Positions 1-41,374 of a stretch of 41,374 nt of DNA are shown piece after piece; the first letter of the stretch is position 1, and each line of letters opens with the position of its first letter. The position numbers were made by a program, and so were the translations under genes. The notes under the pieces were generated by a model. The model ran no database searches. It saw only the letters and a program-made list of their open reading frames with translations, and was not told the DNA's origin. This DNA comes from a virus. The stretch is taken from the IMG/VR virus record IMGVR_UViG_3300008448_000206, positions 1-41,374 of that record. One strand, given 5' to 3'.

Positions 1-114
1 CCATGCCAACGCCGAGGGCGGGCAGGGCGGCAAGCGTGGCCGCGACGCCCGGGTGCAACGGTTGCGGCAAGGCGGCCAGCGGTGCCCACACGAAGCCCAA
101 ATGCTCGGGGTTAA
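1..114. repeat. Left copy of 114-bp contig-end direct repeat
   Basis: Bases 1-114 are identical to bases 41261-41374. The repeat falls inside one open reading frame that continues in phase from one contig end to the other. This fits a circular or circularly permuted molecule assembled with an overlap. A true short terminal repeat is less likely because it would cut a gene. Confidence 0.95.
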
Positions 115-493
115 GCGTAGGTGCGAAAGGTTCGGCAACGTTGAGGCCGTAGGTCGTAAAGCCCCCGTCGTAGTCGAGAATGCAAAGCGGCTCGGTCGGT
201 GCCTGCCCGATTTCCTCTTGGCTTTCACGGATCGCGGCTTGCTCGGGGGTTTCCCCTTCCTCGATATGCCCGCCCGGGAGGCCCCAATGCAACGGGAAGT
301 CGGCCGTATTACCCGAGCGAAGCAAAAGCAAGACCGAATCGCCCGCCCGGTAAAGGATACCGGCGGCAACGTCAGTACCCCCGGCCGCCCGGTAAGCAAT
401 GGCCGCCGCCCGTTCGACCGAGTGCCCCGCGCGAAGTAGCTCGGCGAGGTTTTGCGAAATAATCTCAGGCGTCGCGCCTTTGACGAGCGGCAT
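1..493 (-). CDS. N-terminal part of Nudix-DUF2213 fusion protein (cut by contig end)
   Basis: Begins at an ATG at 493, with AAGGAG eight bases upstream overlapping the end of the preceding gene. It runs off base 1 and continues in frame at 41260 down to 40137, giving about 538 residues in all. Residues 71-97 hold a Nudix box (G75, E81, R89, E90, E93, E94, G96), which marks a family that hydrolyses nucleoside diphosphates linked to other groups and needs a divalent metal. Two hydrophobic positions of the consensus are S91 and Q97, so substrate and activity are uncertain. The rest of the protein is DUF2213, usually found where a prohead protease is expected. The gene lies between two unknown late genes and the capsid cement gene, the normal place for a maturation protease. 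Confidence 0.85.
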   Translation of the reverse strand, partial: MPLVKGATPEIISQNLAELLRAGHSVERAAAIAYRAAGGTDVAAGILYRAGDSVLLLLRSGNTADFPLHWGLPGGHIEEGETPEQAAIRESQEEIGQAPTEPLCILDYDGGFTTYGLNVAEPFAPTLNPEHLGFVWAPLAALPQPLHPGVAATLAALPALGVGM

Positions 494-498
494 GTCGC

Positions 499-786
499 TT
501 ACTCCTTCGGAACGAGGGAGGCGAAGACGCCGAGGTTCGCTTGCGTCAGTTCGGTAAGCGTGTTGCCCGGTGCCCACGTGCCGCCGAGCGAACCATTCAC
601 GGAAACTTGCACGTCTTTGGTTTCGTCGTCTTGCAGGAAATCGACGAAGGCGAACGCGGCCGCTTGCGCGGCGGTGCGGTCGGTTACGTGGCAGGCTTGC
701 GCAAGCTCTACGCGGTCAAACTCGGCCGCGATTTTTTCGCGGGCTTCGGCCTTCGTGGCCGCACGTACTGCGAAAGAGTAAGACAT
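499..786 (-). CDS. Small late protein of unknown function
   Basis: A 95-residue protein between the 227-residue gene and the Nudix-DUF2213 gene. Two start codons lie in frame, at 792 and 786. The AAGGA motif is only about one base from the first but seven from the second, so 786 is preferred. The protein is acidic with an Ala-rich helical N-terminal half and no membrane segment. Its place in the head module suggests a virion or head-assembly role, but I recognise no family. The gene end supplies the ribosome site of the next gene. Confidence 0.75.
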   Translation of the reverse strand: MSYSFAVRAATKAEAREKIAAEFDRVELAQACHVTDRTAAQAAAFAFVDFLQDDETKDVQVSVNGSLGGTWAPGNTLTELTQANLGVFASLVPKE

Positions 787-834
787 TTTCATTTCCTTTT
801 CGTGAGTAGAGATTATCGTAACACTTCCCGGGGC

Positions 835-1518
835 TTAGTTGTAGGTCGCGGCCAGCGAAGGCAACGCGGCCTCGTCACTGAAACCGCAAACGATGGTCTT
901 CCGGTCGAGCGAAATCCAGCGAATGCACAAGTTCGGGTAGTTGAGCCGGTTATCGACGAGGCCATAAACATGCACCCAATCGGACAAGAAGACCGAGGCG
1001 GGCAAGGCGGTATCGAGTACGAGCGTCAAGACCGTACCGGCGACCGCGTTGTAAGCCGCGCCGTCGGTTGCCGAGGATTGGTACGCGGTCACGATATTTA
1101 TGTCGGCCGGTACGGTATGGTCTTCGCCATCAAAGAGCGAAAGGGTCGCGAAGTCGTGTCGCACCCGTTGCGAAATTGAAGCCTCAATGTCGAGGGCGGC
1201 CGGGGAAAGAACCGGGGCGCTTACGATCACGAACGATTCGGAATCCTCGACGGTCGGGTTCGTACTCAGGGCGAGAACGACTTGGCCGTTCGAGTAGGAT
1301 TCGCGCACGACGAAATCGCTCGCGGCTACCCCGGCGAAATTGCCGTACAGGGCGAGCGCCTCGGCGGGCGTGGTTGCGTCGGGTACTGCCTGCCCTACGT
1401 CGCCGCCGGTCAGGGGGTCGCCGGTAGTCGGATCGACGAGAACTACGGCGCGGCCGAGGTCGCCGCCGTCAAAATCTACAAGCCCTTTTGCGAGGGTGTA
1501 TTCGCGTTGGTTTGCCAT
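835..1518 (-). CDS. Putative head-associated virion protein, unknown family
   Basis: A 227-residue acidic protein with many short hydrophobic stretches separated by G, D, T and S, a composition typical of beta-rich virion proteins. It starts at ATG 1518 behind an AAAGGAG that overlaps the TAA of the Mu-F-like gene. Located between the Mu-F-like gene and the prohead-protease-like gene, it may be a decoration, fibre or accessory head protein. No catalytic motif or signal peptide is visible. The function is a positional inference. Confidence 0.75.
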   Translation of the reverse strand: MANQREYTLAKGLVDFDGGDLGRAVVLVDPTTGDPLTGGDVGQAVPDATTPAEALALYGNFAGVAASDFVVRESYSNGQVVLALSTNPTVEDSESFVIVSAPVLSPAALDIEASISQRVRHDFATLSLFDGEDHTVPADINIVTAYQSSATDGAAYNAVAGTVLTLVLDTALPASVFLSDWVHVYGLVDNRLNYPNLCIRWISLDRKTIVCGFSDEAALPSLAATYN

Positions 1519-1521
1519 TGC

Positions 1522-2385
1522 TTACTCCTTTGAGAAATCGAAAACGGGCGACATGGTGCAACGGCAATTCGGGGCCTGCCCGGGAATCCCCCGCTCGCCC
1601 GTGCGTGTGTCAATGACCGGCAGTTTATCAAAGCTGAATACTTCGCCGTCCATATCGACATGATCCTCGCGCGGGTGCGCGCCTCCCCCGCTATGATGCC
1701 ACATGAACTTTTGCACGCCTAGCGCCTCCATGCGCCCGCGATTGACCGAGTTATAAACCTTGCGGGTTTGGTCGAGCGCGATATTCTTTGCGCGGCGGTG
1801 CGTTTGGCCTTCGTACTGTTCGAGCGCGGGCACAAGGTCTTGCAGGCCGTTACCCGTGGTAATCGAGCGCATTACCGCGCCCTCGACCTTTTGCAAATAC
1901 TCTTGCGCAATCGACTTGATCAAGCCGACATTTTCGGTTACGGCCGCCTTCGTTATCTCGTTGAGCGTCGGATTACTGAGCGAGGTTTTCAAGCTCATGC
2001 CGCCCGAGAGTTTTTGCAAGCTCGAATGCAAAGCCTTGGTGCCCGAGGCGTCGGCGGCTTTCACCATGTCTTCGGCGAGGGGCTTTGCCTTCTTTGCGAA
2101 TAGATCGTTAAACCGATTGCCTAGCGACGACATGAGCATACGCGATTGACTCGCGATTGTTGCGTCTTCGCCGAAGTGCGAGGCGGCCGCGTCGGTCTTG
2201 AACAGGCGCAACACTTCCCGCTTTACTTGCGCCGTCATTTGCGCGGTCAGGGCCGACAAGGCCCCCACGTAGCGCACCGCGACCGCCGCGTTATGTTGCA
2301 GCGGGTCGCCTCGGAAGGTAGGCGCGGCCGATTGCTTCTCGGCCCATGCCTTACGCTTCGCCGTTAGCTGGATTTTCTTCGCCAT
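1522..2385 (-). CDS. Mu gpF / SPP1 gp7-like minor head protein
   Basis: A 287-residue protein whose first 35 bases overlap the end of the portal gene. The C-terminal third carries the family pattern: an Arg/Asn-rich helix (residues ~195-225), paired His in WHHSGG, an H-x-x-M-D-G-x-x-F turn, then the metal-type ending P-N-C-R-C near residue 276. Proteins of this family bind the portal and enter the prohead in a few copies, acting in head assembly or DNA ejection. The N-terminal two thirds is helical and Lys/Ala-rich. Its location directly after the portal gene is the family norm. Confidence 0.88.
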
Positions 2386-3907
2386 TGTCTTGAGGGTCTT
2401 CGTCGGTTAGGGTCGGCAGGCCGTTGAATCCGCTTTGCTCGTCGGCCGAGATTTTAGCGCGTACCTCTTGACCATCAACCGCGCCAATATCGACCGCGTA
2501 AATCTTGTCGGCTTCCGCGTTGAGTTTGCGCACCTCGGCCGATTCTTTGCTACTCATGGAATCGATAGGCTTCCAAGTGCAATCGACGCCGAACACTTCG
2601 CCCCCGAAGCGCGGCACGATTTCGGAACGGATCAGGCAAACCATATGCCGATCAATGAGCGGTTCCATGTCATTGACTTGGATGCTTTCGAGTTCCTCGT
2701 GGTAACTCTCGGCCTCGTACTCGCCCGTCGCGTTGAACCCCTTCGGCGTCGTGCCGAGTAGCTTCGTTGCCGGGATATTGGCGGCGGCCGCGACGATTTG
2801 GTATTGCGTCATGATTACGGTATCGAGGTCGGCCAAGCTCGTGTCGTGTTGCTCGATTCGGTCGGCTTCCGAGTCGGCAATCTTGACGCCGTAGTTATCG
2901 CGGAATTGCGCCCACACGTTCAAGCGTTGTTCGAACGCGCCTTGATTGGCGAGGGCCTTCGCTACGTCGGTATAGAAAATCATCGCGCGCTTTGTGAGGG
3001 CCAGTTGCGGCGCTTCGTTCGCGGTGCGCTCGGCGGCATAGACGCGCTCGTAAATCAGTTGCGGCACGCTCAAGCCGCCGTAGAGGTACGACGGTTTCAG
3101 AATGTCGGCAACTTCCGGCCCCTTCATGATTACAAGGTGCGATTTGTGATACCGCTTGTTGTTGATAAGCCAGTAAGTCGGCTCGTAGAAGTCGAGGGCC
3201 GACGGGTCGCTCGCGCTTGCGCTCGTCAATTCCGGTACGCACCAATACGGGTCGATTTGCGACACGCCGCGATAGCTTCCCGGGGTAATGGCGTCGGGGT
3301 TGAACGGCTTCACGTAGTAATCGGGGTCGGTACTTTCGACCTTGAACAACGCAACGCGCACGCCGAAGACGCGGCCCATTTTGACGTATTCAACGAGCGT
3401 TCGATTCAGGCGGTAACGCTTGTTCGCCTTCTCGATTGCGGCGAGTACCTCGGGGGCGACGGCCGAACCATCATTGACCGTAAAGGAATAGCCCTTGCGG
3501 ATAGCGTCGCGGGCCGGGATCAAGCAAGCCTTGTTTATGAGCCAGTGTTGCGCCATGAGGGCGCACATTTGATAACCGATGAAGCCTTGCGAGCCGTACC
3601 ACATGGCTTGCACTTCGGGGATGCCAACTTGCCCCAGCGAGAAAACCGATTTAATGCCCCCGTCGTAGGCGTCGTCGTTCGCGAAGGTCGTAACGCTCTT
3701 GCCGTCGCCGGTCAGTACGTAGGTATCGCCCACGGTTCGGGGCAACGCGCGCTCGGTCAAGCGCATGAGCCGCTCGTCGCGGGTCAAGGTGTCGTCGAGG
3801 TCGATTTCGGTCGAAAAGAAAGAGTCGCGCCGCACAAGTTCGGCGGGCGGTGCGGCTTGGGCTTCGGGCTTGGTGCCGAGCAACCAGCGAAAAAAGCGTG
3901 CGAACAT
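2351..3907 (-). CDS. Portal protein (DUF1073 type)
   Basis: Forms the dodecameric ring at the capsid vertex through which DNA is packaged and which joins the neck. The chosen start is ATG 3907 ([11 protein letters not shown]), ten bases past the TerL stop, with AAGGGG upstream. This gives 518 residues, normal for the family. Longer reading into the TerL gene adds only basic low-complexity residues and is rejected. Family features are the aromatic segment around [11 protein letters not shown], the [11 protein letters not shown] turn, and the helix-rich stretch ending in [18 protein letters not shown], which resembles the portal clip and tunnel-loop region. The C-terminus is acidic ([10 protein letters not shown]). 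It follows TerL directly. Confidence 0.9.
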
Positions 3908-3917
3908 TTCGTACCCC

Positions 3918-5537
3918 TTACGGTAAATCAAAGAACCCGCGCCGCTTCGGCTCGGTCGGTGCATACGCAATCATGACACTATCGGCGAGGTTTGGCGACT
4001 TCGAGCCTTCGGGTTGCTTGTTAATCAAGAGTTTGCCCGCCCCATTTTCCGAGTAAGTCGGTTGCGATAGCTCAAGCGTGAGTTTCGATAAAGCCGGTAG
4101 CTTACTCGAAATTGATATGAGCGAGTCAGGATCGGCGACCGGGTGCCCCTGCACGACGGCGCGGTACGTGCGAAGAAAGCGCATTCGCAACGACCACCAC
4201 GCTTGAGCCTTGGCGTTCGCGAAGTAGTCTTTGTTCGTGCGTTCCTCTTTGTCGCGTGAGTCGTCGCCGTCGAACTGCGGAATCTTGCCGTCAGGATCAA
4301 CGACGCCCGCCGAGCCTTGGAACTTGACGACGCCGAACTCTTTCGCGCCCTTGGCCTTGCGCGCCTCGTTGAGTTTGCGCGCGTCGCCCTTGGTGCCCGC
4401 CCCCAGCCCGTCGCCGTCATAAGCGAACTCGCCGTACCCTTCGGCCTCGCAAATCTCGAAGGCGCGTTCGACGGTCGCGTAAATGTCGGCCCCCTTGCCG
4501 CTCCACGCTTCCACGTATTCGAGCAAGACGCCGTAGCGACCGGCGAAGGCGTTCAAATCGCTACCCTCGTCGGCAACGTCGAGGCCGCCTTGGCGCTTGC
4601 CGGAAATGTCGAGGCCGAGGCGCACGTGGGCGTCGATAGCCGCTTGAACCCATTCGGCCGGGATCACTACGCCCGCGACGCTTGCGTTCTCGTTAATGTC
4701 GTACTCTTGGGCGATAACCTGCGGGTCTTTGGTCAGCTTGAGATTTTCGTACCAAGCCTCGTCTTTGCGCGGGTCGTCGCGCCAATGGAAAACGAAAACG
4801 TCGTCGGGCGACCATGACCGACGCTTGACCGAGAAGGGCGTCGCAGGGCCATTGACCGAAGACATGTCGATACGGCAATTCGTGGTCGCGCTCAACGATT
4901 CTTCGGCGCGCTGGGGGCGCTCAAGGTGCGCGGATTCATCAACGAAGTAAATCGCGGTACGGTCGCCCCGGCCGATGTTGTCGCCCGCCTCGCCGGTCAT
5001 GACGCTACCCGAGTCGGGGAACGTCAAGCGCATGAACGCGCCGTGCTTGTCGCGTTGCCAGCCGCCGCGAAACTCTCGCGGAAGGTTCGCAAGGAATACC
5101 CGGGCTTTGTAGAAAAGGGATTTCGGCGAGTCGAGTCTATCGACGTATTCCTCTTTTCGTGACCCGAAGCCGATAGCCATACCGTCGTAAAAAAGGCAAA
5201 GCGTACAACTCAGGGCGATAGCGACCCAGCTTGCGCCCGTGTCGCGGCTCTTGGGAACGAGGCCGTCTTTCGAGGCCCGCCAATGCCCGACGATCCATTG
5301 CATAAGCTCGGTTTGCCGGTCGAAGGGGATAAACGGAATCGTCGCAGGCAAGCCGCGCTCAATGTTCCGGGGGTCGTAGGTCATGCCGAAGTCTTCCACG
5401 AACTGCCACGGGTGCGACTTGTAATACGCTTTTAGCACGGGCACCAACGCGGGGTCTTGGCGAATCTTTCGAATGAGTTCGAAGCGCCGCCGGAACACGA
5501 CGGCGTAATCGGGGTTTTTGAAGTCGAACCCTTCCAC
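3918..5537 (-). CDS. terL: Terminase large subunit (TerL)
   Basis: The packaging motor: an N-terminal ATPase drives DNA into the prohead and a C-terminal RNase H-like nuclease cuts the concatemer. The ATPase has a variant Walker A ([10 protein letters not shown], residues ~95-104), a Walker B with catalytic acid ([10 protein letters not shown], ~195-204), and a coupling segment SVNGPATPF. The nuclease shows acids in [10 protein letters not shown] and FAYDGDGLG. The GTG at 5537 has a strong G-rich ribosome site nine bases upstream. A TTG at 5543 overlapping the TerS stop is the alternative. Length is 539 residues. The neighbours TerS and portal confirm the call. Confidence 0.95.
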
Positions 5538-5539
5538 GA

Positions 5540-6298
5540 TCAACCACCCCCCACGATTTGCGAGTACAGGGCGGCCAGTTGTTGCGGGTCGCTCGGTAGG
5601 TCGGTCGGCGGCGCTTCGGGGATCAGGGGGCGGCCATCCTTGCCCGTGAGTTCGCGTTTCTCAACCAAGAGGCCGAGATATTTCGCGATATTTTGCAGCG
5701 CGCCGTCTTGGTCGCGCATCTTGATTTCGAGGCCGTCTTTCGTGCGCTTGACCCCGGCAATTAACTTGCGCTCGGGGCCGGTCAGGCTTTCGGTATCGGC
5801 GAAGAAAATATCTTCGAAGCCCTCCCCGTTGCACTCGGGGCAGTCGGGGTGCGGCTCGGCATTGTGCCGCCATCCGAACCCGCCGCCGCAGTCGGGGAAG
5901 GGGGCGGCTTCCTCGCCGCGCTTGGCTGGCCGCATGGCCGCGTCGCACGCCTCGGCATACTCGCGGGCGCTCCATTGGTATTGATGCGCGACGCCGTGGC
6001 AGTACCGGCAATTCACGCGCCGCACGTGCATGATTTTGGAAGGATCGGCCGTTGCAAGCGCTACCCATTCGCGCAACACGTCGGCGGCTTCGTAGAGGCA
6101 CTCTTGCGAAACTTTCGCCATTTGCGCCTCGATTAAACCTTGAATCCTTGCATCGTTGAGCAATCGCCACGATGTAGGCTCGGCGCTTGCGGGCGAATAC
6201 CCCGCCCGGATCGCGGCTTGCGTTCCGTTGCGGTCTTTACAGTATTCCTCTACGAACCGAGGAACCCGTTTTGAGCGGATAGGGTCTTGAGCGTTCAT
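5540..6298 (-). CDS. terS: Terminase small subunit (TerS) with zinc-finger insertion
   Basis: Recognises the packaging site and hands DNA to TerL. The N-terminal 60 residues contain a helix-turn-helix (TQAAIRAGYSPASA, ~27-39), typical of Terminase_2 proteins. Between it and the C-terminal oligomerisation part lies an insertion with two CxxC pairs, C97/C100 and C153/C156, the second in a DnaJ-like CPECNGEG. A further Cys (C137) lies between. The insertion probably binds zinc. The end (ALYSQIVGGG) meets the TerL start. The ribosome site before ATG 6298 is weak (AAGATG), so translation may start poorly. It is the first gene of the leftward late block. Confidence 0.93.
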   Translation of the reverse strand: MNAQDPIRSKRVPRFVEEYCKDRNGTQAAIRAGYSPASAEPTSWRLLNDARIQGLIEAQMAKVSQECLYEAADVLREWVALATADPSKIMHVRRVNCRYCHGVAHQYQWSAREYAEACDAAMRPAKRGEEAAPFPDCGGGFGWRHNAEPHPDCPECNGEGFEDIFFADTESLTGPERKLIAGVKRTKDGLEIKMRDQDGALQNIAKYLGLLVEKRELTGKDGRPLIPEAPPTDLPSDPQQLAALYSQIVGGG

Positions 6299-6320
6299 GT
6301 CCGCATCTTACACAACCTTA

Positions 6321-6340
6321 GCAACCACAAGCAACCACAA
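6321..6340. repeat. Exact tandem 10-bp repeat GCAACCACAA x2
   Basis: Two adjacent exact copies of GCAACCACAA, preceded by a partial copy (ACAACC at ~6312-6317), 23 bases upstream of the TerS start. It may be a binding site for TerS (packaging initiation) or for a late regulator. Only the repeat itself is directly seen. Confidence 0.85.
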
Positions 6341-6573
6341 TGCGCGGCAAGCTCTACCCGTTTTTTCGGTTATTTACCTCTAGGCTTCGGTTACTTCTTT
6401 CCCCTTGTTTCTATTACCTTTTTCCCTCTTTTATACTCTCTACCTCTATTTTATTAAATTGAAAATAGAATATATAAGAACGTATAAGATAAGAGAAATA
6501 CATATACATAGTAGTCTTACAACTACGGCGCGTAATAGGGAGAAGAAAACCGGGTGCGGCGAAACCTACTTAC

Positions 6574-6603
6574 CGTATATGTAAATTTGCATATGCGTAT
6601 AAT
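6574..6603 (+). promoter_or_regulatory. Rightward promoter P1 with palindrome in the -35 region
   Basis: A perfect TATAAT lies at 6598-6603. Immediately upstream is an 18-bp near-perfect palindrome, ATATGTAAATTTGCATAT (6577-6594), extended by CG/CG pairs to 6574-6597. No good -35 hexamer lies 17 bases upstream (GTATAT), so the palindrome probably binds an activator or repressor. It would drive the early gene at 6734 with a leader of ~125 bases. Confidence 0.6.
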
Positions 6604-6622
6604 ACCCGGCGGCCTTCCGGGT
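6604..6622 (+). other. Inverted repeat at the P1 start point
   Basis: ACCCGG (6604-6609) and CCGGGT (6617-6622) pair around a 7-base loop, at and just after the expected P1 transcription start. It would form a 5'-terminal hairpin in a P1 transcript. Confidence 0.6.
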
Positions 6623-6635
6623 AAGCATATTCGTA

Positions 6636-6654
6636 TAAGGCAAAAAGCGCCTTA
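6636..6654 (+). other. Leader hairpin TAAGGC / GCCTTA
   Basis: TAAGGC (6636-6641) and GCCTTA (6649-6654) pair around AAAAAGC. It lies in the leader of a P1 transcript. No U-run follows, so a terminator is unlikely. Confidence 0.55.
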
Positions 6655-6669
6655 CACTTACTCACTACT

Positions 6670-6703
6670 TACCGTTGCTTTCCTACTGGAAACACGGTAT
6701 ATT
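6670..6703 (+). promoter_or_regulatory. Rightward promoter P2 covered by a nested inverted repeat
   Basis: TTGCTT (6675-6680), a 17-base spacer and TATATT (6698-6703) form a good sigma-70 promoter ending ~30 bases before ATG 6734. The same stretch holds a nested inverted repeat: TACCGT/ACGGTA (6670-6675 and 6694-6699) outside TTTCC/GGAAA (6679-6683 and 6688-6692). It may act as an operator over P2, or as an RNA hairpin when transcribed from P1. Confidence 0.6.
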
Positions 6704-6733
6704 CGCCTACACGAAACCAAGTAGGGGCGAAAA

Positions 6734-7129
6734 ATGAAATTTCCAATAGTCACGAGGGCGCAAGCGCACGCGCAAGGCTTGAAGCGTTTTTATAACGGTA
6801 AGCCGTGTAAGTATGGGCACGACGCGCAACGCTTCGTATCGACGGGCGTTTGTTGCGCTTGCAACGCGGCCCGCTCCAAGATTTTCTCCCGGGCCAAGGC
6901 AGGCGACGAGAAGGTTTTTTCGTACCACTTGCACCCCGACGACGTAGCGGCCGCGCTGGCCTATTGCCAAGCGCTCGACATTCAACGGGGCCGCGTTCCT
7001 TTCTCCCCGGATGCACCCGCACGAGGGGCCGAACCCGCCGCCATGCCTGCCGACATTGAGCGGCACCGCGCGACACTCATTGCGAGCTATTCGCAACCGA
7101 GCGCGCCCGCCTACCTTCCGACGCCGTAA
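6734..7129 (+). CDS. Early protein with CxxxH...CxxC zinc motif
   Basis: A 131-residue protein and the first gene of the rightward early block. ATG 6734 follows AGGGGC at good spacing. The N-terminal half has a compact zinc motif: NGKPCKYGHD (C25, H29), then VCCACN (C40, C43), a pattern seen in many small phage proteins and near HNH-type folds. No HNH catalytic core is complete here, so nuclease activity is not claimed. The C-terminal half is Ala/Pro-rich. Its first position behind two strong promoters suggests very early expression, perhaps in host takeover or regulation. Confidence 0.8.
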   Translation: MKFPIVTRAQAHAQGLKRFYNGKPCKYGHDAQRFVSTGVCCACNAARSKIFSRAKAGDEKVFSYHLHPDDVAAALAYCQALDIQRGRVPFSPDAPARGAEPAAMPADIERHRATLIASYSQPSAPAYLPTP

Positions 7130-7144
7130 CGTGGGGGCCAAGCC

Positions 7145-7351
7145 ATGACCTTGATAGAACAGTACGCACCGCCCCCGGCGGGCGAAGGCTGGAAAGATTG
7201 GGCGGGCGGCGAGTGCCCGGAACCCGCCCCCGTTCTCGTTGAATACCGGATGCGTTGCGGCTTGACTTCGACCCGGGGGACGCCTGCGGGCGAGGTGCGA
7301 TGGATGCACGCGGGCAACGGCGGCGACGTTGTAGCGTACCGACGAAAATAA
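7145..7351 (+). CDS. Small early phage protein, RW-x-HxGxGGD-x-VAYR type
   Basis: A 68-residue protein starting at ATG 7145 behind GGGGGCC. It has GEGWKDWAGGECP near the start and ends with RWMHAGNGGDVVAYR. I recognise this pattern from small conserved phage proteins of unknown role. It probably forms one small beta domain. Its stop codon is the start of the A-T rich upstream part of promoter A1. Confidence 0.75.
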   Translation: MTLIEQYAPPPAGEGWKDWAGGECPEPAPVLVEYRMRCGLTSTRGTPAGEVRWMHAGNGGDVVAYRRK

Positions 7352-7401
7352 TTCTTGACATTCCGTATTTCGTATTACATAATTCAGCCATCAACAACGA
7401 A
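7345..7401 (+). promoter_or_regulatory. Promoter A, copy 1
   Basis: TTGACA (7355-7360), a 17-base spacer and CATAAT (7378-7383) form a near-consensus sigma-70 promoter. The spacer and -10 consist of three near-repeats (CGTATTT, CGTATTA, CATAATT). The whole stretch 7345-7401, including A/T-rich upstream bases and the first leader bases, is identical to 21560-21616. The core 7355-7401 is also identical to 9500-9546. It drives the gene at 7420. Confidence 0.88.
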
Positions 7402-7419
7402 TTACGGAAGGAACACCAA

Positions 7420-7716
7420 ATGCAAGTCGCTACCCAAATCCTCGAACAACTCGGCGGGAACCGCTTCGTCGCCATGACCGGCGCAAAACAATTTGTCGGC
7501 GGCGAGCGTTCCTTGCAATTCAGCCTCGGCCGGGGCGCTACCAACAAGGCAAACAAAGTTCGCGTGACCCTCGCGACCGACGATACCTATACCGTCGAAT
7601 TTTTCAACCTGCGGGGCGTCAATTGCAAGCCGTGCGGCGAACCCGTCGAGCGCGTCTATGCCGACCGCCTGCAAACCGTTTTTACCGAAGCGACCGGCTT
7701 CGATACGAGGCTCTAA
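7420..7716 (+). CDS. Conserved small phage protein (FVAMTGAKxF type)
   Basis: A 98-residue protein after promoter A1. ATG 7420 follows AAGGAACACCAA. It contains NRFVAMTGAKQFVGG, a KANKVRVTL strand, VEFFNLRG and the ending YADRLQTVFTEATGFDTRL. This is a widespread phage and mobile-element family of unknown function, probably a small mixed alpha/beta domain. It lacks cysteine pairs of note (a single CKPC). Confidence 0.85.
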   Translation: MQVATQILEQLGGNRFVAMTGAKQFVGGERSLQFSLGRGATNKANKVRVTLATDDTYTVEFFNLRGVNCKPCGEPVERVYADRLQTVFTEATGFDTRL

Positions 7717-7718
7717 CC

Positions 7719-7955
7719 ATGCAACGCACCATCGAACAATGGCGGGGGTGCGCCCCTGCCGTTATGGCTACCCAGCAAAGCCCCGTCGCGATTCAATTCG
7801 CCTTCGAGGATGCCAAGGCCGATATTCTCGCGCTCTACGCCCTCGCCGAACGTGTCGCACGCCTCAACCCGGCGGCGGGCGAGATTGGCCCCGGAATGTT
7901 GGCCTCGCTCGTTGAGCAAGCGCGGCACTTGACAAACTCGACAAGTAGTACATAA
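7719..7955 (+). CDS. Small early protein; its end carries an operator-promoter
   Basis: A 78-residue, mostly helical protein starting at ATG 7719, two bases after the preceding stop. No family recognised. Its last codons read LTNSTSST because promoter B1 lies inside the coding sequence. Its TAA (7953-7955) is part of the -10 box for the next gene. The DUF2800 gene ending at 17396 finishes with a similar peptide for the same reason. Confidence 0.7.
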   Translation: MQRTIEQWRGCAPAVMATQQSPVAIQFAFEDAKADILALYALAERVARLNPAAGEIGPGMLASLVEQARHLTNSTSST

Positions 7956-7956
7956 T
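7928..7956 (+). promoter_or_regulatory. Promoter B1 with palindromic operator
   Basis: TTGACA (7929-7934), a 16-base spacer and CATAAT (7951-7956). The 18-bp imperfect palindrome CTTGAC-N6-GACAAG (7928-7945) covers the -35 and half the spacer. The expected start of transcription is about 7963, which is the A of the next gene's ATG. Confidence 0.8.
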
Positions 7957-7962
7957 CACGCC

Positions 7963-8145
7963 ATGAAGACCCCAAATTTACCCAGCGGCTACACGTGCGG
8001 CCATTGCGGCCGGTTCGCGAAATTTTCGGCATGGCTCTTTGCCCATTGGTACGAGCCAGTCATTCACACGTGCGAATGCGGCGCGCGTAGTCAGCTTGTC
8101 GAAGGCCGCGCAACTCTCAAACATCAACCCACGAAAGGCAAATGA
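7963..8145 (+). CDS. 60-residue zinc-ribbon protein, probably leaderless
   Basis: Has CGHC near residue 12 and CEC near residue 37, a plausible four-ligand zinc ribbon with His help. ATG 7963 lies seven bases after the B1 -10 box and has no ribosome site, so a B1 transcript would begin at or next to the start codon. Function unknown. The next gene follows with overlapping or adjacent start, suggesting one operon. Confidence 0.72.
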   Translation: MKTPNLPSGYTCGHCGRFAKFSAWLFAHWYEPVIHTCECGARSQLVEGRATLKHQPTKGK

Positions 8146-8147
8146 TC

Positions 8148-9041
8148 ATGACCCCCAAGCCGATAAATTCTCTCAAGGCCCTAGCCGAAGGCAAGACCGA
8201 CGGTTTCCAAAAGGCCGCATATTTCAAAGTTCGCCCGGATAAAGTCGAGTTCGAACAGGGCTTCAATTTGCGCGAGGAAGGCGCGGAATTGACCGAGCAT
8301 ATCGAACGCCTTTACCACGCCATGAAGGCGGGCGCGTACATTCCCCCGATTGACGTTTCGGTTATCGACGGCCGGGTTCTCGTTCGCGACGGCCATTGCC
8401 GCACCCGGGCCGCCCTGCGCTTGCTGGGGGAGGGCGTCGAGTATCTCTTGGAGGCGCGCCAATTGCGCGGCAACGACGCCGACGCCGTGTTTCATATGCT
8501 CGGCTCGGGTCAGGGCAAACACTTTACCCCCTTGGAGCAAGGGCGCGGCTTCCTGCGGCTTACCAACATGGGCCACACGGTCGCCGAGATTGCCGCGCGT
8601 ACCGGAATGCACCGCTCAACCGTGGAGAACGGCTTGGCACTCGCCGAGGCCCCCGTGGCCGTGCAAAAGATGATTGCCGAGGGTAAGGTGGCCTCGCATA
8701 CCGCGCTCAAGGCCGTACGCCAAGAGGGGGCCGCCAAGGCTACCGAGAAACTCGCGGCAGGCGTCAAGGCGGCCGAGAAGGTCGGCAAGAAGAAAGCCAC
8801 GGCAAAGCATATCGACGGCCCCAAGGAACGCGGGCAAACCCTGCCGCCGAAGGAAACCGCCGCCCCCGTGCCGCCCCCGCCCAAGCGTCGCGCGGCCGAC
8901 AAGACCCTCGAAGATAAATGCGTCGAGTTCGTTCGCGCCCTCGCCGACCGTAGCACGCTTGTAACCTATCAAACGCGCGACTTCGTGCAATTGATCGAGG
9001 CCGCTTACGATATTGTCAGCCCCGAGGAACCCAAGAAATGA
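8148..9041 (+). CDS. ParB-like DNA-binding protein
   Basis: About 297 residues. Residues ~75-95 have the ParB/Srx core (VLVRDGHCRTRAA, compare DGHRR in ParB). Residues ~135-165 have a helix-turn-helix (TVAEIAARTGMHRSTVENGLAL). A Lys/Pro-rich linker (~210-250) and a C-terminal helical domain follow, as in chromosome and plasmid partition proteins. No parA partner or repeated parS-like site is visible nearby, so it may be a regulator, a replication accessory or a nuclease-like ParB homologue. ATG 8148 fits the AAAGG spacing. ATG 8142, overlapping the preceding TGA, is the alternative. Confidence 0.85.
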   Translation: MTPKPINSLKALAEGKTDGFQKAAYFKVRPDKVEFEQGFNLREEGAELTEHIERLYHAMKAGAYIPPIDVSVIDGRVLVRDGHCRTRAALRLLGEGVEYLLEARQLRGNDADAVFHMLGSGQGKHFTPLEQGRGFLRLTNMGHTVAEIAARTGMHRSTVENGLALAEAPVAVQKMIAEGKVASHTALKAVRQEGAAKATEKLAAGVKAAEKVGKKKATAKHIDGPKERGQTLPPKETAAPVPPPPKRRAADKTLEDKCVEFVRALADRSTLVTYQTRDFVQLIEAAYDIVSPEEPKK

Positions 9042-9211
9042 GCCAAGCCCCCCACACTTGCGCCGCCCGACCGGGGGCCGATCAACAAATGCGGTGCGCC
9101 CGGTGCGGCCTCGTTTGGGATATTGACGACCCCGAGCCGCCCACGTGTCGCGACGAGCCGGTGCCGAAACCGAAAGTCAAGAAACCCAGCAAAAGGAAGC
9201 CGAAGCAATGA
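9038..9211 (+). CDS. 57-residue zinc-ribbon protein
   Basis: Starts at ATG 9038, overlapping the ParB-like stop by four bases (ATGA). It contains CARCGLVWD and a third cysteine in PPTC, plus C8, so four cysteines could hold zinc. The end is very basic (KPKVKKPSKRKPK), suggesting nucleic-acid binding. I know similar CxRCGLVWD proteins from other phages. No function is assigned. Confidence 0.75.
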   Translation: MSQAPHTCAARPGADQQMRCARCGLVWDIDDPEPPTCRDEPVPKPKVKKPSKRKPKQ

Positions 9212-9294
9212 CGCTCGACACTATCGCCCGCCTCGCCCAAACGGTCGCGGCCATCGCCACGACGGCGGCTTGCCTCAAGTTCCTACTATCATGA
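9208..9294 (+). CDS. 28-residue translationally coupled peptide
   Basis: ATG 9208 overlaps the previous stop (ATGA), and its own TGA overlaps the next ATG in the same way. The peptide is Ala/Thr-rich with a hydrophobic centre (TVAAIATTAACLKFLL), perhaps one short membrane helix. It could be a real peptide or a coupling leader for the next gene. Confidence 0.45.
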   Translation: MTLDTIARLAQTVAAIATTAACLKFLLS

Positions 9295-9467
9295 TTCGCG
9301 CATGGCTCGCGGGCTTGTTGGCCGCCCTGTTCCCGCCGAAGCCATTCGAGGCCCCGCCCCTTAACCGTGCCGAACGAAGGCGAAAGCAACGCCAACGAAC
9401 CCCCGGCGGGTGCGGGTCAAGCGATTGGCAAGCAAGATACCGGCGATGGAAGCTCAACCGCAAATAA
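9291..9467 (+). CDS. 58-residue basic protein with hydrophobic N-terminus
   Basis: Starts at ATG 9291, overlapping the stop of the 28-residue frame. Residues 1-14 (MIRAWLAGLLAALF) are hydrophobic. The rest is strongly basic and includes NRAERRRKQRQR. It may be an inner-membrane-anchored nucleic-acid-binding peptide. It is the last gene before a strong terminator. Confidence 0.6.
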   Translation: MIRAWLAGLLAALFPPKPFEAPPLNRAERRRKQRQRTPGGCGSSDWQARYRRWKLNRK

Positions 9468-9488
9468 AGCCCTTCGGGGCTTTTTTTT
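9467..9488 (+). terminator. Rho-independent terminator
   Basis: AAGCCC-TTCG-GGGCTT hairpin (9467-9482) followed by eight T (9481-9488). It closes the operon 7963-9467, just before promoter A2. Confidence 0.95.
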
Positions 9489-9499
9489 CGTTTTAGGGC

Positions 9500-9546
9500 T
9501 TGACATTCCGTATTTCGTATTACATAATTCAGCCATCAACAACGAA
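9500..9546 (+). promoter_or_regulatory. Promoter A, copy 2
   Basis: TTGACA 9500-9505 and CATAAT 9523-9528 with a 17-base spacer. Its 47 bases are identical to copies at 7355 and 21570. Unlike those, its upstream flank is GTTTTAGGGC, so identity begins at the -35. Confidence 0.88.
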
Positions 9547-9559
9547 ACGAGGCCCCAAA

Positions 9560-9784
9560 ATGAAAAAGTTCGAAGCCGGTAAGACCTACACGACCCGCAG
9601 TATTTGCGACCATGATTGCGTTATCTCGGTCACTATCGAGAAGCGCACGGCCAAGACGGTAACGGCCACGGTTCGCGGCGAGTCGAAAACCTTTCGCGTT
9701 GCCGAGTACGACGGCGCGGAATTTATCAAGCCGTGGGGTTCGTACTCTATGGCCCCTATCATCAACGCAAACGACGGGAAATAA
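9560..9784 (+). CDS. Conserved small phage protein (YTTRSICDHDC type)
   Basis: A 74-residue protein from ATG 9560 after promoter A2. It contains GKTYTTRSICDHDCVISVTIEKR, TAKTVTATV and the ending SMAPIINA. This is a small family I recall from many phages and prophages, of unknown function, probably a compact beta barrel. The ribosome site is weak (GAGG). Confidence 0.8.
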   Translation: MKKFEAGKTYTTRSICDHDCVISVTIEKRTAKTVTATVRGESKTFRVAEYDGAEFIKPWGSYSMAPIINANDGK

Positions 9785-9786
9785 TC

Positions 9787-10083
9787 ATGGAAACAATCGA
9801 CCTCACGCCCACATGGGCCGCAGTTCTCCCGATCCTCTTGGCCGCAATGGAGAACGGAACCGACGAGGGCCGCAGGCTGGCCCGCGAAGAATTCGCCCGT
9901 ATGGCTCAGGCGGCCGACAAGTACAACCAAGTCACGAGCCGCGCCCTAAAGGCCCTCGCGAAAACCTTCCCTTATGCCGACAAGGCCGTATCGCAGGAAC
10001 TAGCCGACGGCGGCGTGGGGATGCGGGAAGACCTCGACGCTATCGAAGACGCCCGCGACGTTTTGGCGAAATTCGGGCCATGA
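9787..10083 (+). CDS. 98-residue helical early protein, unknown
   Basis: ATG 9787 lies two bases after the previous stop, with GGGAAA upstream. The protein is acidic and almost wholly helical, with a hydrophobic N-terminal helix (WAAVLPILLAAM). No family recognised. It overlaps the next gene by four bases, so the three genes 9560-10238 form one operon from promoter A2. Confidence 0.7.
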   Translation: METIDLTPTWAAVLPILLAAMENGTDEGRRLAREEFARMAQAADKYNQVTSRALKALAKTFPYADKAVSQELADGGVGMREDLDAIEDARDVLAKFGP

Positions 10084-10238
10084 GTAAGCCCCGCACCCGG
10101 TACGGTATCCTCGACGACTTCGGCGAGGTCATTCGCTGGCAATGGGATAAACCCTCGTCGAATTACCGTTACATTGTCGAGCGCGTAAAGGTCGCCCCGG
10201 CCGTCGATTGGAACAACTTCGAACCCGCCCTATTCTGA
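10080..10238 (+). CDS. 52-residue conserved small phage protein
   Basis: Overlaps the previous stop (ATGA at 10080). Contains RYGILDDFGEVIRWQWDKP and YRYIVERVK, a pattern I recall from short phage proteins of unknown function. Last gene before a strong terminator. Confidence 0.75.
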   Translation: MSKPRTRYGILDDFGEVIRWQWDKPSSNYRYIVERVKVAPAVDWNNFEPALF

Positions 10239-10255
10239 GCAACTCCCAAAAACCG

Positions 10256-10278
10256 AAGGCCCCCGAAGGGGCCTTTTT
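10256..10278 (+). terminator. Terminator at convergent gene ends
   Basis: AAGGCCCC-CGAA-GGGGCCTT hairpin (10256-10275) followed by TTTTT (10274-10278). It stops the rightward operon immediately before the end of the leftward prim-pol gene at 10279. It may also slow the opposing transcripts. Confidence 0.92.
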
Positions 10279-12639
10279 CTATTGCGGCTTGACTTGTTGC
10301 GCCGCCGTGTATGCCTTGGCTATCTCGGCCGCCCCGCTCAACCATCGGTCGGGGTGATTGGCGAGGATGTAGAGTTGCGGTTTCTTGCCGTCGGGTTGCA
10401 CGGGGTTATTTACGCGGCCCTCGGGCAAGCCCGGGTGCGGAATGTAGCCCATGCCCTGCAAGAGTTCGCGCCGCTTGTTGAGGCTCAGGCGGCCGCCCAT
10501 TTTGAGGGTTTCGGTAACGAGGCGGTCGAGCATGACCGACGATACCCAGCCCCCCATAAATCCGGGCGTGTCTTGCGCGATCACTTCGGCGATTTGTTGC
10601 TCGACGCCGCCCCGGCTTTCTTGCATGGCCGCGTCGGTCGTTGAGGTATGCGGGGCGCGGTGGCAGGCCCCGGCGGGGTTGAACTCGGGCGGGATTTGAT
10701 AGGTATAGAGGAAATCGGTAATCGCCGCGAAACCTTCGGCCCGCGCCCATGCGTATAGCTTGGGGAAGTAATCGCCGCTCATGCCGTCGCGTTGAATGTC
10801 GGCGTAGGATTGTTGCCCCGTGTAGAACAGGGCGAAGCGGCGGGCCGTGTCGGGCGTCTTGCGAACGGCGGTTTTATGGTTGGTCGTGGCGATGAAGTTC
10901 GCGCAAATTTCCATCGAAAATTGATCGACGCCCTTTTGCTGAATCTGCACGCCGAAACCGCCCGTAATCAAGACCATGAGCCGATTTACTACGTCGTCGC
11001 TCGAATGGTCTTGCCCCTTCAATTCCTCAAGGGCGACGAAGATTTTATCGGCGATCCATCCGTTAAATTGGCTTGCTATGTCGTCGGCGAGGGGCCAGTG
11101 CGTGAAATGCTGGCCGACGGCCATTGCCACACAAGCCGAGAAAAAGGTTTTCCCGTTGCCTTCGCAACCCTGCAACACGGGGCACCAAGGGAATTTAACG
11201 CCCTTGTGTTGCACGCACGCCGCCATATAGGCGAGCAGAATTTGCCGGTCGCGCTCGTCGGGGAGAACCTTCGCCAAGTGCGTAAGGAAGGGGGTAACGT
11301 CGCCCGGGGCGCGCTTGACCTCGGCGGGCCAATAGGTATTGACCCGCAGGCGGCCCGCGTCGTTGATGATGCTGCCCGGGGGTTGGTCGGGCTTGAAACA
11401 AATCGTATCGGCTCGGGGGGCGCGCAATACCTGCGACTCGGTGAAAGCCTCCCAAGCGTTGCGCGTCGTGCGTTCATTTACGGCGTCCATTGCGAACACG
11501 TAGCCGCCGAACGCGACCCGGAATTGGTCGGGCTTGAGCATTGCGCCCCCGGGCACGAGTACGCGGTGGCGGTCTTGGATATACACGCACCCCGCAAAGA
11601 GCGTTTTTTGCGCCTCGGGTGATAGGAAGGTATGCCCGGTCACGTCGGCGGGGATTGGGGCGGCTTCCGTGGCCCTTGGCGTGGCCGCCGCTTCCATTGG
11701 CTTATCCTGCAAAACGTCGCCGGGTTGCGAAAGTATCGCGGCAATCGTTCGGGGCAAGTAATCGTCGCGGTGCCACTTGTCGCGCACGAGGCCCGATTGC
11801 ATCATGAGCGATTTAATTCGCTCACCGTGGCGACCCGTCCAAAAGGCAAGGTGCGAAGCGAGCGCGGCGTCGGCTTGGCTCGCGTCATAGGCCCGCCCGC
11901 CCCCGTCAGGGTAAGCCACGGTCAAGGCGTCGGCGTTCGCTTCCCAAAGGTCGGCGAATGATGCGCGGCCGCCGAAGACATTCGAGGCGCTCTTGCTGCG
12001 AAGGGCGCGCCGGATCAAGTCGGCGTCGTCGGTCGGCCCCCGCCATTCAGGCACGGGCGCGTCGCTCAAAGAGAAATCGCCGTCGGCCCCCGAGGAAGCC
12101 CCGGCCGGGAAGTATTCGGCCGTCACGGCATGGAGGGCGGCGGTATGGTCGGTCGCCGCGTCGCCTTGCGCCCCGACGCCGGTAAGGGCGACGAAACGCA
12201 ACTCGGTATAGAACTCAAGCCCGAGGGCGGTATTTTTCTTACCGTGGGCAGGCGCGCGGCCGGTGCCGAAAATGTGCATTCCCTTACCCGATTGGCTCAT
12301 TTCCATAGCCGCGCCCGGGAACATGGAGGCCAAGCGCAAAGCAACCGGCGACCATTGCGAGCCGTCGAAAGCGTTGTCTATGTCAATGAAGAAAAACGGG
12401 TCGGATTCCTGAAACGAGAAAGCCACGCCGAAGCCTTGCCCCCACGCGCTCGCAACCGCGCAAGCATGGTCGGCGGTCGTCCAATTCGCGGGGTCGTGCG
12501 CGGTGCAAACCTGCCCCGTGTGGGGGCTTACGGGTAGCTTGTCCATCTTGCCCGGGATGCGTTGCGAGGGCACGAGGGCATAACAAAGGAATTGACGGTA
12601 CGCCGCCATAGCGGCCAAGGCTGGGGGCAAACTTTGCAT
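10279..12639 (-). CDS. Primase-polymerase / SF3 helicase fusion
   Basis: A 786-residue replication protein. The N-terminal ~200 residues look like an archaeo-eukaryotic primase (prim-pol) domain: FFFIDIDNAF (D86, D88), SQSGKGMHIFG (S117...H122) and GLEFYTELRFVALTG (third catalytic region). The C-terminal part is a D5/SF3-like helicase with Walker A GCEGNGKT (491-498), Walker B-like KIFVALEEL (532-540), sensor FIATTNH and arginine finger region RRFALF. The plan resembles NrS-1-type primase/helicases. It probably primes and unwinds DNA for the phage polymerase. ATG 12639 follows AAGGGGG at good spacing. Longer reading into the upstream gene is rejected. It is co-transcribed with the mini-TetR gene. 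Confidence 0.92.
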   Translation of the reverse strand: MQSLPPALAAMAAYRQFLCYALVPSQRIPGKMDKLPVSPHTGQVCTAHDPANWTTADHACAVASAWGQGFGVAFSFQESDPFFFIDIDNAFDGSQWSPVALRLASMFPGAAMEMSQSGKGMHIFGTGRAPAHGKKNTALGLEFYTELRFVALTGVGAQGDAATDHTAALHAVTAEYFPAGASSGADGDFSLSDAPVPEWRGPTDDADLIRRALRSKSASNVFGGRASFADLWEANADALTVAYPDGGGRAYDASQADAALASHLAFWTGRHGERIKSLMMQSGLVRDKWHRDDYLPRTIAAILSQPGDVLQDKPMEAAATPRATEAAPIPADVTGHTFLSPEAQKTLFAGCVYIQDRHRVLVPGGAMLKPDQFRVAFGGYVFAMDAVNERTTRNAWEAFTESQVLRAPRADTICFKPDQPPGSIINDAGRLRVNTYWPAEVKRAPGDVTPFLTHLAKVLPDERDRQILLAYMAACVQHKGVKFPWCPVLQGCEGNGKTFFSACVAMAVGQHFTHWPLADDIASQFNGWIADKIFVALEELKGQDHSSDDVVNRLMVLITGGFGVQIQQKGVDQFSMEICANFIATTNHKTAVRKTPDTARRFALFYTGQQSYADIQRDGMSGDYFPKLYAWARAEGFAAITDFLYTYQIPPEFNPAGACHRAPHTSTTDAAMQESRGGVEQQIAEVIAQDTPGFMGGWVSSVMLDRLVTETLKMGGRLSLNKRRELLQGMGYIPHPGLPEGRVNNPVQPDGKKPQLYILANHPDRWLSGAAEIAKAYTAAQQVKPQ

Positions 12640-12652
12640 TCGAGAGGCCCCC

Positions 12653-12967
12653 TTAATTCGCGAGCGATTGCAAAGCGCGTTGCCGCAATTCCTCGGGGGC
12701 TTTGAGCGCGTGGCGATCCCGTGCGGCCAAGCCTTGAGCAATCACGGGGAGGCACTCGGTACGCACGGCCTCGCGCATGATATGGCGGCGAAGCTCGGGC
12801 ATGGTGCCAAGATGGTAAGAAATCAGCGTCGGCGGGATTCCGGCTTTCTTCGCGATTTCGTCGCGGGTAATGCGGGAATATGTCGTATCGCTATGACAAA
12901 GGGCGAGGGCGGCCGTCAGGATTTGGGCGACTCGCTCGCGGGCTTCTAGTTTGATTTGTGGTTTCAT
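12653..12967 (-). CDS. Mini TetR-type helix-turn-helix regulator
   Basis: 104 residues. Residues ~28-60 (YSRITRDEIAKKAGIPPTLISYHLGTMPELRRHIMREAV) match the TetR N-terminal DNA-binding domain: helix-turn-helix, then the YHLGTMPELRR helix entry. Normal TetR proteins have ~200 residues with a ligand and dimerisation domain. Here only about 40 residues follow (IAQGLAAR...LKAPEELRQRA). I recall similar short proteins from other phages. An operator-promoter (B2) lies immediately upstream, suggesting self-regulation. It is the best candidate to bind the four CTTGAC-N6-GACAAG sites. The pairing of protein and sites is inference. Confidence 0.85.
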   Translation of the reverse strand: MKPQIKLEARERVAQILTAALALCHSDTTYSRITRDEIAKKAGIPPTLISYHLGTMPELRRHIMREAVRTECLPVIAQGLAARDRHALKAPEELRQRALQSLAN

Positions 12968-12976
12968 AGTGCCTCA

Positions 12977-13006
12977 AGGATAAAACGACTTGTCGGTTTC
13001 GTCAAG
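12977..13006 (-). promoter_or_regulatory. Promoter B2 with palindromic operator (leftward)
   Basis: On the minus strand TTGACG (13005-13000), a 17-base spacer and TATCCT (12982-12977) lie between the VRR-NUC stop and the mini-TetR start. The palindrome CTTGAC-N6-GACAAG spans 12989-13006. Expected start of transcription is within about three bases of ATG 12967, so the leader is very short or absent, although GAGG lies just before the ATG. Confidence 0.72.
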
Positions 13007-13501
13007 TTACAAAGTACCCGGCCCGGTAGCGAAAGACGCATCGCCGCCGCACGAGTTTATCAAGTTGCACCATGCCAATTGCGCAACCTCCCGCCCCGCC
13101 CCCGTATATTGCCATCCCGGGGCCTTAATTTCACGCGAAACAAATTGCCCGAACGTGTGGCCGACGTGGTGCGGCAGGATCACAAGGGGGCGAATACCGA
13201 TCAAGTCGCCCGATTTGATTACCTCGTTCATTTTGGCCGAGTCATTGCCGAGGCCGTAGCGCACGGGGCGGCCGGTCTTGTCTTCCAAGACGCCGACGTT
13301 ATTTCGAAACAACTTTACGCCCTTCTCGCTCGCTTCAAGCCGCACGACGGATTGCGCCCACGCCTCGGATTTGCCCGCGCCCGGGGCCTCGGCCGGTAGC
13401 GGCGGGGTATAGGTGCCGAGCGTAATTTGCAAGTCGCGGAAGGCTTCGACGGTAAGCGGCTTGCCCGCGTTTCGGTTGAACCATTCGTGTAAGTCGTTCA
13501 T
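13007..13501 (-). CDS. VRR-NUC family nuclease
   Basis: 164 residues. The C-terminal ~100 residues show the PD-(D/E)xK pattern of VRR-NUC: SGDLIGIRPL (D99), FVSREIK (E124, K126) and REVAQLAW (Q141). Such nucleases cut branched DNA or flaps and are often next to SF2 helicases in phages, as here. It overlaps the helicase stop by four bases and was probably translated with it. The N-terminal ~60 residues are a variable helical part. Likely role: resolving replication or recombination intermediates. Confidence 0.88.
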   Translation of the reverse strand: MNDLHEWFNRNAGKPLTVEAFRDLQITLGTYTPPLPAEAPGAGKSEAWAQSVVRLEASEKGVKLFRNNVGVLEDKTGRPVRYGLGNDSAKMNEVIKSGDLIGIRPLVILPHHVGHTFGQFVSREIKAPGWQYTGAGREVAQLAWCNLINSCGGDASFATGPGTL

Positions 13502-15228
13502 GCGGGGATCACTCCATGCGTATCAAGTAAAGTTTTGATTTTGAGGGTCAGGGCTTCGGCGTCGGGCCGCCCGAGGGCTTGCGCCGTCAGTACGTCAAGG
13601 CCGAACGTATGGTAAAAAATCCGGTAACTTTGCGAATCGTCGCGGCCTTGGTGCCGTTGCCAGCCCGCCCAAAGCGCGATCATTTCGCGCAAGACGTGTT
13701 GCGCTTGTTGCCGCTCGTGGTGCCTGTTCATGAGGCCCCGGGCGGCCATCGGGTCGAGCGATTGCGGTATGCGCGGCGCGCCGTCAATGTTGGCGACCTT
13801 CCCGCGCAAGGCGGCGAGCGCTTCCGGGGTCAGTTCGTGCAAGTCACCATCGACAAATTCGGGGGCGCTACGCTCGGGCGGCTCGGGGTAGAACCCGCAG
13901 TACGGGCACGTCTTGAGGAACCGGGGGTAAATCGAAGCGCACGGCGTACCCTGCCCGTCGGCGTTCTCGTTCGCGCACGCACGAAGCGGCACGGCGTCGG
14001 AAGGCCCCGAGCTACGGCGTTCGCGCCGGTCGAGCGTGTCGTTACGGGGGGCGTCGGGCAAGCCGTGGCGAATGACGTTGCCCACGTGGTCGATAATCAG
14101 GGCGACGGGCTTACTACTCGCGGCGATGTTGGCGCGGCGTTCCTCGTCGCTCAGGGTGCCCCAAATAGCCGAGAGGTCGGCCGGGATCATGAGGCGCAAA
14201 GCGCGGCCGAATTGCTGCACAAACAGGGGCCAAGATTCCGTCTTGCGAACCATGCTCACGACCTCGATTGCCGGAAGGTCGAAGCCTTCGCCGAACAAAT
14301 CGACATTGACCAATTGCATAACTTGGCGCGTCTTGAACCGGCGCAAAATTTGAGTGCGCAAGAGGGCGGGCGTCTTCGCGCTCACGATTTCGGCGGGCAC
14401 CCCGGCGGCACGGTAGGCGGCGCAAATCTCCTTCGCTGATTCAATATCGACCGCGAACGTTACGCCAAGTTTGCCCGGGGCAATCTTGAGGTAATGTTTC
14501 ACCACGTCGCCCACGATCTTGTCGGAAGCATGAACGGCCGCGCGTAGCTTGGCGGGCGAGAAGTCACCCGAGGCGGTCACGGTCACTTCGGAATAATCAA
14601 CGTCGGAAGGCGGCGCGAACACGCGGTAATCGGTCAGGTATCCCGCGTCGATAAGTTCGCGAAGCTCGGGGCCTTGCACGATACCTTCGAAAACCCCGTC
14701 GGCGTGCGCCCCCAGCCCGCGACCGTCGGCACGGGCAGGCGTGGCCGTGACCCCTAGCCCGTAGGCATTCGGGAACATCGAACACGCCTCGCCCCATTTG
14801 TTCTCGCGCAAGACGTGGTGCGCTTCGTCCATATCCCATAGGCCGACTTGATGAAACCAAGGGTCGCCGGAAGCCTTGCGACCGACGAGCGTATCGACGG
14901 AACACACGCCAACGCGCGCCCCGGGGTTGTAGAACGACCGGCCGAATTCTTCCATGTGGAGGGTTACGCAATCCCGCCGCAAAGAGTCGGGGCCGATTAC
15001 CCGGTGCGCTATGCCTTCGCGGGCAAGCGCTACCGACTTTTGCGTTACGAGTTCCGAACGGTGCGCAATGCTCGCGACCGCGCAATTCATGTCGCGCACA
15101 ATGTCGGCGGTGATCACGGTTTTACCCGAGCCGGTCGGCGACTTGACGAGAACGTTTCTTTTTCCGTCGTTCCAGTGCTGGAAAACGGCGGCTTTGATAC
15201 CAAGTTGGAAAGGGCGAAGGCGGCTCAT
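13498..15228 (-). CDS. SF2 DEAD/DEAH-box helicase
   Basis: 576 residues with the SF2 motifs in order: Walker A SPTGSGKT (30-37), Ia around IAHRSELV, DEAH at 134-137, III-like GVTATPAR (159-166), and VI QQFGRALR (~335-342). A Cys-rich stretch follows (C...C then CPYC, ~410-445), probably a zinc-binding module. An all-helical C-terminal domain ends the protein. It probably unwinds DNA during replication or recombination with the VRR-NUC partner. It is the first gene of the leftward replication operon, from the divergent promoter at 15268-15296. Confidence 0.93.
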   Translation of the reverse strand: MSRLRPFQLGIKAAVFQHWNDGKRNVLVKSPTGSGKTVITADIVRDMNCAVASIAHRSELVTQKSVALAREGIAHRVIGPDSLRRDCVTLHMEEFGRSFYNPGARVGVCSVDTLVGRKASGDPWFHQVGLWDMDEAHHVLRENKWGEACSMFPNAYGLGVTATPARADGRGLGAHADGVFEGIVQGPELRELIDAGYLTDYRVFAPPSDVDYSEVTVTASGDFSPAKLRAAVHASDKIVGDVVKHYLKIAPGKLGVTFAVDIESAKEICAAYRAAGVPAEIVSAKTPALLRTQILRRFKTRQVMQLVNVDLFGEGFDLPAIEVVSMVRKTESWPLFVQQFGRALRLMIPADLSAIWGTLSDEERRANIAASSKPVALIIDHVGNVIRHGLPDAPRNDTLDRRERRSSGPSDAVPLRACANENADGQGTPCASIYPRFLKTCPYCGFYPEPPERSAPEFVDGDLHELTPEALAALRGKVANIDGAPRIPQSLDPMAARGLMNRHHERQQAQHVLREMIALWAGWQRHQGRDDSQSYRIFYHTFGLDVLTAQALGRPDAEALTLKIKTLLDTHGVIPA

Positions 15229-15246
15229 AAATTTAATTTCGTATCA

Positions 15247-15275
15247 CTTGACAAGTTCGACAAGACGAGTATATT
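15247..15275 (+). promoter_or_regulatory. Promoter B3 with palindromic operator (rightward)
   Basis: TTGACA (15248-15253), a 16-base spacer and TATATT (15270-15275). Palindrome CTTGAC-N6-GACAAG at 15247-15264. Drives the gene at 15328. Its -10 overlaps the -10 of an opposing promoter. Confidence 0.78.
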
Positions 15276-15296
15276 TCGTTACGCGATTACCCGCAA
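15268..15296 (-). promoter_or_regulatory. Leftward promoter facing B3
   Basis: On the minus strand TTGCGG (15296-15291), a 17-base spacer and TATACT (15273-15268). Expected start is near 15261, inside the B3 palindrome. Drives the helicase/VRR-NUC genes. A protein bound to the palindrome would block both directions. Confidence 0.68.
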
Positions 15297-15327
15297 CCCT
15301 TTTACCAACTTTCGAAAGGTTCGAACC

Positions 15328-16239
15328 ATGAAACTAAGTATTGACCTCGCCGACCGCGAAGAAATCGCCGCCGCCGTGCCGCTCTTGCAATTGATCCTCG
15401 ACAACACGCCGAAGACTTGCGGCGGCCAGTGCCACGCCCACGAACACACGGCCCCCGTGCCGAACGTACCGACCGCCGCGCCCGTTGCGGAAATTTCGCA
15501 AGACCCGGCCGCCGTCTTTGGAGGTGCCGCCGTAGCCGCCCCTTTGCCCCCGGCCGTTGCCCCCTTTACTGCGGGTGCCGTTCCGTTGCCGATTGCCCCC
15601 GAGGCTACGACGGCGATTACTTCCGGCGCGACGTTGAGCGCCCCCGTACCGAATGTTCCGACCGCCCCCGGTATGGTTGCCCCCACGGCCTCGGGTGCGG
15701 CCCCTTCGACCCCTGCAAGCGGCGTTGAACTCGACAAAAACGGTTTGCCGTGGGATGAACGCATTCACGCGGGCACGAAAACCAAGCTCAAGTCGGGCGA
15801 ATGGAAAGCGAAAAAGAGCGTTGATCCCGCATTGGTCGCAAGCGTTGAATCCGAATTGCGCGCTCGCGTGGCCGCTTCCCCCGCACCCGTTGCCGCCGTG
15901 CCTGCGGTGCCCGCCGCCCCGGCCGTTGATCCTGCCGCCGTTTTTGGCGCGGCGGCCCCGGGGGTGCCGCCCGTTCCCGTCATCCCTACCGCTCCCCCGG
16001 TTGCGCCCTTAGCGCCTGCCGCAACGGTTGCGCCTTCGGTAAGTGCCGACCCGGCGACGTTTGAGCAACTCATGCCGCGCATTACCGCCGCCGTGACCGC
16101 CGGTATCATGCCGCCGACCGCCGTAGGGGCCGCGTGCGCCGCCCACGGTGTCGCCTCGGTCGTGACCTTGCAGCAAAGCCCGCAATTCGTGCCGCTCGTT
16201 TGGGCAACCCTGAAACAACAATACCCCGCCCTCGTATGA
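15328..16239 (+). CDS. Pro/Ala-rich phage protein with LPWDERIH motif
   Basis: 303 residues from ATG 15328 behind GAAAGGTTC. Two long Pro/Ala/Val-rich linkers flank a short conserved core, ELDKNGLPWDERIHAGTKTK followed by a WKAKKSVDPALV helix. I have seen this core in many phage proteins encoded beside ssDNA-binding and recombination genes. The C-terminal ~70 residues are helical (FEQLMPRITAAVTAG). DPAAVFGGAA-like motifs at ~59-68 and ~213 recur in the SSB encoded at 17428. Probably a replication or recombination accessory protein. Not further identified. Confidence 0.78.
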   Translation: MKLSIDLADREEIAAAVPLLQLILDNTPKTCGGQCHAHEHTAPVPNVPTAAPVAEISQDPAAVFGGAAVAAPLPPAVAPFTAGAVPLPIAPEATTAITSGATLSAPVPNVPTAPGMVAPTASGAAPSTPASGVELDKNGLPWDERIHAGTKTKLKSGEWKAKKSVDPALVASVESELRARVAASPAPVAAVPAVPAAPAVDPAAVFGAAAPGVPPVPVIPTAPPVAPLAPAATVAPSVSADPATFEQLMPRITAAVTAGIMPPTAVGAACAAHGVASVVTLQQSPQFVPLVWATLKQQYPALV

Positions 16240-17396
16240 GCGCCCACGCCTTTCTCGCGCCGTCCTCGGCTTTCCGTTGGGTGCGTTGCGCCCTCTCGGC
16301 GAGCCTTGAGGCGGCCTATCCTGAAACCGAGGCCAGCCCGTCGAGCCTTGAGGGAACGGCGGCGCATTGGGTCGTGCAAATGCTCTTGCAGGGAACGCCC
16401 GTTGCGCTCGACATGCAAGCCCCGAACGGCGTAGCAGTAACGCAAGACATGCTCGAAGCGGCCGAACTCGTGCGCGACGACATTCTCGCAACGCTGGGGC
16501 CGGATTGGGCGCAATACCTTGTCATCGAACGCCGCGTGCAAATCCCGCGCGTGCATCCGACGCACAATTGGGGCACGCCCGACTATCGCGCATGGTCACG
16601 CCTCAACAATGGCCGCCTTTGCTTGCACGTGTGGGATTTCAAATATGGGCACGGGATCGTCGAGGCCCCGGAAAACTGGCAATTGATTGACTACACGGCG
16701 GGGCTACTCGACGAGGCAGGTATCGACGGTTTGCAAGATCAAGAAACCGTCGTCGATATGGTCGTGATCCAGCCGCGAGCGTTTCACCGCGACGGCCCCG
16801 TGCGGCGTTGGCGCGTGGTTGCTTCCGACTTGCGCGGCCATATCAACCGCCTGAGCAATGCGGCGGGCGAGGCGCTCGCGTCGAATCCGAAGGCAACGCC
16901 GACGCCGGAAGGTTGCGAAAATTGCCTCGGTCGCCACGCCTGCGAAGCGTTGCAGCGTGCCGCGTACCATGCCGCCGACAAGGGCGGCCAGTACGGCGCG
17001 CTCGACCTCACGCCGCACGCCTTGGGGCTTGAACTGCGCACCCTAAAACGGGCGCAAGCCTTGCTCGAAGCGCGCGTAACGGGGATCGAAGCGCAAGCCG
17101 TGGCATCTATCAAGTCGGGGGCGTTGGTGCCGTTTTGGGCAATGGAAAGCGTACCCGGCCGCCTTGCATGGACGAAGCCCGCCCCCGAAATTTTCGCACT
17201 CGGGGAAATGCTCGGCCTCAAGTTGCAGAAAGACCCCGAGCCGATCACGCCCACGCAAGCGAAGGCCGCCGCCAAGGTTGCCAAGATTGACGGCGCGTTG
17301 TTCGACGCCTACGCAACCCGACCGGCAGGCGCGGCAAAACTTGTCGCCGACGACGGCGCAAAAGCCCGCTTGACATTTTCGACAAGTAATACATAA
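16236..17396 (+). CDS. DUF2800 RecB/Cas4-like nuclease with likely Fe-S cluster
   Basis: 386 residues, overlapping the previous stop (ATGA). The PD-(D/E)xK core has E39 (SSLEGTAAHW), D116 (GTPDYR), D134/K136 (WDFKYG) and Q149. C18 near the N-terminus plus C227, C230 and C236 (CENCLGRHAC) copy the split Cys pattern of Cas4/AddB nucleases that hold a 4Fe-4S cluster. Likely a DNA exonuclease in recombination or replication. The last codons (LTFSTSNT) are shaped by promoter B4, whose -10 contains the stop codon. Confidence 0.88.
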   Translation: MSAHAFLAPSSAFRWVRCALSASLEAAYPETEASPSSLEGTAAHWVVQMLLQGTPVALDMQAPNGVAVTQDMLEAAELVRDDILATLGPDWAQYLVIERRVQIPRVHPTHNWGTPDYRAWSRLNNGRLCLHVWDFKYGHGIVEAPENWQLIDYTAGLLDEAGIDGLQDQETVVDMVVIQPRAFHRDGPVRRWRVVASDLRGHINRLSNAAGEALASNPKATPTPEGCENCLGRHACEALQRAAYHAADKGGQYGALDLTPHALGLELRTLKRAQALLEARVTGIEAQAVASIKSGALVPFWAMESVPGRLAWTKPAPEIFALGEMLGLKLQKDPEPITPTQAKAAAKVAKIDGALFDAYATRPAGAAKLVADDGAKARLTFSTSNT

Positions 17397-17397
17397 T
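17369..17397 (+). promoter_or_regulatory. Promoter B4 with palindromic operator
   Basis: TTGACA (17370-17375), a 16-base spacer and CATAAT (17392-17397). Palindrome CTTGAC-N6-GACAAG at 17369-17386. It lies inside the end of the DUF2800 gene; the TAA at 17394-17396 is in the -10 box. It drives the SSB gene at 17428. The leader ends with GAAAGGTTCAAACC, nearly the same as before the gene at 15328. Confidence 0.82.
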
Positions 17398-17427
17398 TGC
17401 AACTCCACTAACTGAAAGGTTCAAACC

Positions 17428-18501
17428 ATGAAAACCGATTTCCTTACCCCCGTCGGCCGCCTCGTTCAAGGCGACCCGTTCGAAGCCCAAACTAAAAACA
17501 TGCAAGGGCAACCGCTTGTCACCATGAGCGGCCAGCCGACGCAACGTTTCTTTATCGCCGTTGCCTTCCGCAAAGACGACGCCAATTTCGGCGCGTTTTA
17601 CCAAAAGCTCGTCGAGGCCGCCCGGGGTTCCTTCCCGAACCTGTTCAACGCGCAAGGCCAATGCTCGCACCCGCGCTTCTCGTGGAAGCTCATGGACGGC
17701 GACGGCGTGGATGAAAACGGCAAGAGCAACGCCACAAAAGAAGGTTTCGCCGGTCATTGGGTCGTCAAGTTCTCGTCGTCTTTCGCGCCGCGTTGCTTCC
17801 ACGCGGGCCACTATCAACCACATGAGCAAATCCAAGATAAAAACGCCATTCAGCGCGGCTATTTCGTGCGCGTCGCCGGTACTATCGAAGGCAACGACAA
17901 CGCACAAAAACCGGGCCTCTACGTGAATTTGTCTATGGTTGAACTCGCAGGCGTCGGCCCCGTGATCACGAGCGGCCCGGATGCGGCGAGCGTCTTCGGC
18001 GGTGCGGCCCCTGCCCTGCCCCAAGGCGCGCAACCCCTGCCAATGCACGCGGCGGCCGCCCCTGCAATGCCCGGGATGCCTGCCGCGCCCGCCATGCCGG
18101 GAAACGCTTACCCCGCCGCCCCTGCCCCTGCGGTTCCGGGCTTGCCGCAAATGCCTACGGGGGTGCCGTCAATGCCGAATGGAGTTGCCCCCGGTGCGAC
18201 GATGTACCCTTCTAGCCCCGCGCCTGCCCCGGTCGCCGTGCCCCCGAATCCCGCTTTTTTGGCGGGGCCGGGAGGTGTTCCCGGTGCGGCCGCCCCGGCA
18301 GTTGGGATGCCTGCGCCAGCAATGGCCCCGGGTGTTGGTGCCCCGATTGCCTACCCTTCTAACCCTGCCCCGGTAGCGCCCGCCCCCGTGGCCCCGGCCG
18401 TGCCGCAAATGACGGCGGCGGCAGGCGGTGCGACGTATGAGCAATTCCGCGCCCAAGGTTGGAACGACGAGCAAATGCGCGCCCAAGGCTACCTCGTATG
18501 A
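17428..18501 (+). CDS. Single-stranded DNA-binding protein (DUF2815 type) with Pro/Ala/Met-rich tail
   Basis: 357 residues. The first ~175 match DUF2815-like SSBs with an OB-fold: FLTPVGRLVQGDPFEAQTK, RFFIAVAFRK, WKLMDGDG and GHYQPHEQI...AIQRGYFVRVAGTIEGN. The rest (~180-330) is low-complexity Pro/Ala/Met/Gly, probably a disordered tail. The end TYEQFRAQGWNDEQMRAQGYLV is a short helical motif I recall from such proteins, possibly a partner-binding tail. It would coat ssDNA during replication. Its own promoter (B4) suggests high expression. Confidence 0.85.
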   Translation: MKTDFLTPVGRLVQGDPFEAQTKNMQGQPLVTMSGQPTQRFFIAVAFRKDDANFGAFYQKLVEAARGSFPNLFNAQGQCSHPRFSWKLMDGDGVDENGKSNATKEGFAGHWVVKFSSSFAPRCFHAGHYQPHEQIQDKNAIQRGYFVRVAGTIEGNDNAQKPGLYVNLSMVELAGVGPVITSGPDAASVFGGAAPALPQGAQPLPMHAAAAPAMPGMPAAPAMPGNAYPAAPAPAVPGLPQMPTGVPSMPNGVAPGATMYPSSPAPAPVAVPPNPAFLAGPGGVPGAAAPAVGMPAPAMAPGVGAPIAYPSNPAPVAPAPVAPAVPQMTAAAGGATYEQFRAQGWNDEQMRAQGYLV

Positions 18502-18686
18502 CCAAGCGGGCCGCCTCTACCAAGAAAGCCCCCACGGGGGCGGGGCGGCCCCGTCTTGGCGATGAAGCCATGAAGCCGCGAACCATTCGCATGACCGACG
18601 CGCAAGCCGAGAAGCTCGACCGGCTCGGCGGCGGCGCATGGGTTCGCGACCGAATCGACAAAGCCAAAGACCCGGCCGAACAGTGA
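18498..18686 (+). CDS. 62-residue ribbon-helix-helix-like protein
   Basis: Overlaps the SSB stop (ATGA). Basic N-terminus (TKRAASTKKAPTGAGRPRLGD) followed by PRTIRMTDAQAEKLDRLGGGAWVRDRI, which fits the strand-helix-helix plan of small Arc/MetJ-like DNA-binding proteins. A second possible phage regulator, beside the mini-TetR. Targets are not known. Confidence 0.72.
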   Translation: MTKRAASTKKAPTGAGRPRLGDEAMKPRTIRMTDAQAEKLDRLGGGAWVRDRIDKAKDPAEQ

Positions 18687-18733
18687 TCAACCGCGCGCCC
18701 CTTCGGGGGCCGCTTTACTCTTGAGGTAGGAAG

Positions 18734-18904
18734 ATGGACAAGGAAACTTTTGATTTTGATACGTGGTTCGAAACACTGGCAATTCACGTACTCGAACGGG
18801 CGGGCGTTGAGTTTCGCGACGAAGACGCCGTGCGCGCCGACTACGACAACGGCCGCGACGTGTTCGACGTTATCGACGAAATCGTGGCAGAGTACGGCGA
18901 ATGA
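18734..18904 (+). CDS. 56-residue acidic protein upstream of DNA polymerase
   Basis: ATG 18734 follows GAGGTAGGAAG. The protein is very acidic (DFDTWFETLA...EFRDEDAVRADYDNGRDVFDVIDEI) and helical. It overlaps the polymerase start by four bases, so expression is coupled. No family recognised. Acidity suggests a protein-binding or DNA-mimic-like role, which is only a guess. Confidence 0.68.
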   Translation: MDKETFDFDTWFETLAIHVLERAGVEFRDEDAVRADYDNGRDVFDVIDEIVAEYGE

Positions 18905-21276
18905 CGCACCCCGCCGACATGCGCGCCGGTACGCAACTCCCCGCCGGTTTGGGGATTGCGACCGTTCTACCCGATATAGATTTCGAAACGTATAGCGAGG
19001 CCGGTTGCATCTTCGACTATGCGACGCAAAAATGGGTCGGGCCTCCCGGCGCAATGAAGGGCAAAAAGGGCTTGCCTATCGTGGGCGTCGCCGTGTATGC
19101 CACGCACCCGACGACCGAAGTTCTCTCGCTTGCCTATAACCTGAAAGACGGCCGAGGCCCTCGGCGATGGATACCGGGCGTCGGTTGCGAATTGCCCCCC
19201 GACCTCGTGGCATGGATACTCGCGGGCGGGATCGTGGAAGCGTGGAACAGTGCTTTCGAATGGTGGATTTGGAACTATGTTTGCGCGCCGAAATATGGGT
19301 TCCCGCCGTTGCCTATCGAGCAAACCCGGTGCGCAATGGGCAAGGCGCGGGCGAGCGGATACCCGGGCGCGTTGGAAAAGGCCGGGGCCGTTATGCGCTT
19401 GACAACCCCCAAAGACGAGGGCGGGAAAACCCTACTCACGAAACTATCGGGGCCGCGCAACCCTACCAAGAAAGACGCCCGCTTGCGCCTCACGGCGGCC
19501 GATGCCCCCGAGGATTTCGAGGCGCTCTACAAGTACAACGACCGCGACATTATCGCCGAGGCCGAAGCATCGGCCCGTTGCCCCGACCTCACGGGGGAAG
19601 AATTAGAATTTTGGCTCGCCGACCAACGCATTAACCGGCGCGGCGTCGGCGTTGATGTTGAATCGCTCCACGCCTGCGCAAAGCTCGTCGAAATATGCTT
19701 GAAGCGGTACGACGCCGAGTTGCACCAATTGACCGGCGGGGCCGTCGAGCGGGCAAGCCAACTCGAACGCCTGAAAGGTTGGCTCGCGGGGCAAGGCGTG
19801 TTCGTCGGTAGCGGCCCGGGAACGATGGACGAAGACGCAATCGACGCCCTTATCAAGACCCTGCAACCGCACCAAGCCCTCGCGAAACGCGCGCTCGAAA
19901 TCCGGCAGGCCGTCGGCTCGGCGTCGGTTAAAAAAGTCTTCGCGATGCGCAACCAGCTTTCACCGTGGGGGCGATTGCACGACCTGTTCAACTACCACGG
20001 CGCGCGCACGGGGCGGCCGACCGGCGAAGGCCCCCAGCCGACCAACTTACCGAAGGCAGGCCCCGCCGTTTTGAAGTGCGCGTGCGGTCGCCACACGGGC
20101 GCGCATTTGACGGCCTGCGCATGGTGCGGCCTGCCGTTCCCCCCGGGCAAGAAAAAAGCCGAATGGGGGCCGGATGCGATGGAAGACGTTTTGCAGGTCA
20201 TAAAGACCGGCGACCTATCCTTGGTCGAGCGCGCCTACGCCGACGCGATGCTATGCGTTTCCGGGTGCCTGCGGGGCCTGTTTTGGGCGGCCGAAGGGTG
20301 CGACCTGATAGCGTCGGACTTTTCCAGTATCGAGGGCGTCGTTACCGCGTGCCTCGCCGGCGAAGATTGGCGCGTCGAAATGTTCGCCACGCACGGCAAA
20401 GCCTACGAGTTGAGCGTCGCCAAAATTACCGGCATACCGTTTGCCGAAATCATGGCGCACGCGGGCTTCGACGACGTAGAGCGGCCGGAATGGTGGAAGC
20501 ACCGCGCCGACAAGACCAAGCCGCACCACCCCATGCGCCAAACGCTCGGCAAGGTCGCCGAACTGGCCTCGGGCTTCGGGGGTTGGATCAACGCTTGGAA
20601 GCGCTTCGGGGCCGATGCGTTCATGAATGACGACGAGATAAAGAAAGCGATTCTCGCTTGGCGCGACGCTTCCCCGGCCATCGTCGAACTATGGGGCGGC
20701 CAAGAGCGGCGCGTCGGTTGGGAGCGCGTACCCGAGTTTTACGGCCTCGAAGGCATGGCGATTTCGGCGGTACTCGCGCCCGGTCAATGGTTCCACGTCA
20801 TGCGCAAAGACGGCTCGCATTCGGGCGTGTCGTACATTTGCCACGGCGACGCGCTCTATTGTTGGTTGCCCTCGGGCCGCGCGCTCACTTACCACGCCCC
20901 GCGCCTCTCAGCCAATCAACGGGCCTTCGGCGGCCAATACTCGCTCAGTTTCGAGGGCTACAACACGAACCCCCAGCAAGGGCCGGTCGGCTGGGTTCGC
21001 ATTGATACCTATTCGGGCAAGCTATGCGAAAACGTCGTGCAAGCCGTCGCCCGCGATATTCAACGGTACGCAATCGTCAATCTCGAAAAGGCGGGCTATC
21101 CGGTCGTGTTGCATGTCTATGACGAGGATGTGGTCGAGGTGCCGCACGCCTTCGGCAGTATCGAGGAAGTCGAGCGAATCATGGGCACGATGCCGGATTG
21201 GGCGACCTACAAGGGCAAGCCGTGGCCGATCAGGGCCGCCGGGGGTTGGCGCGGTCGTCGCTACCGCAAGGAATGA
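18901..21276 (+). CDS. Family-A DNA polymerase with 3'-5' exonuclease and zinc-finger insertion
   Basis: 791 residues; the replicative polymerase. Exonuclease motifs: DIDFET (25-30), AWNSAFEW (~114-121) and YNDRDI (~212-217). Polymerase motifs: A LIASDFSSIEG (469-479), B RQTLGKVAELASGFGG (546-561) and C LHVYDEDVVEV (737-747, with Tyr where His is usual). Between the template-binding NLPK segment and motif A is an insertion with CAC...CAWC (C393, C395, C406, C409), a probable zinc knuckle known in one phage subfamily. It has no 5'-3' exonuclease domain. It works with the prim-pol/helicase and SSB. Confidence 0.95.
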   Translation: MTHPADMRAGTQLPAGLGIATVLPDIDFETYSEAGCIFDYATQKWVGPPGAMKGKKGLPIVGVAVYATHPTTEVLSLAYNLKDGRGPRRWIPGVGCELPPDLVAWILAGGIVEAWNSAFEWWIWNYVCAPKYGFPPLPIEQTRCAMGKARASGYPGALEKAGAVMRLTTPKDEGGKTLLTKLSGPRNPTKKDARLRLTAADAPEDFEALYKYNDRDIIAEAEASARCPDLTGEELEFWLADQRINRRGVGVDVESLHACAKLVEICLKRYDAELHQLTGGAVERASQLERLKGWLAGQGVFVGSGPGTMDEDAIDALIKTLQPHQALAKRALEIRQAVGSASVKKVFAMRNQLSPWGRLHDLFNYHGARTGRPTGEGPQPTNLPKAGPAVLKCACGRHTGAHLTACAWCGLPFPPGKKKAEWGPDAMEDVLQVIKTGDLSLVERAYADAMLCVSGCLRGLFWAAEGCDLIASDFSSIEGVVTACLAGEDWRVEMFATHGKAYELSVAKITGIPFAEIMAHAGFDDVERPEWWKHRADKTKPHHPMRQTLGKVAELASGFGGWINAWKRFGADAFMNDDEIKKAILAWRDASPAIVELWGGQERRVGWERVPEFYGLEGMAISAVLAPGQWFHVMRKDGSHSGVSYICHGDALYCWLPSGRALTYHAPRLSANQRAFGGQYSLSFEGYNTNPQQGPVGWVRIDTYSGKLCENVVQAVARDIQRYAIVNLEKAGYPVVLHVYDEDVVEVPHAFGSIEEVERIMGTMPDWATYKGKPWPIRAAGGWRGRRYRKE

Positions 21277-21279
21277 GCC

Positions 21280-21561
21280 ATGAACCATTGGAACTATACG
21301 ACCGAGGAACTCGCGCGGCTTTGGCGCAACGTGGGCAATCAAGATATTGCCGAGGCATACGAACGACTCGCCGACGCCGAAAATGAACTCGAAGAATTAG
21401 AGGCCCGCGTCGAGAAAGAAAACGAGGTGCAGTTGGAGCAAAGCGAATTCCGGCGCGAGTTGATCGAGCGCATTGTCGAAATGTGCGGCCAAGAGGGCAC
21501 GAAAAAAGACCTCGTGAAAGCCATTAAAACCGCGCTCGAAAATTCTTTCGTCGAACTCTAA
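21280..21561 (+). CDS. 93-residue coiled-coil protein, unknown
   Basis: ATG 21280 lies three bases after the polymerase stop. Residues ~25-60 (ERLADAENELEELEARVEKENEVQLEQ) are strongly predicted by eye to form a coiled coil. The rest is helical and acidic. No family recognised. It is likely translated with the polymerase. Confidence 0.75.
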   Translation: MNHWNYTTEELARLWRNVGNQDIAEAYERLADAENELEELEARVEKENEVQLEQSEFRRELIERIVEMCGQEGTKKDLVKAIKTALENSFVEL

Positions 21562-21616
21562 AATAATTCTTGACATTCCGTATTTCGTATTACATAATTC
21601 AGCCATCAACAACGAA
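21560..21616 (+). promoter_or_regulatory. Promoter A, copy 3
   Basis: TTGACA 21570-21575, CATAAT 21593-21598, 17-base spacer. The 57 bases are identical to 7345-7401. As in copy 1, identity begins right at the stop codon of the preceding gene. Drives the small genes from 21628. Confidence 0.88.
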
Positions 21617-21627
21617 CGGGGCGCAAC

Positions 21628-21816
21628 ATGGGCATTAAAGAAGAAATTCGCGAGGCAAAGGAAGTCGCCCGCGCAATGCACGAAACCGGCGATACGCTCT
21701 TAAAAATTGCCGAGCATTTGAATATCAAGCACGAGGGCTTTTACTACGTGAGCCACGGCCGCCTCTACCGCGAGAATGTGCCCGCGCTTTCGGCCCCTCT
21801 TGCTGCCATTTTGTAA
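21628..21816 (+). CDS. 62-residue early protein, unknown
   Basis: First gene after promoter A3. N-terminal half is a charged helix (KEEIREAKEVARAMHETGDTL), followed by a possible helix-turn-helix (LLKIAEHLNIKHEGFYYV). Too short and divergent for a firm DNA-binding call. Ribosome site GGGGCGC before ATG 21628. Confidence 0.7.
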   Translation: MGIKEEIREAKEVARAMHETGDTLLKIAEHLNIKHEGFYYVSHGRLYRENVPALSAPLAAIL

Positions 21817-21827
21817 AGGAAGGCACC

Positions 21828-21959
21828 ATGCGCAAGTTTTTGATTAAGGTCAGCGGCCAGCAATACGAGGGCCTATTCGCGTGCAGTTGCGACGCGGTAC
21901 TCGACGCGCTCGAACGTTTCCCCGACGCCCGTAGCGTCTTCGTGAGGCCCGTAAAATGA
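21828..21959 (+). CDS. 43-residue conserved small phage protein
   Basis: ATG 21828 follows AAAGGAAGG. Contains FLIKVSGQQYEGLFACSCDA and RFPDARSVFVRPV, a small family I recall from several phages (one beta-alpha-beta unit), of unknown function. Overlaps the next gene by four bases. Confidence 0.78.
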   Translation: MRKFLIKVSGQQYEGLFACSCDAVLDALERFPDARSVFVRPVK

Positions 21960-22267
21960 GCGCGACCATTACCTACCCCGACCCCTGCCCGGAAACCGGC
22001 CGCCGCGTCGTGACCGTGGCCGAATGGAACAACCGCCCCGACGAGCTAATCGACGAATACGCCTATTGGTTCAACCCGGAAGCGGCCGACGTTGGCCTCG
22101 ACCCTTGGCGTTTGGTCGAAGGTATCGACGCCCACACGAACGGCCGCGAGTACGACGTGGATTTCGCGAACGGCACTTTCAAGACCGTGACCGGCGAGCA
22201 ACCGATTTACGTTCGCCCCCAGCATTACGAGGCCCTCAAATGCGCCGCTTCTTCGTCCGGTTCCTGA
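21956..22267 (+). CDS. 103-residue acidic protein, unknown
   Basis: Starts at ATG 21956 in the overlap ATGA. Acidic, aromatic-rich (YAYWFNPEAADVGLDPWRL), no visible membrane segment or catalytic motif. Its last 28 bases overlap the next gene in another frame. Confidence 0.72.
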   Translation: MSATITYPDPCPETGRRVVTVAEWNNRPDELIDEYAYWFNPEAADVGLDPWRLVEGIDAHTNGREYDVDFANGTFKTVTGEQPIYVRPQHYEALKCAASSSGS

Positions 22268-22359
22268 TAGCCCTAGCGGTCGGCGGCGGGTCGCTCGCGG
22301 CCCTCTCGATCCTCATTCACTACGACCATATTTGCGAGGTGCGAACATGTGGGAAATGA
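22240..22359 (+). CDS. 39-residue single-pass membrane peptide
   Basis: ATG 22240 with GAGG seven bases upstream. Basic start (MRRFFVRF) then a hydrophobic helix (LIALAVGGGSLAALSILI) and a short Cys-containing tail. Probably sits in the inner membrane with the tail outside. Role unknown. Confidence 0.62.
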   Translation: MRRFFVRFLIALAVGGGSLAALSILIHYDHICEVRTCGK

Positions 22360-22508
22360 TCGTTTGTATTGCCGTCGCTTGGGGCGGCTCGTGCCAAGAG
22401 CAACGGCCGGTAATCTACCCGAGCAAGTATTTTTGCGAGCGGGCGATTCCGGCCGTCAAGGCGGGCAATTCGAAGATTACGGCGATTTACTGCCGCCCTC
22501 AGTCCTGA
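22347..22508 (+). CDS. 53-residue Cys-containing small protein, unknown
   Basis: ATG 22347 with GAGG seven bases upstream. Hydrophobic N-terminus (MIVCIAVAWGG), four cysteines (C7, C16, C30, C49), possibly a short exported disulphide-bonded protein. Last rightward gene; its end overlaps the Rz gene end by 32 bases on the opposite strand. Confidence 0.6.
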   Translation: MWEMIVCIAVAWGGSCQEQRPVIYPSKYFCERAIPAVKAGNSKITAIYCRPQS

Positions 22509-22974
22509 GCCTTAATTCGTCTTGGCAGGCGGCAAGCTGGGCGCTTGCTCGGTCGATTCCGTCGCGTAGGGCGAAATAAGCGCGTCGAGCAGTTGAATCA
22601 AGTTCGGCCCCGGTTCCAGTATCCACGCGGGCGGGGCTTGGGGCTTGGGGGCCGAGCCGGGATTCGGGGCAGGTTGCAGCGATGCGCAACCCGCTAGAGC
22701 TATTAGCGAGGCGGTCACGAAGGCGATTCGTTTCATTTTGGGCGTTCCTCAGTTCGTTGGTATGTTGGTCGTTCGCGGCCGAGAGTTTTCCCGCCAATGC
22801 GTCGCGGTCGGCGGTCATGTCGGCAAGGGCCTTTGCGGCCTCTTGGCTCGCTTCCAGCTTCTCGGCGGTATATTGCCCCGTCAAACGCCAATCGGCGACC
22901 TTGTACCCCCCGCCAAATGCGACCACGGCCGTAATAAGCGCGACGATTGCCGCCGTTTTAATGTCGGGGATCAT
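22477..22974 (-). CDS. Rz: Rz-like i-spanin
   Basis: 165 residues. One membrane helix near the N-terminus (AAIVALITAVVAFGGGYKVA, ~8-27) and a long periplasmic coiled coil (~35-95), the plan of inner-membrane spanins that join with an outer-membrane Rz1 to fuse the membranes at lysis. Overlaps the endolysin stop by four bases. The Rz1 gene is fully nested in another frame. Last gene of the late block. Confidence 0.9.
   Translation of the reverse strand: MIPDIKTAAIVALITAVVAFGGGYKVADWRLTGQYTAEKLEASQEAAKALADMTADRDALAGKLSAANDQHTNELRNAQNETNRLRDRLANSSSGLRIAATCPESRLGPQAPSPARVDTGTGAELDSTARRAYFALRDGIDRASAQLAACQDELRLRTEGGSKSP
22512..22736 (-). CDS. Rz1: Rz1-like o-spanin lipoprotein, nested in Rz
   Basis: 74 residues. 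Signal peptide with lipobox LAGC (lipidated C17), then a Pro-rich segment (PAPNPGSAPKPQAPP), as in Rz1 proteins anchored to the outer membrane. The gene lies wholly inside Rz in a different frame, the classic nested spanin arrangement. Confidence 0.9.
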   Translation of the reverse strand: MKRIAFVTASLIALAGCASLQPAPNPGSAPKPQAPPAWILEPGPNLIQLLDALISPYATESTEQAPSLPPAKTN

Positions 22975-23396
22975 GCGACGGCCCCCAAAGTCTTACCGGC
23001 TTGGAAATCGGCCAAGGTCAGGCCGCCGGTATATTGGCAATGGGCCAACTCTTTGAAGGTCTTCCAGCGGCCCGCCCATTCCAGCCCGACGCCCTCGGCA
23101 ATCTTGCCGCAACGTTCGAACGTGGCGAGGTCGTTCCATTGGGCTTTACCCGCAACAACCGGCACGAAGTCGAACGCGCATCGCCAATTGTGCCAAGACT
23201 GGCCCGCTTTGGCGTTTGTAACTTTCGCGCCCGGGGCGGTGCGGCCTTGGGCGTAAATTGCGTTTTGGCTTTCCGCGTCGCGGTAGGTCGAGGTAATGAG
23301 AACGTCGATACCCTCGGCCGCGCAAGCGTCGATAAAGGCTTGGCATAGCTTGGCGACATGGGGGTGCAGGTCTTCGAGTTTGCGGCTATTGATCAT
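22971..23396 (-). CDS. Endolysin, peptidase M15 (L-Ala-D-Glu peptidase type)
   Basis: 141 residues. Zinc ligands in SWHNWRCAFD (H69, D76) and LAHCQY (H119), with STYRDAESQN upstream, matching the M15C/VanY fold of phage T5- and Ply500-type endolysins, which cut the stem peptide of peptidoglycan. No signal sequence, so it needs the holin for release. Starts in the ATGA overlap with the upstream membrane protein gene. Confidence 0.92.
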   Translation of the reverse strand: MINSRKLEDLHPHVAKLCQAFIDACAAEGIDVLITSTYRDAESQNAIYAQGRTAPGAKVTNAKAGQSWHNWRCAFDFVPVVAGKAQWNDLATFERCGKIAEGVGLEWAGRWKTFKELAHCQYTGGLTLADFQAGKTLGAVA

Positions 23397-23692
23397 GGGT
23401 CGATTCTCCTTTCATGCTTGACGGGGGTATGAATGCGCAGGATCGCGCGCACTCGGCGTTCGCTTACGAGTAGTAGGGCCATGCCGGTAAAGGCCAAGGC
23501 CGCGCCCGCCGTGGGCGTGTAGCCCTGCCAGATACGCACGGCGAAGGCGGCGGCCCCCACGACGAGAAGCCAAAAAGCCAGCCTCACAAGCAAACGGCAC
23601 CCGGGGGCCATGAGGTTCAAGATAGATTCGGCGCGCCAAAAGATCACGACGGCCGCGATGAATCCCAACGTTTGCAAGATAAGGTCGGTCAT
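23393..23692 (-). CDS. Small membrane protein of the lysis cassette (holin or antiholin candidate)
   Basis: 99 residues with about three membrane helices (ILQTLGFIAAVVIFW; LLVRLAFWLLVVGAAAFAV; GAALAFTGMALLLV) and a basic tail. It lies between the larger membrane protein and endolysin, with four-base overlaps on both sides. Placement supports a holin or antiholin role, but which is not decidable from sequence. Confidence 0.78.
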   Translation of the reverse strand: MTDLILQTLGFIAAVVIFWRAESILNLMAPGCRLLVRLAFWLLVVGAAAFAVRIWQGYTPTAGAALAFTGMALLLVSERRVRAILRIHTPVKHERRIDP

Positions 23693-24057
23693 TTGGCTAA
23701 CTCCTCGGCCTTTTTGTTGGCAAGGCGCATAAATGCGGGGCCGAGTACGCGGTGCGAGGTAAGCCCGACCAAGACGGCGACCGGCAGTTGTAGCGCGGTG
23801 AGTGTGAAAAGGCCCCGTATGGTTTCAGACGAGGCGGCGACGGCGGCGAAAGCGGGGGCGAGGTATCCGGCCAAGAGCGACGCAAGCGCGACCAACGCCA
23901 CCCGCCGATAGATGCTCGTCGGCGGGTGATAGCTTTGCGCCCAAAGACCGCCAGCAAGGCCCGCGATTAGAATCGCCGGGTCAAGACCCGTGGAAATACC
24001 GAAGATCGTTAGACCCGTGGCAACCGCTGTTCCTGCGGTAATGCTCGGCTCGGCCAT
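23689..24057 (-). CDS. Putative holin
   Basis: 122 residues with four likely membrane helices (~10-25, 28-42, 52-74, 83-102). The Ser/Thr/Gly/Ala-rich start and charged C-terminal tail (ANKKAEELAK) fit phage holins that open the inner membrane. ATG 24057 follows AAGGGGG. First gene of the tight lysis cassette. Confidence 0.8.
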   Translation of the reverse strand: MAEPSITAGTAVATGLTIFGISTGLDPAILIAGLAGGLWAQSYHPPTSIYRRVALVALASLLAGYLAPAFAAVAASSETIRGLFTLTALQLPVAVLVGLTSHRVLGPAFMRLANKKAEELAK

Positions 24058-24102
24058 ATTCTTACCCCCTTATTTGACTGGATTAGCCAATATGGTAACA
24101 GT

Positions 24103-24198
24103 TTAGGGGGCGTCGTCGGTAGTGCCAAAATGGATAAAAGCCCCGATCAGGGGGCCAGTAACCACGGATACGGCGAGCCAAGCGGCAAGGTAAATCAC
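24103..24198 (-). CDS. 31-residue membrane peptide
   Basis: GTG 24198 overlaps the upstream TGA (GTGA). The peptide is almost one membrane helix (YLAAWLAVSVVTGPLIGAFI) with a short acidic tail (GTTDDAP). Coupling and composition suggest a real gene. The ribosome site is weak, and evidence from relatives is needed. Confidence 0.5.
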   Translation of the reverse strand: MIYLAAWLAVSVVTGPLIGAFIHFGTTDDAP

Positions 24199-24770
24199 GA
24201 TAGCGCCCGACGAAGTATTGGCGAGAACATGAAAATCGCTTTCGGATGCCGCGATTTGTTCGCATCGTCTTTGACGTAAATATCGAGCAAGTAGCCCGCC
24301 TCGAACGAGAATTGCACGGGGCCGACGGTCTTTATCCATCGCAATTGAAATGCCCCCCGGTTCGACTTGATCAGGAACCACCCGGCGGCCGACCGGCTCT
24401 TGTCGAGGTCGAGGCCGCAACCCGACGAGGTAACGACGAACGTTTCTTCGGAAGCCACAGGCCAAGCCAAGACCGACCAAGAGAAGCCGCAAGCGCAGTT
24501 GCGCCAAAGCCAAGCGACCATCCCGCGCCATGTTCCCCACGAGGTCGGCGCGTGCTTGGTTCTCCATCCGTGATCGCCCCACAAGCCATTATCGTAAGTC
24601 GTGTCGAACCAGTAGAGCCACGAGGGCAAGCGGGGTTCGAGGGCGGTCGCGTTGCCGTTGTCGGCGGGGCCTTCCCGCATGACGGCGAACAAAGGCAGGA
24701 ACGGCGCAAGGATCATGCCGACCAAGTAAAAAACGATATAGACGGCAAGGAACAAAATAAATCGAAGCAT
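24195..24770 (-). CDS. Membrane-anchored protein, DUF7338-like
   Basis: 191 residues from ATG 24770 behind AAAGGGG. A long N-terminal membrane segment (LRFILFLAVYIVFYLVGMILAPFLPLFAV) is followed by a Trp-rich soluble part: LPSWLYWFDTTYDNGLWGD and TWRGMVAWLWRNCACGFSW. This pattern resembles phage DUF7338 proteins of unknown function that sit near lysis genes. May act at the inner membrane late in infection. Confidence 0.75.
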   Translation of the reverse strand: MLRFILFLAVYIVFYLVGMILAPFLPLFAVMREGPADNGNATALEPRLPSWLYWFDTTYDNGLWGDHGWRTKHAPTSWGTWRGMVAWLWRNCACGFSWSVLAWPVASEETFVVTSSGCGLDLDKSRSAAGWFLIKSNRGAFQLRWIKTVGPVQFSFEAGYLLDIYVKDDANKSRHPKAIFMFSPILRRALS

Positions 24771-24780
24771 GACAACCCCT

Positions 24781-25260
24781 TTACGGTTGAGGAACGGGAA
24801 CAATCCGCGCCCCGGGCATACTGAGGGCAACGGCCATAAATTGAGCGGGGCCGAAGGTATCCGGGGATACCAAACCGACCGAAGCCCCGACGATTTCATT
24901 ACAAAACCATCGGTCGGCGTCTTGGCCGCTCAGGAAGACGGTAGCCACGGCCCCGCGTAGGTCGTACTTTTCGCCAACGTGGGCGAGGATGAAGTCGAGC
25001 GAACTTTTCGCATCCCAGCAAGGCACGTCGATTGCGACCCAATTTTCGGGCGTAAGCTCGGCGTACTTAACCCGCACGCCCCCGTCGCGAAGGCTTGCCG
25101 AGGCGATACAGGCGTGCCCCTCGGCATAGGTCGGATAATACCCCTCGACGTGCGTTACGCGCGCAAACTGGCCGCGTTGAACGAGGCGCGTCGCGGCCCA
25201 GCCTAAGCGAACGGCGAGCGTGTCTTGCGCGTGGTTTCCGACATAGCCAAGGATGATCAC
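24781..25260 (-). CDS. Permuted papain-fold (YiiX/NlpC-P60-like) hydrolase
   Basis: 159 residues from GTG 25260 behind GGGGAG. His first (ARVTHVEGYYP) and Cys later (RWFCNEIVGA), with KYDLRGA between, match the circularly permuted NlpC/P60 (YiiX/YebB-like) papain fold. Such proteins cut peptide or amide bonds in peptidoglycan or lipids. Located between the fibre chaperone and the lysis cassette, it may help the phage cross or open the cell wall. Substrate is unknown. Confidence 0.78.
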   Translation of the reverse strand: MIILGYVGNHAQDTLAVRLGWAATRLVQRGQFARVTHVEGYYPTYAEGHACIASASLRDGGVRVKYAELTPENWVAIDVPCWDAKSSLDFILAHVGEKYDLRGAVATVFLSGQDADRWFCNEIVGASVGLVSPDTFGPAQFMAVALSMPGARIVPVPQP

Positions 25261-25265
25261 GGTAT

Positions 25266-25748
25266 TTACTCCCCGAAGATTTTCGGCCAGCCGGTCGAAT
25301 AGTCGTAAGTCGCCGGGTCGGCGCTCGCTTCCATCGCGACGCGGTGCCCTTCGGCGACGGCGAAGATAGCTTGATCGCTCGCCGCTTGCCCCGTGAAGAC
25401 TTGTTGCGCGAGGGCGGGCGTCATGGTGGTAAAACTGCCGTCCATTGTTTTCCATTGCAAACCCGCAGGCAAGGCCGCGCCCATCATGACGAGGCCGAGT
25501 TGTTGAATCCGGCTCGCGTCGTCGGAATGAAACCACTTGTCGCCAACCTTGACGCCCCCCGCCTTGCGGCGTTCGCGTTCGGCTTTGATCGCCCCCCATG
25601 CGGCGGCCTTAGCTTGGGCAATAGTAGGGGCGCGCAAAGCGTCGGCTTCCACTTGGGTAATCTCGACGCTACCCTCGGGCAACAGGTAGGCAAAAGCCGC
25701 ATCGTCGAGGCAATGCACGGCGTTTGTTTTATCTTTGAAATAGGGCAT
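25266..25748 (-). CDS. Tail fibre assembly protein (DUF4376)
   Basis: 160 residues. AFAYLLPEGSVEITQVEAD near the start, then a DUF4376 domain: AAAWGAIKAERERRKAGGVKVGDKWFHSD followed by QQLGLVMMG and WKTMDGSF. This family accompanies fibre genes and is thought to be a fibre chaperone or tip cofactor. Starts at ATG 25748 behind AAAGGA, twelve bases after the fibre gene. Confidence 0.88.
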   Translation of the reverse strand: MPYFKDKTNAVHCLDDAAFAYLLPEGSVEITQVEADALRAPTIAQAKAAAWGAIKAERERRKAGGVKVGDKWFHSDDASRIQQLGLVMMGAALPAGLQWKTMDGSFTTMTPALAQQVFTGQAASDQAIFAVAEGHRVAMEASADPATYDYSTGWPKIFGE

Positions 25749-25760
25749 TTTTTAATCCTT

Positions 25761-27212
25761 TTAACGAAGTTCATTCCATTGGGTCAGGGTTCCGGTGTTC
25801 GCAACGGCGCTATACGACGCCCCGGGGGGAACGACAGCGTTATAAAAGGCGGATTGCCCGGAAGCTATCGCGGAATTTGCAACAACAACCCCGCCAACGC
25901 TGCAAGAGCCGCTAACGCTGCCCCCCGTAAGCGTCATAAATACGCTGAAAAAAATCGGCTTCCCCGTCGTGTTGTAGTACGTTGTTCCAAGGGCGCGACT
26001 ACCCGTTACATTTTGCCAAGTCTGCCCATACCCGAGACTCGACATTGCCGCCAAGGCTTGCCCGCCGATGCCCCGCACCGCCGAGGGGGCCGTGGCCCAC
26101 GTGCCCGCCGTGGCTTGCGTACTATCCACGAAGCCGACGACTCGGTACGGTACGCCCGTGCGCGCGATTTGGCTATAGACCGTCAAGCTATTGGAACCGG
26201 CCGCAATCGCCGTCGTGTTGATAACGCCGGTTTCGTCAAGATTCGCGCCGCCCGCCGCGTTATACACGGCGAGTTCCATTGTTCCCGCGTTATCAATCGC
26301 GAGGATCAGGATACGCGAGGCGACCCCGCTTATCGTGCCGAGCGTTGCGGTCGAGGGGATCGTGAGCGAAAGTTGCGCGGCGTTGGCCCGGGTATTGACC
26401 GCCCCACTATTTAAGGTCGTCGAACGGAAATCAAGGCTCGTCGGATTGAGCGTTACCGTCATGGCGTTGGCCGCAACGGTAGCCCCCACGGTTTGAATTT
26501 GCTTCGGGGCGGTGATTGCTACCCCGAATGCCGGGTTTTGCAAAACCCATTTGTCGAGCGTAGCGTCGTACTGCAATTCGAGCCAATGGCCCGCGCCCGC
26601 AATGTCGCCCGCGACGAGGGCTTGGTTTGCGCCCTTGACGATGGTTTTCGCGGCGGTGCCATCGGCGGCAAAAGTCGGGGTCGTCGTGGTGTTGGCCCCT
26701 GCCGCGCGCACGAATACCGAAAGAGTGCCCGGGGCGGCAGGTAGGGCCGCGATAGCCGGGGTAAAAGCGGCCGTAAGGGCATTCACGGCACCGCCTGCAA
26801 CGGCGCTCATGAACGCCGCTTGCTGCAAGAGGGCAGGGGTCGGCAAAAGCGCCCATTTCGTCGCGTCGCTCGGTAGCGCGGTATTCGCCGCGACGAGCGA
26901 GATATACCACGCGCCGCCATAATTGACGATTGCGTTTTGGCTGTAGCTGTACGCCGTGCCGCCGTTGAGGGCCGAGGTAATAAAATCGGCCCCGCCTTTG
27001 CTTTGAATCTCGGCAATCGCGGTCGTAATATCGAACAAGACTTGATTCATTTTGTCGCGTTCGATGTTCTTCGCGGCCGGGTCAGTCTTTTGGCGTTGGT
27101 AGTCGAACCCGTAGCCTTGAGAATAGCTTACGTTGCCGTTCGAATCGACCGCATCCGGTACGGCCGTTTTGTCGCCGGTCGTGGCGAACGGAAGTCGAAA
27201 AAATTTAAGCAT
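25761..27212 (-). CDS. Tail fibre / receptor-binding protein
   Basis: 483 residues from ATG 27212, overlapping the DUF2612 gene by eight bases. N-terminal ~70 residues are the usual fibre attachment domain: LPFATTGDKTAVPD, GNVSYSQGYGFDYQ, DPAAKNIERDKMNQVLFD. The middle is a Thr/Ala/Gly-rich shaft and the C-terminal ~110 residues (from GQTWQNVTGSRALG) form a compact domain that probably binds the host receptor. It determines host range. Confidence 0.9.
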   Translation of the reverse strand: MLKFFRLPFATTGDKTAVPDAVDSNGNVSYSQGYGFDYQRQKTDPAAKNIERDKMNQVLFDITTAIAEIQSKGGADFITSALNGGTAYSYSQNAIVNYGGAWYISLVAANTALPSDATKWALLPTPALLQQAAFMSAVAGGAVNALTAAFTPAIAALPAAPGTLSVFVRAAGANTTTTPTFAADGTAAKTIVKGANQALVAGDIAGAGHWLELQYDATLDKWVLQNPAFGVAITAPKQIQTVGATVAANAMTVTLNPTSLDFRSTTLNSGAVNTRANAAQLSLTIPSTATLGTISGVASRILILAIDNAGTMELAVYNAAGGANLDETGVINTTAIAAGSNSLTVYSQIARTGVPYRVVGFVDSTQATAGTWATAPSAVRGIGGQALAAMSSLGYGQTWQNVTGSRALGTTYYNTTGKPIFFSVFMTLTGGSVSGSCSVGGVVVANSAIASGQSAFYNAVVPPGASYSAVANTGTLTQWNELR

Positions 27213-27864
27213 GGCTAAAATTCCCGTTTGTGAAGTTTTCGTGATACCGACCAAAGCCCCAGCCGTCGGCGTCGCCTATAACAACGTAGTCTATCTTAAC
27301 CCCGGCCGGTCGGGGTAGTAAGTCGTATTCCGTCAAGACCATTTCGAGGCCCGACGAAAGCGGAAAATTAAACACGTACCGGGCCGTCATGTCGTACCCG
27401 TCATTCACGTAGGCAAGGCCGAGCGGCGCAAAAAGGTATGCGAAAAATTCGTTAATCTCGGGTATGGTGCCCCGGGTCACGAGTTGGAAATATCGCAGGC
27501 GCAACACGAGGCGCTTTTGCTCGGTCGAGAGTTGCGACGACGAAATGCTCGCGAAATTGCCGTTCGTGAAGTTCTCGTGATACTGCCCGAACCCCCAAAT
27601 CGGTTTATTCGCGTCGTCACCTTGCGAGGCCACGGCGAGCGGGATGTCGAGGATGATCGCCCACACGGCCAAGCCGAAGTCATTCGCGGTGCGTAGGTCG
27701 AAAACGTCGTGTATCCAATCTTCCCAAAAGGCTTTTTGATTCTCGTCGTACCATGCTTGCTTTTGCCGCACGAGCGATTCGAGCCTCGCCGCGTCGTTGT
27801 ACTGCCAAAGCAACGCCCGAAGCAAATCGACGGAAAAATCGAAGGCTTGAATTTGTTGGCTCAT
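27205..27864 (-). CDS. DUF2612 baseplate/fibre adaptor protein
   Basis: 219 residues. FDFSVDLLRALLWQYNDA and WEDWIHDVFDLRTANDFGLAVWAIILDIP match DUF2612, found after baseplate J in contractile phages and probably joining fibres to the baseplate. The motif WGFG(Q/R)YHENFTNGNF occurs twice, at residues 90-104 and 202-216, the second at the extreme C-terminus. The DNA of the two copies differs mostly at silent positions. Confidence 0.85.
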   Translation of the reverse strand: MSQQIQAFDFSVDLLRALLWQYNDAARLESLVRQKQAWYDENQKAFWEDWIHDVFDLRTANDFGLAVWAIILDIPLAVASQGDDANKPIWGFGQYHENFTNGNFASISSSQLSTEQKRLVLRLRYFQLVTRGTIPEINEFFAYLFAPLGLAYVNDGYDMTARYVFNFPLSSGLEMVLTEYDLLPRPAGVKIDYVVIGDADGWGFGRYHENFTNGNFSHA

Positions 27865-29057
27865 AGCACGACGACCTCAATAGCCCCCGAGGCAATCGTG
27901 GCCTTTTGGTTGAGGGCGATTGCAATCTCGGCCGTACTCCAAGAGATAACCGAGGCGAGCGAAATTTCGCATTTCTGCACGTAGATACCCGGGGCCTCGC
28001 GATTGACCGCGCCCGCAAGTTCGAACGTGCTTACGCTACCGCCGACAACGAAGCCCGGTTCGCCTTCGAGAAGGCCCGCCGCATAGTCGAGAATCGCTTG
28101 GCGAACGGCGGTCGGTACGTCGGTAAGGGCGCTACCGTTGCGCACGGTCACGCGCGCCGCAAGGGCTACGCTCGTCGGCCGGTCGAACTTGACCGGGTAC
28201 GTTTGGCCGGTTGCAGGGTGCGGCATATTGACCGTTACGGCCCCGTTCCAATTGGCCCCGAGGCTTTTACTCGTGAGCAAGGCGGCGGCCACTTCCGCGT
28301 CGGTGCCACCGTCAACACACGCCCACACGGAATTAGCGAGTAGAAAAATGCCGTCGATTGTGGCGTCGGCCTTCGTGTAGTTCTCGCGGTACTGCAAGCT
28401 CTTGACGTTCGGAATATCGTAGAGGGCCGAGGTCGCGGCAAGCGGCAAGGCAACATTTTGAAGCGAGAGAGTATTTTTCCGACGTTGGCGGCTTGCGAGG
28501 TCGCTTTCTTCGCCCCGGCCGACCGTGGCCGCCGTTGGGTTCGTGACTTGATCCCAGCCGAGAACGGCCGTTACGATTTGGGTAAGCGCGCCCGGGTTGG
28601 CCGCCGTCGGCCCCGCCTCGACCGCTTGAAAATCGACCGTACCATTACCGCCCGCGTCGAGCGTGACCGCCGAAATACTCGCAAAGAGCGTGCCGTCGGC
28701 GAGCGAGGCTTGCGACCCCGCCGGTACGAGCGTACCGGGCAGGCCGAGCAGTTGAACGCCCGAGCATACCGAGTACGTCGCGTCGTAGCGTTGGCCGCCG
28801 GTAAGCGCCCAAATCGCATCAAGGAAGACGCCCCCGGCGAGGTTCGGGTTAATTTGGTTGGCGACCGTCGCGTTATTGCGCAACACGCCCGAGCGAGCCG
28901 TCGTTTCGGCGGTAATCAACACGCCTTGCGGGGTGTTGGCCGTCGTGATCAGGTCTTGGCCTAGCGCGGCCTTAAATTCGCTTTCGACCGTCGCTTGAAC
29001 GGTTCCAGTGTCGGGAACAATAACGCCCGTCGTGTCGAGGTATTGGTAATCAGCCAT
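27861..29057 (-). CDS. Baseplate J-like protein
   Basis: 398 residues. DTGTVQATVESEFKAALGQD at the start, GGVFLDAIWALTGGQR and a long beta-rich body match the gpJ/gp6-like baseplate wedge family. It builds the outer wedge ring of the contractile baseplate. Overlaps both neighbours (8 bases upstream, 4 downstream). Confidence 0.92.
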   Translation of the reverse strand: MADYQYLDTTGVIVPDTGTVQATVESEFKAALGQDLITTANTPQGVLITAETTARSGVLRNNATVANQINPNLAGGVFLDAIWALTGGQRYDATYSVCSGVQLLGLPGTLVPAGSQASLADGTLFASISAVTLDAGGNGTVDFQAVEAGPTAANPGALTQIVTAVLGWDQVTNPTAATVGRGEESDLASRQRRKNTLSLQNVALPLAATSALYDIPNVKSLQYRENYTKADATIDGIFLLANSVWACVDGGTDAEVAAALLTSKSLGANWNGAVTVNMPHPATGQTYPVKFDRPTSVALAARVTVRNGSALTDVPTAVRQAILDYAAGLLEGEPGFVVGGSVSTFELAGAVNREAPGIYVQKCEISLASVISWSTAEIAIALNQKATIASGAIEVVVL

Positions 29058-29397
29058 TCAGCACTCCCGGGCCGTAATCGGTTTCAATTGTTGCCGTATA
29101 TGATAGCTTGTTGTCGGCTCGCGCGATGGACAAATCGCGAATGCCTTTCACGTGGGCGACGCCGAGAAGGGCGCGCCGCAAGTAGGCGTCAAACTGCGAA
29201 ATGTTCGGCGAGCCGTTCCACACGACGGCGAAGTTCGGCAAGCCTTGATCCACGGCATATTCCATTTCGGCGAGTTGCGTTTGGGCCGCTTGTTGGGCCG
29301 CCTGCAAGGTCGCTTGTAGCGCGGTCGCTATCGCGAGCGAACCGTCGGTGCCGATATAAAGGTCGTTGTTTGAATCGACCGCTAGGGTTCGCGTCAT
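29050..29397 (-). CDS. Baseplate wedge protein (gp25-like / DUF2634-like)
   Basis: 115 residues with TRTLAVDSNNDLYIGTDGSLAIA then a helix (ALQATLQAAQQAAQTQLAEMEY), GLPN and a final strand pair. Position between spike and J and size fit the gp25/W-type wedge connecting sheath to baseplate. The exact family name is uncertain. Confidence 0.83.
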   Translation of the reverse strand: MTRTLAVDSNNDLYIGTDGSLAIATALQATLQAAQQAAQTQLAEMEYAVDQGLPNFAVVWNGSPNISQFDAYLRRALLGVAHVKGIRDLSIARADNKLSYTATIETDYGPGVLNG

Positions 29398-30110
29398 GCC
29401 GTAGGCCCTCCCGACGTGCCCGCCCCGGGTTGCACGTTCGTATGCTTATGGGTTCCGAACTCGATACCGCCGACGCTTGCGCCGTTGGGGAACGATACGT
29501 GCCCGGTAAAAGTCGTCGCCGTGGGCGTCATAGACATGCCCGCGCCGCCGTTCGAAAGGGTGATATTTGCGGGGCCAAATTCGGCCGAAAGCGAACCGGC
29601 GGTAATCTTTACGCGGTCGGGCCAGATAGCCACACGAACCGCGCCGTCGAGGGTTTGGAGTACCGCGTGTTCGGCGTCTTCGGCCGCGACCGTCAAGCCG
29701 CGCATTACGTCAGGGATAAAAACCGCGTCTTGAAAGGTATGCTTTCGAAGGGTGTTCGGCGCGCTATCCGCGTAGCCCTGAGTAATGAGCGAAATGTCGC
29801 GGTCGTTCGCCTTGATCCATCCAAGATCGCCCGGTTTCAGATTGAACGAGAGGGCCACGCCGTCGCCGCCGAACATCATAACGGGCACGCTCGCAACTTG
29901 GGCGCGGCCGACTTGGCGGTTATCGGTCGTCAATAGCTTGACCATAGGAACGACCGTTGCGCGGTTCTTTACGCGGTCATACGACACGACCCGGGCGGGC
30001 AACATGTCATCAATTTGGCTCAAAAACTTGTCGAGGATTTGGCGCGCCATCCCGAGCAACGAGTCGTCGTTGGCCGGATCGCGGGAAGGCGTCGAGTGTT
30101 GTTCGGTCAT
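29394..30110 (-). CDS. Baseplate spike protein (Gp138 N-terminal domain)
   Basis: 238 residues from ATG 30110. An OB-fold-like N-terminus (LPARVVSYDRVKNRATVVPMVK, VPVMMFGGDGVALSF, PGDLGWI) is followed by beta repeats and a His-bearing end (FGTHKHTNV). This is the plan of Gp138/gpV-like membrane-piercing spikes. The start was placed at 30110 because AGGGG precedes it and the hub stop lies just before. Confidence 0.88.
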   Translation of the reverse strand: MTEQHSTPSRDPANDDSLLGMARQILDKFLSQIDDMLPARVVSYDRVKNRATVVPMVKLLTTDNRQVGRAQVASVPVMMFGGDGVALSFNLKPGDLGWIKANDRDISLITQGYADSAPNTLRKHTFQDAVFIPDVMRGLTVAAEDAEHAVLQTLDGAVRVAIWPDRVKITAGSLSAEFGPANITLSNGGAGMSMTPTATTFTGHVSFPNGASVGGIEFGTHKHTNVQPGAGTSGGPTA

Positions 30111-30112
30111 GG

Positions 30113-30952
30113 CTAGGCCCCTGCCGCGCGGGTACATTCCGCGATGTAATAAAACGGCGTGTCACGGCTCGCAAGTTCAAACCCCAGCTTGAAAACGGTA
30201 TAGAGGCCGTTCGCCGCCGGGTTAAGTTTGCTCGTAATGCGAAGGCCGCCGCCGAGCGTGGTCGAGTTGTCGAAAAGCATTTTTACCTTGATGCCCTGTT
30301 CGGTAAATTCGGGAATGCCGATCATGCCCGAATCGAGGTTCAAGTCGCGCACCCGACGTTCGAGCGCGGCGTTAAAGTTTTTCACGACGAGGGTTTTATC
30401 GTCAATGTAGGCATTCACCCGGCCCATGTTGCCGAGGTGATCGACTTGTTTTACCGCGCTCCCCGTGTATGAGTAGTTCGAAATTTGTTTCGGCGTAGCC
30501 TCGAAGCTCAGGCCCAAGCCTAAATCCTTGGCGACCTTGGCCGCGATATTCTTCAAAGGGGCGACGGCCGGTTGCGAAGCCGCAATGATTACGCCTTTCG
30601 CATAATCGCCGGTCGCGGCCTTGAGCGTCAAGGTAATGTCGGGCGGTTGCGCGCCGACGGCGTTCGTAATGTCACCCGCGAAGACGAGCGAATACCCGGT
30701 ACTCACGCGGCCCGCTTCCACGGTCAAGAGTTTGCGTTTCTTGTTTTTGTTGAACGGCGAAGTCTCAGTGAGCAGGAAATCGCGCGTCGCTTGGTCGAGG
30801 TTGGTAATCTTTACCTCGCACTCGTTTTGATTGGCATTCGCGTACTTGGTGCCCGAGGCCGTCATGGCGAGGCCCTCGTATAGCTTCAATTGGCCGTTAA
30901 TCTCTATGCCAATGCGAAGCAAGCGCGGGTCGAGTTCGGGGGTATCGGCCAC
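30113..30952 (-). CDS. Baseplate hub protein
   Basis: 279 residues from GTG 30952, three bases after the plug-gene stop. DPRLLRIGIEINGQLKLYEG, NECEVKITNLDQATRDFLLTETSP and SLVFAGDITNA are typical of small hub proteins in E217- and Pam3-like myophages (gp27-like function) that hold the spike and tube. Extending to the upstream ATG reads into the preceding gene and is rejected. Confidence 0.85.
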   Translation of the reverse strand: MADTPELDPRLLRIGIEINGQLKLYEGLAMTASGTKYANANQNECEVKITNLDQATRDFLLTETSPFNKNKKRKLLTVEAGRVSTGYSLVFAGDITNAVGAQPPDITLTLKAATGDYAKGVIIAASQPAVAPLKNIAAKVAKDLGLGLSFEATPKQISNYSYTGSAVKQVDHLGNMGRVNAYIDDKTLVVKNFNAALERRVRDLNLDSGMIGIPEFTEQGIKVKMLFDNSTTLGGGLRITSKLNPAANGLYTVFKLGFELASRDTPFYYIAECTRAAGA

Positions 30953-30954
30953 GG

Positions 30955-31266
30955 TCAAGCCCCCCGGTATGCGGCCAGTTCGTCGGCGCTCAGATAGACG
31001 AGGAATTGCGTAACGTTGAATTGATCCCAATACGGGATCGCCTCGCCGTCGGTCGTCATGATGAAATTGCCCGCCTCTTGGTAGCGGTAGGGCAAAAGCG
31101 GCGTGCCTGCGGTTACGCGGATATTCGAAACGAGCGTTACCCCGTCGCGAACAATCGAAGCCGACATGACCCCGTTTGCCTCGCGCAATTCGATTTCGTA
31201 AAAGCGCTCGTCGAGTTGAATCGAAAGCGCTTGATTCGGGAGGGTTGCGATACCTACGTCAATCAT
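30955..31266 (-). CDS. Baseplate plug-like protein (Pam3 gp18-like)
   Basis: 103 residues. ALSIQLDERFYEIELREANGVM, SNIRVTAGTPLLPYRY and YWDQFNVTQFLVYLS match small baseplate plug proteins placed between the Dit-like and hub genes. Likely fills the centre of the baseplate. Starts in an ATGA overlap. Confidence 0.82.
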   Translation of the reverse strand: MIDVGIATLPNQALSIQLDERFYEIELREANGVMSASIVRDGVTLVSNIRVTAGTPLLPYRYQEAGNFIMTTDGEAIPYWDQFNVTQFLVYLSADELAAYRGA

Positions 31267-31781
31267 TTGAAGAACCCCGAGAGAACGGAACTTTTACGCG
31301 CCGGGGGCGATTCGGTCGGTTGCTTTTGGCCCCCTTTTACCGTCGTGGAATTCTTCGGCTTCTCTACCTTGACCGTCGAGAACTGCGGTTGCACGAATTG
31401 CGCCTCTTTCAACGAGAGGGCCAAGGCCACACCGTCGAACATTTCGGGCGTTTCGTCGTGCGGCATTTTCTCAATGAGCATAGACGAGAACGAATCGACG
31501 CGGGTTTGTACCGTGAGCAACTCCCCGGCGATAAACAGGTCGCGCACTTGCTGATAGACCGCGCGGTAATCTTCGCTCGAAAGAATCAAAGCGAGTTCGA
31601 TAACCACGGGCAAAACGATACGATGGTCGGTAATGGTCGCGCCCGTTTCCAAGGGATGCTCCATTGCCTTTGATGCCCGCATAATCGTTGCTTTGATCGC
31701 GCGGGCGTCTTCGAAGACTTGTTCGAAATCCGAATTCAGTACGGCGACAACATCTTGCGCGCCGGTCGGTGCGTCCATCAT
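31263..31781 (-). CDS. Dit-like tail protein
   Basis: 172 residues, directly after the tape measure and before the plug gene, the usual Dit-like position. Residues ~15-110 have the strand/helix pattern of the family (LETGATITDHRIVLPVVIELALILSSEDYRAVYQQVRDLF, typical of this group). C-terminal ~40 residues are a Lys/Pro-rich tail. Forms a ring joining tube and baseplate. Confidence 0.82.
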   Translation of the reverse strand: MMDAPTGAQDVVAVLNSDFEQVFEDARAIKATIMRASKAMEHPLETGATITDHRIVLPVVIELALILSSEDYRAVYQQVRDLFIAGELLTVQTRVDSFSSMLIEKMPHDETPEMFDGVALALSLKEAQFVQPQFSTVKVEKPKNSTTVKGGQKQPTESPPARKSSVLSGFFK

Positions 31782-33526
31782 GCCAATACCCCGTCGTCGA
31801 AGTTGTTCGCGGCCTGCCGCATTTGTGCTTGCATGGTGCCGCCTATGGCTTTGCTGATACCTTGCGCGTCGGTCGCCTGAGTCTTGACCTCGACTTTACC
31901 GACGGTCACGGTAGTATTTTTCGTTTTCGTCGTGTTGGCGAGGCTATTCGATGTTTGCGACGCGAGCGGCGATGCCCCGGCCGCCCCGATTTGCTCTTTC
32001 CCGCGCCCTACGGCGGCGCGAGTCTCGGCCGACATAGGCGAGGTAGGGGAACCCCCGGCCGCCCCCGTGGGCGCGGTTCCTGCCCCATTGGCGGCCCCTT
32101 TTTCATCGCCGCCGATCCCGAGGAAGGCTTTCGCCTTGTTGAACCCGGTTACGACGGTGTTTATTCCGTCCATGACGACGGCAATAGCGGCCTTGATCGC
32201 GGCCACGATTGCATCCCACACGCTCGTAATTGTTTCCCCGGCCGCCGTGAAAGCGTCGGTAATGGTGCCGACTACTTCTTTCAGCCCGGGGAAAGTCTCG
32301 ATAAGGCGGTCGATACCGGCGGCAACATCCGACTTAAACTTTTCGAACGCGGCGGCCGGATCATCGAACATGCCGACGAGGAAGTTAAAAACCGCCTTCG
32401 CAATATCCCAAAGAAACACGAATTCGGCCCCGAGGCCCTTCAAAATCTCGCCGATGATAGGCCACTTATTGACTATGTTTCCGATCATCGAATCGCCGCC
32501 TTCGATGAAATTCATAATGTCATCGTAGAGCAGAGCGAAGGCGATACCGACGGCGGCGACGGCCAAGCCGATCAACGCGAACGGGGCAATCATCGCCCAC
32601 ACGGCTACCGCGCCATTGATCGCGGCAGGGATCAGGAAATAAGCAATCGCGCCCGCAATGGCGATAAAGACGCCCTCGGTAAATTTGCTATGTTTGAGCA
32701 GGAAATCAACGAACATTTTTACGTACTTGGTCGCGGTTTCCATTGCCTTCGTGAAGATAGGAAGCGCGGCGACCTTGAAACCCTCGGTCAGCTTTTCGAG
32801 GTACATTTTCAAGGTATTGACTTCGAGCGAAAGGCCCTTGCTTGCCTTCGTGTATTCGGCCGACCGCTTAACGGCTTGGTCAAGGTTAAAGCCGCTCGCC
32901 CGGTCAATATCGGCCATGCGCTTTTGAAGTGCTACGAAATCAGCGTTAAACAGTTTCAGCATGGAAGGGTCGAGGCCGAGGCGCTCCATTACGCGAATTT
33001 GCGTACCCTTCTCCATGCCGTGCAACTTCTCGGCAAGCTCGCCCATTACCTGAGTCGTCGGCTTGATTTTGCCGTTCGCGTCGGTGATCGTTACCCCGAG
33101 TTCCTCGAATACCTTTTTCGCCCGACCCATGCCGAGGAAGGTATCTTGAATCGCGGTATCTAGGGCCATGAGTGCCCCGGTTGATTTTTCTTCGCTGATA
33201 CCCAGCAAGGCCGAGGCGTCGCGGAATTCATCAACGGCCTCGGTCGTCGAGCGGAAGCGGGCGGCCAGCTTGCCGAGTTCGTCGTAAGCCGCCGCCGTTT
33301 CCTTTACCCCCGCAACGAGTGCCCCGATAGACATACCGAGGCCGAGAAGACCGGCCGCCTTACCCACGAGGCCGAACAGTTTTTCGCCCGCTTTGCTACC
33401 TTCTTTATCGACGCCCTTTAGCTTGTCGATAAGGCCGTCGGCTTTCTTTTCAGTCTCGCCGAGGCCCTTGTCGAGTTTCGAAGCGTCCGAATCAAAGAGG
33501 ATATAGAAGGTATCAAGGATGCTCAT
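31778..33526 (-). CDS. Tape measure protein
   Basis: 582 residues. Helical N-terminus with Lys-rich GLGETEKKADGLIDKLKG, hydrophobic segments (~285-330) and a Gly/Ala-rich C-terminal third. At about 1.5 angstrom per residue this predicts a tail near 85-90 nm. Overlaps the frameshifted chaperone stop by four bases. Confidence 0.9.
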   Translation of the reverse strand: MSILDTFYILFDSDASKLDKGLGETEKKADGLIDKLKGVDKEGSKAGEKLFGLVGKAAGLLGLGMSIGALVAGVKETAAAYDELGKLAARFRSTTEAVDEFRDASALLGISEEKSTGALMALDTAIQDTFLGMGRAKKVFEELGVTITDANGKIKPTTQVMGELAEKLHGMEKGTQIRVMERLGLDPSMLKLFNADFVALQKRMADIDRASGFNLDQAVKRSAEYTKASKGLSLEVNTLKMYLEKLTEGFKVAALPIFTKAMETATKYVKMFVDFLLKHSKFTEGVFIAIAGAIAYFLIPAAINGAVAVWAMIAPFALIGLAVAAVGIAFALLYDDIMNFIEGGDSMIGNIVNKWPIIGEILKGLGAEFVFLWDIAKAVFNFLVGMFDDPAAAFEKFKSDVAAGIDRLIETFPGLKEVVGTITDAFTAAGETITSVWDAIVAAIKAAIAVVMDGINTVVTGFNKAKAFLGIGGDEKGAANGAGTAPTGAAGGSPTSPMSAETRAAVGRGKEQIGAAGASPLASQTSNSLANTTKTKNTTVTVGKVEVKTQATDAQGISKAIGGTMQAQMRQAANNFDDGVLA

Positions 33527-33645
33527 TTTTTCGTCTTCGCGTGTTCAATGGCGAGGTGTTCATTCCAACGTGTGACCATGATTACCTCCCAAAGATTAAA
33601 GGCGTCCTCGACGCTGTAGATAGTGCGCAACTCGTTTAACGTTGC
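33523..33645 (-). CDS. Frameshift extension of tail assembly chaperone (T part)
   Basis: This 40-residue tail (ATLNELRTIYSVEDAFNLWE...) is read after a -1 ribosome slip on GGGAAAG at 33651-33645. It gives a 180-residue fusion with the first part, as in lambda gpG-GT. In its own frame it has no ribosome site or sensible start, so it is not an independent gene. The final TGA overlaps the tape measure ATG. Confidence 0.85.
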   Translation of the reverse strand, partial: ATLNELRTIYSVEDAFNLWEVIMVTRWNEHLAIEHAKTKK

Positions 33646-34064
33646 TTTCCCTTCGGCGACGATTGCCCCGATAAATCCATCAACGTTTGGGAAAGAAACG
33701 CTTGGGCCTTCTTGGTGATAGCTTCTAAGAAAGTCGAGCCTTTCCCGTTCCCGAAAAAACTTACGTTGTACTCCATCATCGCAACTTCGATTCGGGCGAG
33801 GGTTTCCCAATCGGGCACGTGGTTATCGACGAGGCCCCGGGTCGTCAGGCAAAGCGGCTCGGCCCCTTCCCGGGGCACGGCCACGAACGCCATTAGCTTG
33901 AGCATCGTTTCCTCATTTACCGCATAGTCGCCGAGTTTCGGCATAGCCGATAACGGATACTTTGCGATAATTTCGCGGCCTTGAACGGCCGGGAATTTTG
34001 AGAGAACATAAACCCGCTTCTCGCCCTTTTGGGTTTCGACGGTAATCTCTTTCGGTTCAAGCAT
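33636..34064 (-). CDS. Tail assembly chaperone (G part)
   Basis: 142 residues. LEPKEITVETQKGEKRVYVLSKFPAVQGREI and helical body, between tube and tape measure genes, the normal place of tail chaperones that bind the tape measure. It ends with SSPKGKQR. The GGGAAAG slip site sits five codons before its stop. RBS AGGGGG before ATG 34064. Confidence 0.9.
   Translation of the reverse strand: MLEPKEITVETQKGEKRVYVLSKFPAVQGREIIAKYPLSAMPKLGDYAVNEETMLKLMAFVAVPREGAEPLCLTTRGLVDNHVPDWETLARIEVAMMEYNVSFFGNGKGSTFLEAITKKAQAFLSQTLMDLSGQSSPKGKQR
33645..33651 (-). promoter_or_regulatory. Programmed -1 frameshift site GGGAAAG
   Basis: Read as G GGA AAG in the chaperone frame, the classic X-XXY-YYZ heptamer used by lambda G-GT. 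Slipping one base back joins the 142-residue frame to the extension ending at 33523. Confidence 0.88.
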
Positions 34065-34076
34065 CCCGGCCCCCTG

Positions 34077-34520
34077 TTACGAACGATTGACGTTTTCGAA
34101 GGCAAAGGCGTAAGCCTTCGACTTCAAGCGGCCGGAACTTTGCGCACTGTTCGCGGGTTGGCCGTCGGTGATCACGCCTTGCGAGAAGGCGGCCACGCTT
34201 CCGTCGGGGTACAGGGCTACGATGCTGATAACATCGCGCGCCCCGAACTTGCCTTTACCGACGCGGTTCGCCTCGAACAAGACCGACAAATTCAAGTCGT
34301 CTTCGCCTCCCGGTACGACGTTGAGCGTAACCGGAATCGGGTTTGCCTTGCTCCACGAAATCAGGTCGCCATTGACGCCCATAGCCTTGTCGCGGATTTG
34401 CATACTCGGCGCGTCGAACGGGTCGGCGTCGTCGGCAAATTGGGTAATGCTGATACCCGAGGGGAAGGTTTCGGAAGCGATAACCTGTACCCGGATACCA
34501 AATGCGCTAATGTCTTGCAT
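34077..34520 (-). CDS. Tail tube protein
   Basis: 147 residues, beta-rich ([48 protein letters not shown]), directly after the sheath gene, the standard tube position. It polymerises inside the sheath. RBS AAGGAG before ATG 34520. Confidence 0.9.
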
Positions 34521-34532
34521 GGTTTTTTCTCC

Positions 34533-36038
34533 TTAAATCAGAACGTGCGAGCCTTCGACCTTGCGGATTGTGTCATCCTTGGAATAGATCAGGGTATAAA
34601 CCGCTTTCCATTCCGTGCGCCCGTCGGTCGTGACATAGCTTTGCATGACGCAATCAATCCAGTAGCCGAGGCGATAGACTTGCTGCCATGCCACGGCGTC
34701 GCCGGTCAGGTTGGTAATGTAGAGTTTTTGCGTCACGTTCAACGGCTTGCCGATGCTGATAGTACCGTTAAACGCCGCATTCTCGATAACCCCTTGCAGC
34801 ACGGCGAGCAGTTGGCCCCGGCCGGTCGTGTTGGCCGATACGCGCGCCATCGACAAGAGCAGGCCCATGATTGCCGCCCCGGCCGCATCCTTGAACCACA
34901 TTTCATTCGCGTAGGTGTTCATATCAACCGGGTCGGTTGCTAGGCCCATCATGACGCCGCGTTGGAAGAAGTCGAGGAATTGGCCCGCCGTTTGCGTGCG
35001 ACCGTAGTAATTGACGCGGTTGTTATCCATCGTCGTAGCGGTCGGGTCGTCTTGAACGCTGGGGGTCAAGGTCGCTTGTTGGTACATGTAGTTTTGTACC
35101 GAGTTCCGGGCGGCGTAGTCGGTCGCGGCGAGGATCATTGCCGGGAACAACTCGGGGTATTCGGTAGCCAGCGGCGAAAGGATCGTCGCAACGCCCGAGA
35201 GGCCCGACAACGCGCCGTAGTACGCGGCGGCGTCGGTTTGCGCGATGCCGATCAGGTACATAAATTTCACGTTGTACGTGTCGTTTTGCGTGGCGACGGC
35301 GACGGCTTGCGCTTGGGTAATGGTCGGGATAAAAGCGAAAGAACCGAAGTTGTCGGAAACTTGCACGCTCGCGAGGAAAGCGTCGAGCGGCTCTTGCACG
35401 GCCACGCCCGGGGAGAATACGGCGGTCGCATCCCAGCCCAGCAAAGTGCGAACGTCAGTACCGGAAGCGGGGGCGGCAGTCGCCACGGCCTCGGCACCTA
35501 CGACGCCGCCGACAAGCTCGAAGCGGTTCGCGGTCGCGTTGTACGTAACGCTCGCGGCCGTCCAATCGGCCCCGCCTGCGACAATTGCGCGGATCGCGGT
35601 TTGAAGGATCGTTGCAACGTTCGAGAGGGTCGTCGCACTCGAAAAGTTGATGCCCGTAACGTCGGCGGTGTATGCGCCAAGCGTCAGTTTGAAAGCGCCC
35701 GTCGTGATCCCGGTAAAGGAAGACACGGCAAACGTTTTCGTCGCGCCGTAGATACGACCGGCGGCGGCCGCGTTGGCCCAACGAGAGAACGCGATTTTCT
35801 TCGGGGCCTTGATCAGTTTGGAGATAAAGCCAAAGTAGAAAACCGCGCGAAGGTACTCGGGCGAAGTCGTGCCGAAATACGCGCCTACGTCGCTTGCGCT
35901 TGTCATTTCAATGACGGTATTTGCAGGCACGCGCGTATCGGTTGAGAACAGGCGCAAGATAAGGTCGCGAAGGCGAACCCCCGCGCCGCCGCCGACGCCC
36001 GAGGTAATATCGACGTAGCGTTTGAAAGAGATAGCCAT
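34533..36038 (-). CDS. Tail sheath protein (DUF3383)
   Basis: 501 residues. FKRYVDITSGVGGGAGVRLRDLILRLFS start, the variable middle domain and NEMWFKDAAGAAIMGLLLSM...GRVSANTTGRGQLLAVLQGVIENA helix are typical of DUF3383 sheath proteins. Its presence shows a contractile tail. RBS AAGGGG before ATG 36038. Confidence 0.95.
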   Translation of the reverse strand: MAISFKRYVDITSGVGGGAGVRLRDLILRLFSTDTRVPANTVIEMTSASDVGAYFGTTSPEYLRAVFYFGFISKLIKAPKKIAFSRWANAAAAGRIYGATKTFAVSSFTGITTGAFKLTLGAYTADVTGINFSSATTLSNVATILQTAIRAIVAGGADWTAASVTYNATANRFELVGGVVGAEAVATAAPASGTDVRTLLGWDATAVFSPGVAVQEPLDAFLASVQVSDNFGSFAFIPTITQAQAVAVATQNDTYNVKFMYLIGIAQTDAAAYYGALSGLSGVATILSPLATEYPELFPAMILAATDYAARNSVQNYMYQQATLTPSVQDDPTATTMDNNRVNYYGRTQTAGQFLDFFQRGVMMGLATDPVDMNTYANEMWFKDAAGAAIMGLLLSMARVSANTTGRGQLLAVLQGVIENAAFNGTISIGKPLNVTQKLYITNLTGDAVAWQQVYRLGYWIDCVMQSYVTTDGRTEWKAVYTLIYSKDDTIRKVEGSHVLI

Positions 36039-36050
36039 TTTCGAAGCCCC

Positions 36051-36593
36051 TTAAACCCGGCCCAAATTCAGATCATACGCAGCTACGGCCGGAATCGTAG
36101 AAACGCTCGTTCGCTTGTGTGTCAAGGTCACGTCAAAACTAGGCACCGCCTCGAATTGGTCGTGATCATCCACGATATACGGGTTCCGAACATCCGTTAC
36201 CCGAAGAATGCCGACCTCTTGCGCCCGGAATGCGGCCAAGATTGAGTCGCTTTGAATGATACCCGAAACCGTGTTCAGTATGTCAGATTCGGTTAGCCCC
36301 GTCACGTCTTTGGGGTCTTGCGGAACCCATGCCGAAAACTGATACGTCGATTCGTATTGCTGGATTTCGGTATGGGTAAAGGCGTTCGCCTGAGTGTCGA
36401 AAACGTCTTTCCTCTCGGGGTGCCCGTACCGATAGTCGCCAATCTTCACGAAGTAGAGATAAGGCGAACTGTTCGCGCCATGTATGCGGCTTTGAAAATT
36501 GCGGGCCAGCTTGACCCCGGAAAGCCCCGAGGTCGCTTGCATCGCGGGCAGTAGTTGCGCCATGAACAGGGCGGCTAGTTGCTTGTCATTCAT
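36051..36593 (-). CDS. Tail terminator / neck protein
   Basis: 180 residues. SPYLYFVKIGDYRYGHPERKDVFDT, YQFSAWVPQDP and a C-terminal FDVTLTHKR suit the LIC_12616-like neck terminator family that caps the tube. It sits right before the sheath gene. Overlaps the upstream stop by eight bases. Confidence 0.82.
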   Translation of the reverse strand: MNDKQLAALFMAQLLPAMQATSGLSGVKLARNFQSRIHGANSSPYLYFVKIGDYRYGHPERKDVFDTQANAFTHTEIQQYESTYQFSAWVPQDPKDVTGLTESDILNTVSGIIQSDSILAAFRAQEVGILRVTDVRNPYIVDDHDQFEAVPSFDVTLTHKRTSVSTIPAVAAYDLNLGRV

Positions 36594-36957
36594 ACGGGGG
36601 CACCTCCACGCAAAGAATTTTGCGGTACTCGCCGACGGCCGACCAATTGCGGTCGCTTTCGCATTGGCAGGTAAGGCCCGCGAATAGCACGAGGTCGCCG
36701 TCGCGGTCGCGGGCGGTCGGTTGCACGTCGCCGAAAACGTAGAGCGTCCAATAATTTTTAGAAAGGTTTAGCCCCAACTCTTGATAAAGTTTTTTATCGA
36801 CGGGTTGCATACTGCCTTGAATGTCGGCCGCGTCGGCGAAGGTCGCCACGGTATCGCCCGCCGCGTTTTCCTCGCGCGAAACGAACGCGCGAAATTGCAG
36901 GGTTTGCGGCCGAATATGGCGTAAGGCCATGCCGAGAAGGTTCGCGCCGGGTATCAT
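36586..36957 (-). CDS. Head-tail connector (collar/stopper-like)
   Basis: 123 residues. RPQTLQFRAFVSREENAAGDTVATFADAADIQGSMQPVD and WTLYVFGDVQPTARDRDGDLVLFAG indicate a small beta-barrel connector, in the place of stopper or collar proteins between the gp10-like and terminator genes. Family call is moderate. Starts in an ATGA overlap. Confidence 0.75.
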   Translation of the reverse strand: MIPGANLLGMALRHIRPQTLQFRAFVSREENAAGDTVATFADAADIQGSMQPVDKKLYQELGLNLSKNYWTLYVFGDVQPTARDRDGDLVLFAGLTCQCESDRNWSAVGEYRKILCVEVPPYE

Positions 36958-37445
36958 TTTTTCGTAGTCTCCGAAGTCAGGGTATTAAGCAAAATGCCCG
37001 TATCGACGAGCGGTTTCGCGATAGAGGCTTGCGCCCCCTTGCCGCCGTTCGCGAGCCGCCGTTTCCGTGCGTCGATTGTCGCTTGTTTCAGGGCGGGCGC
37101 GGTTACTTTCGTGATCGTTTCGCGCACGTGGCCTTCGGCGGCCATCGCTACGGCCTCCATAACGCGGTCAGGTTCGATTTTTCCTTGGGCGGCGGCCCTC
37201 GATATAGTTTCGGCGGTTTTGGCCCATTCCTGCCGCTTCTCCGTGGCCGTGTTACGCATTCCCAGCCGTGGGGGGATACCCCGGGCGGGGCTTCCAAACT
37301 CTTGCACGTGGGCGACGCCTGCGACGGGCGCGCCGCTTTCATAGACGGCCGAGGGGAACCACCCGACTTTACTTTGCGAGCCGTCGAGGGCCTTAACCGT
37401 TTGGCGTAGGGCCTCAATCTTGCCCGCCTTGCGAGTGATTCGCAT
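36954..37445 (-). CDS. HK97 gp10-like neck or tail-completion protein
   Basis: 163 residues from ATG 37445, two bases after the upstream stop. It contains KVGWFPSAVYESGAPVAGVAHVQEFGSPARGIPPRLGMR then a helical body, the pattern of Mu/HK97 gp10-like neck proteins. Longer reading upstream adds an Arg/Pro-rich shadow and is rejected. Confidence 0.8.
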   Translation of the reverse strand: MRITRKAGKIEALRQTVKALDGSQSKVGWFPSAVYESGAPVAGVAHVQEFGSPARGIPPRLGMRNTATEKRQEWAKTAETISRAAAQGKIEPDRVMEAVAMAAEGHVRETITKVTAPALKQATIDARKRRLANGGKGAQASIAKPLVDTGILLNTLTSETTKK

Positions 37446-37447
37446 GG

Positions 37448-37891
37448 TTAGAAAATCCCGCCGACTTTGCGGAAGGCCGCGCGCTCGGGCAGGCCGCCCA
37501 CGTAGAAGCCGCCCACGGCTTGCGCTTCGAGCAGGGCGACGAGTTGCGCGCCGTAGGGGGTCAGGTTCAACCAATAGCGCCACTGGCCGCGCTCGGGGGG
37601 CGGTTGCATTTGCACTTGCACGTCGCCGACGCGCGAGTTAATCACGATCCCCGGTTGCCCCGTGTAGTTGCCCGAGGCGATGATTACGCCAAGGGCCAAG
37701 AGGTGCGCGGTCATGGTGTAGAGCGCATTCGTTCGAACGGGTACGGACATGTCGCCGTAAGTGTCGGCCGAAACGTAGCCCGTCGCCATGCCGAATTGAA
37801 TTTCGAGGGCCGCGTCGGGGTATTTGGCCGGGTCGGCAAACTGCGGGAACAGTGCGCGGAATGCGGCGGGGTCAAGTGTGATAGTTGTCAT
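37448..37891 (-). CDS. DUF4054 head-completion / connector protein
   Basis: 147 residues. FRALFPQFADPAKYPDAALEIQF and YTMTAHLLALG followed by YWLNLTPYGAQLVALL match DUF4054, a head-tail adaptor that docks under the portal. It follows the capsid genes, as usual. RBS GAGGG before ATG 37891. Confidence 0.9.
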   Translation of the reverse strand: MTTITLDPAAFRALFPQFADPAKYPDAALEIQFGMATGYVSADTYGDMSVPVRTNALYTMTAHLLALGVIIASGNYTGQPGIVINSRVGDVQVQMQPPPERGQWRYWLNLTPYGAQLVALLEAQAVGGFYVGGLPERAAFRKVGGIF

Positions 37892-37910
37892 GGTCAGCCC
37901 TCAAAATAGA

Positions 37911-37942
37911 AAAGGCCGGGGCGTCGATAGCTCCCAGCCTTT
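37911..37942 (-). terminator. Weak leftward terminator or hairpin
   Basis: On the minus strand AAAGGC...GCCTTT (37942-37937 and 37916-37911) with an inner GGG/CCC pairing precedes TCTATTTT. It lies between the 138-residue gene and DUF4054. A second short hairpin (AAAGCCC/GGGCTTT, 37953-37968) overlaps the upstream stop codon. May reduce expression of neck genes. Confidence 0.6.
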
Positions 37943-37966
37943 GCGGTCAGACAAAGCCCGGGGGCT

Positions 37967-38383
37967 TTACTTTTTCTTGCGACCGCCGGTTGCGGGGGCG
38001 GTGTCGGTTTCCAGCGTTTCCCCGCCGACAACGGTATCGGCGTCGGGGGCGATGTTGTCTTGCGGTACGACCGGCGCGGAATTGTCGCGGCCGGTCATGT
38101 CGGCGGCCACGGTGTCAGGGTCGGCGTAGGTTTCGGAAACCATAACGAAACCGTTTTTCTCGTGTAGTTGGAAAACCTGATTCGCGCGAAGGTACTCGAC
38201 TTGTTCCTCGGTAACGGTCGTCGCCACGCCTCGCGGGGTAACGATACGGTCATTCGCAACGCCCGCGCCGCCCTTGATCAAGACCGGGGGAAGGTCGATA
38301 GGCATATCGGCCCCGCCTTGCGCGTGGTTGGTATAGGCAACATCGCTCGCAAGCGTGGAGAAGATAAACAGTTTTTTGGACAT
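37967..38383 (-). CDS. Small virion-module protein, unknown
   Basis: 138 residues from ATG 38383 (AAGGAG upstream). SKKLFIFSTLASDVAYTNHA, VLIKGGAGVANDRIVTPRG and TEEQVEYLRANQVFQLHEKNGFV form a small folded part; an acidic linker and basic end GGRKKK follow. Located between capsid and neck genes, flanked by terminator-like hairpins on both sides. Role unknown, perhaps a head accessory or scaffold-like protein. Confidence 0.75.
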   Translation of the reverse strand: MSKKLFIFSTLASDVAYTNHAQGGADMPIDLPPVLIKGGAGVANDRIVTPRGVATTVTEEQVEYLRANQVFQLHEKNGFVMVSETYADPDTVAADMTGRDNSAPVVPQDNIAPDADTVVGGETLETDTAPATGGRKKK

Positions 38384-38439
38384 GGGGGAGAACTCCTTAA
38401 CAAGTTGATGGAGAGAAAGCAAGGTGCATCATAAAACAA

Positions 38440-38470
38440 AAAGCCCCCAAAGTCGAAACCCGGGGGCTTT
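38440..38470 (-). terminator. Leftward terminator after major capsid gene
   Basis: Minus strand AAAGCCCCC (38470-38462) pairs with GGGGGCTTT (38448-38440), followed by TTGTTTTAT. It lies 23 bases after the capsid stop. It would let capsid mRNA accumulate above the distal tail genes. Confidence 0.85.
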
Positions 38471-38492
38471 CCTTGCGACTACTGGCCGCGCC

Positions 38493-39620
38493 TTAGATAC
38501 CGCTCAGGCGTTGCACCGCAAACGGCCGCTTGGTGAAGATACCGGCGGTCGCGTTCGAAAAGTCTTCGACGTAGCCTTTCGCTTGCTTCTCGGTGCCGAG
38601 GGCTTGGAACTTGGCGGGCACGATTTGGGCGAAAGTTGCGCCGCCATCGCTACCACCATCCTCGACGGAATCGGCAAACAGGTACGCAACGTTCGCGCCG
38701 CCGTTCGCCAAGTTCAACTCGGGGGCCGAGAGAACGCGGCATTTCGGGTACGTGTCGGCAAGCCACTTGCGAACGCTGATACCGAAATCGCTCGTAACGC
38801 TCAGGTATTGATAAACGTTCGTTGCGAGAACGAGGGTCGTCGCGGTCTTCTCGACATTCACTTGGTCTTGCGAGGCGGCTTGCAGGCGAGCAAACATGCC
38901 GCGCAAATCGGCGGTGATATTGAGGAACGATTTCGCGCTCCACAAGGTCGAGTTACCCGAGCCGGTAGCGGCGGCGGTCGAGTAGGCGGGCAAGCTCGGA
39001 TCGTTGAGGAAACCGTAAGTACGGTTTGCCCCGCCGTTGAACCCGTAGAAGCCGACACGGTTTCGCGTAATGTCGAGCGCCAACGCGGCGGCCGAACGCT
39101 TCTCGGCGGCGTTGTTGATGCGAACACGGGCGCTTCGTGCGTCTTCCAGCAAGCCGACCTTGATACCCTTTTCCCAGCGGATCACGGTACGACGCTCGAA
39201 ATTGACGTTCCACGAGGAAAGCGGAATGGTCGTGTAGTCGCCATACAAAGCGGCCTCGCCCAGCGGTTCGAGAACGCCTTGGATAACTTCTTCGTCATCC
39301 CATTTACCGGCCGTGGTAACGCCCACGATTTCGTCGATACGACGGGCGGCGGTCATGACGCGAACGAAACCCGGCAACCAGCTTTGCAGGAATTGAATCG
39401 GGTTCGAAATGCTCGCGGTCGTGACCAGCCCTTGCGCATCGTCCATCGCCATACCGTCGAGGCCCATCGAGCGGATTTGATCCCGCACGAAGCCTTGCGG
39501 CAGGTTGATACCGATTTGGGCCAGCGCGCCATAATCGGCGCAATCCTCGGCGGCCATGTCGAGCGAGCGCACGTTGCGCCCGAAAACGTGGCTCAGGACT
39601 TCGGTTTGTTTCTTTGCCAT
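38493..39620 (-). CDS. Major capsid protein (DUF2184)
   Basis: 375 residues of HK97-fold type: helical start, IGINLPQGFVRDQIRSMGLDGMA, VTTASISNPIQFLQSWLPGFVRVMTAARRIDEIVG and FGISVRKWLADTYPKC match DUF2184. Builds the icosahedral shell. RBS AAGGAGATAACC before ATG 39620. Upstream genes are cement and prohead-protease-like. Confidence 0.95.
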   Translation of the reverse strand: MAKKQTEVLSHVFGRNVRSLDMAAEDCADYGALAQIGINLPQGFVRDQIRSMGLDGMAMDDAQGLVTTASISNPIQFLQSWLPGFVRVMTAARRIDEIVGVTTAGKWDDEEVIQGVLEPLGEAALYGDYTTIPLSSWNVNFERRTVIRWEKGIKVGLLEDARSARVRINNAAEKRSAAALALDITRNRVGFYGFNGGANRTYGFLNDPSLPAYSTAAATGSGNSTLWSAKSFLNITADLRGMFARLQAASQDQVNVEKTATTLVLATNVYQYLSVTSDFGISVRKWLADTYPKCRVLSAPELNLANGGANVAYLFADSVEDGGSDGGATFAQIVPAKFQALGTEKQAKGYVEDFSNATAGIFTKRPFAVQRLSGI

Positions 39621-39647
39621 TTGGTTATCTCCTTGAAATAGCGTTGA

Positions 39648-40133
39648 TTAAGCGCCGGTCAAGGCGATAACGGCAAGACCTGCCGCCGCGTTTGCAAAGC
39701 GCGTGACCTTGGCGTTTGCGATTTGGGTTTGGCCTGCGCCCGCGTTACCCGCGCCCAAAGTGCCGTCGGCATTGACGAAATACACGCCGTCGCCGATGTT
39801 GGCCGCGCCCGCGAGGGCGACGCAAAGCTCGTCCATTGTGGCGAACTCGCAAACGGTGCCAGCGGGTACGGTCAGCGTCGGGGCCAGCGGGCCGCCTGCG
39901 CTCGTGCCGATGGATTGCAGGGCCTTCGGGTTGCAAAGGATACCGCCAAAAGCGCCCGTGCCGCCCGGTTGAAACTGGCCGTCGGCCGAGTCAATGGTAA
40001 AGGCGCGACCGACGACGATGTTCGCGGCGGTGCCCTTCACGACGCCGGGTTGCGCACGACGCGGGCCGGAAAAGACGCTTTCGCCGACGACGCCGAAACC
40101 CTGATTTGCTGCGATGGTAGATTGGAAGCCCAT
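39648..40133 (-). CDS. Capsid cement / decoration protein
   Basis: 161 residues. GFQSTIAANQGFGVVGESVFSGPRRAQPG at the start and a beta-rich Gly/Ala body (LAPTLTVPAGTVCEFATMDELCVAL; GDGVYFVNADGTLGAG) match structural-cement proteins found just before DUF2184 capsid genes. Likely a capsid-stabilising decoration. RBS AAAGGGGAG before ATG 40133. Confidence 0.85.
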   Translation of the reverse strand: MGFQSTIAANQGFGVVGESVFSGPRRAQPGVVKGTAANIVVGRAFTIDSADGQFQPGGTGAFGGILCNPKALQSIGTSAGGPLAPTLTVPAGTVCEFATMDELCVALAGAANIGDGVYFVNADGTLGAGNAGAGQTQIANAKVTRFANAAAGLAVIALTGA

Positions 40134-40136
40134 GAT

Positions 40137-41374
40137 TTACTCCCCTTTCAGGTGTTTGGTTACGAAGTTGCCGCCCTTGGAAGGGGCCGCGCCATCCATA
40201 CCCGACACGGAAGCGGCGGGAGTAGCGGCGGGCTTGGCTTGCAAGTAGCCTTCGAGCATTGCGGCTTGAACGCCCTTGTCGGCTTTGATGCCGAGTTTAT
40301 CGCAACCGTAGCTCACCACGTCGTCGAGGGTCATCGAAGCATGGTCGAAGGTGCCCACGTGTTGCGAAATCTTCGCGGCCAGTGTGTCGCGCTTGGCGAT
40401 GCGGCCCAGCACGCTACGCTCGATTGCGGCGGCGTCCATGCCTGCGCCTGCGGGGGTGCCTTCGCCGCCTTCGCCTTCTTTCTTGGCTTCGGGGGCGGGG
40501 GTCGCCGGGTCGGTTGCGGCGGTTGCGGCCGGGGGTGCGCCTTTGTCGCCTGCGGGTTCGGCGGTAACGGCCGGGGCCGCCATCTTGCCGAATGCTTCGG
40601 TCAGTTTCGCGACTTGCGGGGCAAGCTCGGAAACCACGGCGATACATTGTTCGAGGGTCATAGAACCCGCGCCGCCGCCTTTGTTTTCTTCTGCCATTTC
40701 TAGCTCCTTTGCATCAAAAGTGAAAGTGAAGTGATCCATAACGGCCACGTCAGGCCCCATGCGCCCCTCAGTTACGAGGGCTAAATGGTTGCCCCTTATC
40801 TTACGCTGTATTGCGTCATAACGTAAGCCGTTCCAAACGCCCGCCGTCATGTCGTAAATACAACGATAGCCGGCCGAAAGCTCGCGCTTTCCTGCCTGTA
40901 TCAAAGCCGCTAGTGTAGAGGAAAACGCTTTGATGTTGGCGTACAACACGCCGTCTTTGAAGAAAACTTCTTCGCCGATAACCCCTTGTACGCCCTTTTT
41001 CTCGGCAGGCAAAGCCCGGTCGGTCATTTCCTGCGCTACCGGCCCGAGCATTACGTGTTCGTCAATCCAAGGCAGTAACTTGAACGACGCGACGCATTCG
41101 GGGTCGGCCAATTCTTCGGGCGGCCGCAACACTTGAAAGATGCGGTCAGCATCCGGGCCAGTGAGGCCGAGTTGCCGCCCTGAGTACGGGAAAATTCCCG
41201 CCTTGCTGATAGGGTTCGCCTTGAGTTCAAACCAGCCGTTACCGTCGTACTCGCGCGCGTCCATGCCAACGCCGAGGGCGGGCAGGGCGGCAAGCGTGGC
41301 CGCGACGCCCGGGTGCAACGGTTGCGGCAAGGCGGCCAGCGGTGCCCACACGAAGCCCAAATGCTCGGGGTTAA
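40137..41374 (-). CDS. C-terminal part of Nudix-DUF2213 fusion protein (cut by contig end)
   Basis: Continues in frame from the part at 1-493 (bases 41261-41374 repeat bases 1-114). DUF2213 signs: [63 protein letters not shown] and RGNHLALV. The last ~180 residues are an Ala/Pro/Glu-rich linker and a helical end ([18 protein letters not shown]), which could act as a scaffold. DUF2213 proteins are treated as prohead maturation proteases. Confidence 0.88.
41261..41374. repeat. Right copy of 114-bp contig-end direct repeat
   Basis: Identical to bases 1-114. Counting it once gives about 41,260 unique bases. Confidence 0.95.

Follow-up and report, generated by a model that had tools for sequence, protein, structure and literature searches.

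A shortened TetR-type protein and a palindromic operator as a candidate early-gene switch of phage replication modules

The window analyzed here, a viral DNA stretch of 41,374 nt, encodes a 104-residue TetR-type protein (mini-TetR, PHROG 8723; 12653..12967, minus strand) that is quite likely an autoregulated repressor of the sigma-70 promoters of the replication genes, acting through a recurrent palindrome from whose sequence context we infer both binding and repression. The sites, their placement on promoters, their conservation in relatives and their linkage to the mini-TetR gene can be read directly from the sequence.

Operator sites and promoters in the window

The palindrome CTTGAC-N6-GACAAG occurs in four exact copies in the window and nowhere else on either strand, against ~0.005 copies expected (hand arithmetic for 12 fixed bases, both strands and 41,374 bases). 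Allowing up to three mismatches, and with palindromes counted on both strands, 58 matches were obtained, whereas 100 shuffles averaged 21.2. A sequence-only reading of this DNA had listed four such sites and had seen no further close copy; all four proved exact, with position and strand correct, and no additional exact copy was found. Operator 1 (CTTGACAAACTCGACAAG, 7928..7945, plus strand) lies over the -35 of the promoter of an operon encoding a putative zinc ribbon of 60 residues (7963..8145, plus; CGHC and CECG motifs seen by eye, no family match in profile searches) and a ParB-like protein (8142..9041, plus; HTH_ParB, phrog_1033). The zinc-ribbon gene is the first gene downstream of this operator, which itself sits within the 3' end of an ORF at 7719-7955. 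Operator 2 (CTTGACGAAACCGACAAG, 12989..13006, minus) covers the -35 of the promoter of mini-TetR and the primase/helicase (10279..12639, minus; NrS-1-type HBD, DUF5906, start taken at an internal ATG) and is, judged by its position, an autoregulatory site. Since the primase/helicase starts 13 nt past the mini-TetR stop, the two genes probably form one operon. Operator 3 (CTTGACAAGTTCGACAAG, 15247..15264, plus) occupies the divergent gap between a DEAD-type helicase of the replication module (13498..15228, minus; family profile matches), which is accompanied by a nuclease-like protein (13007..13501, minus; phrog_93), and the pair of an LPWDERIH-motif protein (15328..16239, plus; phrog_11133) and a DUF2800 exonuclease-like protein (16236..17396, plus; family profile matches). 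Because it stands between two divergent operons, the minus-strand helicase/nuclease operon is also a probable target. Operator 4 (CTTGACATTTTCGACAAG, 17369..17386, plus) lies over the -35 of the promoter of a Gp2.5/Enc34-like ssDNA-binding protein (SSB; 17428..18501, plus; Pfam match below cut-off, plus a PHROG match), and is located within the 3' end of the DUF2800 gene.

A consensus scan of positions 6500-18700 returned seven sigma-70-like promoters compared to a mean of 3.4 (sd 2.2) in 50 shuffles. Four of the seven begin inside operators, in agreement with the -35 overlap that had been proposed for each copy. The promoters at operators 1, 3 and 4 (TTGACA-16-CATAAT at 7929, TTGACA-16-TATATT at 15248 and TTGACA-16-CATAAT at 17370, all plus strand) each carry 11 of the 12 consensus bases, and the predicted mini-TetR promoter (TTGACG-17-TATCCT, 12977..13005, minus) carries nine. 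By sequence, the operators thus overlap the target promoters as well as the repressor's own. As the -10 of the window mini-TetR gene ends only 9 nt upstream of its ATG, the mRNA is predicted to be nearly leaderless; 14 repressor genes begin 4-9 nt past a -10, and nearly leaderless mRNA is predicted for them. The 30 window ORFs scanned included no integrase and no other gene of lysogeny, which makes a role in lytic timing likelier here.

In near relatives, sites were scored by contig, tolerating up to one mismatch in 10 and a distance of up to 140 nt. The site before mini-TetR was present in 11 of 12 contigs (two of the 12, L002 and L003, hardly differ in this region). Ten of 11 contigs have a site in the divergent gap helicase|LPWDERIH, 5/5 have one before the ParB/zinc-ribbon operon and 5/8 have one before the SSB gene. 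While the N6 spacer drifts, the sites stay ahead of the same four operons. Loss of the palindromes where the gene is kept, which the sequence-only reading had named as refuting its proposal, is not the pattern seen, since most relatives keep their sites; the self-control it suggested likewise agrees with the sequence, the conserved operator 2 lying over mini-TetR's own -35. A near-identity DNA search of a phage collection gave no matches.

The mini-TetR protein

Residues 5-103 of the 104 match PHROG 8723, catalogued as function unknown, at positions 19-116 of its 251-position profile (E 1.3e-24), and all 30 members of alignment A1, the JD001 protein among them, fall into the same family. The predicted fold is that of TetR (pLDDT 94.5), with an HTH, alpha4 (56-69) and ~35 further residues in short helices (73-81, 85-88 and 92-103). 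The solved folds closest to the window protein model belong to TetR regulators, LuxR on DNA among them; Z reaches 10.8, a value that helical models can attain by common arrangement. Foldseek yielded no match at E 0.001 or better; its top match was LuxR with DNA (7amn, E 2.5e-3, TM by query 0.61), and LuxR repression and activation complexes were both among the structure matches. At the profile level, the N-terminal TetR-type HTH is represented by TetR_N matches (best 1e-12) for 49 of the 72 family members, and each of the 60 PDB profile matches listed is, from its name or family, a TetR-type regulator. The window member alone has no TetR_N match at E 0.001 or better, its own matches being a weak HTH_24 and a partial BetI (3.8e-4). 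The HapR/LuxR model NF040929 matches 11/72 members (best 5.8e-8) and, at E 0.001, not the window member. A bacterial genome scan with the window protein, which reaches close relatives only, retrieved five TetR-HTH-like matches (31-35%).

The C-terminal ligand-binding domain of TetR/AcrR proteins is helical and comprises ~130-150 residues, and a protein of 104 residues in total does not contain it. This small size is general, as 92 of 95 family proteins have 92-126 residues and the others 72, 132 and 155, with start codons chosen in this analysis, compared to 178-237 residues for most of the solved chains matched. The Scuro and SppYZU01 homologues are annotated with 166 residues. According to the model, mini-TetR is a TetR-type HTH protein and not a full TetR regulator; fold and domain content agree with the initial description of a TetR DNA-binding domain with almost no ligand domain. 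Given that the ligand core is absent, mini-TetR probably senses its own level, or a partner protein, rather than a small inducer.

Pairing of gene and palindrome across phages

Counting 21,504 palindromes with exact arms, and thus independently of any PWM, in 101 TetR-containing loci excluding the window placed TGACG-N4-CGTCA (127 vs 4.3 expected) and TTGAC-N6-GTCAA (94 vs 3.2, ~30-fold) at the top. The former is a shifted form of the latter, and the TTGAC palindrome is enriched at gap 6 only. In 45 helicase loci lacking TetR, of which only seven carry the module (DUF2800 or SSB), the core palindrome occurred at chance (1 vs 0.96 expected). By sequence, the family-wide core is TTGAC-N6-G(T/A)CAA, refining the 18-bp window consensus. 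The next-ranked patterns, TTCGC-N3-GCGAA and GCGAA-N17-TTCGC, were mostly pentapeptide-like coding repeats from few contigs, and mismatch-tolerant de novo counts were drowned in the GC-rich sequence of the window and its GC-rich relatives.

A PWM trained on 28 sites from the scanned loci, and for this reason partly circular in what follows, gave 1.39 sites per 10 kb in 96 TetR-containing module loci (not de-duplicated), compared to 0.13 in eight module loci without TetR (~four lineages, partly related; two single sites) and 0.20 in 39 further helicase loci with neither TetR nor module (13 sites in 665 kb). RS10pmA, another TetR-lacking module locus, has no site, and the TetR-lacking module controls including it cover about five lineages. 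PBb002, a phage with neither TetR nor the module, has two sites. With the same partly circular matrix, a -10-like hexamer spaced by 16-18 bp in one orientation accompanies 181 of the 258 sites, vs 7.65% of 4,000 random positions, and JD001 has 12 sites of at least 13 bits, 10 of which lie 36-68 nt before annotated starts, that of its TetR gene included; JD001 sites also precede genes beyond the replication block, genome-wide. Two or more sites are found in 32 of 58 protein clusters. Only 35/95 TetR upstream regions reached p<=0.05 against random windows of the same loci, a figure that other true sites among the control windows would lower. Among fragments that exclude the helicase or the region behind it, vsMR has two sites, and TPWB-08 and RHph_Y2_4 have none. 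The sequence-only reading had described a candidate switch acting on a phage replication regulon; the analysis supports such a regulon, and it is not special to this phage. The pairing of gene and site in many unrelated phages points to a probably widespread, undescribed mode of early-gene control.

No site of at least 13 bits was found in 21 of 113 TetR-containing helicase loci, a marine clade among them, and 13 of these 21 have an unusual recognition-helix residue. In the phages P106B (3e-8) and OLIVR4 (6e-4), whose TetR matches are weaker, a single marginal site was detected, of 13.1 and 14.0 bits, respectively. A search for alternatives gave no convincing operator in the marine clade, where GTTAGC-N6-GCTATC of one member failed in a pooled count whose pool included close relatives. 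In the SFCi1 clade the pooled palindrome count gave nothing clear, and two pairs of copies of TTATTKACY-N4-RGGAAAATAA are only suggestive of another operator. Among clusters with at least two sites, 29 of 32 have S/T/N/P/A at the alpha3 residue corresponding to the S of LISYH, as do 6 of 15 site-less clusters (Fisher 5e-4, for a column picked post hoc, with kinship uncorrected and with columns outside the recognition helix scoring equal or higher).

Proposed mechanism, competing readings and known systems

We infer binding, dimerisation, repression and timing as follows. Mini-TetR, presumably as a dimer, would bind the 16-bp palindrome TTGAC-N6-G(T/A)CAA, in which the left arm would double as the -35 hexamer of a promoter for host sigma-70, with the right arm in the spacer. 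Bound protein would exclude RNA polymerase from the promoters of the ParB-like operon and of the replication module, that is, of the primase together with the repressor itself, the helicase/nuclease genes, the LPWDERIH/DUF2800 pair and the SSB gene. At infection onset the cell should contain no repressor and the target promoters should fire immediately, until accumulating repressor caps or shuts off the regulon, resulting in a self-limiting pulse. In its broadest form, which we favour with some reserve, PHROG 8723 would be a widespread, ligand-free master repressor of the TetR type through which lytic phages of many hosts control their early and replication promoters, with one operator design across dozens of protein lineages, shifted specificity where the recognition helix has changed and a leaderless repressor mRNA in one clade.

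Mini-TetR might instead bind the sites and activate, or switch between two promoters, as could be argued from the LuxR complexes of both kinds among its structure matches, the best Foldseek hit included, and from the sites between divergent operons. We regard this as unlikely, however, because the palindrome covers the -35 and the spacer (about -36 to -21), so that a dimer sitting there should keep polymerase out, and because most sites are followed by a -10-like hexamer at proper distance, so that the promoters should need no help. Somewhat less likely still is that mini-TetR is only a linked gene and that the sites are bound by something else, whether a host factor, the ParB-like protein or a different regulator of the phage. 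The site-less TetR-containing loci fit such a view, and a few loci lacking TetR do have sites, namely L070, L073 and L075, in which the contig stops no more than 3.1 kb from the helicase, as well as scattered single sites elsewhere. However, the site is common to phages of Klebsiella, Edwardsiella, Pantoea, Acinetobacter and Vibrio, which makes a host factor unlikely; a ParB-like gene is present in only 10 of 64 site-rich loci, a set picked with TetR present; and the remaining module genes also occur in site-poor loci without TetR. Moreover, the palindrome falls to chance in helicase loci without TetR, and TetR accompanies 73 of 80 loci retrieved by the helicase alone.

That the palindromes are replication-origin or recombination sites, as their location amid replication genes might suggest, is very improbable, given their coincidence with -35 elements at proper spacing to a -10 and the JD001 sites outside the replication block. 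Least credible of all is that they are strong -35 boxes with symmetry by chance. TTGACA is indeed the sigma-70 -35 consensus, and the promoters at 7355 and 9500, both scoring 11/12, have it without a second arm or operator. Yet a promoter needs no second arm, whereas this arm is kept in relatives and enriched at a single gap; the palindrome count statistically refutes chance symmetry.

To our knowledge, little is known about early-gene timing in lytic phages that seemingly rely on host RNA polymerase. If repression by mini-TetR is correct, the operator would readily outline the early genes under its control in Jedunavirus, Yokohamavirus, CP-T1-like and many uncultured phages, and PHROG 8723 would gain a function. 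It would represent a natural TetR repressor trimmed nearly to its DNA-binding part, a compact part for synthetic biology, and the many protein/site pairs make specificity residues testable.

Klebsiella phage JD001 gp45 and Vibrio phage CP-T1 gp14, annotated as 'TetR family transcriptional regulator', belong to the same protein family (the CP-T1 protein matches the A1 profile at 1e-21) and have the same neighbours, namely helicase, nuclease or methylase, and primase. TetR-like regulators have been named in phiPLPE, CP-T1 and 138 (Comeau et al., 2012; PMC3391216), in a main text that does not contain the words 'promoter', 'operator' or 'palindrom'. The possibly undescribed switch of the sequence-only reading is therefore new only in part: the gene was already annotated as TetR-like in many phages, while no description of the operator or regulon was found in the literature searched. 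With TetR/AcrR repressors (PF00440), mini-TetR shares a candidate palindromic operator over the -35 and, by position, probable autoregulation, but it is much shorter and lacks the ligand core. The consensus operator of Vibrio LuxR/HapR/SmcR has the geometry TTGAT-N6-ATCAA, close to the phage TTGAC-N6-GTCAA although with longer arms; unlike mini-TetR, these regulators are full-length proteins with a ligand/dimer domain, encoded on bacterial chromosomes. Lambda CI and other phage autorepressors are also autoregulated and act over sigma-70 promoters of early phage genes, and CI is likewise translated from a leaderless mRNA, but its fold is unlike that of mini-TetR.

Copies of the proposed operator in the window and in related phages

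The sequence-only reading had placed four copies of the palindrome CTTGAC-N6-GACAAG at promoters of the window, with no further close copy. Searching all 41,374 bases returned exactly these four, at 7928-7945 (+), 12989-13006 (-), 15247-15264 (+) and 17369-17386 (+), where twelve fixed bases predict about 0.005, and a sigma-70-like promoter begins at each. The claim of no further close copy stood up as well. There was no other exact match; two mismatches on both strands occurred at one other place only, 32867, inside the predicted tape-measure gene, and two mismatches on one strand only at five more. Two promoters at 7354-7405 and 9499-9550 have a 48-base identical stretch in common (CTTGACATTCCGTATTTCGTATTACATAATTCAGCCATCAACAACGAA). 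Both reach a sigma-70 promoter score of 11 of 12 but are without the operator's second arm; they may escape regulation or answer to some other control.

In distant phages, de novo palindrome searches (up to 1 mismatch; three shuffles per phage) indicated TTGAC(G/A)-N4-(C/T)GTCAA, with 7 sites in vB_KsaM-C1 (shuffle maximum 4), 6 in AAM22 (3), 5 in MSW-3 (3; tied with a repeat) and 6 in Scuro (5); the operator was not top-ranked in the window itself nor in most GC-rich relatives. The decisive count covered 21,504 patterns with exact 5-base arms and gaps of 0-20 in 101 loci carrying the gene for the small TetR-type protein, mini-TetR, 104 residues long in the window (TetR+ loci), with near-duplicates and the window left out. 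The top two patterns were two registers of the operator (127 vs 4.3 expected and 94 vs 3.2 expected), and the TTGAC arm was enriched at gap 6 only. The 45 helicase loci without mini-TetR (TetR-), only 7 of which carry DUF2800 or SSB, gave one operator vs 0.96 expected. A scan with a symmetric position matrix trained on 28 sites gave 249 sites in 95 TetR+ loci vs 11.0 in shuffles. By the same matrix, 96 TetR+ loci with the replication module (not de-duplicated) held 247 sites, at least one in 78 and at least two in 61. Eight TetR- module loci, from about four lineages (9NA-like phages, 1.250.O, LMAVpH and contig L125), held 2 sites and no locus with two, and a fifth such lineage, Proteus phage RS10pmA, had no site; 39 TetR- helicase loci lacking the module held 13, with two in each of two loci. 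Contigs ending before TetR could be seen had 2 (L070), 1 (L073) and 3 sites (L075). Kinship among loci was handled only by dropping near-duplicates or by clustering.

Placement at promoters and predicted mode of control

At 181 of 258 sites from 102 TetR+ loci, TTGAC in one orientation has a -10-like hexamer at a spacing of 16-18 bp, as compared to 7.65% of 4,000 random positions, and the spacing peaks at 17 bp. The proposed regulon implied that relatives keeping the gene also keep the palindrome. Counting by contig (up to 1 mismatch in 10 and a distance of 140 nt or less; chance about 1% per region, by hand), we found it before mini-TetR in 11 of 12 near relatives, the nearly identical L002 and L003 both being counted; L005 has none there, and the L004 copy is off-position with a mismatch. 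Further copies occupy the helicase/LPWDERIH gap (10/11), the region before the ParB/zinc-ribbon operon (5/5) and that before SSB (5/8). The arms are kept while the N6 drifts. Phage JD001 has 12 sites of at least 13 bits, 10 of them 36-68 nt before an annotated start (distances by hand), the genes behind being small ones of unknown function, nuclease, TetR, helicase/gp49, SSB and a baseplate spike gene; of the remaining two, one lies across the start annotated for gp24 and the other falls within the tape-measure gene.

As to the protein that binds, window genes were compared by phmmer between site-rich and TetR-less loci. Helicase, nuclease, DUF2800, LPWDERIH, SSB and primase occur in site-rich loci and also in 4 to 7 of 7 TetR-less loci; of the 64 site-rich loci, only 10 carry the ParB-like gene. 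TetR occurs in 62 of these 64, but this figure says nothing, as TetR presence was part of the set's definition. Phages infecting several host genera share one operator, and this speaks against a host factor as the binder. The palindrome spans about -36 to -21 of the promoter, where a bound mini-TetR dimer should block polymerase, making repression with negative autoregulation the simplest reading; mini-TetR may instead activate. Contractile-tail and lysis genes are present in the window, and the 30 ORFs scanned include no integrase; we therefore favour a predicted repressor that controls timing or level of the lytic cycle over one serving lysogeny.

Among 42 TetR promoters examined, 14 have the ATG only 4-9 nt behind the best -10, so the repressor mRNA is predicted to be leaderless or nearly leaderless there; in the others the distance is 25-34 nt (27) or 14 nt (one). 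The short-gap set comprises the window (12965-12985) and 13 relatives with 53-80% identity to its mini-TetR (L001, L003, L006-L011, L013, L019, L040, L043 and L045). The -10 is poor in four (L006, L011, L043 and L045), and in L010 and L011 another ATG lies close upstream.

Loci without the operator and other repeats

No operator site was found in 21 of 113 TetR+ loci. In 13 of these, the residue at one recognition-helix position falls outside the set S, T, N, P and A (by cluster, 9/15 site-less vs 3/32 site-rich), an association noticed after the fact and suggestive only. A single marginal site is present in each of P106B and OLIVR4, whose TetR matches are weak. A clear substitute operator was sought in a marine clade and none was found. 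There, the divergent helicase promoter region (L026 6744-6788; also L015, L027, L028, L029, L033 and L036) shows two facing -35-like boxes, TTGAC and GTCAA, separated by about 30-40 nt, an arrangement in which a single spacer could serve two promoters. The SFCi1-type clade (L014, L017 and L018) repeats TTATTKACY-N4-RGGAAAATAA-like elements at two promoters, that of TetR being one of them (in L014, 1446-1505 and 2510-2555), possibly a shifted operator. The mini-TetR loci L048, L052, L053, L055, L056 and L061 also share another palindrome, AGATAAAT-N-ATTTATCT. In L053 and L056 it directly follows TTGACA and has TATACT behind it, so a different phage regulator may use it as its operator.

The mini-TetR protein and its gene module

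The product of 12653-12967 (-) matches PHROG 8723 (function unknown; E 1.3e-24), as do 30/30 members of the first mini-TetR alignment. Relatives were found in 92 phage records (tblastn, E up to 0.01), and many among the 60 matches listed are annotated as TetR. Pfam gave the window protein alone a weak HTH match only, and TetR_N matched 49 of 72 relatives. An AlphaFold2 model from 72 sequences (pLDDT 94.5) has helices at 9-26, 35-42, 46-53 (recognition), 56-69, 73-81, 85-88 and 92-103. By sequence profile and by fold, its solved relatives are TetR regulators (Z up to 10.8), among them DNA-bound LuxR (Z 9.6, rmsd 2.0 over 96 residues). Alignments to full-length chains mostly extend to chain residues about 150-180, which would fit, judging from alignment ranges only, a TetR whose ligand core was cut out and whose short C-terminal helices were kept.

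Viral contigs were searched with helicase alone and then checked for mini-TetR. Among the best 80 of 564 relatives, from the first 600 stretches, 73 have it downstream of helicase on the same strand. In six of the other seven the contig ends within 3.1 kb after helicase, and one of these, L037, shares its contig with L004, where the gene is present; L078 has no mini-TetR in 10 kb after helicase. The order primase / mini-TetR / nuclease / helicase, divergent from LPWDERIH / DUF2800 / SSB / PolA, also occurs, with local changes, in Klebsiella phage JD001, Edwardsiella MSW-3 and Pantoea AAM22. Downstream of mini-TetR, L048 (16180-16720) carries dense 15-base repeats, also seen in L050, L053, L056 and L063; in L048, translating one frame gives ANLRSANLRSADLYGADLYG, which resembles a pentapeptide-repeat protein.

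Comeau et al. (2012; PMC3391216) note a tetR-like gene in phages, and the mini-TetR gene is already known and annotated. In the literature searched, which includes few subscription journals, neither the operator nor the regulon was found described. We count mini-TetR as a predicted phage autorepressor made from a TetR cut to little beyond its DNA-binding part.
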